From positions 310,001 to 374,000 of the forward strand of contig NZ_VNHW01000002.1 of the NCBI RefSeq assembly GCF_008124835.1: a stretch of DNA of 64,000 nt. Direction: 5' to 3'. The notes under the pieces are model-generated. The model saw only the letters and a program-made list of their open reading frames with translations, made no database searches and was not told where the DNA came from. Origin of the DNA: Blastococcus xanthinilyticus (lineage in GTDB: Bacteria; Actinomycetota; Actinomycetes; Mycobacteriales; Geodermatophilaceae). The position numbers and the translations under genes were made by a program. Positions 1 to 64,000 of this stretch are shown here, piece by piece (positions within the stretch are counted from its first letter, which is position 1; the number at the start of each line of letters is the position of its first letter).

Positions 1-1
1 G

Positions 2-1588
2 GTGATCGCGCACGAGATCGGCCACAACCTGGGGCTGGGGCACTCCTCCGCCCGGCACTGCGACGGGGCGGTGGACGCGGGCAGCTGCCGCGTGACCGAG
101 TACCGCGACTACTACGACGTCATGGGCGCCTCGTGGGAGAACGTCGGGACCCTCAGCACGACGCACGCGGCGCTGCTGGGGGTCCTGCCGGGAGCCGACG
201 TCGTCGACCTCACCCCGGGAACGCCGACCGCCACCTACGAGCTGTCCCCGGTCTCCGGGGCCACCGGCACGCGGGCGCTGCGGCTCAGCGCCGCCGACGG
301 CCGGACCTACTGGCTGGAGTTCCGTCCGGCCGCCGGCCGGGACGCCTGGCTGACCAGCAACCGGGCCGGCCTGGACGCGGGCGTCCTGCTGCGCCGCAGC
401 GGCGCGCGGCCGGACACGTCCCTGCTGCTGGACGGCACCCCGTCCACCGCCACCGGCTGGTCGGTCGACTACCGCGCCACCCTGGTGCCCGGTCGGCCGG
501 TGACCTTCGCCGGCGGCGCCTTCACGGCCACGGTGGAGACCGCCGGCGCCACCGCCACCGTCCGAGTGGCGCCGCGCCCGGCCAGCGTCCTCGACGCCGG
601 GCAGTCCCTGCCCGCCGGCCAGGCGCTGCGCTCGCCGAACGGGCGCTACCGGGCGGTGTTCCAGTCCGACGGGAACTTCGTCGTCTACGCCCCCGACGGC
701 CGGGCGCTCTGGGCCAGCGGCGTCTACGCGCCCGGCACGCAGACCGTCCTGGGCGCCGACGGCAACCTGGTCACGGTCAGCGGGTCGCGGATCCTGTGGC
801 AGTCGGGCACCGCCGGGAACGCCGGTGCGCGGGTGGTCATGCAGGACGACGGCAACCTGGTGCTGTACCGGGCCAACGGCTCCGCGGCGTGGTCGACCGG
901 GTGGGACACCCCCGACCGGCTGCGGCCGGGGCAGCTGCTCACCGGTGGCCAGCAGCTGGTCTCCCCGAACGGCCGGTACCGGACGGTGTTCCAGTCCGAC
1001 GGCAACCTGGTCGTCTACGCCTCCGACGGCCGGGCCCTCTGGGCGAGCGGCAGCTACGCCCGCGGCGGCTGGCTCACGATGCAGTCCGACGGCAATCTGG
1101 TCAGCTACGCCGGGGGTCGCCCGGTCTGGCACTCCGGCACCTGGGGCAACCGGGGAGCGGCGCTGATCATGCAGGACGACGGCAACCTGGTGCTCTACCG
1201 GGCCGACGGGCGGCCGCTGTGGTCGACCGGCTGGGACACCCCGGACCGGCTGCGGCCCGGCCAGCAGCTCGTCGCCGGGCAGGGGCTGACCTCGCCCAAC
1301 GGCCGGTACCGGGTGGTCACCCAGTCCGACGGCAACCTGGTGGTCTACTCCTCGGGCGGCCGGGCCGTCTGGGCCAGCTCCCGGTACGGATCGGGCTTCC
1401 GGCTGGTGCAGCAGGGCGACGGCAACCTCGTCGCCTACGACGGCGCCGGCCGGCCGCGGTGGGACAGCGGCACCTGGCGGTTCCCCGGCGCGGTCTCGGT
1501 GCTCCAGGACGACGGCAGCCTCGCCGTGCACGTCGCGAACCGGGTCGTGTGGCGGACGCCGGCCGACGGGCAGCGCCACCTGGGCTGA
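2..1588 (+). CDS. Metzincin-type secreted zinc protease with tandem B-lectin repeats (5' end missing)
   Basis: This is the 3' part of a larger gene; the window opens inside the catalytic domain, so the GTG at position 2 is not the start. The extended zinc motif HEIGHNLGLGH lies at residues 4-14 and is followed by a YYDVMG Met-turn, which together mark a metzincin, closest to gametolysin-like (M11) enzymes. After a beta-rich linker to about residue 195 come three tandem bulb-type lectin modules of about 110 residues. They carry seven good copies of the mannose-binding motif QxDxNxVxY (for example QSDGNLVVY) plus two degenerate ones, and are joined by near-identical GWDTPDRLRPGQ linkers. A secreted protease targeted to mannose-containing glycans is the likely role; substrate unknown. 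Family assignment is firm, M11 versus M12 is not. Confidence 0.8.
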   Translation: MIAHEIGHNLGLGHSSARHCDGAVDAGSCRVTEYRDYYDVMGASWENVGTLSTTHAALLGVLPGADVVDLTPGTPTATYELSPVSGATGTRALRLSAADGRTYWLEFRPAAGRDAWLTSNRAGLDAGVLLRRSGARPDTSLLLDGTPSTATGWSVDYRATLVPGRPVTFAGGAFTATVETAGATATVRVAPRPASVLDAGQSLPAGQALRSPNGRYRAVFQSDGNFVVYAPDGRALWASGVYAPGTQTVLGADGNLVTVSGSRILWQSGTAGNAGARVVMQDDGNLVLYRANGSAAWSTGWDTPDRLRPGQLLTGGQQLVSPNGRYRTVFQSDGNLVVYASDGRALWASGSYARGGWLTMQSDGNLVSYAGGRPVWHSGTWGNRGAALIMQDDGNLVLYRADGRPLWSTGWDTPDRLRPGQQLVAGQGLTSPNGRYRVVTQSDGNLVVYSSGGRAVWASSRYGSGFRLVQQGDGNLVAYDGAGRPRWDSGTWRFPGAVSVLQDDGSLAVHVANRVVWRTPADGQRHLG

Positions 1589-1598
1589 TCCGCGGACG

Positions 1599-1639
1599 CC
1601 ACCGCCCCGGACCTCCGACGTGGAGGTCCGGGGCGGTGG
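1599..1639. terminator. Bidirectional hairpin terminator between convergent genes
   Basis: A perfect 18-bp inverted repeat (arms 1599-1616 and 1622-1639, 5-nt loop GACGT) lies between the stop of the lectin protease (1588) and the stop of accA3 (1656), which face each other. There is no T-tract, as is common in high-G+C actinobacteria. Confidence 0.7.
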
Positions 1640-1655
1640 TGCACCGGTGCGGTGC

Positions 1656-3413
1656 CTAGCCTGCGTCGGCGATGGTGCAGAGGACGGCGCCGCTGGTGAC
1701 CGTGGCGCCGACCTCGGCCGACAGCCCGGAGACGGTGCCGGCCTTGTGCGCGGTGATCGGCTGCTCCATCTTCATGGCCTCGAGGACCACGACGAGGTCG
1801 CCGGCCTCGACGGTCGCGCCGTCCTCGACGGCGACCTTGACGATCGTGCCCTGCATCGGCGAGGTGAGGGAGTCCCCGGAGGCGGCCGCGCCGCCACCGC
1901 CGCCGCGCTTGCGCGGCTTGGCCGCGGCACCGGGGGCCGGGGCCCCGCCGCCGGCGGCCAGGCCGGCCGGCAGCGAGACCTCGAGCCGGCGCCCGCCGAC
2001 CTCGACGACGACGGTCTGCCGCTCCTGCGGCTCCTCGCCCTCGACCGGGGCCGCCGTGTACGGGGGCACCTGGTTGTCCCACTCGGTCTCGATCCAGCGG
2101 GTGTGCACCGTGAAGGGCGCACTGGTGAAGGCCTCGTCGCGCACGACGGCGCGGTGGAAGGGGATGACCGTCGGCATGCCCTCGACGACCAGCTCGTCCA
2201 GCGCGCGGGCGGCCCGCTGCAGCGCCTCCTCGCGGGTGGCGCCGGTGACGATCAGCTTGGCCAGCATCGAGTCGAACGCACCGGCCACCTCGCCGCCGGT
2301 CTCGACGCCGGAGTCCCAGCGCACGCCGGGGCCCTGCGGGATCTCCAGCCGGGTCACCGGGCCGGGCGCGGGCATGAAGTTGCGGCCGGCGTCCTCGGCG
2401 TTGATCCGGAACTCGATGCTGTGCCCGCGCGGCGCCGGGTCCTCGGTGATCTCCAGGGGCAGGCCCTCGGCGATGCGGAACTGCTGGCGGACCAGGTCGA
2501 TGCCGCTGGTCTCCTCCGAGACCGGGTGCTCCACCTGGAGGCGGGTGTTGACCTCGAGGAAGGAGATGGAGCCGTCGGCGCCGACCAGGTACTCGACGGT
2601 GCCGGCGCCGTGGTAGCCGGCCTCCGCGCAGATCGCCTTGGCCGAGGAGTGGATCCGGGCCCGCTGCTCGTCGGTGAGGAACGGCGCGGGCGCCTCCTCG
2701 ACCAGCTTCTGGTTGCGCCGCTGCAGCGAGCAGTCGCGGGTGCCGACCACGATCACGTTGCCGTGGGTGTCGGCGAGCACCTGGGCCTCGACGTGCCGGG
2801 GCTTGTCCAGGAAGCGCTCGACGAAGCACTCGCCGCGGCCGAAGGCCGAGACGGCCTCGCGGACGGCGGAGTCGAACAGCTCCGGGATCTCCTCGATGGT
2901 GCGGGCGACCTTGAGGCCGCGCCCGCCGCCGCCGAAGGCCGCCTTGATGGCGACCGGCAGGCCGTGCTCTTGCGCGAAGGCGACGACCTCGTCCGCGCCG
3001 CCGACCGGGTCCTTGGTGCCGGGGACCAGGGGGGCGCCGGCGCGGGTGGCGATGTGCCGGGCGGCGACCTTGTCACCGAGGTCGATGATCGCCTGCGGCG
3101 AGGGGCCGATCCAGGTGAGCCCGGCGTCGATGACGGCCTGGGCGAAGTCGGCGTTCTCCGAGAGGAAGCCGTAGCCGGGGTGGATCGCGTCGGCGCCGGA
3201 CCGCTTGGCGGCGTCCAGGATCTTGTCGATCACCAGGTAGGAGTCACCCGGCGTCGTGCCGCCGAGGGCGAACGCCTCGTCGGCGGCGCGCACGTGCAGC
3301 GCGTCCCGGTCGGGCTCGGCGTAGACCGCGACGCTGGTCAGCCCCGCGTCCTTGCAGGCACGTGCGACGCGCACCGCGATCTCTCCGCGGTTGGCGATGA
3401 GGACCTTCTGCAC
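1656..3413 (-). CDS. accA3: Acyl-CoA carboxylase alpha subunit (biotin carboxylase plus biotin carrier)
   Basis: This subunit carboxylates biotin with ATP and bicarbonate and carries it to the beta subunit for malonyl- or methylmalonyl-CoA formation. The N-terminal biotin carboxylase begins [22 protein letters not shown]; an ATP-grasp region with [11 protein letters not shown] follows; the C-terminal carrier domain has the biotinylation motif EAMKMEQPI near residue 547 of 585, after an Ala/Pro/Gly-rich linker. The GTG at 3413 is preferred over the upstream frame because GGAGGAG lies about 8-10 nt before it and it sits exactly at the family N-terminus. Its beta and epsilon partners are at 5170-6798 and 4958-5173, and the ligase that biotinylates it is at 6897, the arrangement known from mycobacteria. 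Confidence 0.93.
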
Positions 3414-3571
3414 CCGAGTACTCCCTCTCCTCCGTGACCGGTGGACTGTAGCCAGTGCGGCTGGTCGGCCTCCGGCCAGGTTCGGGGGCGCCGCGGCCGG
3501 CGCGGTGTGCTCCGCGGGTTCCCGTGATCGAGGGGCTCCCACCCAGGCGGCGTCGCGCTTAGTCTGCGCGC

Positions 3572-4375
3572 ATGCTGGCCATCCACCGGTTCCTGCTGAC
3601 CCGCACCCCGCGGCTGTACTTCCACGTGCGGAACATCGGGCGGAAGGCGGTGGGTACCCGGCGCAAGCAGCGCACCCTGTTCTCCGAGCTGATCCGCCCG
3701 GGCGACCTGGTCTTCGACGTCGGCGCGAACATCGGCGAGTTCTCCGCCGCGTTCCGCGACTGCGGCGCGCGCGTGGTGTCGGTGGAGCCGCAGCCCCGGC
3801 TGACCGCCCACCTGCGGCGCCGGTTCGGCGCCGATCCGGAGGTCACCGTGGTCGCCACCGCGCTCTCCGACCACGCCGGTGAGGCCACGCTGTTCTGCAC
3901 CTCCGCCGATGCGCTGGCCACGCTGGAGGAGGCGCGCGTCACCGGCGCGGTCGGCGCCGGGGCGGAGCTGGAGTGGAACGACACGATCCAGGTCCCGCTG
4001 CGCACCCTGGAGGCGCTGGTGGCCGAGTACGGCCCGCCGGTGCTGGTCAAGATCGACGTGGAGGGCCACGAGGCGGGCGTCGTCCGGGGGCTCACCACGA
4101 CGCGCCCGTCGCTGTTCTTCGAGGTGAACCGGGAGAGCGTCGACGAGGTGCTCGACCTGCTCGCCGACCGCGGCTACACCGACTTCCTGCTCCGGGAGGG
4201 CGAGCGGCCGGACTGGGTGAGCCGGCGCCCGGTCCCCGCGGCCGAGATGCGCGCGCTCATCGCGGCCACGGAGACCGACTGCGACTGCCTGGCGCTCTCG
4301 CCGGACGCGGCGCTGGTGGGCGACCGCCGGCCGGCCGAGGCCCCCGGCTCGGTCAGCGACGCCAGAGATCGGTGA
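3572..4375 (+). CDS. FkbM-family SAM-dependent methyltransferase
   Basis: A 267-residue protein with the SAM-binding motif [15 protein letters not shown] at about residues 48-62, an acidic loop (VSVEPQ) and the FkbM hallmark [15 protein letters not shown]. These enzymes usually O-methylate sugars or polyketides; here a sugar or glycolipid acceptor is a guess. A TAGTCT box at 3560-3565 sits 6 nt before the ATG, with no Shine-Dalgarno, suggesting a leaderless transcript. The last 23 bp overlap the convergent maf gene. It lies where mycobacteria carry other genes between maf and accA3, so it may be an acquired gene. Confidence 0.85.
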
Positions 4376-4961
4376 TCGCGAGGCCCCGCCTGGCCAGCTG
4401 GGTGCGCAGGACCGTCAGCGACAGCCCCACGACGGCGGCCGGGTCGCCCTCCACCCGCCGCACGAACGGCGCACCGAGCCCGTCGAGGGTGAAGGCGCCG
4501 GCCACGGCCAGCGGCTCGCCGGTGGCGAGGTAGGCCTCGACCTCCGGCGGCGTCGGCTCGGCGAAGTAGACGACGGTGGAGGCCACCGCGACGTCCCGGC
4601 TGACCACCGCGCCGTCCCGGACGTCGAAGAGCGCCTGGCCGGTGTGCAGGATCCCCGAGCGGCCGGCCATGCGCCGCCACCGGTCGCGCGCCTCGGCGGC
4701 GTCGGCGGGCTTGCCCTGCGGCTTGCCGCCGAACTCCAGCAGCGAGTCCGCCCCGATGACGAGCGCATCGGTCTCCTGCCGGGCCACCGCGGTGGCCTTG
4801 GCCGAGGCCAGCAGGGCGACGGTCTCGGCGACCCGGGGGGCGGTGTGCGCGGACTCGTCGACGTCGCTGACGACGACCTCGGGAGCCAGCCCGGCCTGGC
4901 GCAGCAGCGACAGCCGAGCGGGGGAGGCCGAGCCGAGCACCAGCCTGCGGTCGCTGCTCAT
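4353..4961 (-). CDS. maf: Maf-family nucleoside triphosphate pyrophosphatase
   Basis: A 202-residue Maf protein that hydrolyses non-canonical nucleoside triphosphates to monophosphates. The N-terminus LVLGSASPARLSLLRQAG and the motifs DVDES, ADSLLEFGGKPQGKP and GDPAAVVGLSL are characteristic. Its ATG overlaps the accE stop (ATGA), so it is the last gene of an accD-accE-maf operon, the same order as in mycobacteria. Its 3' end overlaps the convergent FkbM gene by 23 bp. Confidence 0.92.
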   Translation of the reverse strand: MSSDRRLVLGSASPARLSLLRQAGLAPEVVVSDVDESAHTAPRVAETVALLASAKATAVARQETDALVIGADSLLEFGGKPQGKPADAAEARDRWRRMAGRSGILHTGQALFDVRDGAVVSRDVAVASTVVYFAEPTPPEVEAYLATGEPLAVAGAFTLDGLGAPFVRRVEGDPAAVVGLSLTVLRTQLARRGLAITDLWRR

Positions 4962-5173
4962 GCGTACCTCCCCGCGGCCCGCCAGCCACCGGTGCCGTGC
5001 TGCAGGGCGCCACGGTGGCGGTCGGCGTACGAGGCCCAGGCGCCGACCGGCGTCGCCCGACGCCGCTCCCGGGGCTGGGACAGGGCCGCGACGACGACCG
5101 TCAGCGCGGCCAGCTCCTCCGCGGAGGGCTCGCCCTTCACCACCCGCAACAGCGGGCGCTGGTCTTCACTCAC
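4958..5173 (-). CDS. accE: Acyl-CoA carboxylase epsilon subunit
   Basis: A 71-residue protein beginning [20 protein letters not shown] and containing [11 protein letters not shown], the typical signature of the small epsilon subunit that stabilises actinobacterial acyl-CoA carboxylase complexes. It ends with the usual Trp-containing tail ([12 protein letters not shown]). The GTG start overlaps the accD stop (GTGA, 5170-5173) and its stop overlaps the maf ATG, so it is translationally coupled on both sides. Confidence 0.9.
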
Positions 5174-6798
5174 AGCGGGATGTTCCCGTGCTTCTTGGGC
5201 GGCAGGGTCTGCCGCTTGTTGGCCAGGACGCGCAGCGCCTTGGTGACCTGCACGCGGGTCGTCGACGGGGGGATGACGGCGTCGACGTAGCCGCGGTCGG
5301 CGGCGATGTAGGGGTTGGCGAGGGTGTCCTCGTACTCCGCGATCAGCTCGGCGCGGCGGGCATCGGGGTCGGCCGCCTGCGCGAGCTCCTTGCGGTAGAG
5401 GATGCCCACCGCGCCCTGCGCGCCGACCACGGCGATCTGCGCCGTCGGCCAGGCGAGGTTCACGTCGGCCCCCAGGTGCTTGGAGCCCATGACGTCGTAG
5501 GCGCCGCCGTAGGCCTTGCGGGTGATGACGGTGACCTTGGGGACGGTGGCCTCGGCGTAGGCGTAGATGAGCTTGGCCCCGCGGCGGATGATCCCTTCCC
5601 ACTCCTGCGACGTCCCGGGCAGGAAGCCGGGGACGTCGACGAAGGTGAGCACCGGGATGTTGAAGGCGTCGCAGGTGCGCACGAAGCGCGCGGCCTTCTC
5701 GCTGGCGTCGATGTCCAGCGTACCGGCGAACTGGGTCGGCTGGTTGGCCACGACGCCGACCGGCCGGCCCTCGACCCGGCCGAAGCCGATGAGGATGTTC
5801 GGCGCGAACAGCGGCTGCACCTCGAGGAACTCGCCGTCGTCGAGCACGTGCTCGAGCACGGTGTGCATGTCGTAGGGGGTGTTCGCCGAGTCGGGGACGA
5901 ACGTGTCGAGCTCGAGGTCCTCATCGGTGAGGGCGTCGGGCAGGACGGTGTCGACCGGGGCGACCTCGACGGCCGGCAGCGGGTCGAGGTTGTTGCTCGG
6001 CAGGTAGGACAGCAGCGCCTTGACGTAGTCGAGGGCGTCGGTCTCGTCCTCGGCGAGGTAGTGCGCGACGCCGGACCTGGTGTTGTGCGTGCGCGCCCCG
6101 CCCAGCTCCTCGAGGGTGACGTCCTCCCCGGTCACGGTCTTCACCACGTCGGGGCCGGTGATGAACATCTGGCTGGTCTTGTCGACCATCACGATGAAGT
6201 CGGTGAGCGCGGGGGAGTAGACGTGCCCTCCCGCGGCCGGCCCCATGACCAGGGAGATCTGCGGGATGACGCCGGAGGCGTGCACGTTGTTCCGGAAGAT
6301 CTCGCCGTAGAGGCCGAGGGAGACCACGCCCTCCTGGATCCGCGCGCCGCCACCTTCGTTGATGCCGACGAGCGGGCAGCCGTTCGTGATCGCGAACTGC
6401 TGCACCTTGACGATCTTCTCGCCGTAGACCTCGCCCAGGCTGCCGCCGAACACGGTCACGTCCTGGGAGAAGATGGCCACCGGCCGGCCGTCGACCGTGC
6501 CGTACCCGGTGACCACGCCGTCGCCGAACGGGCGCTTGTCGGCCATGCCGAAGTTAGTCGACCGGTGCCGGGCGAACTCGTCGAACTCGGTGAACGACCC
6601 CGGGTCCAGCAGCGCCTCGATCCGCTCGCGGGCGGTCATCTTGCCGGCGGCGTGCTGCTTCTCCACCGCGCGCTCGGAGCCGGCGTGGACGGCTTCCTCG
6701 ACCCGCCGCTGGAAGTCGGCCAGCTTGCCGGCGGTGGTGTGGATGTCGACGTCGTCGGGGACGTGCTCCCCGGCGTTCTCGAGTTCGGCGGCGCTCAC
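5170..6798 (-). CDS. accD5: Acyl-CoA (propionyl-CoA) carboxylase beta subunit
   Basis: The carboxyltransferase subunit that moves the carboxyl group from biotin to propionyl- or acetyl-CoA. At 542 residues it has the usual length. Motifs include [18 protein letters not shown] near the N-terminus, [17 protein letters not shown] (oxyanion hole region) and [17 protein letters not shown] in the C-terminal half. The start is placed at the GTG at 6798, which has GAGGAG about 8 nt upstream; the open frame extends to 6915 but that extension has no family resemblance. First gene of the accD-accE-maf operon, divergent from birA. Confidence 0.92.
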
Positions 6799-6896
6799 GT
6801 GGTCGGTCTCCTCGTCGGGCTGGTCGGCCGAGCGGATGCGGCAGGCTCTGCTGAGGCGTGACCTGGCGACCCGGTCACGGGCCGTAGCGTAGGGGA

Positions 6897-7724
6897 GTGC
6901 CCGACGCGCCCTCATCCCGATGGTCGGATCTCACGCGGCCGGGCCTGGACGCCGCCGCGCTGCAGGCCGCGCTGACCCGCGACAGCTCCCTCTGGCGATC
7001 GGTCGAGGTGGTGGCGGAGGTCGGGTCGACCAACGCCGCCCTCGCCGCCGCGGCCGCCGACGGCGCCCCGGAGGGCTCCGTGCTGGTCGCCGAGCACCAG
7101 GTGAGCGGCCGTGGCCGGCTCGACCGGGTCTGGACCTCGCCGCCGCGGGCCGGGCTCACCGTCTCCTTCCTGCTGCGTCCCGACGTGCCGGCGGCCCGGC
7201 GCGGCTGGCTGCCGCTGCTCACCGGCGTGGCCCTGGCGGAGTCGGTGCGCGAGGTCAGCGGCGTGCTCTGCTCGGTCAAGTGGCCCAACGACCTGCTGGC
7301 CGCCGACGGCCGCAAGCTGGCCGGCATCCTCGCCGAGAGCACCGGCGCCGCCGTCGTGGTCGGCACCGGCCTCAACGTCTCCACGTCGGCGGACGAGCTG
7401 CCGGAGACCGGTACCTCGCTGTCGGTGGTCACCGGCGGGACCGTGGACCGCGCGCCGGTGCTGCTGGCCTTCCTGCGGGCGGTGGAGCGGCGCTACCGCG
7501 GGTGGGTCGAGGCGCTCGGCGACCCGGTGCTCTCCGGGCTGGCCCGGGACTACCTGGCGTGGTCGTCGACGATCGGCAGCACGGTGGCGGCGACCCTGCC
7601 GGACGGATCGGTGCTGACCGGGACGGCGCGGGCGGTCGACTGGGACGGGCGCCTGGTCGTCGACACCGCCGAGGGCACGGTGGAGCTCGCCAGCGGCGAC
7701 GTCCGGCACGTCCGCCGGGCCTGA
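6897..7724 (+). CDS. birA: Biotin--[acetyl-CoA-carboxylase] ligase
   Basis: A 275-residue biotin protein ligase that activates biotin as biotinyl-AMP and attaches it to the AccA3 carrier lysine. The catalytic signature [35 protein letters not shown] and the C-terminal SH3-like region are present. It lacks an N-terminal helix-turn-helix, so it is an enzyme only, not a repressor. A TAGCGT box at 6885-6890 is 6 nt before the GTG, consistent with leaderless transcription. It is divergent from the carboxylase operon whose product it modifies. Confidence 0.92.
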
Positions 7725-7843
7725 CCTCGCCGGACGTGCCGGACGGCACGCGCGGGGCGGGTGTGACGGGCGGGTCGACATCCCCGGCCGCGTCGCCGGA
7801 CGTCCCGGCCGGGACCGGGAGAGCCGCCTAGCGTCACCGACCG

Positions 7844-9085
7844 ATGACGCACCGGAGTGAGCTGGTCGATCGACCCGCCGTCGACGCGCCCCGATCGGCC
7901 CGGCCGGAGATCCGTGCGCTCACCGGCCTGCGGCTCGTCGCCGCCCTCTGGGTCGTGGCGCACCACTTCTGGCTCTTCGCGCCCGACCGCTCGTGGCTGG
8001 TGCACCTGGAGCCGTTGCGCCCGCTGCTGGAGGCCGGCTGGCTCGGGGTCGACCTGTTCTTCGTGCTCAGCGGTTTCGTGCTGGCGCACACCTACGTGGC
8101 GGTGCTCGGCCGGCGGCCGGGGCTGCGTGCGACGGCCGACTTCTACTGGGCGCGGCTGGCCCGCATCTGGCCGACGTGGATGGTGGTGCTGACCGCGGTC
8201 AGCGCGGGCCTGGTCGTGCAGGAGCTGGTGACCGGCCAGCCCGGCCGCGCGACGGCGGCGGGGTTCGACGCCGGGGCGGTGCTGCGGCAGGTCCTGCTCG
8301 TGCAGGTCTGGGACCAGCCGGGCTACGCCGCCACCGGGCCGGTGGGGCCGGGGTGGTCGCTGAGCGCCGAGTGGCTGGCGTACCTGGTCTTCCCCGCGCT
8401 GGTCCTGGTCCTGTTCCGGCTGCGCCGCTGCCGGCCGGTCGTCCTCGGCGCGCTGGCGCTGGCGGCGGTCACCCCGTTCGCCTGGACCTGCGTGGTCCTG
8501 GGGGCGCACGACTGGCGCTGGAGCTGGGCACTGCGGCTGGCCGGCTGCTTCCTCGCCGGGGCGCTGGTCGCCTTGTGCGTGGCGCGGATCCGCGGCTCCC
8601 GCGTGCTGGCACGCCGGGCCGCCGTGGTCGCCACCGGGGCGGCGGCCGCGGTCCCGCTCGCGGTGCTGGTGGCCGGGGACGGGCGCGGCGGCGTCGCCGT
8701 CCTCGCCTTCCCGGTCCTGGTGGGTGCCCTGGCCCTGGCCGAGGGCGGCCCGGCACGGCTGCTGTCGGCGGCACCGGTGGTCCTCGGCGGCCGGATCTCC
8801 TTCGCGCTCTACCTGGTGCACATGGCGGTGTTCGAGACCTGCTGGACGCTGGGCGAGGTCGTCCCGGCCCTCGGCGGCGGCTCCCCGGCCGGCGCGGTCC
8901 TGCAGGCCGTGGTGCCGGTCCTGCCGCTGCCGGCGGCGTGGCTGCTCTGGCGGTGCGTCGAGGAGCCGGCCCGACGGCGCATGCGCGGCGCGCTCCCGGC
9001 CCCCGCGCCGCGGCTCGCCCCGCCGGCGGCGACGCCGGAGGCCCCGCGCGCCCGCGTGGACGCGCCGGTGCCGGTGCACGCCTGA
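7844..9085 (+). CDS. Acyltransferase 3 family membrane protein
   Basis: A 413-residue integral membrane acyltransferase of the OafA/YrhL type. Near the N-terminus it has EIRALTGLRLVAALWVVAHHFW, with the catalytic-region histidine, followed by the family motif GVDLFFVLSGFVLAH and about ten hydrophobic segments; the C-terminus is a Pro/Ala/Arg-rich cytoplasmic tail. Such proteins O-acetylate or O-acylate surface sugars or peptidoglycan. The target is unknown. A TAGCGT box at 7829-7834 precedes the ATG by 9 nt. Confidence 0.87.
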   Translation: MTHRSELVDRPAVDAPRSARPEIRALTGLRLVAALWVVAHHFWLFAPDRSWLVHLEPLRPLLEAGWLGVDLFFVLSGFVLAHTYVAVLGRRPGLRATADFYWARLARIWPTWMVVLTAVSAGLVVQELVTGQPGRATAAGFDAGAVLRQVLLVQVWDQPGYAATGPVGPGWSLSAEWLAYLVFPALVLVLFRLRRCRPVVLGALALAAVTPFAWTCVVLGAHDWRWSWALRLAGCFLAGALVALCVARIRGSRVLARRAAVVATGAAAAVPLAVLVAGDGRGGVAVLAFPVLVGALALAEGGPARLLSAAPVVLGGRISFALYLVHMAVFETCWTLGEVVPALGGGSPAGAVLQAVVPVLPLPAAWLLWRCVEEPARRRMRGALPAPAPRLAPPAATPEAPRARVDAPVPVHA

Positions 9086-9113
9086 ACCCGGTCGCAGGAC
9101 GCATCCTGGTGGG

Positions 9114-9689
9114 GTGCCCTACCCCGACAAGCTGCTCGCCGACGACGAAGAGGTCGTGCGGCACCTGCATCCGCACTGGCTGACGGTCTTCCGGCCGGTC
9201 CTCGTCCTCCTGCTCGTGGTGGGTGGCGTCTCCTTCGGGGCGGCGCTGGTCCCGCCGGGGCCGGAGCAGGGCATGATCCGGCTGGGCATCGTCGCGGCGG
9301 CGGCCCTGCTGCTGCTGGTGCTGGTCGTCGTGCCGCTGCTGCGCTGGCGGACGACGCACTACGTGGTCACCACGCACCGGCTCCTCTTCCGCGAGGGGAT
9401 CCTCGCCCGGCGGGGCCGCGACCTCGGCCTGGCCCGCATCACCGACGTCTCCTACACCCAGACGCTGTGGGAACGGATCGTCCGGTCCGGCACGCTCACG
9501 ATCGAGACCGCCGGCGACGGCGGGCCCACCGTGCTGCGGCGGATCCCCGACAGCGACGGCGTGCAGCAGCTGCTCGCCTTCATGATCGAGGAGGACGCCG
9601 ACCGGCGGGCGCAGGAGCACGCGGGCTACCTCCGGAGCGACGACGGCCGGCCGCCCGCGGAGGGCTGGTACCCGACCGCGGTCCTCTGA
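9114..9689 (+). CDS. PH-domain (bPH_2) membrane protein
   Basis: A 191-residue protein with two hydrophobic segments (about residues 25-45 and 58-78), then a bacterial PH domain whose characteristic stretch is THRLLFREGILARRGRDLGL, RITDVSYTQTLWERI and GTLTIETAG. The C-terminal tail is charged and probably cytoplasmic. The start is the GTG giving VPYPDKLLADDEEVV, the common N-terminus of this family. It matches the small conserved membrane protein found next to birA in mycobacteria; function unknown. Confidence 0.82.
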   Translation: MPYPDKLLADDEEVVRHLHPHWLTVFRPVLVLLLVVGGVSFGAALVPPGPEQGMIRLGIVAAAALLLLVLVVVPLLRWRTTHYVVTTHRLLFREGILARRGRDLGLARITDVSYTQTLWERIVRSGTLTIETAGDGGPTVLRRIPDSDGVQQLLAFMIEEDADRRAQEHAGYLRSDDGRPPAEGWYPTAVL

Positions 9690-9768
9690 CCGGCGGGCAC
9701 GTGACGTGACCGATCCGTCACGGCGCGCCTGTGCGGTTCTGTCGGACCCCCTCCCTACCTTCGGCGGC

Positions 9769-10917
9769 ATGCGGCTGCTGCACACCTCCGACTGGCACAT
9801 CGGCCGGACGTTGCACGGCACGGACCTGCTCGGCGAGCAGGAGGCGGTGCTGAGCGGTCTGGTCGCCGTCGTCACGGCCGAGCGGGTCGACGTCGTCGTG
9901 GTGGCCGGTGACGTCTACGACCGTGCGGTGCCCTCCGCCGACGCCACCGGGGTGCTGGACCGCGTCGTCGGCCGGCTGCTGGCCACGGGCGCCAAGGTCG
10001 TGCTGACGCCCGGGAATCACGACTCCGCGCGCCGGCTGGGCACCTTCTCCGGCCTGCTCAGCGCCGCCGGCCTGCACGTCCGGGCGGCCACCCCGCGGCT
10101 CGACGAGCCGGTGCTGCTCGCCGACGAGCACGGCGAGGTGGCGGTCTACGGGATCCCGTACCTCGAGCCGGAGATCGCCCGCCACGAGCTGGGCGTGCCG
10201 GACGCGCGCAGCCACGAGGCCGTGCTGCGCGCGGCCATGGACCGGGTGCGCGCCGACCTGTTCCTGCGGCCCGGGGCGCGCTCGGTGGTGCTCGCGCACG
10301 CCTTCGTCGGCGGCGGGGTGGCCAGCGAGAGCGAGCGCGACATCTGCGTGGGCGGTGTGGACCTGGTGCCGGCCGAGGTGTTCGACGGGGTGGACTACGT
10401 GGCGCTCGGCCACCTGCACCGCCCGCAGACGCTCTCGGCGCGGATGCGGTACAGCGGCTCCCCGCTGGCCTACTCGTTCGGCGAGGCGGGCCAGCAGAAG
10501 CAGGCCTGGCTGGTCGAGCTCGACGCGGCCGGCCTGGCGGCGGTGCGCCCGGTGCCGCTGCCCACCCCCCGGCCGCTGTCGGTGCTCACCGGCACCCTCG
10601 AGGAGCTGCTGGGCGAGCCCGCGCACGCCGCCGCCGAGCAGCACTTCGTCTCCGCCCGGCTCACCGACCCGGCCCGGCCCACCGACCCCATGCGGCGGCT
10701 GCGCGAGCGCTTCCCGCACTGCGTGCACCTGGACTGGACGGGAGCCGGCGCCACGGCGGAGGGCGGCAGCTACCAGGAGCGGATGCGCGGCCGCAGCGCG
10801 CTCGACGTCGCCGGCGAGTTCGTCAGCCACGTCCGCGGCGTGCCGGCCAGCGCGGCCGAGCGGGAGCTGCTGGCCCGGGCGCTGGGCGCCGCGGACCGCG
10901 CGGAGGCCGCCCGATGA
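9769..10917 (+). CDS. sbcD: Exonuclease SbcCD subunit D
   Basis: The Mre11-like nuclease subunit (382 residues) that cuts hairpins and processes double-strand ends together with SbcC. All metallophosphoesterase motifs are visible: HTSDWHIG, GDVYDRA, GNHDSARR, HAFVGG and GHLHRPQ. The ATG at 9769 begins exactly at the family start and has a TACCTT box at 9756-9761, 7 nt upstream. The stop overlaps the sbcC start (ATGA). Confidence 0.95.
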   Translation: MRLLHTSDWHIGRTLHGTDLLGEQEAVLSGLVAVVTAERVDVVVVAGDVYDRAVPSADATGVLDRVVGRLLATGAKVVLTPGNHDSARRLGTFSGLLSAAGLHVRAATPRLDEPVLLADEHGEVAVYGIPYLEPEIARHELGVPDARSHEAVLRAAMDRVRADLFLRPGARSVVLAHAFVGGGVASESERDICVGGVDLVPAEVFDGVDYVALGHLHRPQTLSARMRYSGSPLAYSFGEAGQQKQAWLVELDAAGLAAVRPVPLPTPRPLSVLTGTLEELLGEPAHAAAEQHFVSARLTDPARPTDPMRRLRERFPHCVHLDWTGAGATAEGGSYQERMRGRSALDVAGEFVSHVRGVPASAAERELLARALGAADRAEAAR

Positions 10918-13874
10918 GGCTGCACCACCTCTCGGTCACCGCCTTCGGCCCCTTCGCCGGCACCGTCGAGGTCGACCTCGACGAGATCGGCCGCGACGGG
11001 CTGTTCCTGCTCTGGGGGCCGACGGGGGCGGGCAAGACCACGCTGCTCGACGCGGTGGTGTTCGCCCTCTACGGGCGGGTGCCGGGCGCGCGCGGCGAGG
11101 AGAAGCGGCTGCGCAGCGACCACGCGGACGCCGCCACCCGCACCGAGGTCACCTGCGAGCTGACCCTCGGCGTGGAGCGGCTGCGCGTCGTCCGGCGTCC
11201 CGAGCAGCAGCGGCCGAAGAAGCGCGGCGAGGGGTGGGCCACCGAGCAGGCCCGGCTCCTCGTCTCCCGCCTCACCGACGGCGGCTGGGAGCCGGTCAGC
11301 ACCCGGATCGACGAGGGGTCCGAGCACCTCCGCACCCGCCTCGGGCTCGACGTCCACCAGTTCTGCCAGGTGGTCCTGCTGCCGCAGGGCGACTTCGCGC
11401 GCTTCCTCCGGGCCGAGCCCGAGCACCGGGCCGAGCTGCTGCGCACCCTCTTCGACGTCGACCGGTTCGCCCGCGCCGAGGAGTGGCTGGCCGAGGAGCG
11501 CGCCACGGCCCGCGAGCGGGTGACCGGCCAGCGGGCGCAGGTCAGCACGCTGCTGGCCCGGGTGGCCCAGATCGCCGACGTGGAGGTGCCCGAGGAGCTC
11601 GCGCCCGAGCTCGTCGGGGCCGGTGCCGGGTCGCGCGTGCTGCCGTGGGTGGAGCGCGTCTGCTCGACGGCGGGGGAGGAGCTGGGAGCCGCGACCGCGC
11701 GCGCGGAGGCCGCCGCCACCGCGACGGCCGCGATCGACGCCGAGCTGGCCGCGGCACGGGCGCTCGCCGAGCGGCACGCGCGCCACGACGAGGTCGCGCG
11801 CGAGCTCGCCGCGCTGGAGGCGGCGGAGCCCGCCCTGGCGCCGCTGCGCGCGGAGCGGAACGCCGGCCGCCGGGCCGAGCCGCTGCGCGACGTGCTGCAC
11901 GCCGCGGGAGCGGCCGCGCTGGAGGCGGAGCGGGCCACCGCCGCGCTGACCGCGGCGACCACCGGCTGGACGGCGGTGTCCGGCGGCCGCGAGCCGACCG
12001 CGACGGTCGGCCGGGAGCTGCGGGACGGGGCGGCCGAGGCTCGGGCCCTCCTGCCGGAGGTGGCGCGGGCGGCGTCGCTGGGGCGGTCGGTCGCCGCACT
12101 CGACCGGACCATCGCGGACCTGGTCGAGCGGTGCGCCGCGGGTGAGCAGGCCGCCGCCGGCCAGCCCGCCGCCATGGCCGAGCAGGAGGCGCGCGTGCTC
12201 CGGGCCCGGGCGGCCTCGGCCGAGCTCCCCGGGCTGCGCGCCGCCCTCGACGCGGCCGAGGCGGCGCTGGCTGCCGCACGGGCGGCGGACGCGCTGGACC
12301 GCGAGCTGACCGGCCTCCGGGAGGACGCCCGCTCCCGCCGGGAGGCCTGGGCCGACGCGCGCGAGCGCTGGCTGGACCTGCGCGCCCGGCGGCTGGACGG
12401 GATGGCCGCCGAGCTCGCGGCCGGGCTGACCGACGGCGCCGACTGCCCCGTGTGCGGCGCGACCGAGCACCCCCGGCCGGCCACCGCCGGCGGGGAGCGG
12501 GTGACGGCGGCCGACGAGGACGCCGCGCGGGCCGCGGCCGACGTCGCCGAGACCGCGCTGGGCGCCGCCACCACCCGGGTCGAGGCAGCCGAGCGCGAGC
12601 TGGCCGGGCTCCGGGCGAGGGCCGGTGAGCTCGCCGTCGCCGAGCACGGAGAGCGGGTTGCCGAGCTGACCACGGAGGTCCGGGCCGCGGCCGCGCTCGC
12701 GGCCGACCTCGGGCCCGCCGAGGCGCAGGTGCGGCGGCTGGCCGAGGAGCGGGAGCGGGTCGCCGCCCGGCTGGCCGCCGACCGCGAGGAGCTGCGCGCC
12801 GGCACCGCGGAGCGCGCCGCGCTGGCCGCCGGCCTCGCCGAGCTGACCGCGCGGCTGACCGCGGCCCGGGGCGCCGACCCCGACCTCGCCGCCCGGGTCG
12901 CGCGGCTGTCCGCGGCTGCCGACGCGTGCGAGGCGGTGGTCGGCGCGCAGACCGAGGAGTCGCGGGCCCGCGCGCTCGCGGACACCACCCGCCGGCTCGC
13001 CGAGGAGCGGGCGGAGGCAGCCGGCTTCGACGACGTGCTCGCCGCCGCCGCCGGCCTGCTCGAGCCCGGCCGGCTCGCCGCGCTGGACCGCGAGCTCGAC
13101 CAGCACGACGAGCGCCGGACGCTGCTGCGGCACCGGCTGGCCGACCCCGAGCTCGCCGACCTCCCCCCGCGGCCGGACCTGGAGCAGCTGGAGGCGCGCT
13201 GCGCCGCGGGCACCCGCCGGCGCGAGGAGGCGGTCGCGGACCTGGAGCGGGCACGGCGGTGCACCGGCGCGCTGGCCGACCTCGTGGGCCGGGTCACCGA
13301 CGCCGAGCTGGAGCTGGCCGAGCTGCGCGACTGGTCGGACCAGGTGACCGCGCTGGCCGACCTGGCCCACGGCCGGGGGTCGAACGCCCGCCGGATGCGG
13401 CTGCAGTCGTTCGTGCTGGCCGCCCGTCTCGAGCAGGTCGCCGAGGTGGCCAGCCGCCGCCTCCTGGACATGTCGGGTGGCCGCTACACGTTCCTGCACA
13501 GCGACGCGCAGGGCCGCAACGGCGCCCGTGGCGGGCTCGGGCTGGACGTGTTCGACGAGTACACCGGCGTCCGCCGGGCGACGAAGACGCTCTCCGGCGG
13601 CGAGAGCTTCATGGCCTCCCTGGCGCTCGCGCTGGGGCTGGCCGACGTGGTCACCGCCGAGACCGGTGGCGTCCGGATCGACACCCTCTTCGTCGACGAG
13701 GGCTTCGGCACGCTCGACGCCCAGGCCCTGGACGCGGTCATGGGCGTCCTGGACGAGCTGCGCCGGGGCGGCCGCACCGTCGGGGTGATCAGCCACCTGG
13801 AGGAGCTGCGCACCCGCATCCCCACCCGCCTGGAGGTCATCGCCGGGCGGAACGGCTCCCGGCTGGCCGCCTGA
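10914..13874 (+). CDS. sbcC: Exonuclease SbcCD subunit C (SMC-like ATPase)
   Basis: A 986-residue Rad50-like ATPase. The Walker A motif GPTGAGKTTLLDAVVFALYG is near residues 32-51, a long Ala/Glu/Arg-rich coiled coil follows, the zinc-hook CPVCG sits near the middle (about residue 512), and the C-terminal lobe has the signature LSGGESFMASLALALGLADV and Walker B/D-loop LFVDEGFGTLD. It tethers DNA ends and drives SbcD. Translationally coupled to sbcD. Confidence 0.95.
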   Translation: MRLHHLSVTAFGPFAGTVEVDLDEIGRDGLFLLWGPTGAGKTTLLDAVVFALYGRVPGARGEEKRLRSDHADAATRTEVTCELTLGVERLRVVRRPEQQRPKKRGEGWATEQARLLVSRLTDGGWEPVSTRIDEGSEHLRTRLGLDVHQFCQVVLLPQGDFARFLRAEPEHRAELLRTLFDVDRFARAEEWLAEERATARERVTGQRAQVSTLLARVAQIADVEVPEELAPELVGAGAGSRVLPWVERVCSTAGEELGAATARAEAAATATAAIDAELAAARALAERHARHDEVARELAALEAAEPALAPLRAERNAGRRAEPLRDVLHAAGAAALEAERATAALTAATTGWTAVSGGREPTATVGRELRDGAAEARALLPEVARAASLGRSVAALDRTIADLVERCAAGEQAAAGQPAAMAEQEARVLRARAASAELPGLRAALDAAEAALAAARAADALDRELTGLREDARSRREAWADARERWLDLRARRLDGMAAELAAGLTDGADCPVCGATEHPRPATAGGERVTAADEDAARAAADVAETALGAATTRVEAAERELAGLRARAGELAVAEHGERVAELTTEVRAAAALAADLGPAEAQVRRLAEERERVAARLAADREELRAGTAERAALAAGLAELTARLTAARGADPDLAARVARLSAAADACEAVVGAQTEESRARALADTTRRLAEERAEAAGFDDVLAAAAGLLEPGRLAALDRELDQHDERRTLLRHRLADPELADLPPRPDLEQLEARCAAGTRRREEAVADLERARRCTGALADLVGRVTDAELELAELRDWSDQVTALADLAHGRGSNARRMRLQSFVLAARLEQVAEVASRRLLDMSGGRYTFLHSDAQGRNGARGGLGLDVFDEYTGVRRATKTLSGGESFMASLALALGLADVVTAETGGVRIDTLFVDEGFGTLDAQALDAVMGVLDELRRGGRTVGVISHLEELRTRIPTRLEVIAGRNGSRLAA

Positions 13875-13897
13875 GGTCGCCGCTCGGCGTTCGGGGC

Positions 13898-13936
13898 GAG
13901 ACGTCCGGGCGAGGCGTCCGGGCGAGGCGTCCGGCT
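13898..13936. repeat. Three tandem copies of a 13-bp unit
   Basis: The unit GAGGCGTCCGGGC occurs three times in a row with one mismatch in the first and last copies (13898-13910, 13911-13923, 13924-13936), just after the sbcC stop. No hairpin is formed. Function unknown; possibly slippage-derived. Confidence 0.7.
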
Positions 13937-14018
13937 ACCGGTGGCTGCCGCCGGGGGCCCGCTCCGTCGGCCTGGAGGCTGTCGGCGACCGCCGACGCGA
14001 GTGGCCGCCGATGGTTGG

Positions 14019-14033
14019 TGTGACGGGTGTGAC
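14019..14033 (-). promoter_or_regulatory. Candidate MtrA-like box: direct repeat of GTCACA
   Basis: Read on the minus strand this is GTCACA-CCC-GTCACA, two 6-bp repeats with a 9-bp period. That is the layout I recall for binding sites of the MtrA response regulator in mycobacteria. It lies 120-135 bp upstream of the acyltransferase start at 14153, in a locally AT-richer region. The regulator assignment is inference. Confidence 0.35.
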
Positions 14034-14152
14034 GGCAGTGCTGGATGACTACAGCGCGGCGCCGCACGGTTGCTTTACGTGAAAATGGGTGTCGTGTCAG
14101 GATCGTTACCAAGCGCGTCGTCGGGGCGTGCCACAGAACGAGACGAGGCGCA

Positions 14153-15310
14153 GTGCTCCACATCCCCTCGCCGGCCGCCGCCGCGGACGACCACCCCGCC
14201 CCCGCTCGGACGCGGTACCCCCGGAACCACTACATCGACCTGCTGAAGGGCTTCGCGGCCCTCAACATCGTCTTCATCCACACGGTGTTCAACTCGGGGT
14301 TCAACTACGTGCCGGACTGGGTGCGCGCGGCGAGCCTCGCCGTGGACGTGCCCTTCTTCTTCTTCCTCTCCGGCTGGGCGGTCGCCTCGATGCCCGCCAT
14401 CCGCTTCGAGAAGACGCTCTCGTCGCTCTGGCGGATCTACTCGCAGTGGGCGCTGTTCGTGGTCGTCACGTTCGCGGCCATGGTCGTCATGGCGGCGGCG
14501 ACGACCGTGCCGCTGGGGTCCCACCGGGAGTTCCTCGCCAGTTTCCTGGGCAACCTGGTGCTGGAGAACCCGAACACCCCGCTGCCCTTCCAGGGTGTCA
14601 TGGGTGGGGGCTGGTTCCTGGTCGTCTACTTCGCCGTCATCCCGGTCATGAGCCTCGCCCTCGCCGTGATCCGGCGCTACACCGACTCACTCCGCCTGGT
14701 CGTGTTCCTGCTGCTCCTCTGCGTCGTCGGGTTCGTCCGCGTCCAAGCCGGCGGGTCATTCTTCTTCTTCGACGCGTACTTCCTCTGCTACAGCGCCTTC
14801 TTCCTGGTCGGATACCTGCAGCGCGATGTCTACCTGCGCCCGTGGCAGGCGGCGGTCGTGATCGGCGTGGCCCTCGTCGGTCTCTGGACGACGCTGGAGC
14901 TCCGGGGTGCGCACCTGCTCGACATGCAGTCGCTCAAGTTCGCGCCGACCCTGCCGTGGGTCTTCTTCTCGTTGCTGGCGATCGTTGCGGCGATGTCGGC
15001 GAAGCCCTGGCAGTTCCGTGTCCAGCCACGGGGTCCGCTCAACTGGGTCGGCAAGAACGCGCTCCAGTTCTTCTTCACGAACGCCGTGGCCGCGTCGATC
15101 GTGATGTTCATCGAGCCGCACGTGGCGTTGCCCTGGGGCGCGAAGCTGGCCGCCTGCTACGCGGTCACGCTCGCCATCACGGCGGGTTTCGTCCTCGTCT
15201 TCAACTGGGTGTACGCCGTGGTCAGCCGGAGAGGTTCTTCCCTCCGGGGAACCCTGCAGCTCCCGCAGGTGGTCGACCAGCAGGTCGACCACCGCCTGAC
15301 CGCTCGGTGA
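14153..15310 (+). CDS. Acyltransferase 3 family membrane protein (second copy)
   Basis: An integral membrane acyltransferase of about 385 residues. The conserved N-terminal region reads RNHYIDLLKGFAALNIVFIHTVF, with the expected histidine, followed by VDVPFFFFLSGWAVAS and about ten membrane segments. The GTG at 14153 (VLHIPSPAAAADD) is preferred because GACGAGG lies just upstream; an in-frame ATG at 14045 would add 36 poorly conserved residues. Its position between sbcC and the pseudaminic-acid genes suggests O-acetylation of a surface glycan, but that is inference. Confidence 0.82.
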   Translation: MLHIPSPAAAADDHPAPARTRYPRNHYIDLLKGFAALNIVFIHTVFNSGFNYVPDWVRAASLAVDVPFFFFLSGWAVASMPAIRFEKTLSSLWRIYSQWALFVVVTFAAMVVMAAATTVPLGSHREFLASFLGNLVLENPNTPLPFQGVMGGGWFLVVYFAVIPVMSLALAVIRRYTDSLRLVVFLLLLCVVGFVRVQAGGSFFFFDAYFLCYSAFFLVGYLQRDVYLRPWQAAVVIGVALVGLWTTLELRGAHLLDMQSLKFAPTLPWVFFSLLAIVAAMSAKPWQFRVQPRGPLNWVGKNALQFFFTNAVAASIVMFIEPHVALPWGAKLAACYAVTLAITAGFVLVFNWVYAVVSRRGSSLRGTLQLPQVVDQQVDHRLTAR

Positions 15311-15392
15311 GAGAGCTGCCGGCCCCTGTGGGCAGGCGTGACGCCCTGCCAGCCGTGGTGACGGGAGGTCGGAGCGCGGGACGCGCGGTGGC

Positions 15393-16892
15393 TCAGGGCT
15401 CCAGCCGCTTGCCGAGGGCGAGCACGTCGGACGGTGCCGCGGGGGCGGGCCGGTAGCCACACCCGGCGAACAGCCGCCGGGAGGCGGCGTTGCCCGCCCG
15501 GACGCGGGCGGTCAGATGGACGGCGGCCGGTAACCGGGCGGCGAGGAACTCCTCGCCGCAGCCCAGGACGGTCCGCCCCACGCCGGCCCCGCGGGCCTCC
15601 GGCGCGACGGTGATCGACGCCTCCCACCGGTCGTCGGCCAGGCGGTCGAACCGGACCGTCCCCATCGCGCTGCCGCCCCGGCGGACGACCAGCAGCAACC
15701 GGTCCGGGTCGCCGAGCACGCCGGCCAGCCAGCGGGCGTGGGCGTCGGCCGCCACCGGACGGCGGTCCAGCGACTGCGCCCGCGTCTCGGCGTCGTTGCG
15801 CCAGGCGAGGAGGAGGTCGCTGTCCGCCGGCCCGGCCGCGACCACCGACCACCCCTGCTCGGCGGGCTGCACCGCACCGCTCGCGACCCGCTCCCAGGCC
15901 CGGACCAGGCGCTCGGCCCCCCGCCCGTCGATCTGGCCGGCGGCGGCCGCGGCGAGGCCCTCGCGGCGGTCCCGGTCGCGCAGGACCTCGGCCAGCTCAC
16001 CGACGAGCCGGTCGTGGTCCCGTCGCAGGTCGGCCGCCTGCCCCAGGCCCAGCGCCGCGCCCGCGCCGACCAGCCGCCGGTAGGTCTCCTCCTGGTTGCC
16101 CACCGCCTGCACCACCGCCATCGGCACCCCGATCACGGCCAGCTCGCTGGTGGTCGTGCCGCCGGCGGTCACGACGAGGCAGGAGTCCGCGGCCAGCTCG
16201 ACGAGGTCCGGTCCCGGAGGGCGCCGCCGCACGCCGGGCGGGCCGGCGGGGGAGGGGCCGGTGCCCGCAGCCGGGTCGAGCACGAGGACCTCGGCCGGCA
16301 GCCCCGCCGCTGCCACGGCGCCGGCCACGATCTCGGTCAGCGCGGCCACGATGCCGGCGGCGTCGGTGCCCCCGGCGGTCACCAGGACCCGGTCCTGGGC
16401 CGCGCCGTCGGCCCGGCGGCGGCCGGCCGCGGCGGACACCGCCGCGCGCACCAGCGCCTGCCCCGGTCCGGTCAGCCGCACCCGGGCCGGCTGCACCACG
16501 GCCGCGCTCACGTCGCCGGTCGAGGACGCGTCGAGGACCACGTGGGCCGGGCGGCGCCCGTGCCGGCCGTCCTGGACGGCGCTGACGACCGGGGCACCCG
16601 AGCCCGGATCGCCGGGGGCGGGGGCGGTCGTCGCGTAGTGGTCCACGTGCACGACCCGGGCGCCGGTCCGTCCGGCCAGCCGGTCCAGCGGTGCCTCCGC
16701 CCCGCCGAGCACCTCCAGCCCGCTGCGGGCGACCAGCTCCTCGGCCAGCGGGGCGCGGAAGTCACCGACGAGCGCGGGCCGCCAGCCCGCCGCCACGGCG
16801 GCCTCGGCGACCGCCAGGCAGCGCACCAGGTGACCGACGCCGCCCGCGGGGACCGCGTCGCAGCGGAGCAGTGCCAGCGGCCGGTCGGTCAC
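15393..16892 (-). CDS. pseG: Fused PseG-PseH: UDP-sugar hydrolase plus N-acetyltransferase for pseudaminic acid
   Basis: A 499-residue two-domain protein. Residues 1 to about 330 are PseG-like, a GT-B-fold UDP-2,4-diacetamido-2,4,6-trideoxy-altropyranose hydrolase: the N-terminal LLRCDAVPAGGVGHLVRCLAVAEA carries the catalytic-type His, and SELAVIGVPMAVVQAVGNQEETYRRL is the nucleotide-binding end. Residues about 350-499 are a GNAT acetyltransferase (ITVAPEARGAGVGRTVL, NAASRRLFAGCGYRPA), as expected for PseH, which acetylates the 4-amino group. The fusion joins two pathway steps. The GTG start overlaps the cytidylyltransferase stop (GTGA). Assignment rests on having pseB, pseC and pseI as neighbours. 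Confidence 0.82.
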   Translation of the reverse strand: MTDRPLALLRCDAVPAGGVGHLVRCLAVAEAAVAAGWRPALVGDFRAPLAEELVARSGLEVLGGAEAPLDRLAGRTGARVVHVDHYATTAPAPGDPGSGAPVVSAVQDGRHGRRPAHVVLDASSTGDVSAAVVQPARVRLTGPGQALVRAAVSAAAGRRRADGAAQDRVLVTAGGTDAAGIVAALTEIVAGAVAAAGLPAEVLVLDPAAGTGPSPAGPPGVRRRPPGPDLVELAADSCLVVTAGGTTTSELAVIGVPMAVVQAVGNQEETYRRLVGAGAALGLGQAADLRRDHDRLVGELAEVLRDRDRREGLAAAAAGQIDGRGAERLVRAWERVASGAVQPAEQGWSVVAAGPADSDLLLAWRNDAETRAQSLDRRPVAADAHARWLAGVLGDPDRLLLVVRRGGSAMGTVRFDRLADDRWEASITVAPEARGAGVGRTVLGCGEEFLAARLPAAVHLTARVRAGNAASRRLFAGCGYRPAPAAPSDVLALGKRLEP

Positions 16893-17620
16893 CCCTCCTC
16901 CAGCGACTTCTGCACGACGGAGGCGTTGAGGGCGGCCAGCTCCGGCCGTGAGCGGAGGAGGGCGACGAGCTCCCGCCACCCGGGCGCCCGGTCGCCGGTC
17001 TCGGCGACCAGCGCGTCCAGCAGGGCGGCGTCCTCCGCGGTGTCCAGGGTGATCCGCAGATCGGCCGCGGCCGGCGCCACCACGAGCCCGGCCAGCGCGA
17101 AGGCCTCCGGCCGGCTCCAGACGTGCGAGGTGACGTGCGCGCGGTCGTGCCCGGTCGCCTCCTGGCCGGCCCGGCGCAGCGCGCCGGCCGTGATCAGCTC
17201 GACGTCCAGCCCGCGCGGCAGCGTGCGGTGCAGCGTGGTGGCCAGGTAGTCGACGCCGTCCGGGGCGGCCCGCCAGGCGGAGACGACCATCGCGACGAGC
17301 GCGGGGTCCAGCAGCGGGCAGTCGGCCGTCAGCCGGACCACCGCGTCGGCCGGGTGCTCGTCGAGCGCCCCGAGGTAGCGGGACAGCACGTCGTCGGCGT
17401 CCCCCCGGACGACCCGGGCGCCCGCGGCCCGAGCCGCCTCGGCGACGACGTCGTCCTCCGGCAGGACGGTGGTCGCGACCACCACGTCGTCCACCCCGGC
17501 GCTCGCCCGCGCCGCCCGTACGACCCAGGACAGGACCGGCCGCCCGGCGAGCGGGCGCAGCACCTTGCCGGGCAGCCGGGTGGAGCCCATCCGGGCCTGG
17601 ACGACGGCAACCACGCGCAT
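16889..17620 (-). CDS. pseF: Acylneuraminate/pseudaminate cytidylyltransferase (SpsF/PseF type)
   Basis: A 243-residue nucleotidyltransferase starting MRVVAVVQARMGSTRLPGK, the signature of the SpsF (COG1861) branch of CMP-sugar synthetases. RLTADCPLLDPALV and LDTAEDAALLDAL further support it. It would activate pseudaminic acid as the CMP sugar. An alternative ATG at 17629 adds three residues (MGG). It is divergent from pseB with only 82 bp between starts and is followed directly by the pseG-pseH fusion. Whether the donor is CMP-Pse or a related nonulosonate is not proven by sequence alone. Confidence 0.82.
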   Translation of the reverse strand: MRVVAVVQARMGSTRLPGKVLRPLAGRPVLSWVVRAARASAGVDDVVVATTVLPEDDVVAEAARAAGARVVRGDADDVLSRYLGALDEHPADAVVRLTADCPLLDPALVAMVVSAWRAAPDGVDYLATTLHRTLPRGLDVELITAGALRRAGQEATGHDRAHVTSHVWSRPEAFALAGLVVAPAAADLRITLDTAEDAALLDALVAETGDRAPGWRELVALLRSRPELAALNASVVQKSLEEG

Positions 17621-17702
17621 GCCGCCCATCCTGCCCGAGCCGGGAGATGTCGCCGCCGCTGTGACACCATCGCGACGGCTCGACCGACACGAGGAGCAGT
17701 AC

Positions 17703-18698
17703 GTGACCCACCTGACCGGCCCCACCTCGCTGGACGGCGCGTCCGTCTTCGTCACGGGGGGCACCGGGTCCTTCGGGAAGGCGTTCGTGCACCGGGCGCT
17801 CGAGCTCGGTGCGACCCGGATCGTCATCTTCAGCCGGGACGAGCTGAAGCAGTCCGACATGCGGGCGCAGTTCGCCGACGACGAGCGGCTGCGCTGGTTC
17901 ATCGGCGACATCCGGGACCGCGAGCGGCTCCGCCGGGCGATGCACGGGGTCGACTACGTGGTGCACGCCGCGGCGCTCAAGCAGGTCGACACCGCCGAGT
18001 ACAACCCCGTCGAGTACATCCGGACGAACGTCAACGGCTCGGAGAACGTGGTCGAGGCGGCGATCGACACCGGGGTGCGCAAGGTGGTGGCGCTCTCCAC
18101 CGACAAGGCCTCCAGCCCGATCAACCTGTACGGCGCGACCAAGCTCTGCGCCGACCGGCTGTTCATCTCGGCCAACCACTACGCCGCCCACCAGGACACC
18201 CGGTTCAGCGTCGTGCGGTACGGCAACGTCATGGGCAGCCGGGGCAGCGTCATCCCGCTGTTCCGCCGGCTGGCGGAGGAGGGCAAGCCGCTGCCGATCA
18301 CCGACCGGCGCATGACGCGGTTCTGGATCACCCTGCCCCAGGCGGTCGACTTCGTCGTCTCCTCCCTGGACACGATGGCCGGCGGCGAGCTCTACGTGCC
18401 CCGCATCCCGAGCACCAAGCTGGTCGACCTGGTGGAGGCGATCGCCCCCGGCGCGGAGACCTACGAGGTGGGCATCCGGCCGGGGGAGAAGCTTCACGAG
18501 GAGATGATCGCGGCGGACGACTCGCGGCGGACCGTGCTGACCGGCGACCGGTACGTGATCACCCCGTACCTGGCCGGCTGGGGGTACACGCCGCCGGTCG
18601 GGGAGCAGATGCCCGACGGCTTCGCCTACCGCTCGGACACCAACGACCTGCTGCTCGACGTGCCCGGGCTCCGGTCGCTGCTCGCCGAGCTGGACTGA
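17703..18698 (+). CDS. pseB: UDP-N-acetylglucosamine 4,6-dehydratase (inverting)
   Basis: First enzyme of the pseudaminic-acid pathway: an NADP-dependent short-chain dehydratase/epimerase of 331 residues. It has VFVTGGTGSFGKAF (Rossmann), FSRDELKQSDM, ALKQVDTAEYNP, the catalytic YGATK and ERMTRFW-type DRRMTRFWI; these match PseB/FlaA1 rather than the large membrane dehydratases. The GTG at 17703 has GAGGAG 6 nt upstream. Followed 4 bp later by pseC. Confidence 0.92.
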   Translation: MTHLTGPTSLDGASVFVTGGTGSFGKAFVHRALELGATRIVIFSRDELKQSDMRAQFADDERLRWFIGDIRDRERLRRAMHGVDYVVHAAALKQVDTAEYNPVEYIRTNVNGSENVVEAAIDTGVRKVVALSTDKASSPINLYGATKLCADRLFISANHYAAHQDTRFSVVRYGNVMGSRGSVIPLFRRLAEEGKPLPITDRRMTRFWITLPQAVDFVVSSLDTMAGGELYVPRIPSTKLVDLVEAIAPGAETYEVGIRPGEKLHEEMIAADDSRRTVLTGDRYVITPYLAGWGYTPPVGEQMPDGFAYRSDTNDLLLDVPGLRSLLAELD

Positions 18699-18702
18699 CC
18701 AG

Positions 18703-19830
18703 GTGCTGCCCTACGCCCGCCAGTCGGTCGACGAGTCCGACGTCGCCGCGGTCGCCGCGGCGGTCAGCGGCGACTACCTGTCGACGGGGCCGGCGGTCGC
18801 CCGCTTCGAGGCCGACCTGGCCGGCTGGACCGGCGGGCACCCGGCGGTGGCGGTCACCTCCGGGACCGCCGCCCTGCACACGGCGTACGCTGCCGCCGGC
18901 GTCGGCCCGGGCCAGGAGGTCCTCACCTCCCCGCTGACCTTCGTCGCCACCGCGGCCACGGCCGCGCTGCTGGGCGCCCGGGTGGTGTTCGCCGACGTCG
19001 ACGAGCGGACCGGGTGCCTGGACCCCGCGGCGGCCGCCGCGGCGGTGACCGACCGGACCACCGTGGTCACCTCCGTCGACTACGCCGGCCTGCCCGCGGA
19101 CATGGACGCCCTGCGCGCCGTCGCCGACCGGGCGGGGGCGCTGCTGCTGGAGGACGCTGCTCACTCGATCGGCACCGTGTGGCGGGGCCGCCCGGTCGGG
19201 TCGCTCGCCGACCTCACCACGCTGAGCTTCTTCGCGACCAAGAACCTCACCACCGCCGAGGGTGGCGCGGTGGTGAGCACCTCGCCGGAGCTGTTCGCCC
19301 GGGCCGCGAGCTTCCGCAACCACGGCCTGGTCCGCGACCGCGGCGAGCAGCGCTGGCCCGACGAGGGACCGTGGCACCAGGAGGTGCACGCCTTCGGCCT
19401 GAACTACCGGCTGCCCGACGTCCTGTGCGCCCTGGGCTCCAGCCAGCTCGCCCGCCTGGCCGGCTTCGTCGCGCGGCGGGCCGAGATCAGCGCCCGCTAC
19501 GACGCCGCGCTCGCCGACGTGGCGGAGGTCCGCACGCCCGCGCGGCCGGACGACGCGCAGGTCGCCTGGCACCTGTACCCGGCCCGCGTCCCGGCGGAGG
19601 TCCGGCGGGCGCTGTTCGAGCACCTGCGGGCGGCGGGCATCGGGGTGCAGGTCAACTACATCCCGGCGCACTGGCACCCGGCCTTCGCCGACCTGGGGTA
19701 CCGCCGCGGCGAGTGCCCCGTCGCCGAGCAGTGGTACCGCGAGGAGATCTCGCTGCCGCTGTTCGTGGGGCTGACCGACGACGACGTCGACCGGGTCTGC
19801 GAGCTGGTCCGCGGGTTCTTCGCCGCCTGA
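18703..19830 (+). CDS. pseC: UDP-4-amino-4,6-dideoxy-N-acetyl-beta-L-altrosamine transaminase
   Basis: A 375-residue PLP aminotransferase of the DegT/DnrJ/EryC1 family. The cofactor lysine lies in FFATKNLTTAEGGAVV; LPYARQSVDESDVAAVAAAV at the N-terminus, HSIGTVWRGRPVG and NYRLPDVLCALGSSQL are typical of PseC. It aminates the 4-keto sugar made by PseB. It starts 4 bp after pseB and is convergent with pseI; both stop codons lie in a short inverted repeat. Confidence 0.9.
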   Translation: MLPYARQSVDESDVAAVAAAVSGDYLSTGPAVARFEADLAGWTGGHPAVAVTSGTAALHTAYAAAGVGPGQEVLTSPLTFVATAATAALLGARVVFADVDERTGCLDPAAAAAAVTDRTTVVTSVDYAGLPADMDALRAVADRAGALLLEDAAHSIGTVWRGRPVGSLADLTTLSFFATKNLTTAEGGAVVSTSPELFARAASFRNHGLVRDRGEQRWPDEGPWHQEVHAFGLNYRLPDVLCALGSSQLARLAGFVARRAEISARYDAALADVAEVRTPARPDDAQVAWHLYPARVPAEVRRALFEHLRAAGIGVQVNYIPAHWHPAFADLGYRRGECPVAEQWYREEISLPLFVGLTDDDVDRVCELVRGFFAA

Positions 19831-19848
19831 GCCGCGGGTGCTCAGGCG
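19824..19848. terminator. Short convergent hairpin spanning the pseC and pseI stop codons
   Basis: A 9-bp perfect inverted repeat (arms 19824-19832 and 19840-19848, 7-nt loop) contains the stop codon of pseC in one arm and that of pseI in the other. It could act as a weak bidirectional terminator; no T-tract. Confidence 0.4.
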
Positions 19849-20897
19849 CCGGCGGCGCCCAGCGCGTCCCAGCCGAGCGGCGTGCCGGCGGCCACCGGAC
19901 GGGCGAACGTCCGGCCCACCACGTCGTCCCACCGGGCCGGCGGCAGCCCGCCACCGGGCCGCAGCGCCCGCACCGTCTCCGGGCCGACGACGTCGCCCGC
20001 GGCCACGTCGGCCACCACCCAGAGGGAACGGCGCAGCCGCGCCGTCTCCTCCTCACCGGGCCGGACGCCGAACCGCGGGCCGGTCGCGACCGCGGCGCGC
20101 GCGGCCGTGCACTCGCGCACCAGGTCGGCCAGCTCCGCGGGCTCCAGGGAGAAGGCGGAGTCCACGCCACCGCCGTCGCGCCCGAGCGTCACGTGCTTCT
20201 CCACGGCCACCGCGCCGAGCGCGACGGCCGCGACCGGGACGCCGATGCCCGGGGTGTGGTCGGACAGCCCCACCGGCACGCCGAACGCCTCCCGGAGGAC
20301 GGCGATGTTGGCCAGGTGGCTCTGCGCGGGGTCGGCGGGGTAGGCCGCGGTACAGCTGAGCAGCACCAGCTCGGTCGCCCCGGCGCCGCGGGCGGCCGAG
20401 AGCGCGGCCTCCACCTCGGCCAGCGTCGCCATCCCGGTCGAGAGCACCACCGGCTTGCCGGTCGAGGCGACGAGCCGGATCAGCGGCAGGTCGACCAGCT
20501 CCGCGGACGCGATCTTGTAGATCGAGCAGTCCAGGCCCTCGAGCAGCTCGACGGCTCCGGCGTCGAACGGGCTGGAGAAGGGCACGAGCCCGCGGTCCCG
20601 GGCGTGCGCGAACAGCTGCGCGTGCCACTCGTAGGGCGTGCCCGCCTCCCGGTACAGGTCGAACAGCCGGCGCCCGCCCCAGAGCCCGTGGTCGTCGCTG
20701 ATCCGGAACGGCGGCCGGTCGGAGTCGACCGTCATGGACTCGGCCCGGTAGGTCTGGAACTTCACCGTCTGGGCGCCGGTGGCGGCGATGGCGTCGATCG
20801 TGTCGAGGGCCCGCTGGAGGCTGCCGTCGTGGTTGGCCGACAGCTCGGCGATGATCCAGGGGGCGCCGCCGTCCAGCAGCCGGCCGACGTCGCTCAC
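19842..20897 (-). CDS. pseI: Pseudaminic acid synthase
   Basis: A 351-residue NeuB-family synthase that condenses phosphoenolpyruvate with the 6-deoxy-altrose derivative to give pseudaminic acid. It has ELSANHDGSLQRALDTIDAI, KFQTYRAESM, PYEWHAQLF (the EWH motif favours PseI over NeuB/LegI), KIASAELVDLPLI, STGMATLAEVEAAL, GLSDHTPGIGVP and VEKHVTL, followed by a C-terminal SAF (antifreeze-like) domain beginning RRSLWVVADVAAGDVV. Its GTG overlaps the stop of the upstream coiled-coil gene, so the two are cotranscribed. Confidence 0.9.
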   Translation of the reverse strand: MSDVGRLLDGGAPWIIAELSANHDGSLQRALDTIDAIAATGAQTVKFQTYRAESMTVDSDRPPFRISDDHGLWGGRRLFDLYREAGTPYEWHAQLFAHARDRGLVPFSSPFDAGAVELLEGLDCSIYKIASAELVDLPLIRLVASTGKPVVLSTGMATLAEVEAALSAARGAGATELVLLSCTAAYPADPAQSHLANIAVLREAFGVPVGLSDHTPGIGVPVAAVALGAVAVEKHVTLGRDGGGVDSAFSLEPAELADLVRECTAARAAVATGPRFGVRPGEEETARLRRSLWVVADVAAGDVVGPETVRALRPGGGLPPARWDDVVGRTFARPVAAGTPLGWDALGAAGA

Positions 20898-21334
20898 GGG
20901 GCGGCGACGGGGGCGGGGCGCTGCTCGAGCCGGCGCAGCCGCTCCTCGTAGGCCGAGACGAGGGACAGGCGGGCCCGCACGCGGGCGTGCTCCTCGCGGA
21001 CGACGTCGACGAGCAGCCGGGCCTCGGGCAGGTCCTCGAGCCCGCCGGTGAGGACCACCGGCCGGGCCCGCTGCTCGAGCCGGGCCTCGAAGGCGGCGGC
21101 CTGCGGCGCCAGGCGGGCCAGCTCGTTGGCCGACCAGGAGGACTCCCGCTGCACCTCGTCGAGGCGCCGGGACAGATCGTCGAGCTGCGCGCCGCGGTGC
21201 CGCAGCTGGTCGGCGACCTCGTCGATCTGGTGCCGGAGGCCGGCCACGTCGCCGCGGAGCTCCGCGAGGAGCTCGTCGACGCGCCAGGCGATGGAGCGGT
21301 TGATCCGCAGGGTCAGTTTCGTGCGGAAGCTCAC
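20894..21334 (-). CDS. Small coiled-coil protein upstream of pseI (unknown function)
   Basis: A 146-residue protein that I do not recognise. It begins VSFRTKLTLRINRSIAWRVDELL and is dominated by heptad-like segments (LRGDVAGLRHQIDEVADQLR, LDDLSRRLDEVQRE, YEERLRRLEQR), so it should form a long coiled coil. No signal peptide or membrane segment is evident. The GTG at 21334 has GGAGGAG 6 nt upstream, a strong ribosome binding site, and its stop overlaps the pseI start (GTGA), indicating a shared operon. It may scaffold glycan assembly or be coupled to the transferase upstream; this is inference. Confidence 0.72.
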   Translation of the reverse strand: MSFRTKLTLRINRSIAWRVDELLAELRGDVAGLRHQIDEVADQLRHRGAQLDDLSRRLDEVQRESSWSANELARLAPQAAAFEARLEQRARPVVLTGGLEDLPEARLLVDVVREEHARVRARLSLVSAYEERLRRLEQRPAPVAAP

Positions 21335-21395
21335 GGGGTGCTCCTCCAAGTCGGTGGTGCCGTCCCCGGCGCGGGCCCGGGACGTGCGGAAGGCG

Positions 21396-22058
21396 TCAGG
21401 ACCAGAGCCGGGTGCGGCCGGCGGCGATCCAGCGGCGGAACAGCTCGCCCTCCAGCGCGATGCGGTGCTCCGGACCCACGATGCAGTCGTCACCGGAGGC
21501 GTGGTCCCACCGGGTCTGCTCCGGGTCGTCGACGAACGAGTAGCCGGCGAGTTCCAGGCGGGCGTCCGGGAACGTGTTGCGGGCCCACCAGGCGGCCATC
21601 GTCCCGGTCGTCGACCACAGGCCCTCGCTGCGGGAGTCCAGCCCCAGGTCGGCCGACAGCGGCAGGGTCAGGTCGTCGTTGTCCACGTGCAGCTGGCCGA
21701 GGTCGGCCGGCCACCAGGAGGGGACCAGGTCCGGCTCCCAGTGCAGCCGGCCGGGCTCCACCATGAGGTGGAGGCGGTCCTGGTAGCCGGCGAAGAACCA
21801 CGGCGTGGCCCGCAGGGCCCGGTTGAAGAAGACGACGTCCGCGCGCTGCCCGTAGGTGCACTCGCCGGGCCGGTCGTCGAGCCGGAAGCCGTTGACCCGC
21901 ACCACGAGGTCGCAGCCGTCGATCACCGCCGCGCGGGCCGGGTCCGGCTGGAGCGGCTTGTTGCCGACGACGGCGACGGAACGGACCGCGGGGTCCCGGG
22001 CGTAGGAGACGGTGAGGGACCGGATGAGATCCCGCCGTTGCTCCGCGATCTGCGACAC
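21396..22058 (-). CDS. Putative glycosyltransferase with sialyltransferase (GT29)-like motifs
   Basis: A 220-residue protein. It starts with VRSVAVVGNKPLQPDPARAA and CDLVVRVNGF, resembling sialylmotif L (nucleotide-sugar binding, a Gly-Asn in the first loop and an R-x-N strand). It continues with LWSTTGTMAAWWA in the position of sialylmotif S and ends with EHRIALEGE, an H-x4-E like motif VS of eukaryotic sialyltransferases. A CMP-nonulosonate donor is plausible because the complete CMP-pseudaminate pathway is adjacent. TACCGT lies 6 nt before the GTG (leaderless-type promoter). It lacks a signal peptide and is shorter than animal enzymes. Family membership is inferred from motifs only. Confidence 0.65.
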   Translation of the reverse strand: MSQIAEQRRDLIRSLTVSYARDPAVRSVAVVGNKPLQPDPARAAVIDGCDLVVRVNGFRLDDRPGECTYGQRADVVFFNRALRATPWFFAGYQDRLHLMVEPGRLHWEPDLVPSWWPADLGQLHVDNDDLTLPLSADLGLDSRSEGLWSTTGTMAAWWARNTFPDARLELAGYSFVDDPEQTRWDHASGDDCIVGPEHRIALEGELFRRWIAAGRTRLWS

Positions 22059-22140
22059 CGCCCGACGGTAACCGAGCCCCGGTCGCCGGCAGCCCTCCGC
22101 GAGGGCAACGCCTGCTCAGGGGTCGCTGCCGTCGCCGCTG

Positions 22141-22632
22141 TCACAGCTGCCCCGTCGTGGCCTCCACCCGCGGGGCCGGTGCGGCGGTCTCCCGGGCGGG
22201 GAAGACCCAGCGCCGGTACACCAGCCAGCGGATCAGGGTCCCGGCCGCGATCGCCCCGACGTTGGCCACCTGCAGGACCAGCGGCGACTCCTGCCCCAGC
22301 GGGTAGCGGACGACCGCGACGACCGCGACGCTCAGCAGCAGGGTGCTGGCGTTGACCAGCACGAACCGCGAGTACTCCCGGCGCAGCCCGGTGCGGGCGC
22401 GCGCGGCGAAGGACCAGAACCGGTGGCCGAGGAAGGCCAGCGTCGTCGACACCAGGCCGGCGACCAGCTTGGCCGTGACGGCCCCGAGGCCGGCCTGCGC
22501 GTAGAGCAGCTGGAAGAGGCCCAGATCGACCACGAAGCACACGATGCCGACGATCCCGAAGGCGCCGAGCTCCTTGATCAGCCGGCGCTCCCCGTCGCGC
22601 ACGAGTCGGCGCAGCCGCGCGAGGAACCCCAC
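22141..22632 (-). CDS. GtrA-family membrane protein
   Basis: A four-helix membrane protein of about 163 residues with the GtrA pattern: ELGAFGIVGIVCFVVDLGLF at the first helix, STTLAFLGHRFWSFA after the second, and RWLVYRRWVFP near the C-terminus. GtrA proteins are thought to help move polyprenyl-linked sugars across the membrane. The GTG at 22632 has TACAGT 6 nt upstream; a GTG at 22665 would add 11 residues. In mycobacteria a GtrA-like gene is also next to purK, so this marks the return to conserved gene order after the Pse island. Confidence 0.85.
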   Translation of the reverse strand: MGFLARLRRLVRDGERRLIKELGAFGIVGIVCFVVDLGLFQLLYAQAGLGAVTAKLVAGLVSTTLAFLGHRFWSFAARARTGLRREYSRFVLVNASTLLLSVAVVAVVRYPLGQESPLVLQVANVGAIAAGTLIRWLVYRRWVFPARETAAPAPRVEATTGQL

Positions 22633-22638
22633 GCCAGC

Positions 22639-22696
22639 ACTGTACGGAGCGCGCCGCCGGTGCACCGGTCAGGCGCCGGGCCGCCCCGGCTAGCCT
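22639..22696. promoter_or_regulatory. Divergent leaderless-type promoters of gtrA and purK
   Basis: Two -10-like boxes face away from each other: TACAGT on the minus strand (22644 to 22639), 6 nt before the gtrA GTG, and TAGCCT on the plus strand (22691-22696), 6 nt before the purK GTG. Neither gene has a Shine-Dalgarno sequence. Confidence 0.5.
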
Positions 22697-22702
22697 CGGC
22701 GC

Positions 22703-23908
22703 GTGGCCGCAGCTCTGCACCCAGGTACGGGACTCCCCGTGGTCGCCATGGTCGGGGGCGGTCAGCTCGCCCGGATGACCCACCAGGCGGCGATCGCGCT
22801 CGGCCAGTCGCTGCGGGTGCTCTCCGCCGGCCCCGACGAGTCCGCCGCGCTGGTGGCGGCCGACGTGCGGATCGGCGCCCACGACGACCTCGCCGCCCTC
22901 CGCGACCTCGCGGACGGCGCCACGGTGGTCACGTTCGACCACGAGCACGTGCCGACCGAGCACCTGGCGGCGCTCGAGGCGGCCGGTACCCGGGTCGCCC
23001 CGGGCCCGCGGGCGCTGGTGCACGCCCAGGACAAGCTCGTCCTCCGGCGGGCGCTCGCGGCGGCGGGGGAGCCCCAGCCGGCGTGGGCGGAGGTCGCCAC
23101 GGCCGCCGACGTCACCCGGTTCGCCGGGGAGCACGGCTGGCCGGTGGTGCTCAAGACCCCCCGCGGCGGCTACGACGGGAAGGGCGTCTTCGTCGTCCGG
23201 GACGCCGGGGAGGCGGCCGGGCTGCTCGAGCGGCACGGCACGCTGCTGGCCGAGGAGCGCGTCGCGATGGTCCGCGAGCTCTCGGCGCAGGTGGCCCGGT
23301 CGCCGTTCGGCCAGGTCGCCGTCTGGCCGGTGGTGGAGACCGTGCAGCGCGACGGCGTGTGCGCCGAGGTGGTCGCGCCCGCGCCCGGGCTGCCCGACGA
23401 GCTGGCCACCGCCGCGCAGGAGCTCGCCGTCCGCATCGCGGACTCCCTCGGCGTCGTCGGCATGCTCGCCGTGGAGCTGTTCCAGACGGCGGACGGCGTG
23501 CAGGTCAACGAGCTGGCGATGCGGCCGCACAACTCCGGGCACTGGACGATCGAGGGCGCGCGCACCAGCCAGTTCGAGCAGCACCTGCGCGCCGTCCTCG
23601 ACTACCCGCTGGGGTCCACCGCGATGACCGCGTCGGTGGTGGTGATGGCCAACGTCCTCGGCGGGGCCGCGGCGGAGCCGGACTGGGCCGGCGCGCCCCT
23701 CGACGAGCGGATGCACCACCTCATGGCGCACTGGCCCGACGTGAAGGTGCACTGGTACGGCAAGACCCAGCGCCGCGGCCGCAAGCTCGGCCACGTCACG
23801 GCGCTCGGGGACGACCTGGCCGACGTGCGGGCCCGGGCGGGAGCCGCCGCCCGGTACCTGGCCGACGGCGTCGTCGACCCCGCGTTCGCCTTCGAGACCG
23901 AGCACTGA
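22703..23908 (+). CDS. purK: 5-(carboxyamino)imidazole ribonucleotide synthase
   Basis: ATP-grasp enzyme of purine biosynthesis that makes N5-CAIR from AIR, ATP and bicarbonate. Motifs: [18 protein letters not shown] at the N-terminus, [29 protein letters not shown] and [17 protein letters not shown] near the active site. 401 residues, normal length. Followed after 10 bp by purE, which acts next. Confidence 0.95.
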
Positions 23909-23918
23909 GGAGCCCGTC

Positions 23919-24431
23919 GTGAGCGAGCGCAGTCCGATCGTCGGCATCGTCATGGGCAGTGACTCCGACTGGCCGATGATGCAGCCGGCCGCCGAGGCGC
24001 TCGACGAGTTCGGCGTCGGCTACGAGGCGCACGTCGTCTCCGCCCACCGCACCCCGCGCCGGATGCTCGACTACGCCGAGTCCGCGGCGGGGCGCGGGCT
24101 GCGGGTGATCGTCGCCGGGGCCGGGGGAGCGGCGCACCTGCCGGGCATGGTCGCCGCGGCCACGCCGCTCCCGGTCATCGGCGTCCCGCGGCCGCTCGAC
24201 CGGCTCGACGGGCTGGACAGCCTGCTGTCGATCGTGCAGATGCCGGCCGGGGTGCCGGTGGCGACGGTCGGCATCGGCGGGGGGCGCAACGCCGGGCTGC
24301 TCGCCGTCCGCGTCCTCGCGGCCGGCGACGCCGCGCTGCGCGAGCGGGTGGAGCGCTTCCAGGCCGAGCTCGCCGAGAGCGTCGTGGCCCGTGACCTCAC
24401 CCTCCAGGAGCGCCTCGCTACCGACCGGTAA
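23919..24431 (+). CDS. purE: N5-carboxyaminoimidazole ribonucleotide mutase
   Basis: A 170-residue class I PurE. It has [20 protein letters not shown] with the substrate-binding Ser-Asp, [13 protein letters not shown] with the catalytic His, [14 protein letters not shown] and PLPVIGVP. It converts N5-CAIR to CAIR. GAGGAG at the end of purK serves as its ribosome binding site. Confidence 0.95.
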
Positions 24432-24453
24432 TCGGACGTCCTACGATCGCAGC

Positions 24454-25608
24454 GTGGGTACGAACACCGGGCTGTACGCGTTGACCGAGGAGCACGAGGC
24501 GATCCGGGCGGCGGTCCGCGACATCGCCGAGCGGGAGATCGCCCCCTACGCCGCGGAGGTCGACGCCGAGTCGCGCTTCCCGGTCGAGGCGCAGAAGGCG
24601 CTCACCGCGGCGGGCTTCCACGCCACCCACATCCCCGAGACCTACGGCGGCGAGGGCGCGGACGCCATCGCCACCTGCATCGTCATCGAGGAGATCGCGC
24701 GGGTCGACGTGAGCGCCTCGCTCATCCCCGCCGTCAACAAGCTGGGCTCGATGCCGATCATCCTGTCGGCGTCCGAGGACGTGAAGCAGCAGGTGCTGCC
24801 CTCGATCGCGGCCGGGAACGCGATGATCAGCTACGGGCTCTCCGAGCGCGAGGCCGGCTCCGACGCCGCCGCGATGAAGACCCGCGCCCGCCTCGAGGGC
24901 GACAGCTGGGTGCTCGACGGCACGAAGGCGTGGATCACCAACGCCGGGATCTCCGAGTGGTACACGGTCATGGCCGTCACCGACCCCGAGAAGGGGGCCA
25001 ACGGCATCTCCGCGTTCGCCGTCCACCGCGACGACCCCGGCTTCGCGGTCGGCCCCAAGGAACGCAAGATGGGCATCAAGGGCTCGCCCACCTGCGAGCT
25101 CTACTTCACCGGCTGCACGATCCCGGCCGACCGGATCGTCGGCGCACCCGGCACCGGCTTCAAGACGGCGCTGCGGACGCTGGACTTCACCCGGCCGACG
25201 ATCGGCGCCCAGGCGGTCGGCGTCGCCCAGGGCGCGCTCGACGCGGCGGTCGCCTACGTCAAGGACCGGAAGCAGTTCGGGACGAGCATCGGCTCGTTCC
25301 AGGGCGTGCAGTTCATGCTCGCCGACATGGAGATGAGGATCGAGGCCGCCCGGCACCTGGTCTACGTCGCCGCCGCGGCGGGGGAGCAGGGGCGACCCGA
25401 CGTCACCCGCGTCTCCGCCTCGGCCAAGGCCTTCGCCTCCGATGTCGCCATGCAGGTGACCACCGACGCCGTCCAGCTCTTCGGCGGTGCCGGGTACACC
25501 CAGGACTTCCCGGTCGAGCGCATGATGCGCGACGCCAAGATCACCCAGATCTACGAGGGCACCAACCAGGTGCAGCGGATGGTCATCGCCCGCTCGCTGC
25601 TGCGCTGA
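24454..25608 (+). CDS. Acyl-CoA dehydrogenase (FadE25 type)
   Basis: A 384-residue flavin enzyme that introduces the alpha-beta double bond in acyl-CoA. It has [50 protein letters not shown], and the C-terminal [14 protein letters not shown] containing the catalytic glutamate. The GTG at 24454 is preceded by TACGAT at 24442-24447, 6 nt upstream. Its place after purK-purE equals that of fadE25 in mycobacteria, as far as I recall. Substrate chain length cannot be read from sequence. Confidence 0.9.
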
Positions 25609-25618
25609 CCGGCGGCCC

Positions 25619-26734
25619 TCAGCGGGCGGTGCGCTCCAGCAGCTCCTCGTAGGCGTCCAGGACGGTCGCGAGCCCGTACCGCTCCTGGGCCTTGCGCGCC
25701 CCGGCCGCCCGGTCCGGCGGCGCGGCGGCCAGCCCGCGCAGCCCCTCGGCGATCGCCGAGGCGTCGCGCCGGCGCACCACCACGCCGAAGCCCGTCTCCT
25801 GCACCGGCGTCCGCACGCCGGGCAGGTCGCTGGCCAGCGCCGGGACGCCGGTCATCATCGCCTCGACCTGCACGATGCCGAAGGCCTCGAAGGCGTTGAT
25901 CGACGGCAGGGCGAACACGTCGAGCGAGGCGTAGAAGTCGGCGATGTCCTCGTCCGGCAGGAACCCCAGCATCCGGATCCGCGGGTCGCCGTCCACGAGG
26001 CCGCGGATCTCGTCGACGACCGAGCCGCCGGCGACGTTGGCGAAGTCGCCGCCGATGACCAGCCGGCTGTCCGGGGCGGCGAACTCCTGGAAGCCGCGGA
26101 CCAGGAACTGCAGCCCCTTCTCCTCGACGATCCGGCCGAGGAAGCCCACGTGCAGGCCGTCCCCGTCGCGGAACCGCGGCGTGCCCGCCGGGCGCTGGTG
26201 GCACGACGGCGGGATGGCGACCGTCCGGCCCTCCATCGCCGGCCAGAGCCGGCTGTGCCGGGCGTAGTCGTCGCTGGTCACGACCACGGCGGCGGCCTTG
26301 CGCAGCGCCCGCCGGCTGGAGGCGTCGACGGCGACCCGCTGGACGGCGTTCAGGGCACCGGGCGGCAGGCTGACGTCGCAGTGGTAGGTGACCACGACGG
26401 GGGAGGCGCACGCCCCGGCGATCACCCCGGCCTCGAGCATCGGCAGGTGCAGGTTGGTCACCCGCGCCGTCCGGCTGGCCGCGACCGTCCGGGTGACGAG
26501 CGTGGGGCTGATGACGCCCTTGCCGAACCGGGCGACCACCGGTGTGCGCTCCACGTCGACCCCGTCGAGCGTCTCGTGCGGCGGCAGCTCCGGGTCGTGC
26601 CGGCTGGTGACGACCTTGACCCGGTGCCCCCGCTCCACCAGCCCGACGGCGACGTCGCGGGCGACGTTGGTCAGCCCGCTGACGTAGGGCGCGTAGTAGT
26701 TGAGGCCGATCAGGACGTCGTAGGTGCCGGTCAT
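25619..26734 (-). CDS. Glycosyltransferase family 4
   Basis: A 371-residue GT-B glycosyltransferase. It begins MTGTYDVLIGLNYYAPYVSG (donor-side loop typical of GT4), has LHVGFLGRIVEEKGLQFLVR at the start of the C-terminal Rossmann domain, GFLPDEDIADFYASLDVFALPS and the EAFGIVQVEAMMTGVP E-x7-E-like motif. The ATG overlaps the flippase stop (ATGA), so the two are coupled: it probably adds a sugar to the lipid-linked glycan that the flippase exports. Donor and acceptor unknown. Confidence 0.87.
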   Translation of the reverse strand: MTGTYDVLIGLNYYAPYVSGLTNVARDVAVGLVERGHRVKVVTSRHDPELPPHETLDGVDVERTPVVARFGKGVISPTLVTRTVAASRTARVTNLHLPMLEAGVIAGACASPVVVTYHCDVSLPPGALNAVQRVAVDASSRRALRKAAAVVVTSDDYARHSRLWPAMEGRTVAIPPSCHQRPAGTPRFRDGDGLHVGFLGRIVEEKGLQFLVRGFQEFAAPDSRLVIGGDFANVAGGSVVDEIRGLVDGDPRIRMLGFLPDEDIADFYASLDVFALPSINAFEAFGIVQVEAMMTGVPALASDLPGVRTPVQETGFGVVVRRRDASAIAEGLRGLAAAPPDRAAGARKAQERYGLATVLDAYEELLERTAR

Positions 26735-28083
26735 CGGGCACTCCCGGGGGTCGGGACGGCGGGTTCGGCCGCCGGGGCGGCCGTTGCGCGCGTGGCGTGG
26801 ACGAGGAAGAGGACGGTGAGGAGCAGCCCGACGCCGGAGCCGACGGTGAAGGCCGACGCCAGCCGCAGGACGAGGTCGGGCACCAGCACGATGAGGACGC
26901 CGGCCACGGCCAGGCCGCCGGCCCACACCGTGGCGACCGCCCGGTGCCGGCCGGAGGCGACCAGCGCCTGGCTGCCCACCAGCAGCCCGAGGTGCAGGAC
27001 CCCGCCGGCGGCCAGCAGGCCGATCTCCGGGCCGGTGAGCGCGTAGCGCTCACCGAACACGAGGGCGACCACCCAGGGCCCCAGGAGATACCCGGCGAGC
27101 GCGGCGACACCGGCCAGCACGGTCACCGCGGCCAGCCCGCGCACCGCCAGGCGGCGCAGCGCCGCATCGCCGCCGGGCGTCGCCTGGAGCCGGGTCAGCA
27201 CGGGGATGAGCGCGCTCTGCAGCGGCACCGCCACGAACAGCGGCAGCCGCACCAGCGTGTAGGAGGCGATGAACCGGGCGGCGACCTGCGCCTGACCCTC
27301 CGCGGCGAGGGCGGTGGCCAGGATCGGCGCGGCGTTGAGCAGCGCCTGGGCGCACAGCGAGCCCACCAGCAGGTGCCCGACGGCCCCGGCGAAGGCGCGG
27401 GCCGGGGGGTCCTCCTCGGGCGGGACCGGAGGCGGGGCGGACCTCCGGCGGCGGACCAGCACCCAGGCCAGCAGCGGCAGGTGGGCGAGGGCCATCCCGC
27501 CGACCAGCGTCCACGCGTAGGCGGCGCCGTCCGCCGAGGGGACGAAGACGGTCAGCAGCACGGCGAGGACGACGCGCACGCCCGAGTCCAGCAGCAGGAC
27601 CGTGCCGTGCGTGCCGAGCCGGTCGGCGCCGAGCAGCAGGCCGCGGAGCAGGAACTGGCCGGCCGACAGCGCGCAGACGGCGAGCAGGGCCAGGAGGAAG
27701 CCGACGTGGCCGCCGAGGGAGGGCACCAGCTCGCCGGCCGCGGCCAGCAGCGCCACCGCCCCGCATGCCGCCAGGAGGGCCAGCGTGGCCACCGTGCCGC
27801 GGGGCAGCCGCGCGCCGGGCGGACGCCGGTGCAGCAGGCGGGCCAGCTCCAGCTCCACCGGCAGGAAGGCGCCGAAGCCGACCAGCAGGGCGAGGGACCA
27901 GTACGACCCGAACCAGCCGTAGTCGGCCGTGGGCACGGCGCGGGCGACCAGGGCCAGGTACACGTAGGTGAGGACACCGGAGCCGACGATGCACAGGGCC
28001 ACCCAGCCGAGCGCGGGGGCGGCCCCGCGGACGGCCGGCGCCGGGTCGCCGGCTCCGGCGGCGCCGGCCTGGGATCGCTGCAC
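26731..28083 (-). CDS. Polysaccharide-type flippase (MATE/Wzx-like membrane protein)
   Basis: A 450-residue protein with about 12-14 hydrophobic segments starting GWVALCIVGSGVLTYVYLALVARAV and with PTADYGWFGSYWSLALLVGFG after the first helix, the pattern of the oligosaccharide flippase superfamily. The start is taken at the GTG at 28083 because TACCGT lies exactly 6 nt upstream; the open frame continues to 28170 without family resemblance. Coupled to the GT4 gene downstream and divergent from the arabinosyltransferase gene. Confidence 0.8.
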   Translation of the reverse strand: MQRSQAGAAGAGDPAPAVRGAAPALGWVALCIVGSGVLTYVYLALVARAVPTADYGWFGSYWSLALLVGFGAFLPVELELARLLHRRPPGARLPRGTVATLALLAACGAVALLAAAGELVPSLGGHVGFLLALLAVCALSAGQFLLRGLLLGADRLGTHGTVLLLDSGVRVVLAVLLTVFVPSADGAAYAWTLVGGMALAHLPLLAWVLVRRRRSAPPPVPPEEDPPARAFAGAVGHLLVGSLCAQALLNAAPILATALAAEGQAQVAARFIASYTLVRLPLFVAVPLQSALIPVLTRLQATPGGDAALRRLAVRGLAAVTVLAGVAALAGYLLGPWVVALVFGERYALTGPEIGLLAAGGVLHLGLLVGSQALVASGRHRAVATVWAGGLAVAGVLIVLVPDLVLRLASAFTVGSGVGLLLTVLFLVHATRATAAPAAEPAVPTPGSAR

Positions 28084-28208
28084 GCTGGCACGGTAACCGC
28101 CGCGCGCGCCCCGTCCGGGGACGCGGCCTGGTTCGCGGAGCCGTGACCCGCCGGGGGAGCCGGTGTTCACTGTTGCGGACAGAACTGTCAGAACGGCGAG
28201 GAGTTCCA

Positions 28209-31200
28209 GTGTCGCAAGCGGTCACCGTCCGTCCCCCGACGGGCGGGTCCACCTCGGCCGCGCCGCAGGCCGGTGCGGGCCGCCGGTGGTCCCTGATCGC
28301 GCTGGTGGCGGGCCTGCTGGCCGTGGTCTGCGCGGTGCTGCTGCCGGTCGCGCCGGTGTCGATGAGCCAGCCGGTGGTCAGCTGGCCGCAGGACCCGGCC
28401 GCGCCCACCTCCACGATGCTGCAGCTGACCGCCCAGACCCCCCTCCGGATCGACGCCTCGTTCAGCTGCGCTGCGGCGCGTGTGGCGGGTGGGACCGACG
28501 ACGGTGTGATCCTCGCCACCGTCGTCCCCGGGCAGCCGAGCAGTGGCGGTCAGGGCCTGCTCGCCCGTGCCGGGGAGGACGGGCTGACGATCCGGGCGAA
28601 CGACCGGACCCTCGTCGACGGCGCGCCCGTCGCCGGCGACTGCGTGTACCGCGTCACCGGGGACGCGGCGGGGCTGACCGTGACCCGGGACGGCGACGTG
28701 GTGGGCAGCGCCCCCGACGCGCTGCTGCCGGCCGTCGACGTGCTGGCCACCTCGCTCACCGACCTCTCGCCGGCCGACGGCGAGCTGCTGGCGGTCGAGC
28801 TCGCCGTCGACGACCAGTTCGCCACGACGCCCTCGCTGCTCAAGTGGCTGCTCATGGGCCTGCTGGTGGTCGGCGCGGCGGTGTCCTTCGCCTTCCTGGT
28901 GGCCGAGCACCGCACCCGGCGCCGTGGCGCGGCCCCGGCCGCCCGCCGCGGGCGCCGGTTCGGCCCGGTCGACGTCGTCGTGCCGCTGGTGATGCTCGTC
29001 TGGATGTTCCTGGCGCCGATGTCCGACGACGACGGCTACTACGCGGCGATGGCCCGCAGCGCGGCCGACGAGGGCATGGTCGGCAACTACTACCAGCTGC
29101 TCAACCAGAACTTCACGCCCTTCACCTGGTTCTACCGCGCCCTGGGCGTGTGGGAGGGCCTGGTCGGCAGCAGCCCGGCGATGCTGCGGGTGCCCTCGCT
29201 GGTGACCGGGCTGCTGACCTGGCTGGCGCTGCGCCGCTTCACCAGCCAGCCCGGTGCGCTGCCCGCCGTGCTGGAGCGCTCGGCGCGGGGGCGGACCTCG
29301 CTGGCCGTGGTGCTCGGGGTGGCCTTCCTGGCCTGGTGGATGCCCTTCGGCGTGGGGGTCCGCCCGGAGGCCCTCGTCGGCTTCGCGGCCGCCGCGGTCC
29401 TGCTCCTGATGTCCTCGGCGATCCGCCGGGGCAGCCTGCCGCGCCTCGGCCTGGCCGTGGTGGTCGCCGCGCTGGGTGTCGTCTCCCACCCGACCGGCTT
29501 CGTGTCCCTCGCGCCGTTGCTCGCGGGCGCGCCGGCCGCGGTCCGGCTGATCCGGGACGGCGTGCCTGCGGCCCGCGCCGGGATCCGCGGCCTGGCGGTG
29601 GTGGCGCCCGGGGCGGTCGCCGCGATCGCCGCGTTCGGCGACGGCTCGCTCAACGACTTCCTGCGCGGCCAGCAGATCTTCCTGTCGATCCAGGCGCAGA
29701 ACAGCTGGTTCGACGAGTACCAGCGCTACGCCTTCCTCTTCGCCCAGGACCCGATGGGCAACTACGCCAAGCGCGCGGCGGTCCTGCTGGGTCTGGCCTC
29801 GCTGGTCTGGTTCGCCGTCCTGGCCGCGGTCTCCCGTTCCCGCCGCGGCGTGAGCCCGCAGCTGCTGATGGCCGCCTCCAGCCTCGCGCTGGCGTTCCTG
29901 CTGCTGTGGATCACCCCGAGCAAGTGGACGCACCACTTCGGCGCGCTCTCCGGCCTGGGCCCGGCGTTCCTGGCGCTGTTCCTGGTCTCCCTGCCGGTGC
30001 TCGCCCGCGCGGTGCCGGGCGGTCTGCGCACCGGCTGGCCCCTGGCCGTGCCGGCCCTCGGGACGGTCGCCGTCGTCGCGGCGCTGAGCTTCCACGGCCC
30101 CAACAGCTGGGCCTACTCCTGGCTGCAGGGCGTGCCGCAGTCGTGGCAGCGCCCGCACCTGTCGGTGCTGCCGTTCGACAGCCTGGTGGTCTGGCTCCTG
30201 GGGGCCGCCGTGGTCGTCGGCCTCGTGCGGCTGGTCGGCCGCCGGGCCGGTCTGCCGCGGCGCCGGCCCTGGCTGACCGCGGTGCCGATCGTGGCCGCGA
30301 TCTTCCTCGGGCTCTCGGTCACCTTCCTGTTCGGCAGCTTCGCCTACGCGGCCGCGACCACGCAGGACACCTACTCGCCCTGGGGGGACGCGATCAGCGA
30401 CCCGCTGGGCAGCACCTGCGGGCCGACCAAGGCCGTCGAGGTCCTGGACGTCGAGGCCGCCACCCCGTTGCCGGCCGTGCCGGGCACCGGCGACCGGACC
30501 GGCGAGGTGTTCGCCCCCGGGAGCGGCTTCTACCCCGCGAGCCCCCCGCCGGTGGAGCCCGGCACGGGGCCGGCCACCGACGTCTGGGGCAGCCTGGACG
30601 GCGACGTCGACGGATCGGCCGTCGGGGAGTTCACCACTCCCTGGTACGAGCTGCCGAGTGACGTCGGCGCGGACGAGCGGGTCGCCGTGCTGGTGGCCGG
30701 CAAGCTCGACGAGGCGGGCAACGAGCTGACCGTGGAGTACGGCCGGCAGCAGGCCGGCGGGTTCGAGGTCCTCGCGAGCGCGGGCCTCCGGGACGACACG
30801 CAGTCGGCCGTCTGGCGGGCCCGGTCCCTCGACCTCGGCGTCGCACCCGACGCCGACGCCGTCCGCCTGGTCGCCCGGGACGGTACGACGGGCAGCCCGG
30901 GCTGGCTGGCCACCACCGGGCCGTCGGTCGTGCCGGTGGAGCGGCTGGACCGGTACCTGCCCGAGGACGCCGCCGTGGCGACCGCCTGGCAGTTCTCGTT
31001 CCTGTTCCCCTGCCAGCGGCAGCTGGACATCACCAACGGCATCACCGAGCCGATGGAGTACGCGGTCATGTGGGGCGGTCAGGGGGTCGACGGCCTCGGC
31101 GACGCCACCTGGCAGCTGGGCCGCGGTGGCCTGTTCGCCCCGACGCTGCGCAACTCGTCGGTGACGCAGGTCGGCGGCTGGTGGCCCGACTGGCCCGGGA

Positions 31201-31331
31201 TCACGACCCTGCAGGTCTTCCGCGTGGTGGCGCCCTACCCGGACGCCGCCTACGAGGTGCGGGAGACCACGGAGACCCGGTGGGGCTGGCAGGGCCCCGA
31301 CGAGGCGCGCTGGCCCTACGGCGAGGGCTGA
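28209..31331 (+). CDS. Emb-type arabinosyltransferase (GT53)
   Basis: A 1,040-residue membrane glycosyltransferase of the EmbA/EmbB/EmbC family, which transfers arabinofuranose from decaprenyl-phosphoryl-arabinose. Order of domains: one N-terminal helix (LIALVAGLLAVVCAVLLP), an extracytoplasmic jelly-roll domain, the catalytic loop MSDDDGYYAAMARSAADEGM near residue 270 (the DDx motif), a 12-13-helix core, and a large C-terminal carbohydrate-binding domain with TTLQVFRVVAPYPDA. The GTG at 28209 has AGGAG about 6 nt upstream. Only one emb gene is present here, whereas mycobacteria have three, so it may carry out all arabinan extension or work with an AftB/C type enzyme elsewhere. Confidence 0.87.
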   Translation: MSQAVTVRPPTGGSTSAAPQAGAGRRWSLIALVAGLLAVVCAVLLPVAPVSMSQPVVSWPQDPAAPTSTMLQLTAQTPLRIDASFSCAAARVAGGTDDGVILATVVPGQPSSGGQGLLARAGEDGLTIRANDRTLVDGAPVAGDCVYRVTGDAAGLTVTRDGDVVGSAPDALLPAVDVLATSLTDLSPADGELLAVELAVDDQFATTPSLLKWLLMGLLVVGAAVSFAFLVAEHRTRRRGAAPAARRGRRFGPVDVVVPLVMLVWMFLAPMSDDDGYYAAMARSAADEGMVGNYYQLLNQNFTPFTWFYRALGVWEGLVGSSPAMLRVPSLVTGLLTWLALRRFTSQPGALPAVLERSARGRTSLAVVLGVAFLAWWMPFGVGVRPEALVGFAAAAVLLLMSSAIRRGSLPRLGLAVVVAALGVVSHPTGFVSLAPLLAGAPAAVRLIRDGVPAARAGIRGLAVVAPGAVAAIAAFGDGSLNDFLRGQQIFLSIQAQNSWFDEYQRYAFLFAQDPMGNYAKRAAVLLGLASLVWFAVLAAVSRSRRGVSPQLLMAASSLALAFLLLWITPSKWTHHFGALSGLGPAFLALFLVSLPVLARAVPGGLRTGWPLAVPALGTVAVVAALSFHGPNSWAYSWLQGVPQSWQRPHLSVLPFDSLVVWLLGAAVVVGLVRLVGRRAGLPRRRPWLTAVPIVAAIFLGLSVTFLFGSFAYAAATTQDTYSPWGDAISDPLGSTCGPTKAVEVLDVEAATPLPAVPGTGDRTGEVFAPGSGFYPASPPPVEPGTGPATDVWGSLDGDVDGSAVGEFTTPWYELPSDVGADERVAVLVAGKLDEAGNELTVEYGRQQAGGFEVLASAGLRDDTQSAVWRARSLDLGVAPDADAVRLVARDGTTGSPGWLATTGPSVVPVERLDRYLPEDAAVATAWQFSFLFPCQRQLDITNGITEPMEYAVMWGGQGVDGLGDATWQLGRGGLFAPTLRNSSVTQVGGWWPDWPGITTLQVFRVVAPYPDAAYEVRETTETRWGWQGPDEARWPYGEG

Positions 31332-31334
31332 GCC

Positions 31335-31370
31335 GCGCGCTCGGCCGCGGTCACCCGCGGCCGAGCGCGC
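31335..31370. terminator. Bidirectional hairpin terminator after the arabinosyltransferase gene
   Basis: A perfect 16-bp inverted repeat (arms 31335-31350 and 31355-31370) with loop TCAC. The loop holds the stop codon of the convergent TIGR03089 gene. No T-tract. Confidence 0.6.
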
Positions 31371-32151
31371 GCACGCCGTCGACGTGCGGGCCGAGGGTGG
31401 CGGTGACCCGCTCGGTCGCCGCCCGCCGGGCGAGGGCGGCGCCGTCGGGACGGCGGCAGAGCACCACCGACGCGCCCGCGGCGAGCGGCGCCAGCAGCCA
31501 GGCGACCGGGCCGGCCTCGGCCGCCGTGCCGTCGTCGACCAGCACGCGGTCGCCGGCACCGATGCCGAGCCGGCCGGCCAGCGCCTCGGCTGCCCCGACC
31601 AGGCCCTCCAGGGTCAGCTCCACGCCGCCGGCCCGGAGCCCGGGCCCGGCGGGATCGGCCGGCTCGTACGGCGTGAAGACGTCCGCCTGCCCGCGCACCT
31701 CGAGGGCGAAGTCGCGGGCCCGGCCGGCGTACCCGGTCATGCCCGAGCCCAGCGGGTGCAGCGAGAAGCCGAACAGCTCGGGTCCGTCCAGGTCCTCCAG
31801 CGACGGCAGCCGCTCCTGGTCGGCCAGGACGACGTCGGCCTCGGCCGCCCGGCCCTCGTCCTCCACCGCCGTGTCCAGGACCGCGGCGCCGCAGCTCCAG
31901 ACGCCGAGCAGGACGGCCGCGGTCTGCCAGTGCACCGGGAGGGCGACCGCGACGGCGCTCCCCGGGCCGACGTCGAGCTCCTCCTGCAGCAGGTTGGCCG
32001 TCTTAGCCACCCAGTTCGCGAGGGTGGTCGCCGACAGCTCCACGCGCTCCCCGGTCGCGTCGTCGTAGGACGTCAGCAGCGGGGTGGCGGCGGAGCGGGC
32101 GAGAGCCGCGGCGAGCAGGGAGGCGGGGAGGGCGGGGAGCGACGGGGCCAC
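31351..32151 (-). CDS. TIGR03089 family protein
   Basis: A 266-residue actinobacterial protein that resembles the N-terminal part of AMP-binding (acyl-CoA synthetase-like) enzymes: LLTSYDDATGERVELSATTLANW near the N-terminus and a small substrate-pocket region, but without the AMP-binding loop STGxTGxPK and without the C-terminal lid. It is therefore unlikely to be an active ligase. In mycobacteria the homologue lies beside an LCP gene, and here an LCP gene is 2 kb away. Function unknown. Confidence 0.8.
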   Translation of the reverse strand: MAPSLPALPASLLAAALARSAATPLLTSYDDATGERVELSATTLANWVAKTANLLQEELDVGPGSAVAVALPVHWQTAAVLLGVWSCGAAVLDTAVEDEGRAAEADVVLADQERLPSLEDLDGPELFGFSLHPLGSGMTGYAGRARDFALEVRGQADVFTPYEPADPAGPGLRAGGVELTLEGLVGAAEALAGRLGIGAGDRVLVDDGTAAEAGPVAWLLAPLAAGASVVLCRRPDGAALARRAATERVTATLGPHVDGVRALGRG

Positions 32152-32258
32152 GCGTCCAGACTGCCAGTGCCCGGAAGGCCGGTGTCCAGAGTGTCGGGTG
32201 GTGCTGGTGGCGTTCGGCGTGCGGCGGCCGGTCCCCCCGCGGCTAGAGTGGGCTCCCG

Positions 32259-32798
32259 ATGACCGAGGGCCCGCTGACGCGTCTCACCCGACTCGACGAG
32301 CAGCTGCTGCGCGCGACCCGGCGACGGCTGGGGCACACCCCGGCGGTGCCGGTGGCCAAGGGGCTCTCCCTGTTCGGCGAGCACGCCGCGGGCTGGCTCG
32401 CGCTGGGGGCGGTGGGCTACCTGCGCGGCTCCCGGCGGGCGGAGTGGGCGCAGGCCAGCGTCGGCGTGTTCGCCGGGCACGCCGCCGGTGTCGTGGTCAA
32501 GCGGGTCGTCCGCCGGCAACGCCCGGCGTTCACCGACCTGCCCGCCCTGGCGCGGACGGCCGGGAAGCTCTCCTTCCCGAGCGCGCACAGCTGCTCCACC
32601 GCGGCCGCCGCAGTGGGGTTCGGCCCGCTGATCGGCCGCCCGGTCATGGGGACCGCGCTGGGGGCCATGCTGGTCTCGCGCGTCCTGCTGGGCGTGCACT
32701 ATCCGAGTGACGTCGCCGCGGGGGCCGCCATCGGCGGGCTGTCGGCGGTGACCGTGCGGACGCTGGCGCGCCGCGCGAGGGAGAGGGGACAGCAGTGA
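32259..32798 (+). CDS. PAP2-family phosphatase (decaprenylphosphoryl-5-phosphoribose phosphatase-like)
   Basis: A 179-residue membrane phosphatase with all three PAP2 motifs: KRVVRRQRPAF, SFPSAHSCSTAAA and SRVLLGVHYPSDVAAG. Coupled by GTGA to the decaprenyl-phosphate phosphoribosyltransferase gene, it very probably removes the 5-phosphate from decaprenyl-phosphoryl-5-phosphoribose, the second step in making the arabinose donor, as proposed for its mycobacterial counterpart. A TAGAGT box at 32244-32249 is 9 nt before the ATG. Confidence 0.85.
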   Translation: MTEGPLTRLTRLDEQLLRATRRRLGHTPAVPVAKGLSLFGEHAAGWLALGAVGYLRGSRRAEWAQASVGVFAGHAAGVVVKRVVRRQRPAFTDLPALARTAGKLSFPSAHSCSTAAAAVGFGPLIGRPVMGTALGAMLVSRVLLGVHYPSDVAAGAAIGGLSAVTVRTLARRARERGQQ

Positions 32799-33787
32799 GC
32801 AGCTCGACCGGGCAGGGCACCGGCGCCAAGCCGGCGAGCCCGGCCGTGACCGGGCCCGCGACCCAGCCGTCCCTACCGGTGGTCGAGCTCGCCCCGCGGC
32901 TCCCGGGGTTCCGCGGCAGCCTCTCCTGGGGCATCGTGCGGGCGCTGCGCCCGCGGCAGTGGGTGAAGAACTTCCTGGTGCTGGCCGCCCCGCTGGCCGC
33001 CGGGGCCATCTTCGACCCGGACGTGCTGGGCCCCACCGCCATCGCCTTCGTGCTGTTCTGCCTGGCGTCCTCGGGCGTCTACGTGGTCAACGACCTCCGT
33101 GACATGGAGGAGGACCGCCGGCATCCCCGCAAGCGCTTCCGCGCCATCCCCGCCGGCGTCGTGCCCATCCCGCTGGCCGTGGTCATGGGCGTGGTCCTGC
33201 TCGTCGGGTCGGTGACGGCGGCTGTCCTGCTGACCCGCCCGGCCCTGGCCGGGGTCATCGGCAGCTACGTGGTCATCTCGCTGTGCTACTCGTTCTTCCT
33301 CAAGAACCAGCCGGTCATCGACCTCGCCGTCGTGGCCTCGGGCTTCCTGCTCCGCGGCATCGCCGGCGGCGTCGCGGCCGGGCTGCCGCTGTCCCAGTGG
33401 TTCCTGCTGGTCGCGGCGTTCGGCTCGCTGTTCATGGTCGCCGGCAAGCGGTACTCGGAGCTCATCGTGATGGGGGACGCCGCGGCCACCCGCCGCACCC
33501 TCCAGGAGTACTCGGCGAGCTACCTGCGGTTCGTGTGGAGCCTGTCGGCCGGCGTCGCCTGCACCGCGTACAGCCTGTGGGCCTTCGAGCTCGGCCAGGA
33601 GCAGGACGGCGTGCCCTGGGCGGCGATCTCCATCGGGCCGTTCGTGCTCGGGATCCTGCGCTACGCCGTCGACGTCGACAAGGGCGCCGCCGGCGCTCCC
33701 GAGGAGATCGTCCTCGGCGACCGCGTGCTGCTGCTGCTGGCGGCCCTGTGGGCGGTCACGGTGGGCGTCGGGGTCTTCACCCGCTGA
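32795..33787 (+). CDS. Decaprenyl-phosphate phosphoribosyltransferase (UbiA family)
   Basis: A 330-residue UbiA-superfamily membrane protein. The first aspartate motif is NDLRDMEEDRRHPRKRFRAIP and the second lies around YSELIVMGD. RPRQWVKNFLVLAAPLAAG at the first helix is typical of the phosphoribosyltransferase subgroup, not of quinone enzymes. It makes decaprenyl-phosphoryl-5-phosphoribose, precursor of the arabinose donor used by Emb enzymes. The GTG overlaps the PAP2 stop. The epimerases DprE1/DprE2 needed downstream are not in this window. Confidence 0.9.
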   Translation: MSSSTGQGTGAKPASPAVTGPATQPSLPVVELAPRLPGFRGSLSWGIVRALRPRQWVKNFLVLAAPLAAGAIFDPDVLGPTAIAFVLFCLASSGVYVVNDLRDMEEDRRHPRKRFRAIPAGVVPIPLAVVMGVVLLVGSVTAAVLLTRPALAGVIGSYVVISLCYSFFLKNQPVIDLAVVASGFLLRGIAGGVAAGLPLSQWFLLVAAFGSLFMVAGKRYSELIVMGDAAATRRTLQEYSASYLRFVWSLSAGVACTAYSLWAFELGQEQDGVPWAAISIGPFVLGILRYAVDVDKGAAGAPEEIVLGDRVLLLLAALWAVTVGVGVFTR

Positions 33788-33990
33788 CCTCTGCCGCTCC
33801 ACGGGGCGGACAGCGGCGGGCTGGGATGCCGCGCGCCGTCGGTCGGCCCGCGTCACTGATCGGTGGGCGCTGCCGGTCGGCTCCCGGCTGACGCGGGCGC
33901 GCGGCCGGTCGGTACCCGGATGTGGAGCCCGTGCCGCCGTCGGACCGTGCCGCCGGAACCGCCCTCCTGGCACCGCCCGGGCATGCGGAC

Positions 33991-34030
33991 GGCGACGGCC
34001 GTGGACGCCGGGGCGTCCACGGCCGTCGCC
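33991..34030. terminator. Strong bidirectional hairpin terminator
   Basis: A perfect 19-bp inverted repeat (arms 33991-34009 and 34012-34030), practically without a loop, between the convergent ubiA-type and LCP genes. No T-tract follows on either strand. Confidence 0.7.
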
Positions 34031-34037
34031 GGGTGCA

Positions 34038-34067
34038 GTGCTGATCCAGTGCGGTGCTGATCCAGTG
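34038..34067. repeat. Direct repeat, 14 bp, two copies
   Basis: GTGCTGATCCAGTG occurs at 34038-34051 and 34054-34067, 16 bp apart, immediately after the hairpin terminator; a third partial copy (GCTGATC) follows. Significance unknown. Confidence 0.6.
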
Positions 34068-34119
34068 GCCGCTGATCGGGCGGGCTGCCGACCGGTGCGG
34101 TGGCGGCCGGCGGCGCCGA

Positions 34120-35664
34120 TCAGTTGATGCAGCTGGTGTTGTCCGCGGTGCGGGCGTCCTCGCCCTCGGTGACCGGCGCGGGGGCCGCCGGGGTGACGGC
34201 CTGCCCGACCCCGTTGAAGTCCGAGCCGAGCACCACGTGCACCGCCCCGGCGGGGACGTCGGCAGCGACCTCGGGGACGGCGCCGGGGATGGTCGCGGCC
34301 ACCGTGGCGGCGAGCGCCTCGTCACCCGCGGCGTGCCGGATCTCGGTCTGCTTGTAGTCCATGGCGTCGGCGTTCGCCGTGCCGCTGACGACGAACCCGG
34401 CCGCCTGGAGCGACTGCGCCGCCTTCCCCGCCAGCCCCGAGGTGCCGGAGCCGTTGAACACCTGGACGTCGATCCGGGCCGGGTCGACCGGCTCGGGCGC
34501 CTCGGGCGTGGCCCCCGCCGGCTCGGGCTCCGGTTCGGCGGAGAGGTCGGCGAAGAAGGCGTGCAGGGCGCTCTCCTTCTCGAGCCGGAGGATGTAGCGG
34601 CCGGCGTCGTCCTTGTCGTCCCCGATGTAGGGCACGGTCTGGAACTCGATGCTCCCGGCGGTGACCGACTGCATCTGCTCGGCGAGCTGGAAGAGGTCCA
34701 GGCTGCGGTCGACCGTCAGCGACTCGGCGGCCGCCTGCACCAGCTCGCGCTGCTTGCCCAGGTCGAGCATGACCTCGTCGGAGAGCATCTTGCGCAGCAC
34801 GCCGGCGATGAAGACCTGCTGCCGGATGATGCGGTCGAAGTCGCCACGGGGCAGGCCGTGCCGCTGGCGGACGAACTTCAGCGCGTCGGCGCCGCTGATC
34901 GTCTGCACCCCGGCGGGGAACACGGCGCCGGACCAGCGCCGGTCGTCCACGGGCTCGCACAGGTTGACCTCGACGCCGCCGACGACGGAGGTCAGGTTGA
35001 AGAAGCCGAGCAGGTCCACCTCGGCGTAGTGGTCGATCTGCAGCCCGGTGAGCTGGCTGATCGTCTGCACGAGGAGCTGGGCGCCCTGGGCGGCCTTCTC
35101 CTCCTCCGAGGCGCTGTCGGGAGCGTCCATCCGCCCGTAGGCGTAGGCGGCGTTGAGCTTGTCCCACCCGTAGCCGGGGATCTCGACGTAGCTGTCCCGG
35201 GGGAAGGAGACGAAGGAGGCCTTCGACCCGTCGGCGGGCACGTGCACCAGGATCATCGTGTCGGTGTTGCTGCCGGAGTCGGTGCCGGCGTTCAGCGCGA
35301 CGAGCTGCTCGTCGGTGAGCTCCGCCCGGCTGTCGCTGCCGACCAGGAGCAGGTTCATCGCCGCGCCCGTGCCGGTCGTCCCGTCGTTCCCGGACGTGGG
35401 GATGGCGTCGGTCCGGTTGACCGTCGCGGACGCCACCCGGCCCAGGTACCAACCCCAGCCGCTGGTGACGAGCAGGACCAGCGACAGCAGCGCGCCCACC
35501 GCCCGGAGCAGGTGCGCGGACCGGCGGGCGCCCGAGGACGGGGCGCCGCCGTCGCGGGCGGCGGAGCCGGCCCCGGAGCGGGACGGCCGGCCGGCGCGGG
35601 GGTCGAGGCGGGGCGGGAGCGGTCGACCGCTGGGCTGGTCGAGCTCTCTCCGGTCTCGGCTCAC
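34120..35664 (-). CDS. LytR-CpsA-Psr (LCP) family cell-wall glycopolymer ligase
   Basis: A 514-residue LCP protein that would transfer lipid-linked polysaccharide (arabinogalactan or teichoic acid) to peptidoglycan. A charged cytoplasmic N-terminus is followed by one membrane helix (VGALLSLVLLVTSGWGWYLG), the LCP domain with LLVGSDSRAEL, TDTMILVHVPADG, SFPRDSYVEIPGYGWDKLN and RQRHGLPRGDFDRI, and a C-terminal LytR_C domain (DVQVFNGSGTSGLAG ... VVLGSDFNGV). The start is the GTG at 35664 with GAGAGG upstream; the open frame runs to 35925 without similarity. Divergent from the amidase gene. Confidence 0.9.
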   Translation of the reverse strand: MSRDRRELDQPSGRPLPPRLDPRAGRPSRSGAGSAARDGGAPSSGARRSAHLLRAVGALLSLVLLVTSGWGWYLGRVASATVNRTDAIPTSGNDGTTGTGAAMNLLLVGSDSRAELTDEQLVALNAGTDSGSNTDTMILVHVPADGSKASFVSFPRDSYVEIPGYGWDKLNAAYAYGRMDAPDSASEEEKAAQGAQLLVQTISQLTGLQIDHYAEVDLLGFFNLTSVVGGVEVNLCEPVDDRRWSGAVFPAGVQTISGADALKFVRQRHGLPRGDFDRIIRQQVFIAGVLRKMLSDEVMLDLGKQRELVQAAAESLTVDRSLDLFQLAEQMQSVTAGSIEFQTVPYIGDDKDDAGRYILRLEKESALHAFFADLSAEPEPEPAGATPEAPEPVDPARIDVQVFNGSGTSGLAGKAAQSLQAAGFVVSGTANADAMDYKQTEIRHAAGDEALAATVAATIPGAVPEVAADVPAGAVHVVLGSDFNGVGQAVTPAAPAPVTEGEDARTADNTSCIN

Positions 35665-36091
35665 GGGGGACCTCTCAAGCTGGTGTCGGCGACGCCTGCC
35701 GTGCTCTCCCTGCCGATAGGCTGCCGGGAAGGAGCAGGATGTGACGCTGTGTGCGTCGGCGTTGGCAACGCTAGCCACCGCCGAGGGGCCCGAGCGGCCT
35801 CGACACGGCAGATTGCGTGGCCCGGCGACCCGTCCAGCCCATTCGCACCACCGATGTGCACCGAACCCATCCGTCACACGTCGGGTTGTCGGTCCGGCCG
35901 GGAGCGGCGCACCATCGGGCATCACCTCGTCCCCCGGGCCCGGAGTGCGGCCGACGTCGTCCGTTCCGTCCGGGCTGTCGACTCAACTCCGGCGTCCCCG
36001 TGGACGAACGTAGGGGTGGAGACAAGTCGATCCACGCGTCTGTCGATCAAGGCGTCGGCCGGACTATCTGCCCCACCGGAGGACCACCCTC
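35665..36091. promoter_or_regulatory. Divergent intergenic region between LCP and amidase genes
   Basis: A 427-bp region with no convincing gene. It must hold promoters for both directions. A TAGCGT hexamer on the minus strand (35773 to 35768) is a possible -10 for the LCP gene. A lone GTCACA half-site occurs at 35873-35878. No -35 match was convincing. Confidence 0.4.
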
Positions 36092-38875
36092 GTGCGCCGC
36101 ACCCTCGCCGGAACCCTCGCATTCACCGGCCTGACCGGCCTGCTGCTCGTCCTGCCGGTCTACGCCGAGCCTGCGCCGGAACCCACGCCGGTCGAGACGT
36201 CCGCCGCTGGGGTCCCCATGGGCTCGGTCGAGGCGCCCGCTCCGGCCGCGGAGGTGCAGCCCGGCACCAGCGAGCCGGTCGAGGGGGTGACCGAGGCGGC
36301 GCCCGCCCTCACCGTGCGCGAGACCGGTCTCGACGAGTTCGCCCTGGTCGGCGTGACGTGGGCCTACGACCCGGCGGTGACCGACGTCGTGGTGCAGCTG
36401 CGGGTGCAGGGCACCGACGGCGAGTGGGGCGAGTGGACCGCGCTCACGACCGAGGACGCCGAGCAGGCCCCGGGCACCGACTCCGGGGTCGAGCGCCGCG
36501 GTGGCACCTCGCCGCTGTGGACCGGCCCGGCGACGGGCGTGGAGGCCGAGCTGGTCAGCCGGTCCGGCGCGCAGCCGGCCGACGTGCAGCTGGACCTCAT
36601 CGACCCGGGGCACAGCCACGCCGATGCGGCGCTCGGGACGCCCGAGGGCCTGGACACCGCCGGTGCCGGCATGGCCATGCCGCCGATCTTCTCCCGCGCC
36701 CAGTGGGGGGCCGACGAGCGGCTGCGCACGTGGGCGCCCTCGTACGCGCCGAAGCTGAAGGCCGCCACGGTGCACCACACCGCCGACGCCAACGGCTACT
36801 CCGCCGACCAGGTCGCCGGGATCATGCGGTCGATCTACCACTACCACGCGGTGCGCCTGGGCTGGGGCGACATCGGCTACAACGTCATCGTCGACCGGTT
36901 CGGCCGCATGTGGGAGGGGCGCTCCGGCGGCCTCGACAGCACCGTGGTCGCCGCGCACGCCGGTGGCTTCAACACCGGCACGTTCGGCATCTCCATGCTC
37001 GGCAACTACGACGTCGAGGCCGTGCCCCAGGCCACCGTCGACGCGGTGTCCGCCGTCATCGCCTGGAAGTTCAGCCTGCACGGGATCAACCCCGCAGGGT
37101 GGACGACCCTGACCTCCTCCGGAGGTGGCACGTCCCGCTACGCCGCCGGCACGAGCGTCAACCTGCCGACCGTCTTCGGCCACCGCGACGTCGGCTCGAC
37201 CGCGTGCCCGGGCCGGTACGGCTACGCCCGGATGGACGAGATCCGCGGGAAGGTCGCGCACCTGGTGGCCACCTCGCGCACCGCCATCGAGAACCGGTAC
37301 CTGGTCGACACCGGCATGCGCGACCTGCTGGGTGCCCAGGTCGGCACGGAGCGGGTCACCGCCGGCGTGCACGTCCAGCAGTACGCCAACGGGCGGATGT
37401 ACTGGACCCCGCAGACCGGGGCCCGCGCGCTCTGGGGCGACATCCTGCACCGCTACGAGACCCTCGGTGGACCGGCGGCGCTCGGCGCCCCCACCACCGA
37501 CCACACGCCCTCGTCGAACTCCGGCTACTACGCGGGCTTTCAGCGGGGCGTCATCTACTGGTCGCCCTGGACCGGGTCGCGCCTGGTGCGTGGGTGGGTG
37601 CTGGATCGGTGGTCGGTGCTGGGTCGGGAGGGTGGCCTGCTGGGTTTCCCGTCGTCGGAGGAGGTCGCGGTGGCGGGGGGTGTGCGGCAGTCGTTCCAGG
37701 GTGGGGTGGTGTCGTCCTCGGCGTCGACGGGGGCGCACGAGGTGCATGGTTCGGTGTTGGCGAAGTGGGATGAGCTGGGTGGGGAGAAGGGGCGGCTGGG
37801 TTTCCCGACCTCGGATGAGGTTGCGTCGCTGTGGGGGGCGTACAGCACCTTCAGTGGTGGGGTGATCCATGCCGCGGCGGCGACTGGCCCGCAGCCGGTG
37901 TGGGGGTGGGTCGGTGCGCGGTGGGTGGCGTCGGGGGCAGGGAAGGCCGCGGTCGGTTATCCGGTGCGACCCGAGGCGCCTGCTGGTGACGGCGTCGGCG
38001 CGATCGGGGAGTTCTCCAACGGTCTGATCGTGTCCAGTGCCGCCACGGGTGCATGGGACCTGGTGGGACCGGTGGCGGAGAAGTGGACTGCGATGGGCGG
38101 GGTCAAGTCGTTCCTGGGGTATCCGACGGCGGCGCCGAAGGCGGTGGCCGGGGGTGGGTCGGTGAGCGTCTTCCAGGGCGGGTCGATCTATTTCTCACCG
38201 GCGACCGGTGCCTTCGAGGTGCACGGCTGGATCCGGGACAAGTGGCTGGCCAAGGGTGGGCCTGTCGGTCTGGGTTACCCGACGTCGGACGAGCAGCCGG
38301 CACCGGGTGGGGGAGGGGTGTTCCAGACCTATGAGAACGGGCTCATCTACTCCTCGGCCAAGAAGGGCGCCTTCGAGGTGCACGGGCTGATCGAGGACAA
38401 GTGGGCGGCCATGGGTGGGCTGTCGTGGGCGTTCGGGGTGCCGGTCAGCGACGAGATCGTGCTGCCCGACGGAGTCGGGCGCGCCAGTGAGTTCTCCAGC
38501 GGGGCGGCGATCTACTTCTCGCCGGCGACCGGGCCGTGGCAGGTGCGGGGCTGGGTGCGCAACACCTGGTCGCAGATGGGCGCCGAGCGCGGGTTCCTGG
38601 GGTATCCGACCAGTGATGAGGTCCCGCTGCCCGGTGGGGCGGGGGTGGAGGCCCGGTTCCAGGGTGGGCGGATCTGGTCCTCGGTGGCCACCGGCGCCCG
38701 GGAGGTGCACGGGGCGATCCTGGAGCGCTACCTGGCCCTGGGTGGGCCGGCCTCGCCGCTGGGGCTGCCGACCAGCAACGAGGAGGCCGTCCCCGGTGGG
38801 CGGCGCAGCACGTTCCAGAACGGGACGATCACCTGCAACACCACCACCGGCGCCATCACCGTCACGGTCCGGTGA
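36092..38875 (+). CDS. N-acetylmuramoyl-L-alanine amidase (PGRP/amidase_2) with nine LGFP repeats
   Basis: A 927-residue secreted wall hydrolase. The signal peptide is MRRTLAGTLAFTGLTGLLLV with an Ala cleavage region (VYAEPAP). The amidase domain (about residues 197-390) begins IFSRAQWGADERLR and has the zinc ligands in VHHTADANGY and GHRDVGSTACPG. Nine LGFP modules of about 50 residues follow (such as FLGYPTSDE, GLLGFPSSEE). LGFP repeats are found in cell-wall-bound actinobacterial proteins. The ribosome binding site GGAGGA precedes the GTG. The last eight LGFP repeats are nearly identical in DNA to those of the gene at 39458. Earlier codons are GC-rich, but parts of the repeats use GGT, GAT and CGT unusually often. 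Confidence 0.9.
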   Translation: MRRTLAGTLAFTGLTGLLLVLPVYAEPAPEPTPVETSAAGVPMGSVEAPAPAAEVQPGTSEPVEGVTEAAPALTVRETGLDEFALVGVTWAYDPAVTDVVVQLRVQGTDGEWGEWTALTTEDAEQAPGTDSGVERRGGTSPLWTGPATGVEAELVSRSGAQPADVQLDLIDPGHSHADAALGTPEGLDTAGAGMAMPPIFSRAQWGADERLRTWAPSYAPKLKAATVHHTADANGYSADQVAGIMRSIYHYHAVRLGWGDIGYNVIVDRFGRMWEGRSGGLDSTVVAAHAGGFNTGTFGISMLGNYDVEAVPQATVDAVSAVIAWKFSLHGINPAGWTTLTSSGGGTSRYAAGTSVNLPTVFGHRDVGSTACPGRYGYARMDEIRGKVAHLVATSRTAIENRYLVDTGMRDLLGAQVGTERVTAGVHVQQYANGRMYWTPQTGARALWGDILHRYETLGGPAALGAPTTDHTPSSNSGYYAGFQRGVIYWSPWTGSRLVRGWVLDRWSVLGREGGLLGFPSSEEVAVAGGVRQSFQGGVVSSSASTGAHEVHGSVLAKWDELGGEKGRLGFPTSDEVASLWGAYSTFSGGVIHAAAATGPQPVWGWVGARWVASGAGKAAVGYPVRPEAPAGDGVGAIGEFSNGLIVSSAATGAWDLVGPVAEKWTAMGGVKSFLGYPTAAPKAVAGGGSVSVFQGGSIYFSPATGAFEVHGWIRDKWLAKGGPVGLGYPTSDEQPAPGGGGVFQTYENGLIYSSAKKGAFEVHGLIEDKWAAMGGLSWAFGVPVSDEIVLPDGVGRASEFSSGAAIYFSPATGPWQVRGWVRNTWSQMGAERGFLGYPTSDEVPLPGGAGVEARFQGGRIWSSVATGAREVHGAILERYLALGGPASPLGLPTSNEEAVPGGRRSTFQNGTITCNTTTGAITVTVR
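37584..38859 (+). repeat. Large direct repeat, copy 1 (eight LGFP modules)
   Basis: This 1,276-bp block recurs at 40605-41880 at an offset of 3,021 bp. Only two base differences were seen (G/A at 38621 versus 41642, C/G at 38791 versus 41812); the first changes Val to Ile, the second is silent. Sequences on both sides differ. Confidence 0.92.
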
Positions 38876-38948
38876 CGCCGGCCGTCCGCCGATGAGCAGT
38901 CGGCTTCCCGCAGCGCACGCAAGCAGGACCGTCCAGGAGGAGAGTTCC

Positions 38949-39461
38949 GTGTCCCGCCACCGATTCCCGATGGGTGCCCGCGCCATGACCGGCACGGTCC
39001 TCGCGACCGTGCTCCTGGTCGGTTGCACCGGGTCCGGCGGCGAGGACGAGCCGGGCCCGACCGCCGCTCCGACGACCTCGATGGTGCCGCCCTCCGCCGA
39101 GCCCACGGACGTCGCCACCGATCCGCCGCCCAGCCCGTCGGGCACTCCGGAGCCCAACGAGGAGCGGGAGGTCGCCGTGACGCTGACCTTCGCCGGCGTC
39201 CTCGACCGCGGCTCGGCCGTGGAGGCGGCCGGGTTCGTCGACGTACGGGAGGACGGCGGCACCTGCACCCTCACGCTGACCCGCGACGGCACCACCCGGA
39301 CGTCGGAGCTCCCCGCGACCCCCGACGCGAGCACCACCGCCTGCGGCGGCCTGGCCGTCCCGCTGTCCGACCTCGCGTCGGGCACGTGGGAGGCGGTGCT
39401 CTCCTACGAGTCCGCGGACTCGGCCGGCCGGGCGCCCGCCGTCGACGTGGACGTGCCGTGA
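38949..39461 (+). CDS. Secreted lipoprotein of unknown function
   Basis: A 170-residue lipoprotein. The N-terminus VSRHRFPMGARAMTGTVL leads to a lipobox LLVGC, then a Thr/Pro/Ser-rich linker of about 45 residues and a small beta-rich domain (VAVTLTFAGVLDRGSAVEAAG ...) containing two cysteines that may pair (TCTLTLT, TTACGGL). The GTG at 38949 has GGAGGAG upstream. It overlaps the next LGFP gene by GTGA, so the two are coupled. No family recognised. Confidence 0.78.
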   Translation: MSRHRFPMGARAMTGTVLATVLLVGCTGSGGEDEPGPTAAPTTSMVPPSAEPTDVATDPPPSPSGTPEPNEEREVAVTLTFAGVLDRGSAVEAAGFVDVREDGGTCTLTLTRDGTTRTSELPATPDASTTACGGLAVPLSDLASGTWEAVLSYESADSAGRAPAVDVDVP

Positions 39462-41896
39462 AGCGGGTCGTCGGCCGGCTGCCCGTCGCGCTCGCGCTGG
39501 CCCTGCTCACCCTGGCGACGGTGCTCGTCGCGCCCCTGGGGCCGGCGCCGCGGGTGGACCTGCAGCCCGCGGCGGACGCCCGCCAGTTCAACGCGGGCAA
39601 CATCATCTCCGACGAGGTGTTCTTCGCCGGCGGATCGATGTCGGCACCCGAGGTGCAGGCGTTCCTGGACGTGAAGAACCCGGCCTGCTACCCCGCCCCG
39701 GACGGGACCCCGTGCCTGCGGAATTACCGGCAGAGCACCCCGACGATGGGGGCGACCGCCTTCTGCGGCCACTACCCCGGAGGCGGCTGGGAGAGCGCGG
39801 CGGACATCATCGCCAAGGTCGGCTGGGCCTGCGGGGTCAACCCGCGGGTCCTGCTGGTGCTGCTGCAGAAGGAGCAGTCGCTCGTCACCGCCAAGGGGGC
39901 GACGCTCACGCCCACCCGCTACCAGAAGGCGACCGGCTTCGGCTGCCCGGACACCGCCCCCTGCGACCCGGCCTTCGGGGGGTTCTTCTACCAGGTCTAC
40001 AACGCTGCCCGGCAGTTCCAGAACTACCGGATCAACGCTTCCCGCTTCGGCTACCGGGCCGGCATCACGCAGCAGATCCGCTGGTCGCCGGACGCCGCCT
40101 GCGGGTCCGGCTCGGTCTACGTCGCCAACCAGGCGACCGCGGGTCTGTACAACTACACGCCCTACCAGCCCAACGCCGCCGCGCTGGCGGCGGGCTACCG
40201 CACCGGTGACGGCTGCTCCGCGTACGGCAACCGCAACTTCTGGCTCTACTACACCGACTGGTTCGGCAGCACCCAGTCGCCCGGCGGCGGTGTCGTCGCC
40301 GCCAAGTACGCCAGCTGGGGCGGCGCCGCCGGCGTCCTCGGCGAGCCGCGGTCGCTGATCCACTGCGGCCTGCGCGGCGGTGGCTGCTTCCAGGAGTACA
40401 CCTACGGCGCGGTCCACTGGTCGCCCGGCACCGGGGCCTTCGTGACCCGCGGGTGGATCGCCAGCCGCTGGTCCACGAACAGCCGGGAGATCGGTTTCCT
40501 GGGCTATCCGCTCTCCGACGAGCGGCCCGCTGCCGGTGGCGGCGCCTACCAGGTGTTCCAGGGCGGCACCGTCTACGCCTCCGGCGCCGCCCCTACCGCC
40601 CTCGTGGTGCGTGGGTGGGTGCTGGATCGGTGGTCGGTGCTGGGTCGGGAGGGTGGCCTGCTGGGTTTCCCGTCGTCGGAGGAGGTCGCGGTGGCGGGGG
40701 GTGTGCGGCAGTCGTTCCAGGGTGGGGTGGTGTCGTCCTCGGCGTCGACGGGGGCGCACGAGGTGCATGGTTCGGTGTTGGCGAAGTGGGATGAGCTGGG
40801 TGGGGAGAAGGGGCGGCTGGGTTTCCCGACCTCGGATGAGGTTGCGTCGCTGTGGGGGGCGTACAGCACCTTCAGTGGTGGGGTGATCCATGCCGCGGCG
40901 GCGACTGGCCCGCAGCCGGTGTGGGGGTGGGTCGGTGCGCGGTGGGTGGCGTCGGGGGCAGGGAAGGCCGCGGTCGGTTATCCGGTGCGACCCGAGGCGC
41001 CTGCTGGTGACGGCGTCGGCGCGATCGGGGAGTTCTCCAACGGTCTGATCGTGTCCAGTGCCGCCACGGGTGCATGGGACCTGGTGGGACCGGTGGCGGA
41101 GAAGTGGACTGCGATGGGCGGGGTCAAGTCGTTCCTGGGGTATCCGACGGCGGCGCCGAAGGCGGTGGCCGGGGGTGGGTCGGTGAGCGTCTTCCAGGGC
41201 GGGTCGATCTATTTCTCACCGGCGACCGGTGCCTTCGAGGTGCACGGCTGGATCCGGGACAAGTGGCTGGCCAAGGGTGGGCCTGTCGGTCTGGGTTACC
41301 CGACGTCGGACGAGCAGCCGGCACCGGGTGGGGGAGGGGTGTTCCAGACCTATGAGAACGGGCTCATCTACTCCTCGGCCAAGAAGGGCGCCTTCGAGGT
41401 GCACGGGCTGATCGAGGACAAGTGGGCGGCCATGGGTGGGCTGTCGTGGGCGTTCGGGGTGCCGGTCAGCGACGAGATCGTGCTGCCCGACGGAGTCGGG
41501 CGCGCCAGTGAGTTCTCCAGCGGGGCGGCGATCTACTTCTCGCCGGCGACCGGGCCGTGGCAGGTGCGGGGCTGGGTGCGCAACACCTGGTCGCAGATGG
41601 GCGCCGAGCGCGGGTTCCTGGGGTATCCGACCAGTGATGAGATCCCGCTGCCCGGTGGGGCGGGGGTGGAGGCCCGGTTCCAGGGTGGGCGGATCTGGTC
41701 CTCGGTGGCCACCGGCGCCCGGGAGGTGCACGGGGCGATCCTGGAGCGCTACCTGGCCCTGGGTGGGCCGGCCTCGCCGCTGGGGCTGCCGACCAGCAAC
41801 GAGGAGGCCGTGCCCGGTGGGCGGCGCAGCACGTTCCAGAACGGGACGATCACCTGCAACACCACCACCGGCGCCATCACGGTGCAGCTGCGGTGA
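39458..41896 (+). CDS. Secreted LGFP-repeat protein with N-terminal hemagglutinin/lysozyme-like domain
   Basis: An 812-residue exported protein. The signal peptide VKRVVGRLPVALALALLTLA is followed by a domain of about 240 residues beginning QFNAGNIISDEVFFAGGSMS, with LLVLLQKEQSLVT and GFFYQVYNAARQFQNY. That domain is widespread in actinobacteria, often called hemagglutinin, and the conserved KEQS and the helix pattern suggest a lysozyme-like fold (inference). Ten LGFP modules follow; the last eight are the block shared with the amidase. It starts in a GTGA overlap with the lipoprotein gene. Likely a wall-bound hydrolase or adhesin. Confidence 0.83.
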   Translation: MKRVVGRLPVALALALLTLATVLVAPLGPAPRVDLQPAADARQFNAGNIISDEVFFAGGSMSAPEVQAFLDVKNPACYPAPDGTPCLRNYRQSTPTMGATAFCGHYPGGGWESAADIIAKVGWACGVNPRVLLVLLQKEQSLVTAKGATLTPTRYQKATGFGCPDTAPCDPAFGGFFYQVYNAARQFQNYRINASRFGYRAGITQQIRWSPDAACGSGSVYVANQATAGLYNYTPYQPNAAALAAGYRTGDGCSAYGNRNFWLYYTDWFGSTQSPGGGVVAAKYASWGGAAGVLGEPRSLIHCGLRGGGCFQEYTYGAVHWSPGTGAFVTRGWIASRWSTNSREIGFLGYPLSDERPAAGGGAYQVFQGGTVYASGAAPTALVVRGWVLDRWSVLGREGGLLGFPSSEEVAVAGGVRQSFQGGVVSSSASTGAHEVHGSVLAKWDELGGEKGRLGFPTSDEVASLWGAYSTFSGGVIHAAAATGPQPVWGWVGARWVASGAGKAAVGYPVRPEAPAGDGVGAIGEFSNGLIVSSAATGAWDLVGPVAEKWTAMGGVKSFLGYPTAAPKAVAGGGSVSVFQGGSIYFSPATGAFEVHGWIRDKWLAKGGPVGLGYPTSDEQPAPGGGGVFQTYENGLIYSSAKKGAFEVHGLIEDKWAAMGGLSWAFGVPVSDEIVLPDGVGRASEFSSGAAIYFSPATGPWQVRGWVRNTWSQMGAERGFLGYPTSDEIPLPGGAGVEARFQGGRIWSSVATGAREVHGAILERYLALGGPASPLGLPTSNEEAVPGGRRSTFQNGTITCNTTTGAITVQLR
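40605..41880 (+). repeat. Large direct repeat, copy 2 (eight LGFP modules)
   Basis: Second copy of the 1,276-bp block at 37584-38859. After 41880 the two genes diverge again, ending in different last residues (TVTVR versus TVQLR). Confidence 0.92.
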
Positions 41897-41964
41897 GCGT
41901 TCCGGCCCGCACCGACCCGGGGCAGCCGACGGGTGGTCCCCCGATCGTGGGTAGCGTCCCTGCC

Positions 41965-42801
41965 ATGACAGCTCCGCCCACGACTTCGCGGCACGACTGG
42001 CGGAGCGCTCTGGCCGACCTATCCGGGGGGTGGGGGCAGCGCTCGCTGTGGGGTCACCTCGGCTGGCAGGACATCCGCCAGCGGTACCGCCGGTCGGTGC
42101 TCGGCCCCATCTGGATCACCATCAGCATGGCCGTCACCGCGGTGGCGCTGGGCATCCTCTACGCGGGGCTCTTCGGCAACGACCTGTCGGTCCAGCTGCC
42201 CTACATCCTCGTCGGCTTCATCGTCTGGGCCTTCATCAGCGGCTGCATCACCGAGGGCGCGGACGTCTTCATCGCCAACGAGGGGCTGATCAAGCACCTG
42301 CCCGCGCCGCTGAGCGTGCACGTCTACCGGCTGGTGTGGCGGCAGAGCCTCTTCTTCGCGCACAACCTGATCGTCTACCTGATCATGCTCCTGGTCTTCC
42401 CGCAGCCGCTGGACTGGAGCGTGCTCCTCGCGCTGCCGGCCTTCCTGCTCCTGGCCGTCAACGGCGCCTGGGTCGCGATGCTGTTCGGCATCGTCACCAC
42501 CCGGTTCCGCGACCTGAACCCGATCACCCAGAGCATCGTCCAGCTGATGTTCTTCCTCACGCCGATCGTGTGGATGTACCAGGACCTGCTGAACAGCAGC
42601 AACCCGACGATCGCCGACCGGGCGCGCCTCGCCGAGTTCAACCCCTTCCTGCACTTCATCGAGGTGATCCGGCAGCCGCTGCTGGGGCAGGATGTGGTCT
42701 GGCGGCACTGGGTGGTGGTCCTCGGCATCACGGTCGTCGGCTGGGTGATGTGCCTGGTCGTCCTGCGGCGCTACCGGTCCCGAGTCTCGTATTGGGTGTG
42801 A
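41965..42801 (+). CDS. wzm: ABC transporter permease for polysaccharide export (Wzm type)
   Basis: A 278-residue ABC-2 permease. After an amphipathic N-terminus comes LGWQDIRQRYRRSVLGPIW, typical of Wzm/TagG/RfbD permeases, followed by six hydrophobic segments and FNPFLHFIEVIRQPLL before the last helices. With the ATPase downstream it would export lipid-linked galactan or a related polymer. The ATG at 41965 is chosen because TAGCGT lies 7 nt upstream; a GTG at 41893 overlapping the previous stop would add 24 residues. Confidence 0.9.
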   Translation: MTAPPTTSRHDWRSALADLSGGWGQRSLWGHLGWQDIRQRYRRSVLGPIWITISMAVTAVALGILYAGLFGNDLSVQLPYILVGFIVWAFISGCITEGADVFIANEGLIKHLPAPLSVHVYRLVWRQSLFFAHNLIVYLIMLLVFPQPLDWSVLLALPAFLLLAVNGAWVAMLFGIVTTRFRDLNPITQSIVQLMFFLTPIVWMYQDLLNSSNPTIADRARLAEFNPFLHFIEVIRQPLLGQDVVWRHWVVVLGITVVGWVMCLVVLRRYRSRVSYWV

Positions 42802-43568
42802 ACGTGTCCGAAACGGCTTCCCGGGTCAGCATCTCGACCCAGAACGCCTCCGTCGACTTCCCCATCTTCGATGCGCGGAGCCGCTCCCTGAAGAAGACCA
42901 TCATGGGGATGGTCGGGGGCAACATCTCGACGACCGAGGGCAAGGTCCCGGTCATCGAGGCCCTGCGCGACATCACCATGCACCTCGAGCACGGGGCGCG
43001 GGTCGGCCTGGTCGGGCACAACGGCGCCGGGAAGTCCACGCTGCTGCGGCTGCTGTCGGGCATCTACGAGCCGACCCGCGGCGAGGCGTCGATCAACGGC
43101 CGGGTGGCCCCGGTCTTCGACCTCGGCGTCGGCATGGACCCGGAGATCTCGGGCTTCGAGAACATCATCATCCGCGGTCTCTTCCTGGGCATGACCCGGA
43201 AGCAGATGGAGGAGCGGATCGACGACATCGCCGCCTTCACCGAGCTCGGTGACTTCCTGAGCATGCCGCTGCGCACCTACTCCACCGGCATGCGCGTGCG
43301 CCTGGCGCTCGGGGTGGTCACGAGCATCGACCCGGAGATCCTGCTGCTGGACGAGGGGATCGGTGCGGTCGACGCCGCCTTCCTCGAGAAGTCCAAGCGC
43401 CGGCTGTCCGACCTGGTCGACCGGGCCGGGCTGCTGGTGTTCGCCTCGCACTCCGACGAGTTCCTCCGCGAGCTGTGCGACACCGCCATCTGGATGGAGC
43501 ACGGGCAGATCAAGTTGCAGGGGGACCTCGAGGACGTGCTCCGCGCCTACAAGGGGCAGCCGGCGTGA
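42798..43568 (+). CDS. wzt: ABC transporter ATPase for polysaccharide export (Wzt type)
   Basis: A 256-residue nucleotide-binding protein. It has Walker A GHNGAGKSTLLRLLSGIYEP, the Wzt/TagH-type region VFDLGVGMDPEISGFENI, signature YSTGMRVRLALG, and Walker B ILLLDEGIGAVD with FASHS as H-loop. It lacks the C-terminal carbohydrate-binding domain of O-antigen Wzt proteins, like the mycobacterial galactan exporter ATPase. The GTG overlaps the permease stop and its stop overlaps glfT1. Confidence 0.9.
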   Translation: MNVSETASRVSISTQNASVDFPIFDARSRSLKKTIMGMVGGNISTTEGKVPVIEALRDITMHLEHGARVGLVGHNGAGKSTLLRLLSGIYEPTRGEASINGRVAPVFDLGVGMDPEISGFENIIIRGLFLGMTRKQMEERIDDIAAFTELGDFLSMPLRTYSTGMRVRLALGVVTSIDPEILLLDEGIGAVDAAFLEKSKRRLSDLVDRAGLLVFASHSDEFLRELCDTAIWMEHGQIKLQGDLEDVLRAYKGQPA

Positions 43569-44461
43569 GCGGGGCGGGGGAGCGGGTCGTCGCCGTCATC
43601 GTCACCCGGCACCGCCGCGAGCAGCTCGCCGAGAGCCTCCGCGCCGTCGGCGGGCAGAGCCGCCCGGTCGACCACGTGGTCGTCGTCGACAACGGGCCGG
43701 ACAGCCCGGCGCGCGAGGTCGTCGAGGCCAGCGGACTGCCGGCCACCTACCTGCCGAGCGAGCGCAACCTGGGCGGGGCCGGTGGGTTCGCCCTCGGCAT
43801 GCTGCACGCCCTCGCCCTCGGGGCCGACTGGGTCTGGTGCGCCGACGACGACGGCCGGCCGGCCGACGCCGAGGTCCTGGCGACGCTGCTGGCCACGGCG
43901 CGCCGGCACGGCCTGGCCGAGGTCTCACCGCTGGTGACCGACATGGCCGACCCCGACCGGCTGGCCTTCCCGCTCCGGCGCGGCCTGCGCTGGCGGCGGT
44001 CGCGGCACGACTTCGCGGGCCTCGACGTGCTGCCCCGGTACGCCTCGCTGTTCAACGGTGCGCTGTTCCGGGCCGAGGCGCTCGACGTGGTCGGTGTCCC
44101 GGACTACCGGCTGTTCTTCCGCGGCGACGAGACGGAGATCCACCGCCGGCTGGTGCGCTCCGGGCTGCCGTTCGGCACCGCCGTCGGCGCGGCCTACCTG
44201 CACCCCGAGGGGACGACGGAGTTCCAGCCGATCCTGGGCGGCCGGCTGTCGGCCCAGTACCCGGCGAACGACGCCAAGCGGTACTTCACCTACCGCAACC
44301 GCGGCTACCTGATGGCCCAGCCGGGGATGCGCTGGCTCCTCCCGCTGGAGTGGGTCCGGTTCAGCTACTTCTTCCTGGTGCACCGCCGTGACCGGGCGGG
44401 CTGGCGCGAGTGGGTGCGGCTGACGACGGCCGGCCGGCGGGAGCGCTTCACCCGCCCCTGA
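43565..44461 (+). CDS. glfT1: Galactofuranosyltransferase GlfT1-like (GT2)
   Basis: A 298-residue GT-A enzyme. It has VVAVIVTRHRREQLAESLRA at the N-terminus, NLGGAGGFALGM (shared with GlfT2), a metal-binding DDD in WCADDDGRPAD and FFRGDETEIHRRL as the acid/base region. GlfT1 adds the first galactofuranose residues to the rhamnosyl-GlcNAc lipid linker. Its coupling to the Wzm/Wzt exporter matches the mycobacterial order. A hairpin terminator follows. Confidence 0.85.
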   Translation: MSGAGERVVAVIVTRHRREQLAESLRAVGGQSRPVDHVVVVDNGPDSPAREVVEASGLPATYLPSERNLGGAGGFALGMLHALALGADWVWCADDDGRPADAEVLATLLATARRHGLAEVSPLVTDMADPDRLAFPLRRGLRWRRSRHDFAGLDVLPRYASLFNGALFRAEALDVVGVPDYRLFFRGDETEIHRRLVRSGLPFGTAVGAAYLHPEGTTEFQPILGGRLSAQYPANDAKRYFTYRNRGYLMAQPGMRWLLPLEWVRFSYFFLVHRRDRAGWREWVRLTTAGRRERFTRP

Positions 44462-44490
44462 GCACACCCGCCCTCCCGCGCAGCGCGCAG

Positions 44491-44536
44491 GACGCGGACG
44501 GCCCCGGGGAGCGTGCTCCCCGGGGCCGTCCGCGTC
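44491..44536. terminator. Strong bidirectional hairpin terminator between glfT1 and glfT2
   Basis: A perfect 22-bp inverted repeat (arms 44491-44512 and 44515-44536) between two convergent genes. Its core is CGGACGGCCCCGGGGAGC. No T-tract. Confidence 0.72.
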
Positions 44537-44548
44537 GGTGGCCGGGAC

Positions 44549-46507
44549 TCAGCTCCGCTCGTAGCCCCAGGCCTCGAAGGCCTCGCTCCAGCCCTCGACC
44601 GAGGTCAGCCGCGGCGCAGCCTCCCGGTAGCGGCGCTGCAGCTCCGGGAACTCGCGCGACATCTGCCGCAGCAGCCCGAGCGACTGCAGGAACAGCGAGC
44701 GGAACAGCTTCGGGTCGCGCTGGCGGAACGTGACGCCCCGGCCGTCGGCGGTGCCGACGGTGGCGCTGTCCAGCCGGGCCAGCAGGAACCAGCGGGCGTC
44801 CTGGAAGGAGAGGTCCAGCTGCGGGACCTCGCGGTTGCGGGGTTCCACCGGGGTGGCGTTGTGCGCGATCGCCTTCGCCAGCGTCGAGGCGATGCTCACC
44901 GGGTTGGTCGGGATCTTCCGGAAGCCGATCGCCTCCGCCGGGCTCATCGACGGCAGCGGCAGCTCACCGGAGGAGGCGAGGACCCGGCCGTCGGAGTGCG
45001 TGGCCCGCACCTCCCGGGCGCGCTTGACCGACCCCGGCATCCCCTCGAACAGCCCGTCCGGACCGGCGAGGAAGTCGCGGTAGGCCATCTGGTGCAGCTC
45101 GACCGTGGAGTACTGCAGCGTCATGAGGAACCGCAGGTCGTGCTTGATCATCTCGCGGAACATCCGGCCGCCGTGCTGGTGCGGGGAGTGCAGCGCGGCC
45201 GCGACCAGCCGGTTGCGGATGTGGTAGTACGCCTGCCAGTCGCTGGCGTCGTCCTTGTCCCCCCACGACAGGTGCCAGATGGCGGCGCCGGGCAGCGACA
45301 CGGTCGGGAAGCCGGCCGCGAGGGCCCGGAGCCCGTACTCGGCGTCGTCCCACTTGATGAACAGCGGCAGGGGCATGCCGACCTCCGCCCACACCGTCCG
45401 GGGGATGAGGCACATCCACCAGCCGTTGTAGTCGACGTCGATCCGGCGGTGCAGGTCCGGGGACTCGCGCAGCGACTCCTCGCCGAAGTCGTGGAAGTAC
45501 TCGGTGTTCGGGGCGTTGCGCCAGAAGAAGTTCGAGCGGTCGACGATCTCGCCCATCGTGTGCAGCACCGAGCGGTCCTGCAGGGCCAGCATCTGCCCAC
45601 CGACGATCGTCGGGTTGGAGCTGTAGGCGGCGAACGCCCGCGCCCGGAGCAGGCTGTCGGCCTCCAGGTGGATGTCGTCGTCGAGCAGCACGATGTGCGT
45701 GGCCTCGCTGCGGGTGAACGACTCGTGGATCGTCCGGGCGAACCCGCCGCTGCCACCCAGGTTGGGCTGCTGCACGATCCGCAGCCGGTCACCGAGCGCC
45801 TCGGCGACGGCCGGGAAGCGGGCGGCGTCCCGGACGTGGTCGTTGCCCTGGTCGGCGACGACCACCAGGTGCAGCTGGTCGCGCACCGTCTCGTCGTCGG
45901 CGAGGGCCTCCAGGGCGGCGACGGCGTCGATCGGACGGTTGTACGTGCAGATGCCGACCGCCAGCTTCGGCTCCTCGGCCGGCGCCTCGGGGGCGTACCA
46001 GCCGGCGTGCCGGACGGTCGTGGTCTCGTCGCTGGTGACGTCGAACCAGTACCACCCGCCGTCCACGAACGGCCCGAGGTCCAGCTCGAACTCCAGCGTC
46101 CGCTCCGGGCCGTCGTGCATGGCGCCGGTGACGTGCATCGACTCACCGTCGGCCTTGGACCGGTAGACGTCGATGCGGCAGCTGCCCGAGAGGGTGATCC
46201 GCAGGACGACCGACGACAGCGTCGTCCACCGGCGCCAGTAGCTGGCCGGGAAGGCGTTGAAGTAGGTGGCGAAGGAGACCTCCCATCCCGGGGCGAGCTC
46301 GGCGGTGAACCGGTCGAGGGCCTTGGCCCGCCCGGAGTTCACCTCGTCCAGGTAGAGGGTCCGGACCTTGAGCTGGTCGGCCGGGCGGGGCATGAGCACC
46401 CGCTGGAGGAGTCGCACGCCCTTCCCGGGTGCGAGCTCGTCCGGGCTGGGCTCGGCCACGGTCTCGGGGGAGACCGGGGCGTCGTCGGCGATGGTGTCCG
46501 TCGTCAT
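44549..46507 (-). CDS. glfT2: Galactofuranosyltransferase GlfT2
   Basis: A 652-residue polymerase that builds the galactan chain from UDP-Galf. An N-terminal beta-sandwich (about residues 30-170) precedes the GT-A domain with LAVGICTYNRPIDAV, QPNLGGSGGFART, the metal motif LLDDDIHLEAD, the second acidic motif FIKWDDAEYG and IWHLSWGDKDDASDW with the active-site His. Length and all motifs agree with the mycobacterial enzyme. It lies 31 bp after glf in the same direction and probably forms an operon with it. Confidence 0.93.
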   Translation of the reverse strand: MTTDTIADDAPVSPETVAEPSPDELAPGKGVRLLQRVLMPRPADQLKVRTLYLDEVNSGRAKALDRFTAELAPGWEVSFATYFNAFPASYWRRWTTLSSVVLRITLSGSCRIDVYRSKADGESMHVTGAMHDGPERTLEFELDLGPFVDGGWYWFDVTSDETTTVRHAGWYAPEAPAEEPKLAVGICTYNRPIDAVAALEALADDETVRDQLHLVVVADQGNDHVRDAARFPAVAEALGDRLRIVQQPNLGGSGGFARTIHESFTRSEATHIVLLDDDIHLEADSLLRARAFAAYSSNPTIVGGQMLALQDRSVLHTMGEIVDRSNFFWRNAPNTEYFHDFGEESLRESPDLHRRIDVDYNGWWMCLIPRTVWAEVGMPLPLFIKWDDAEYGLRALAAGFPTVSLPGAAIWHLSWGDKDDASDWQAYYHIRNRLVAAALHSPHQHGGRMFREMIKHDLRFLMTLQYSTVELHQMAYRDFLAGPDGLFEGMPGSVKRAREVRATHSDGRVLASSGELPLPSMSPAEAIGFRKIPTNPVSIASTLAKAIAHNATPVEPRNREVPQLDLSFQDARWFLLARLDSATVGTADGRGVTFRQRDPKLFRSLFLQSLGLLRQMSREFPELQRRYREAAPRLTSVEGWSEAFEAWGYERS

Positions 46508-46538
46508 GGAGCGGGTTCAGTCCTCGGGGTCGGCGGCG

Positions 46539-48839
<2,301 letters not shown>

Positions 48840-48840
48840 C

Positions 48841-49941
48841 ATGCGGCACGCGGTGATCATGGCCGGCGGCTCGGGGACGCGGCTGTGGCCGCTCTCCCGG
48901 AGCGAGCGGCCCAAGCAGCTGCTCGACGTCGTGACCGGCGAGGACGGCGCGCCCCGCAGCCTGCTCGCCGAGGCCTGGGAGCGGCTGCGCGCGGTGCTGC
49001 CGGCCGAGGCCATCTGGGTCTGCACCGCCGCGCGCTACGCCGACCAGGTGCGCGCCGCCCTGCCCGGGCTGCACCCGGGGCGCCTGGTCCTCGAGCCGGT
49101 GGCCCGCGACACCGCCAACGCCGTCGGGCTGGCCGCCGCGCTGGTGGCCGACGCCGACCCCGACGCCGAGCTGGCGGTGGTCAGCGCCGACCACGTGATC
49201 CGGCCGGTGGAGCGCTTCGCCGACGCGCTGCGCGCCGCCTACGACGCGCTGGCGACCCGGCCGCGGGCGCTGATCACCCTCGGCATCACGCCGACCTCCC
49301 CGGCCACCGGCTTCGGCTACGTGCAGCGGGGGGCGCCCACCGGCCTGCCCGGTGTCGCCGAGGCCGCCTCCTTCCGGGAGAAGCCCGACCGCGCCACCGC
49401 CGAGCAGTACCTCGCCTCCGGCGAGTACCTGTGGAACTCGGGCATGTTCGTCTGGCGGGCGCGCACCGTCCTGGAGGCCCTGGCGGAGCACCTCCCGCAG
49501 AGCGCCGAGGGGCTGGCCGCCGTCGTCGCCGCACCGGCGGGCCCCGAGCGCGACGCCGTGCTGGCCTCGGTCTTCCCGACCCTGCCGAAGATCAGCGTCG
49601 ACTACGCGGTGCTCGAGCCGGCCGCGACCGAGCCGGGCCGGGTGCTGGTCGTCGACCTCGACGTCGACTGGCTGGACGTCGGGTCGTGGCCGGCGCTGGC
49701 CCACACGCTCGACGACGACGGCTCGGGCAACGCGGTCCGCGGGCTCGCGGTGGTCCTGGACGGCTCCGGCAACATCGTGCTCAGCGACGACCCGGACCAC
49801 CTGGTGGCGCTGGTCGGGGTCCGCGACAGCGTGGTGGTGCACACCGCCGACGTGACCATGGTCTGCCCGGCGATCGAGGCCGAGCGGGTCAAGCAGCTGC
49901 TCGGCGCGGTCGAGGAGCGGTACGGGTCACGTTTCGGCTGA
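48841..49941 (+). CDS. manC: Mannose-1-phosphate guanylyltransferase
   Basis: A 366-residue enzyme that makes GDP-mannose from GTP and mannose 1-phosphate. It has HAVIMAGGSGTRLWPLSRSERPKQLL, the EPVARDTANAVGLAAAL motif, SADHVIRPVERF, FREKPDRATAEQYL, YLWNSGMFVWRA and DVDWLDVGSW. It lacks the C-terminal isomerase domain of bifunctional enzymes, fitting a separate manA at 63833. GAGGA at the end of wbbL acts as its ribosome binding site. Confidence 0.92.
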   Translation: MRHAVIMAGGSGTRLWPLSRSERPKQLLDVVTGEDGAPRSLLAEAWERLRAVLPAEAIWVCTAARYADQVRAALPGLHPGRLVLEPVARDTANAVGLAAALVADADPDAELAVVSADHVIRPVERFADALRAAYDALATRPRALITLGITPTSPATGFGYVQRGAPTGLPGVAEAASFREKPDRATAEQYLASGEYLWNSGMFVWRARTVLEALAEHLPQSAEGLAAVVAAPAGPERDAVLASVFPTLPKISVDYAVLEPAATEPGRVLVVDLDVDWLDVGSWPALAHTLDDDGSGNAVRGLAVVLDGSGNIVLSDDPDHLVALVGVRDSVVVHTADVTMVCPAIEAERVKQLLGAVEERYGSRFG

Positions 49942-49963
49942 GCGGCCTGGTTAGCCTCCGGGC

Positions 49964-50734
49964 ATGAAGAGCTTCGACGTCGCAGCCGTGGTCTCCGGAG
50001 GAGCCTCCGGGCTCGGCGAGGCCACCACCCGAGCCCTGGCCGCCCGCGGGGCCGCCGTCACGATCCTGGACCTCCAGGAGGACAAGGGCGCCGCCCTGGC
50101 CGCGGAGCTCGGCGGGCACACGACCTTCGTCCGCACCGACGTGACCGACGAGGCCTCGGTGCAGGCCGCGGTCGCCGAGGCGGCGGGCAAGGACCGGCCG
50201 CTGCGGATCGCGATCAACTGCGCCGGCATCGGCTGGGCCCAGCGCACCGTGGGCCGCGACGGCCAGCCGCACGACCTCGGCGCCTTCACCCGCACCGTGA
50301 TGGTCAACCTCGTCGGCACCTTCAACGTGCTGCGGCTGGCGGCCGCGGCGATGGCGACGACCGAGCCGGGCGAGGACGGCGAGCGCGGCGTGATCGTGAA
50401 CACCGCCTCGATCGCGGCCTACGACGGGCAGATCGGCCAGATCGCCTACTCCGCCTCCAAGGGCGGCATCGTCGGCATGACCCTGCCGGCGGCCCGCGAC
50501 CTGTCCAGCGTCGGCGTGCGCGTGTGCACCGTCGCCCCCGGGCTGGTGGACACGCCGCTGCTCGGCTCGCTGCCCGAGGAGGCGCGGCAGGCGCTGTCGG
50601 CGGGCATACCCTTCCCCAAGCGGCTCGGACGTCCCGACGACTTCGCCCAGCTGGCCCTCGCCATCGTCGAGCACGGCTATCTCAACGGTGAGGTCATCCG
50701 GATGGACGGCGCGCTGCGCATGGCACCCCGCTGA
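49964..50734 (+). CDS. Short-chain dehydrogenase (3-hydroxyacyl-CoA dehydrogenase type II-like)
   Basis: A 256-residue classical SDR. It has [19 protein letters not shown] (cofactor), [26 protein letters not shown], the catalytic Ser/Tyr/Lys in [11 protein letters not shown] and YSASKGGI, and [20 protein letters not shown]. The last segment is typical of the HSD17B10-like 3-hydroxyacyl-CoA dehydrogenases. TAGCCT at 49952-49957 is 6 nt before the ATG. Its metabolic link to neighbours is not clear. Confidence 0.88.
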
Positions 50735-50753
50735 CCTTCCCCGGGAGCACCTC

Positions 50754-51704
50754 CTGAGCACGAGCACCACGCCGGGCACCCGGGCCGCCGCCGACTACGC
50801 GGCCGCCTGGGTGCCCGGCTGGCCGCTGGACCTGGTCCGGGCGCTGGCGCCGCACCGGCGGGGCGCGGCCGACCCGACGATGCAGGTCGCCGACGGCGGC
50901 CTCTGGCGGACGACGAGCACCCCCGACGGGCCGGCCACGGTCCGGATCTCCCGCGCGGCCGCGGAGCTGCGGATCGAGGCCTGGGGGCCCGGCGCCGCGC
51001 GGGCCGGGGCGGCGGTGCCCGGCTGGCTGGGCGCCGACGACCGGCCCGACGACTTCCGGCCGGGTGCCGCGCACCCGGTCGTGACCGAGCTGCACCGCAC
51101 CCACCCGCACCTGCGGCTGGGCCGCACGGGGCGGACGTGGGACGCGCTGCTGCCCGCCGTCCTGGAGCAGAAGGTGACGACGGCGGAGGCCTACCGGGTC
51201 TTCCGGGAGCTCTGCCGGCTGGCCGGCGACCCGGCGCCCGGCCCGGCGCCCGACGGCATGCGGGTGGTGCCCTCGGCCCGGCGGGTCCTGGAGGTGACGG
51301 ACTGGGAGTGGCACCGCTGCGGCCTGGACGGGGCCCGGCGCCGCGCCCTGAGGGCGGTCGCCGGGGTCGCGCACCGCATGGAGCCGGAGACCGGGTGCGA
51401 CGACTCCGCGGAGCTGCAGCGCCGGCTGCGGACGGTGCCCGGCATCGGCGTGTGGACGGCGGCCGAGGTGGTGCAGCGGGCGCTCGGCTGCCCGGACACG
51501 GTCAGCGTCGGCGACTACCACCTGAAGAACACCGTCGGCTTCGCGCTGACCGGGCGGCGGAACACCGACGACGAGGAGATGCTCGCCCTCCTCGAGCCCT
51601 GGCGGGGGCACCGGCAGCGGGTGGTGCGGCTGATCCTGGCCGGGGGGCCGCGCCGGCCGCGCCGCGGCCCGCGGTTCGCCCCGGTCGACAACCGGCGCCG
51701 CTGA
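50754..51704 (+). CDS. HhH-GPD DNA glycosylase (AlkA-like 3-methyladenine glycosylase)
   Basis: A protein of about 316 residues with an N-terminal mixed domain, then the helix-hairpin-helix region RLRTVPGIGVWTAAEVVQRALG and the catalytic aspartate in DTVSVGDYHLKNTVGFAL, as in AlkA-type base excision enzymes. The start is uncertain: a CTG at 50754 has GGGAG upstream, a GTG at 50688 would overlap the SDR gene by 47 bp, and a GTG at 50811 has no ribosome binding site. It probably removes alkylated bases. Convergent with rmlA, 11 bp apart. Confidence 0.8.
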   Translation: MSTSTTPGTRAAADYAAAWVPGWPLDLVRALAPHRRGAADPTMQVADGGLWRTTSTPDGPATVRISRAAAELRIEAWGPGAARAGAAVPGWLGADDRPDDFRPGAAHPVVTELHRTHPHLRLGRTGRTWDALLPAVLEQKVTTAEAYRVFRELCRLAGDPAPGPAPDGMRVVPSARRVLEVTDWEWHRCGLDGARRRALRAVAGVAHRMEPETGCDDSAELQRRLRTVPGIGVWTAAEVVQRALGCPDTVSVGDYHLKNTVGFALTGRRNTDDEEMLALLEPWRGHRQRVVRLILAGGPRRPRRGPRFAPVDNRRR

Positions 51705-51715
51705 CCCGCCTCCGC

Positions 51716-52582
51716 CTAGCGGTCGCGCAGCAGCCCGAGGAGGTAGTCGCCGTAGCCGCTCTTGCCCAGCGGTCCGGCGGCGCGCACGAGGCCGTCGTCG
51801 TCCAGCCAGCCGTTGCGCCAGGCGACCTCCTCGATGCAGCCGATCTTCAGCCCCTGGCGCTCCTCGACGACGGAGACGAACTCGGTGGCCTGGCGCAGCG
51901 ACGCGAACGTCCCGGTGTCCAGCCAGGCGGTGCCCCGGTCCAGGGCGGTGACGGTCAGCCGATCCTGGCGCAGGTAGTGCTCGTTGACCGCGGTGATCTC
52001 CAGCTCGCCCCGGGCGCTGGGTCGGATGCCCCGGGCGACCTCGACGACGTCGCCGGCGTAGAAGTACAGCCCGGGGACGGCGTAGGAGCTCTTCGGCGTG
52101 GCCGGCTTCTCCTCGATGGAGAGCACCCGGCCGGCGTCGTCGAACTCCACGACGCCATAGTCCTGGGGGTTCGCCACGTGGTAGGCGAACACGTGCCCGC
52201 CGGCGGGTTCGGGCAGCCGGGAGAGCGCCGTGCCCAGCCCCGCGCCGTAGAAGATGTTGTCGCCCAGCACCAGGGCCGCGGCCTCGCCGCCGAGGAACTC
52301 CGCCCCGATCAGGAACGCCTGCGCCAGGCCCTCGGGCTGCGGCTGCACGGCGTACTCGATCCGCATCCCCAGCCGGCTGCCGTCGCCGAGCAGGTGCCGG
52401 AACGCGTCGCTGTCGCCGGGGGTGGTGATGACCAGCACCTCGCGCACCCCGGCCATCATCAGCGTGGAGAGCGGGTAGTAGATCATCGGCTTGTCGTAGA
52501 CCGGCATGAGCTGCTTGCTCACCGCCTGCGTGATGGGGAACAGACGGCTCCCGGTGCCCCCGGCCAGGATGATCCCGCGCAT
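51716..52582 (-). CDS. rmlA: Glucose-1-phosphate thymidylyltransferase
   Basis: A 288-residue enzyme that makes dTDP-glucose, the first step to dTDP-rhamnose. [75 protein letters not shown] and [14 protein letters not shown] are all diagnostic. TAGGGT lies 8 nt before the ATG. The other rhamnose genes (rmlB, rmlC, rmlD) are not in this window. Confidence 0.95.
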
Positions 52583-52611
52583 GACCGCCGACCCTACCGA
52601 CGCCGGATGGC

Positions 52612-53676
52612 TCAGGGCGGGGGAGCGCCGAGCCAGAGCCTCCCGACGAGTGAGGTCCCCCCGGCGGTGGGGGCCGGCTCCCAGCGGGTCGCCCAGCCCT
52701 CGGCGTGCAGCTGCACGATCGCCGCGCCGACCAGGGCACCCGCGTTGAGGGCGCTGGTCGTGGTCACCGCGTCGGGCAGGTGGACGTCGACGGCGCCGTC
52801 GCCCTCGCCGCCGTGCCGCAGCACCACGGGGAACTCCGGCAGCGCCGCGCTGGCGACGCGGAAGGCGGCGGCCGCGGCGTCCCGCTCGCCGGCGCGGGGC
52901 ACGAGCCCGGGCACCGGCGCGCGGGAGCCCACCAGGTCGCGGGTGCCGTAGGGGAAGAGGTCGTCGGCGGGGAGGCGGACCAGCGGGCGGGTCCCCGCGT
53001 CGGTGTCCCCGGCCGGGCGCTGCGGCGGCAGGCCGCGTACGACGGCCACCGGCACCCCGGCGAGCTTGCCCTTGACCAGGTCGGCCGCGGCGGCCAGCTC
53101 GTCCACCACCGCCACCCGCGTGGTCTCGAGCCGGTTGCCGTGGGAGTCGACGGCCCCCCGGTGGTCGTCCAGGGCATTGATCCCGGCGGCGCCGACCGCG
53201 ACGTCGGTGAGCCCTTCCCGCCAGGTGCGGCCGAAGGTGTCGCTCACGACCACGGCGACGTCCACGCCGGCCAGCTCGCCCAGCCGGGCGCGCAGCCGGC
53301 GGGCGGAGGCGTCGCCGTCCTCGGGCAGGAGCACCAGGGTGTCGCTCGCCACGTTGGACGCGTCGATGCCGGCGGCGGCCACGACCCATCCCTGGGGCGT
53401 CTGCACGATCCTGAGCGGCCCGCGCCGGGCCACCGTGCGCACGGTCTCCCCGTCGATCGCCCGCTGCCGGGCGGCCTCGCGGTCGGCTCCGGGCTCGACC
53501 CGGACCAGCCGGCCCTCCACCTTGGAGACCACCTTGGAGGTGACCACGACGACGTCGCCGTCGGCCAGCCACGGAGCCGCGCCGGCGACGGCCGCGGCCA
53601 GGTCGTCGCCCGGCCCGAACTCCGGCAGCCCGGCGACGGGCAGCACGGAGATGCCGGCCGGGACCTCGCTAGGCAC
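52612..53676 (-). CDS. fbiB: Coenzyme F420-0:L-glutamate ligase (FbiB/CofE), with a shortened C-terminal domain
   Basis: A 354-residue protein that adds gamma-linked glutamates to F420-0. The CofE domain (about residues 1-245) has [38 protein letters not shown] and the metal-binding [20 protein letters not shown]. The remaining about 110 residues ([14 protein letters not shown] ... [13 protein letters not shown]) are too short for the roughly 200-residue nitroreductase domain of mycobacterial FbiB. The ATG overlaps the fbiA stop by 8 bp, so the two are coupled. Confidence 0.88.
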
Positions 53677-54628
53677 GAGCGGCGTCGAGGGCGGCGCGGG
53701 CCATCGCCGTGGTCGCCTCGGGGGAGGACATGAGCAGCGGCACCCGGCGCACGTCGACGCCCGGCACCTCCGCGGCGTCGTCCTCGGCCACCAGCCAGGC
53801 GTCCAGCAGCCCGCCGTCGCGGCGGGCGCCGTAGTGCCGGCCGACGCCCTCGGCGCTCACCTCGATGCCCAGGACGGGCAGGCAGCGGTCGGCCATGCCC
53901 CGGACGACGGCGCCGCCGACGATCGGGGAGACGCCCACGATGCGGGCGGGGGAGCCCAGCAGCGCCTCGCGCAGCCCGGGGACGCCCAGCACCGTGCCGA
54001 TGGACACCACCGGGTTCGACGGCGCCAGCAGCACCGCGTCCGCGGCGGCGAGCGCCTCGGTCACGCCCGGGGCCGGGCGGGCGGCGTCGACACCGACCTG
54101 GACGAAGGCCGACGCGTCGAGGGCGGCCCGGTGCCGGACCCACCACTCCTGGAAGTGGATGGCGCGCTGGCGGCCGTCGTCGGGATCGGTGACGACCACG
54201 TGCGTCTCCACCCGCTCGTCGCTCATCGGCAGCACGGTCACGCCGGGCTGCCACCGGTCGGCGAGCGCCGCGGTCACCGCCGAGAGCGGATAGCCGGCGT
54301 CGAGCATGCGGGTGCGGATGAGGTGGGTGGCCAGGTCGCGGTCGCCCAGGCCGAACCACGCGGGGTCCGCGCCGTAGGCGGCCAGCTCCTCCTTGACCGT
54401 CCAGCTCTCGCCCGCCCGGCCCCAGCCGCGCTCCTCGTCGATGCCGCCGCCGAGGGTGTAGACGACCGTGTCGAGGTCGGGGCAGATCCGCAGCCCGTGC
54501 AGTGTCACGTCGTCGCCGGTGTTGACCACGGCGGTGATCTCCGCGTCCGGTGCCGCCGCACGCACTCCGCGGAGGAAGCGAGCCCCTCCGGTCCCACCGG
54601 CCAGCACCACGATCTGCACGAAACCCAT
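53669..54628 (-). CDS. fbiA: 2-phospho-L-lactate (phosphoenolpyruvate-derived) transferase of F420 synthesis
   Basis: A 319-residue CofD/FbiA protein that joins the guanylylated three-carbon unit to the deazaflavin Fo. It has [76 protein letters not shown] and [14 protein letters not shown]. It is divergent from whiB and coupled to fbiB. Same gene trio (fbiB-fbiA-whiB) as in mycobacteria. Confidence 0.94.
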
Positions 54629-54685
54629 CGTGCCCGATGAGCAGTTGTCGACTGTTCGCCGGGCGTGTCGAGGGGAGCCACGAGA

Positions 54686-54775
54686 TGTGACGAAGGCCCT
54701 GTGACGCGTGGGGCTGGTGTGGCGTGTCGCTTACACCGGGCAAAGTTGACGGCCGGGCAACGACACGCGTGTAAT
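54686..54775 (+). promoter_or_regulatory. Candidate whiB promoter
   Basis: TTGACG at 54746-54751 and TGTAAT at 54770-54775 are spaced 18 bp, a reasonable sigma-70 type pair in an otherwise GC-rich region, 85 bp upstream of the whiB ATG. Upstream are two TGTGAC hexamers (54686 and 54700) that may be regulator half-sites. Confidence 0.4.
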
Positions 54776-54860
54776 TCCGGCGGTGTCGACGAGCGCTGAA
54801 CGGCCCGGGAACGTCCTGCCGGCCGCGCATCGCGACAAGAGCGAGAGGGGACCAACCGTC

Positions 54861-55235
54861 ATGGCCGAGGTTTCGTGGCTGAGCGACTACGTGAACGGGT
54901 CCGAGCGGTCGGCCGACCGGCTGGGGGCCGCCGCCGGCCAGGCCACCGGGGTGGCGGTGGGCCAGGGCACGGGCCAGCCGTTCGTCGGCTTCCTGGGCTT
55001 CGGGCTCGAGCCCGAGGCCCAGTCGTGGCAGGAGCGCGCCCTGTGCGCCGAGACCGACCCGGAGGCGTTCTTCCCCGAGAAGGGCGGCTCCACCCGTGAG
55101 GCGAAGAAGATCTGCACCGGCTGCGAGGTCAAGGCCGAGTGCCTCGAGTTCGCGCTGGCCAACGACGAGCGCTTCGGCATCTGGGGCGGCCTCTCCGAGC
55201 GCGAGCGGCGCCGGCTCCGCCGTCGCGCCGTCTAG
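54861..55235 (+). CDS. whiB2: WhiB-family iron-sulfur transcription factor (WhiB2/WhmD-like)
   Basis: A 124-residue regulator. Four cysteines (ALCAETDPEAFFP, KKICTGCEVKAECLEFAL) bind a 4Fe-4S cluster; ERFGIWGGLSERERRRLRRR holds the G[I/V]WGG turn and the basic C-terminus that contacts DNA. The ATG at 54861 is preferred because GAGAGGGGA lies upstream; a GTG at 54783 would add 26 residues. Neighbouring fbiA and the genes downstream match mycobacterial whiB2, required for cell division. Confidence 0.9.
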   Translation: MAEVSWLSDYVNGSERSADRLGAAAGQATGVAVGQGTGQPFVGFLGFGLEPEAQSWQERALCAETDPEAFFPEKGGSTREAKKICTGCEVKAECLEFALANDERFGIWGGLSERERRRLRRRAV

Positions 55236-55271
55236 CTCGTCCCGCGCGGCGGCTGTGGTTCGCTGCGGACC

Positions 55272-56102
55272 GTGACCGCCGCCCGCGTCGTCCCCGGCTC
55301 CGCCCGCGTCGCCCTCGGCCGCGCCGAGGTGGCCCGCGAGGTGCGTGCCGCCGACCGGCTGGCGCACGAGCTCCGGGCGCCGGTGACCGCCCGCGCCCCG
55401 TGGCTGACCGCTGTGCTCAACCAGGGGGCCGCGCACCGGTTCGCGCCCCGGCCGGCGGCCGTCGTGGTGGACGGCGAACCCGGCGGCCCGCCCCTGGCGG
55501 CGGCGTTCCTCTCGCTGCGCCGCCGAGGGCCGGTCACCGAGGTCTCCCTCCTGGGTCAGCTGGCCTCCCCGCTGCCGCCCGGTGGTCCCACGGCGTCCCT
55601 CCCGGCCCGGGACGAGGCGGCCGCCGAGCGGCTCGCCGCCGGCATCCTCGGTCTGCTGGAGAGCCGCCGCGGTCCGTGGTCGCTGCGGCTGACCGGCCTC
55701 CCGCTGGGGGACCCGACCGTCCGCGCACTGGCCGCGCGCCTGCCGACGGCGGTGGTGGCCAACGCGCGCAGCACCCGGCTGGTCGACGCGCTGGACGGGC
55801 CGGTCGAGCGGCGTGCCGACGCGCGGTTCCTCGAGCGCTGGCTGCCCGACCTCCTCGCGGCGCTGCCGGACCGCCGGGCCCGTGACTTCGTGCGCGGCGC
55901 GGCCCGGCTGCACGCCGCCGCCGGCCGGCTCGAGCTGGCCGTCGTCGCCGACGGCGGGCGGCTCCGCGCTGGGCTGCTGACCCTCGTCGAGGGAGCCGAC
56001 CGCCGGCCGTGGTGGGGAACCGCGCCCGCCGGCGGGCTGACCGGCGGGATGGGGGCGCCGGTGGTGGGGCTGACCGCGCCCGGACGGCGCTGGCCGCGCT
56101 GA
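55272..56102 (+). CDS. Conserved hypothetical protein
   Basis: A 276-residue Ala/Arg/Leu-rich protein with no motif I recognise. Near the N-terminus are ARVALGRAEVAREVRAADRLA and PWLTAVLNQGAAHRFA; no signal peptide or membrane segment is evident. Codon use matches neighbours, the frame is open throughout and it follows whiB in the same direction, so it is probably real. Start GTG without a clear ribosome binding site. Confidence 0.6.
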   Translation: MTAARVVPGSARVALGRAEVAREVRAADRLAHELRAPVTARAPWLTAVLNQGAAHRFAPRPAAVVVDGEPGGPPLAAAFLSLRRRGPVTEVSLLGQLASPLPPGGPTASLPARDEAAAERLAAGILGLLESRRGPWSLRLTGLPLGDPTVRALAARLPTAVVANARSTRLVDALDGPVERRADARFLERWLPDLLAALPDRRARDFVRGAARLHAAAGRLELAVVADGGRLRAGLLTLVEGADRRPWWGTAPAGGLTGGMGAPVVGLTAPGRRWPR

Positions 56103-56109
56103 CCGGACG

Positions 56110-57027
56110 TCAGTCCGGGGTGCGCCCCGTGCTCTCCGCCGGCGCGACCGGCGCCGTTCCCGAGCCGAGCGTGAGCTCGCCGACGAACGAGCTCCCGGTG
56201 CCGGGCCCGCCGCCGGGCGCGAGGGTCAGCTCCAGGTCGTAGACCCGGCCGGTGGGCTCGGGTGGCGAGCCGCCGGGGCGGGTGCTGGTGGCGACCTCCC
56301 CGCGCAGGGTCAGCTCCTCGCCGTTCCGCTCCACCCGCAGCCGGGGCGTGCTCAGGGACGCGTGCTCGACCTGGGCGGCGGCGCATCCCGCGGCCACCGG
56401 GTCCGGCGGCGGTGCCGTGGTCAGGCAGTTGTACGTCGGCAGTCGCAGGTCCAGCTGCGCGCCGCCGTCCCCGAACCCCAGGCGCAGCTCCGGGTAGGCG
56501 GCGGTGATCCCCACCGCCCGTGGTTCGAGCACCAGCCCCGCGGCGCTCAGCTCGGCGACGACCGGGCGCTCGGCCCCACCGCCGCCCGCCGGTGCGCCCT
56601 CCCGCGGCCGGGTGGCAGCCGCCGGCGGCCGGTCACCGGTCCCGCTGCCGGCCACGACGGCGGCGGCGGTCCCCACCACGGCCAGCGCCACGAGGCCTCC
56701 CGCGGCCAGCGGGACCAGCGCCCGTCGGCGACCGTCGTCACGTCGCGCCGGCGGTGCGGCGGGTGCGGGTGGCGGCGGGGCGAGCGCCGCCCAGCCGGCC
56801 GGCCCGGGGCCGGCCGGCCGGGTGCCGGGCGGGTGCTCGAGGAAGTCGGCCAGGTCGTCGACCGGGCCGGCCGTGGCCGGGACCGGCCGGGGCGTCGCAC
56901 CGGGCCGGCGGCGGGCCGCGCCGCCCCGCGCGAGGACGCGCGCCGCCGCGACGCACAGCGCCACAGCAACCACGGCCAGGACGCCCAGCACGGCGCCGAC
57001 CAGGAGCCAGGCGGCGGAGTCGTCCAT
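56110..57027 (-). CDS. Hypothetical membrane-anchored protein
   Basis: A 305-residue protein with two hydrophobic segments: an N-terminal helix (WLLVGAVLGVLAVVAVALCVAA) and a second one near residue 115-140 (VPLAAGGLVALAVVGTAAAVVAG). A Pro/Ala/Arg-rich stretch separates them. The C-terminal half, probably outside the cell, is beta-rich and has two cysteines (YNCLTT, AAGCAAA). No known family recognised. An ATG at 57039 is an alternative start. Confidence 0.6.
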   Translation of the reverse strand: MDDSAAWLLVGAVLGVLAVVAVALCVAAARVLARGGAARRRPGATPRPVPATAGPVDDLADFLEHPPGTRPAGPGPAGWAALAPPPPAPAAPPARRDDGRRRALVPLAAGGLVALAVVGTAAAVVAGSGTGDRPPAAATRPREGAPAGGGGAERPVVAELSAAGLVLEPRAVGITAAYPELRLGFGDGGAQLDLRLPTYNCLTTAPPPDPVAAGCAAAQVEHASLSTPRLRVERNGEELTLRGEVATSTRPGGSPPEPTGRVYDLELTLAPGGGPGTGSSFVGELTLGSGTAPVAPAESTGRTPD

Positions 57028-57054
57028 CCCGCCCAGCATCTCAGCCGCCCCCGG

Positions 57055-57522
57055 TCATCCGGTGGGGTCGATCTCCTCGGGGTCGCGGCCCAGCAGCGTG
57101 GCCACCTGGTCGACCACGACGTCGCGCACCAGGTCGGCCAGGTCGTCCCGGTCGTTCGCGCGCAGCTCCAGCGGCCGGCGGTAGACCACGATGCGCGGCG
57201 GGACCTCCTGCCCCTGCTCCCGGCGGGCCGGCAGCAGCCGGGCCAGCGGCACGCCGCCGTCGTCGAGCACGTCGGAGTCGAGCTCGGCCTCGTCCGGATC
57301 GGTGCGCTCCACCCACGGCACGTCCTCGACCGCGAACTCCACCCCGGCCAGCTCCCGTTCCCAGCGCCGTTCCAGGTCCTCCACGGCGTCGAGGACCAGG
57401 TCGTCGAACTGCTCCGCGCGGCTCCGGGACAGCGGCACCTGGGTGGGCACCAGACGGCCGCGCAGCCCGCGGCCGTGGCGGTCGCGGCGGGAGCGGGCGG
57501 GGCGGCGGGCTGGGCGGCTCAT
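57055..57522 (-). CDS. Metallopeptidase-family-like protein with degenerate zinc site
   Basis: A 155-residue protein in the place of the mycobacterial zincin-like (PF06262-type) gene between whiB2 and the DUF3499 gene. After a basic N-terminus (MSRPARRPARSRRDRHGRG) it has FDDLVLDAVEDLERRWERELAGVEFAVEDVP-like layout and RIVVYRRPLELRA. Where active relatives have an HExxH motif followed by G and D/E-rich turn, this one reads VVVDQVATLLGRDPEEIDP, so the zinc ligands are absent. Probably not a protease; role unknown. Confidence 0.7.
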   Translation of the reverse strand: MSRPARRPARSRRDRHGRGLRGRLVPTQVPLSRSRAEQFDDLVLDAVEDLERRWERELAGVEFAVEDVPWVERTDPDEAELDSDVLDDGGVPLARLLPARREQGQEVPPRIVVYRRPLELRANDRDDLADLVRDVVVDQVATLLGRDPEEIDPTG

Positions 57523-57754
57523 GACGGGGCGAAGACTACGGCGGGTACTACGGCAGGCCGCGACACACCGCGCTCCGGGACGGCGCGCCGGAACTCTTCC
57601 GGCGCGGCGCCGCGCCACGCCGCAACCCCGGCCCGACCGGTGACGATGCCCACGGGGTCATCGTGCAGGATGGTGCGGAACGGGCCGATTCCCGGTGCGC
57701 CTGCTGTCGCGCCCCGCCGGGCGGGATTACTGTGCCTGACGTGAGGAACCGGTG

Positions 57755-58105
57755 GTGAGGCAGTCACGGCGCTGCTCGCGCAGCGGCTGCGCCCAACCGG
57801 CGGCGGCGACCCTGACCTACGTCTATGCGGAGTCGACCGCCGTCGTGGGCCCGTTGGCGACGTACTCCGAGCCGCACAGCTACGACCTGTGCGAGTTCCA
57901 CGCCGAGCGGCTGACCGTGCCCCGCGGCTGGGAGGTCGTCCGGCACGAGATCGACGTCGAGGACGCCGGTCCGACCGGGGACGACCTGCTCGCGCTGGCC
58001 GACGCCGTGCGCGAGGCGGCCCGGCCCGAGCCGGCGCGCGCGCCCGCCGACGACGGCAGCGGGATCCGCCGCGGGCACCTCCGGATCCTCCCCGACCTCT
58101 CCTGA
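57755..58105 (+). CDS. DUF3499 family protein
   Basis: A 116-residue actinobacterial protein. Two cysteine pairs, RRCSRSGCAQPA at the N-terminus and YDLCEFHAERL further on, form a probable zinc ribbon (C-x4-C ... C-x2-H). The family is conserved just upstream of pmmA in mycobacteria and function is unknown. Two adjacent GTG codons (57752 and 57755) are possible starts after GAGGAA. Confidence 0.85.
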   Translation: MRQSRRCSRSGCAQPAAATLTYVYAESTAVVGPLATYSEPHSYDLCEFHAERLTVPRGWEVVRHEIDVEDAGPTGDDLLALADAVREAARPEPARAPADDGSGIRRGHLRILPDLS

Positions 58106-58141
58106 GCGACGCGGGCTCCGGCCCACCGATAAGGTCGCTCC

Positions 58142-59518
58142 GTGCGTGATCTCTCGGCCCTGATCAAGGCCTACGACGTCCGTGGTGTCGTGCCGGACCA
58201 GTGGGACGAGGACGTCGCGCGGGCGATCGGCGCCGCGTTCGCCGAGTTCGTCCGCGCCGACAGCGGCGCCACCACCGTCGTGACCGCCCACGACATGCGG
58301 GACTCCTCCATCCCGCTGTCGCGGGCCTTCGCCGAGGGCGTCATCGCCCGCGGTATCGACGTCGTCGAGGCGGGCCTCGGCTCCACCGACCTGCTGTACT
58401 TCGCCGCGGGCTCGCTGGGCGTGCCGGGCGCGATGTTCACCGCCAGCCACAACCCGGCGCAGTACAACGGCATCAAGATGTGCCGGGCCGGGGCCGCCCC
58501 GATCGGCCAGGACTCCGGGCTGGTCACCATCCGGGAGTGGGCCGAGCGCGACTCCTACGACCGGGTCCCCGACCGGGTCGGCTCGGTGAGCAGCCAGGAC
58601 GTGCTGGCCGGCTACGCGGCGCACCTGCACTCGCTGGTCGACCTCCGCGGCGTCCGGCCGCTGAAGGTCGTGGTCGACGCCGGCAACGGCATGGGCGGGC
58701 ACACCGTGCCCGTCGTCCTGGCCGGCCTGCCGCTGGAGATCGTCCCGCTGTACTTCGAGCTCGACGGCTCGTTCCCCAACCACGAGGCCAACCCGCTGGA
58801 CCCGGCGAACCTGGTCGACCTGCAGCGGGCGGTCGTCGAGCACGGCGCCGACATCGGCCTGGCGTTCGACGGCGACGCCGACCGGGTGTTCGTGGTCGAC
58901 GAGCAGGGCGCGCCGGTGAGCCCGTCGGCGATCACCGCGCTGGTCGCCGTCCGCGAGCTGGCCAAGGGCCGGGGGACGACGATCATCCACAACCTGATCA
59001 CCTCCCGCGCGGTGCCCGAGATCGTCCGCGAGCACGGCGGCCAGCCGGTCCGCACCCGCGTGGGGCACTCGTTCATCAAGGCCGAGATGGCCCGCACCGA
59101 CGCCGTCTTCGGCGGTGAGCACTCCGCCCACTACTACTTCCGCGACTTCTGGCGCGCCGACACCGGCATGCTCGCGGCCATGCACGTGCTGGCCGCCCTG
59201 GGCGAGCAGGGCCGGCCGCTGTCGGAGCTGACCGCCGGCTACGCCCGTTACGCGGCGTCCGGGGAGATCAACTCCACCGTCGCCGACGCCGCGGGGCGGA
59301 CCGCCGAGGTCCGCGAGATCTTCGAGGCGGAGGGCGCGACCTTCGACGAGCTCGACGGGCTGACCGTCGAGCTGCCCGACGGCGCCTGGTTCAACCTCCG
59401 GGCCAGCAACACCGAGCCGCTGCTCCGGCTCAACGTGGAGGCGCCGGACGAGGCGCGGATGACCGAGCTGCGCGACCGCGTCCTCGCGACGGTGCGCGCC
59501 GAGGAGGGGCCGAGATGA
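58142..59518 (+). CDS. pmmA: Phosphomannomutase/phosphoglucomutase
   Basis: A 458-residue alpha-D-phosphohexomutase that interconverts mannose 6- and 1-phosphate for GDP-mannose. It starts LIKAYDVRGVVPDQWDEDVA; the phosphoserine loop is TASHNPAQYNGIKM, the metal loop FDGDADRVFVVDE, the sugar loop GGEHSAHYYF and the phosphate loop RASNTEPLLRLN. TAAGGT at 58130-58135 is 6 nt before the GTG. Its stop overlaps the Trm112 gene. Confidence 0.94.
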   Translation: MRDLSALIKAYDVRGVVPDQWDEDVARAIGAAFAEFVRADSGATTVVTAHDMRDSSIPLSRAFAEGVIARGIDVVEAGLGSTDLLYFAAGSLGVPGAMFTASHNPAQYNGIKMCRAGAAPIGQDSGLVTIREWAERDSYDRVPDRVGSVSSQDVLAGYAAHLHSLVDLRGVRPLKVVVDAGNGMGGHTVPVVLAGLPLEIVPLYFELDGSFPNHEANPLDPANLVDLQRAVVEHGADIGLAFDGDADRVFVVDEQGAPVSPSAITALVAVRELAKGRGTTIIHNLITSRAVPEIVREHGGQPVRTRVGHSFIKAEMARTDAVFGGEHSAHYYFRDFWRADTGMLAAMHVLAALGEQGRPLSELTAGYARYAASGEINSTVADAAGRTAEVREIFEAEGATFDELDGLTVELPDGAWFNLRASNTEPLLRLNVEAPDEARMTELRDRVLATVRAEEGPR

Positions 59519-59724
59519 CCGGAACGCCGTCCAGCACGTCGAGCGGCCCCCTGGGCCTGGACCCCGAGCTGCTGGCGATCCTGGCCTGCCCGGACACCCA
59601 CCACACGCCGCTGACCGTCGACGAGGCGGCCGGCGAGCTGGTCTGCGGCACCTGCTCCCGCGGGTTCCCGGTCCGCGACGGCATCCCGGTGCTGCTGCTG
59701 GACGAGGCGCGGCAGCGCGGGTGA
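59515..59724 (+). CDS. Trm112-family protein
   Basis: A 69-residue zinc-binding protein: LGLDPELLAILACPDTHHTPL, then ELVCGTCSRGFPVRDGIPVLLLDEAR. The LLxILxCPxC-like start has an Asp in place of the second cysteine (ACPDT), leaving the CGTC pair intact. Such proteins activate methyltransferases in other organisms, but the actinobacterial role is unclear. ATGA overlap with pmmA. Confidence 0.87.
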   Translation: MTGTPSSTSSGPLGLDPELLAILACPDTHHTPLTVDEAAGELVCGTCSRGFPVRDGIPVLLLDEARQRG

Positions 59725-59737
59725 GGGCGGGTACGCC

Positions 59738-60880
59738 ATGACCTCGCCGGAGCTCGCCGAGGAGGTCCTCGACGACCTCGAGCTGCTGCGCGCCCGCGAT
59801 CCGCGCGGACTGCTGCCGGCCGTGGCCGGCGCCGGCGCGCAGGTGCGGGAGACCGCGCGGCTCACCGAGGAGGCGGGCCTGGGCCGGGTCACCGAGGGCG
59901 GCCGCCCCCGGGGCCTGGTCATCGTGGCCCGGCGGGAGGGGGCGGTCGCGGCGTCGGTGCTGCGGGCCCTGCTGGGTCCCTCCAGCCCGGTGACCGTCGA
60001 CGTCGTCCCCGGTCCGGCGCTGCCGGTGTGGACCGGGCCCAGCGACATCGCCGTCGTGGTCACCCGCACCGGGGCGGGCGCGTACGCCGTCACCCCGGCC
60101 TACGAGGCCGCGCGCCGGGGGGTGTCGCTGGTCGGCATCGGAGCCGACGACTCGCCCCTGCGGGCGGCCTGCTCGACCGCCCGGGCCCCGTACGTGGCCC
60201 TGCCCCGGAGCCGGGTGCGGCACACGACGCTCTGGTCGCTGCTGACGCCGATGCTGCGGCTGGCCGCCGACCTGCGCCTGCTGCCCGAGGGGGCCGCCGA
60301 CACCGAGGCGGTGGCCGCGGCCCTCGACGAGGTGGCGGCGGAGTGCGGGCCGGCGCGGGAGACCGTGGTCAACCCGGCGAAGACGCTGGCCCTCGAGCTG
60401 CTCGACGCGCTGCCGGTGATCGCCGCCGAGGGGCCGCTCGCCGGGGCGGCCGCGACCCGCGCCGCCGACCAGCTGGCCACGCTGGCCGGGCTGCCGGCGG
60501 CCGGGTTCCGGCTGCCCGACCAGCGGGTGGCCGCGTGCGCCGTGCTGGGTGGCCCGCTGGCGCCCCAGGACGCCGAGGACTTCTTCCGCGACCGCGCCGA
60601 CGACACCGGCCGGCGGCTGCGGCTGATCACGATCCGCGATGCCGACGCCGGCGCGAACGGCGGCGCGGAGGAGCGGGAGCCGCGGTCGGCCGCCGAGGCG
60701 ATGCAGCAGGTGCTGCGCACCGCCGCTGCGCACAGCGTCCCGGTCAGCGGGCTCGCCGAGCACGGCGAGCCGGAGCGCTTCGCCCGGCTGCCGCGCGTGG
60801 CGCGCCAGCTGGCCGTCGCCGACTTCAGCGCCGTCTACCTCGCTCTCGCGCTCGACCACGAGCGCGCCGCGCGGCCGTGA
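59738..60880 (+). CDS. SIS-domain protein (mannose-6-phosphate isomerase-like)
   Basis: A 380-residue protein with two sugar-isomerase (SIS) folds, related to the bifunctional phosphoglucose/phosphomannose isomerases and to the mycobacterial gene between pmmA and manA. The first SIS segment has VVVTRTGAGAYAVTPAYEAA and RRGVSLVGIGADDSPLR; the usual Ser-Gly-x-Thr phosphate loop is altered here to TRTGAG. The C-terminal domain has AVADFSAVYLALALDHERA. Catalytic activity is uncertain. Confidence 0.8.
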   Translation: MTSPELAEEVLDDLELLRARDPRGLLPAVAGAGAQVRETARLTEEAGLGRVTEGGRPRGLVIVARREGAVAASVLRALLGPSSPVTVDVVPGPALPVWTGPSDIAVVVTRTGAGAYAVTPAYEAARRGVSLVGIGADDSPLRAACSTARAPYVALPRSRVRHTTLWSLLTPMLRLAADLRLLPEGAADTEAVAAALDEVAAECGPARETVVNPAKTLALELLDALPVIAAEGPLAGAAATRAADQLATLAGLPAAGFRLPDQRVAACAVLGGPLAPQDAEDFFRDRADDTGRRLRLITIRDADAGANGGAEEREPRSAAEAMQQVLRTAAAHSVPVSGLAEHGEPERFARLPRVARQLAVADFSAVYLALALDHERAARP

Positions 60881-60968
60881 GCCGGCCCGGCCTCCGAGCG
60901 GGTCGCCGCCGGACAGGCCACCATGACCCGAACAGCCGAACCGGGCTGACCGACCGGAAGGACTCCCC

Positions 60969-61913
60969 GTGGCGGGTGGACTCGTAGCCCTGCTGGACGA
61001 CGTGGCGGTGCTCGCGCGCGCGGCCGCGGCCTCGATCGACGACATCGGTGCCGCGGCGGGGCGGGCCAGCATGAAGGCCGCCGGCGTGGTCGTCGACGAC
61101 ACCGCCGTCACGCCGCAGTACGTGCACGGGCTCAACGCCGACCGCGAGCTGCCGATCATCAAGAAGATCGCCCTGGGCTCGCTCCGCAACAAGCTGCTGA
61201 TCATCCTCCCGGCGATCCTGCTGCTCAGCCAGTTCCTGCCGTGGCTGCTCACCCCGATCCTCATGATCGGCGGTGCCTACCTCTGCTACGAGGGGGCGGA
61301 GAAGATCTGGCACCGGGTGAGCGGGCACACCGAGGCCCACGCCACGGTGGAGGACGCGCTGCCGGACGAGAAGACGATCGTCTCCGGCGCCGTGCGCACC
61401 GACTTCATCCTGTCGGCCGAGATCATGGTCATCAGCCTCAACGAGGTGGCCAGCGAGGCGTTCTGGTCCCGGGCGATCATCCTGGTGGTCGTCGCGATCG
61501 GTATCACCGTGCTGGTGTACGGCGTCGTGGGCCTGATCGTGAAGATGGACGACGTCGGGCTGAGCCTGTCGCAGCGGGCCGGGAAGGGCGTGGCCGCGTT
61601 CGGCCGCGGCCTGGTGAGGGGCATGCCCAAGCTGCTCTCGGCGCTCACCGTCATCGGCACCGCGGCGATGCTGTGGGTCGGCGGGCACATCATCCTGGTC
61701 GGCACCGACGAGCTGGGCTGGCACGGCCTGTACGAGGTCGTGCACCACCTGGAGGAGCTGGCCCACGACGCCACCGGTGCGCTCGGCGGGGTCGTCGGCT
61801 GGCTGGTCAACACGCTGGCCAGTGCGCTGCTCGGCCTCGTGATCGGGGCGCTGGTCGTCCTGGTGCTGAACCTGACGCTGCACCGGAAGAAGGACGGGGC
61901 GGCGGCCCACTAG
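60969..61913 (+). CDS. DUF808 (YedI-like) membrane protein
   Basis: A 314-residue inner-membrane protein. The N-terminus GLVALLDDVAVLARAAAASI and DDIGAAAGRASMKAAGVVVDDTAV are the DUF808 signature; several membrane helices follow (LLIILPAILLLSQFLPWLL and others), with a charged loop EDALPDEKTIVSGAVRTDFI. Function unknown. GGAAGGA precedes the GTG. It is not part of the mycobacterial order at this place. Confidence 0.88.
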   Translation: MAGGLVALLDDVAVLARAAAASIDDIGAAAGRASMKAAGVVVDDTAVTPQYVHGLNADRELPIIKKIALGSLRNKLLIILPAILLLSQFLPWLLTPILMIGGAYLCYEGAEKIWHRVSGHTEAHATVEDALPDEKTIVSGAVRTDFILSAEIMVISLNEVASEAFWSRAIILVVVAIGITVLVYGVVGLIVKMDDVGLSLSQRAGKGVAAFGRGLVRGMPKLLSALTVIGTAAMLWVGGHIILVGTDELGWHGLYEVVHHLEELAHDATGALGGVVGWLVNTLASALLGLVIGALVVLVLNLTLHRKKDGAAAH

Positions 61914-61993
61914 GCGGGCCACCGGGCGGCGCCCAGCCCGTCGCGGCGGGTCGCGGGTGCGCGACCGGGCGGTCGGCAGGGACAGTGGAGGGC

Positions 61994-63742
61994 ATGCACC
62001 CGGGGGAGACCGACCGCACGCTGCTGTCGCCGGAGCGGCGGCGGGCCGACCGCGCGCGGCTGGCCACCGACGTCGTCGACGTCCTCGTCATCGGCGGCGG
62101 GGTGACCGGCGCCGGAGCCGCGCTGGACGCCGCCAGCCGGGGCCTGTCGGTCGGGCTGCTGGAGGCCCGCGACTGGGCCGCCGGCACCTCGAGCCGGTCG
62201 AGCAAGCTGATCCACGGCGGGCTGCGGTACCTCGAGCAGCTGGCGTTCCCGCTGGTGCGCGAGGCGCTCACCGAGCGGGCGCGGCTCGTGACCACCATCG
62301 CCCCCCACCTCGTGCGGCCGCTGCCGTTCCTCCTCCCGCTGACCGCGCCGGTCTGGCAGCGGGCGTACTACGGCGCGGGGGTCGCCCTCTACGACGTGCT
62401 CGGCGCGGCCTTCGCCCGCGACCGGGCGATACCGCGCCACCGGCACCTCTCCCGGCGGGCCGCGCTGCGGGCCTTCCCGGCGCTCCGGCGTGACGTCGTC
62501 CGCGGCGCCATCCGCTACTGGGACGCCCAGGTCGACGACGCGCGGCACACCCTCGCCGTGGTCCGGACGGCCGCCGGCTACGGCGCGGCCGCGCTCTCGA
62601 GCGCGCGGGTGGTCGGGCTGCTGCGCGACGGGGAGGCGCCGGACGCCGCCGTCACCGGCGTCCGGGTCGCCGACCTGACCGACGGCTCCTCCTTCGAGGT
62701 CCGCGCCCGCAGCGTCATCGCCGCCACCGGCGTCTGGAGCGACGACGTGGGCGAGATGCTCGGGGCAGCGGCTCCCAGCCTCCGGGTGCGCGCCTCCAAG
62801 GGGGTGCACCTCGTGGTGCCGCGCACGGCCATCGACGGCGGCGACCTCGGCCCGGACGGCCTGATCCTCCGGACGCCGACCAGCGTGCTGTTCGTGATCC
62901 CCTGGCGGGACCGGTGGATCGTCGGCACCACCGACACCCCCTGGCGGCTGGACCGCGACCACCCGGCCGCCAGCAGCGCGGACATCGCCTACCTGCTCGA
63001 CCAGGTCAACCGGGTGCTCAGCCGGCCGCTCTCGGCCGACGACGTCGTCGGCGTGTACGCGGGGCTGCGGCCGCTGCTGGCGGGGGAGTCCGACGAGACC
63101 AGCCGGCTGTCCCGCGAGCACGCCGTCGTCACCCCGGTGCCGGGGCTGGTGCTGGTGGCCGGTGGCAAGTACACGACCTACCGGGTGATGGCCGCCGACG
63201 CCGTCGACGCCGCGGTGGAGGCGCTGCCGGGAGCGCCGGGCTCGCGCACCGCGCAGCTGCCGCTGGTCGGCGCCCGCGGCTGGGCGGGGGTGCGCGACCG
63301 GGCCGCCGGGCTCGCCGCGGAGCACGGCCTGCCCGAGGAGACGGTGACCCGGCTGCTGCACCGCCACGGCGACGAGGTGCTCGCCGTCCTCGACCTCGTG
63401 CGCGGCGACCCGGCGCTGGGCCGGCCCCTGGACGGCGCCCCCGAGCACCTGGCGGCGGAGGTGGTGCACGCGGTGACCGCCGAGGGGGCGCTGCACGTCG
63501 ACGACGTGCTGACCCGCCGCACCCGCATCTCGATCGAGACGCCGCACCGGGGGGTGGAGTCGGCGCCGCAGGTGGCGGCGCTGATGGGCGGGGTCCTCGG
63601 CTGGGACGACGAGCGCACCGCCCGCGAGGTCCGGCACTACACGGCGCGGGTCGAGGCGGAGCGGGAGTCGCAGCGGATGCTCGACGACCGGACCGCCGAC
63701 GCCGCGCGCCTGGGCGCCCCGGACGTGCGGGCAGCGGTCTGA
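61994..63742 (+). CDS. glpD: Aerobic glycerol-3-phosphate dehydrogenase
   Basis: A 582-residue FAD enzyme that oxidises glycerol 3-phosphate to dihydroxyacetone phosphate and passes electrons to quinone. It has VLVIGGGVTGAGAALDAASRGL, GTSSRSSKLIHGGLRYLEQ, KGVHLVVPRTAI, FVIPWRDRWIVGTTDTPW and GLRPLLAGESDETSRLSREH, plus the C-terminal DAO-C domain (EGALHVDDVLTRRTRISIE). GTGGAGGG precedes the ATG at 61994. Confidence 0.93.
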   Translation: MHPGETDRTLLSPERRRADRARLATDVVDVLVIGGGVTGAGAALDAASRGLSVGLLEARDWAAGTSSRSSKLIHGGLRYLEQLAFPLVREALTERARLVTTIAPHLVRPLPFLLPLTAPVWQRAYYGAGVALYDVLGAAFARDRAIPRHRHLSRRAALRAFPALRRDVVRGAIRYWDAQVDDARHTLAVVRTAAGYGAAALSSARVVGLLRDGEAPDAAVTGVRVADLTDGSSFEVRARSVIAATGVWSDDVGEMLGAAAPSLRVRASKGVHLVVPRTAIDGGDLGPDGLILRTPTSVLFVIPWRDRWIVGTTDTPWRLDRDHPAASSADIAYLLDQVNRVLSRPLSADDVVGVYAGLRPLLAGESDETSRLSREHAVVTPVPGLVLVAGGKYTTYRVMAADAVDAAVEALPGAPGSRTAQLPLVGARGWAGVRDRAAGLAAEHGLPEETVTRLLHRHGDEVLAVLDLVRGDPALGRPLDGAPEHLAAEVVHAVTAEGALHVDDVLTRRTRISIETPHRGVESAPQVAALMGGVLGWDDERTAREVRHYTARVEAERESQRMLDDRTADAARLGAPDVRAAV

Positions 63743-63832
63743 GCAGCCGGGATCCCCGGATCCGCCGTTGGGGGGAGGGCGGGGGCGCCGTCGGGGTCCG
63801 GGGCTCCCGCGGGCGGGTAGCCTGCGATCCCG

Positions 63833-64000
63833 ATGTGGCTTCTGACGAACACCGTGCGTCACTACCCGTGGGGCTCGCGCACGGTCATCCCCGAACTGCT
63901 CGGTGAGCCCAGCCCGGCCGAGCAGCCCTACGCCGAGCTCTGGATGGGTGCGCACCCGGACGAGCCGAGCGTGCTCTCCGACGGGACCCCGCTGGACGAG
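63833..64000 (+). CDS. manA: Mannose-6-phosphate isomerase, type I (3' end outside the window)
   Basis: The first 56 codons of a type I phosphomannose isomerase. NTVRHYPWGSRTVIPELLG and YAELWMGAHPDEPSVL are the conserved N-terminal motifs, the latter preceding the zinc-binding region. It supplies mannose 6-phosphate for PmmA and ManC upstream. TAGCCT at 63818-63823 lies 9 nt before the ATG. Confidence 0.92.
   Translation, partial: MWLLTNTVRHYPWGSRTVIPELLGEPSPAEQPYAELWMGAHPDEPSVLSDGTPLDE

Follow-up and report, generated by a model that had tools for sequence, protein, structure and literature searches.

The window, a 64,000-nucleotide stretch of a Blastococcus xanthinilyticus contig, harbors on its minus strand a short gene of the GT29 type, together with a gene for a coiled-coil protein and a set of predicted pseudaminic acid (pse) genes:

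15393..16892, minus strand: PseG-PseH-like fusion (sugar-nucleotide hydrolase and GNAT acetyltransferase); start inferred
16889..17620, minus strand: PseF-like cytidylyltransferase (PF02348; TIGR03584 at 38.6 against 205.7 bits); start inferred
17703..18698, plus strand: PseB, UDP-GlcNAc 4,6-dehydratase (TIGR03589, 468 bits against 408); start codon inferred
18703..19830, plus strand: PseC-like aminotransferase (TIGR03588, 406 bits, narrowly under the cut-off of 423.5)
19842..20897, minus strand: PseI, pseudaminic acid synthase (TIGR03586, 408 bits against a cut-off of 340)
20894..21334, minus strand: coiled-coil protein of 146 aa, with predicted helices at residues 3-90 and 99-138
21396..22058, minus strand: GT29-type nonulosonate transferase gene (220 aa, GTG start)

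The initial annotation had described the pseudaminic acid pathway beside the GT29-type gene as complete. PseB and PseI exceed their cut-offs and bear this out for their own steps; PseC falls just below its threshold, and the PseF-, PseG- and PseH-like functions score far below theirs, with 49.2 against 153.6 bits for the PseG-like part of the fusion and 24.3 against 93.1 bits for the PseH-like part (NCBIfam equivalog cut-offs). Since three of the six steps rest on domain type and position, the sequence makes a complete six-step pathway in the window likely, rather than proven.

The start of the GT29-type gene lies on a column common to several 220-aa homologues in the alignment, and the closest named relative of its product is that of Blastococcus sp. 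MG754426 (90% over 210 columns). Searched on its own, the window protein matched nothing in Pfam or among PDB sequences at E 10, nor in NCBIfam at E 1, and family profiles were therefore needed. PF00777 was matched by 25 of 39 alignment members at E ≤10 (best 1.7e-5) and by 21 of 34 at E ≤1 (best 1.8e-6); taken singly, one of four homologues (P0095) exceeded the curated PF00777 cut-off (24.8 against 23 bits), one reached 16.7 bits and two gave no match. Against PDB sequences, all six entries found with profile A1 are GT29, as are six of the eleven found with the wider profile A2, the remaining five being weak and unrelated, and no unrelated family was identified with confidence. The predicted model of the window protein presents a GT-A-like sialyltransferase core and best matches GT29, which occupies ranks 1-27 in Foldseek and ranks 1-14 in VIA, the VIA list speaking only for the families that it contains; identity to the model in the GT29 rows of the structural alignments is 12-19%. 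Together, profiles and predicted fold support the window gene product as a small member of GT29, the fold family of the animal sialyltransferases, in agreement with what had been proposed from the sequence at the outset. The biochemistry of GT29 is known from animals, and the nearest solved animal enzymes are ST6GalNAc2 (6apj/6apl), ST3Gal1 (2wml/2wnb), ST6Gal1 (4js1/6qvt) and ST8SiaIII (5bo6/5bo9).

A scan of genome contigs gave 134 matching stretches, of which 84 are relatives, and 80 loci were kept, all from the Actinomycetota; these loci are mutually related, and counts taken over them are not independent. Sialylmotifs L (residues ~26-80), S (~148-175), III (H186) and VS (H198-x4-E203) were found in this order in the 220-aa protein, where VAVVGNKP, RVNGF, WSTTGTMAAWW and HRIALE follow one another just as the initial annotation had read them; H186, the motif III candidate, was absent from its list. 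Fifteen positions (G32, N33, R42, D47, R54, D61, G70, T150, T151, G152, G172, H186, G189, H198 and E203) are invariant in all 81 aligned rows, which comprise the window protein and the 80 loci, and because of this invariance and of the GT29 outcome of the structure searches we regard the motif match as more than chance. A profile alignment matched motif L to GT29 chains of known structure. Motifs S and III were assigned visually and from their order, and motif VS falls in register in the A2 profile alignment, its own score being negligible. The profile alignment sets N56 and N79 against the asparagines of RFN and RLMN in motif L of ST6Gal1, position 56 being Asn in 57 and Thr in 24 of the 81 rows. 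In the animal enzymes these asparagines presumably contact the donor, and the motif VS histidine, H198 here, presumably acts as the base. The cysteine of the ST6Gal1 motif L (RCAVV) corresponds to Val28 in the profile alignment, and the window protein lacks the cysteines of the animal-type disulfide between motifs L and S. The same lack is reported for other bacterial GT29 members (PMC5811610), so the missing cysteines speak against the animal subgroup and not against GT29.

In the mechanism that we infer, a CMP-activated nonulosonic acid would be bound through motifs L and S, and transfer would be inverting, with H198 of the H-x4-E motif as the base and H186 assisting. The enzyme is probably cytoplasmic; compared with animal GT29, its N-terminal helix is charge-rich and no membrane anchor is apparent, as judged without a predictor. 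A degenerate or non-catalytic GT29 protein, which might for instance bind the donor as an adaptor of the coiled-coil protein, would be compatible with the length of 220 residues, ~45-100 fewer than in most of the solved animal chains retrieved (265-318), and with the low confidence at which residues 105-109 are modelled. Across all 81 rows, however, the histidines of motifs III and VS, the glutamate and the majority of motif L positions do not change, and we hold this reading to be very improbable. We hold it to be as improbable that the enzyme belongs with the bacterial GT42 sialyltransferases (Cst-I and Cst-II) instead of GT29. In the structural comparison, GT42 scored below every GT29 row, and the sequence searches that were run gave no GT42 match.

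On the minus strand, a gap of 61 bases separates the coiled-coil gene from the GT29 gene ahead of it, and at its other end it shares 4 bases with the start of pseI. At E 1e-6 and with no coverage filter, 78 of the 80 loci have the coiled-coil gene immediately behind GT29, in the same orientation and starting within 231 bases; a search at E 1e-10 with 40% coverage gave 66 loci. The two loci of the 80 in which it was not found, L047 and L050, are both from Schumannella. Coiled-coil gene and GT29 enzyme occur in the same six of 60 relatives, own genome included. The window copy matched no Pfam family, and 18 members of the group gave few, scattered and weak Pfam matches, each family being matched by at most two members and many of these being coiled-coil families. 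On the C-terminal side, a stretch reading EHAR-x-RARL...YEERL is conserved. We infer a partnership between the enzyme and this neighboring protein, in which the two would work together.

In a further difference from animal GT29, the donor genes beside the window enzyme are those for pseudaminate. Within the genus, the enzyme is present in 5 of 22 congener genomes, and a full-length NeuB-family synthase (E <1e-60) is found in exactly these five, ~1.5 kb away at most (Fisher P = 3.8e-5, without correction for relatedness). Neighborhood and co-occurrence make CMP-pseudaminic acid from the adjacent pse genes the most likely donor of the window enzyme, the donor that its position next to pseI had first suggested. 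This assignment does not extend to the family. Among the 80 loci, a NeuB-family gene lies near the enzyme in 71, with more than 50% identity to the window PseI in 42 and less in 29. Neighbor counts were obtained by direct searches (a greedy ORF clustering, which merged antisense ORFs with Wzm, was discarded), and dropping the coverage filter gives 72 NeuB-family and 67 GlfT1 loci instead of 71 and 66. Ten of the 29 distant synthases were typed; all ten score higher for NeuB_NnaB than for PseI and none reaches the NnaB cut-off, while the one in L023 is also over the PseI cut-off (342 against 340 bits). As 29 of the 80 loci carry a more distant synthase, and the typed ten are nearer NeuB_NnaB, the enzyme by itself does not reveal its donor.

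A second Blastococcus locus, L007, presents an apparent swap of the donor pathway relative to the window, with NeuC and NeuB-type genes adjoining the same transferase (L007:7621-10648), the NeuC match (TIGR03568) being above cut-off. On one side, this module is flanked by GtrA and by relatives of window positions 24391-25608, 23919-24431 and 22703-23908, and on the other by a relative of 10914-13874; we take these four to be acyl-CoA dehydrogenase, PurE, PurK and SbcC, respectively. The flanks are the same and the synthase genes are others; the transferase is therefore retained while the sugar pathway is exchanged. Because related loci pair the enzyme with a NeuB- or NeuC-type pathway, the family is not restricted to pseudaminate.

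On a tree built from aligned tblastn segments, not full ORFs, the Pse label changes 5 times, against a mean of 27 after shuffling, a gap that near-copies help to produce. All 43 Pse-labelled rows have Asn at positions 56 and 79, and position 79 is His in 24 of the 29 rows labelled other than Pse; with four independent pairs on supported branches and a sign test P of 1, the pattern does not constitute independent evidence. The donor labels are themselves rough, L023 being classed as 'other' at 44% despite its pseB-, pseC-, pseF- and pseG-like genes, and L047 and L052 also carrying some pse-like genes. No NeuB-family gene was found in nine of the 80 loci, six of them with full flanks. In L010, L011, L072, L076, L077 and L079, the GT29 and coiled-coil genes stand beside galactan genes, with full flanks in which no NeuB-family gene was found.

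Candidates for the acceptor pathway lie further along the window:

28143..31331, plus strand: Emb-type arabinosyltransferase (PF04602, PF14896, PF17689), candidate acceptor pathway
32795..33787, plus strand: decaprenyl-phosphate phosphoribosyltransferase (NF008978, above cut-off)
41893..42801, plus strand: Wzm, galactan export permease (NF050109, above cut-off)
42825..43559 (match limits), plus strand: Wzt-like galactan export ATPase (77% to the Wzt of L072, which passes NF050108)
43580..44452 (match limits), plus strand: GlfT1-like galactofuranosyltransferase (73% to the GlfT1 of L072, which passes NF050113)
44549..46507, minus strand: GlfT2 galactofuranosyltransferase (PF17994, PF19320)
46539..47819, minus strand: UDP-galactopyranose mutase (TIGR00031, above cut-off)

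The Emb-type gene is 6 kb from the GT29 gene, and those for Wzm, Wzt, GlfT1, GlfT2 and UDP-galactopyranose mutase are 20-26 kb away. Across the loci, the galactan locus (GlfT1 NF050113, Wzt NF050108, Wzm NF050109, GlfT2 PF17994) adjoins the enzyme in 66-67 of 80, with Wzm and Wzt in 67, GlfT1 in 66 and both kinds of synthase represented; the galactan families were confirmed above cut-off in L072, and Wzm and GlfT2 in the window too. Of the 67 loci with Wzm, 64 have it upstream of the enzyme in the opposite orientation and 42 have it within 1 kb; galactan-export genes were not found in 13 of the 80, eight of them with full flanks. Within the genus, 15 of 22 congeners have Wzm over cut-off, all five GT29-bearing ones among them, an association that is not significant in these 22 genomes (Fisher P = 0.11). 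Of the six enzyme-bearing genomes of the genus, four (G000, G005, G006 and G016) carry a Wzm over cut-off within 25 kb of the enzyme on one contig, and two (G007 and G015) carry it on a different contig.

Since the enzyme adjoins genes for a sialic-acid-like sugar and lies near cell-wall galactan genes, it probably puts such a sugar on the cell surface. The acceptor would be a cell-envelope glycan, perhaps lipid-linked galactan before its export by Wzm-Wzt; joint inheritance of the enzyme and the galactan genes need not mean joint function. Taken as a whole, we consider it probable that the gene encodes a GT29-fold CMP-nonulosonate transferase, most likely using CMP-pseudaminic acid here, that acts with a coiled-coil partner on an envelope glycan. 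Computation itself shows the predicted fold, the conservation of the motif residues and the genetic coupling; donor, mechanism, partnership and acceptor are interpretation. More tentatively, and with a good deal of doubt, the GT29 and coiled-coil module of Geodermatophilaceae and Pseudonocardiaceae may cap or decorate lipid-linked galactan before export, the choice between Pse and Neu/Leg being set by exchange of synthase genes.

That the same transferase serves an acceptor other than galactan, be it a surface glycoprotein, a glycolipid or a separate polysaccharide, is a serious contender whose chances fall somewhat short of even. The window encodes a GT4 enzyme, a Polysacc_synt-like, flippase-like protein (below cut-off) and two acyltransferases, of which a separate polysaccharide could be the product, its galactan export genes are 20 kb off, and the eight full-flank loci without galactan-export genes include both of Schumannella; yet the GT4 and flippase-like genes have relatives in only two of the 80 loci, whereas galactan-export genes accompany the enzyme in 67 with either kind of synthase. 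Pseudaminic acid is also a known sugar of flagellin (PMC3426422, PMC7591256), and the genome of the window contains three flagellin matches, so that the enzyme might modify flagellin as other transferases do in other bacteria. All three matches are on contigs other than that of the window, however, and only 9 of 37 enzyme-bearing genomes have flagellin (assembly completeness not given), which makes flagellin unlikely as a general acceptor and leads us to consider this alternative decidedly unlikely. A search for Maf (PF01973) found none in the genome, a weak test in that the control matched only four archaea among 14 control genomes, and we draw no evidence from it.

Two long LGFP-repeat proteins, encoded at 36092-38875 (with an Amidase_2 domain) and 39023-41896, directly precede the galactan exporter gene of the window, and a similar LGFP protein is encoded close to GT29 in the Geodermatophilus locus L072. 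An ORF behind GT29 in L072 had been considered as an Emb arabinosyltransferase and was rejected, being an LGFP-repeat protein. The Schumannella (Microbacteriaceae) loci L047 and L050 form long branches, with neither coiled-coil nor galactan-export genes in 10 kb, and their enzymes may perhaps use a different acceptor.

The initial annotation had presented a bacterial GT29-like enzyme as rarely described. Bacterial GT29 is already in print, and several homologues of the window protein already bear the name GT29. In the accessible parts of PMC5811610, a set of 23 bacterial GT29-like sequences is reported, 19 of them alphaproteobacterial, with Alpha-, Gamma- and Epsilon-Proteobacteria represented and with trees that did not permit function prediction. 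Compared by description with those sequences, the window branch stands apart: it is actinobacterial, and it is associated with Pse- or Neu-type pathways, with a coiled-coil protein and with galactan export. The titles and opening parts of abstracts searched, in a literature sample from which most subscription papers are missing, named no nonulosonate transferase as part of a galactan locus and mentioned neither an actinobacterial GT29 nor an arabinogalactan nonulosonate; within that scope, we found no precedent for the actinobacterial branch, for its coiled-coil partner, for donor-gene exchange or for the link to galactan.

If the galactan reading is true, arabinogalactan would undergo a sialylation-like modification by the family that sialylates animal glycans, and the loci hint at a sialic-acid-like sugar on the wall galactan of some Actinobacteria. 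An actinobacterial branch standing beside donor genes would offer a directly testable bacterial GT29 and a possible soluble catalyst for pseudaminate transfer, as well as a natural series of related enzymes that go with different donors.

The branch is sparsely distributed. Profile A2 matches 3 of 394 genomes of the class, own genome included, and among the best 120 of 608 matches (E ≤0.01) of an A2 protein search, in which only the 7993 candidates sharing most words were scored, all are relatives from the same branch and none bridges to proteobacterial GT29. A whole-genome search with PF00777 found no match in the window's own genome, nor in the A2-positive G297, which perhaps lies outside the sample of 388. 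That search matched 7 of the 388 genomes of the class and none of 14 named control genomes. In G179, G194, G236, G264, G304 and G372, the PF00777 matches are the size of motif L and lie in frames of 347-948 codons, which are possibly further branches of GT29.
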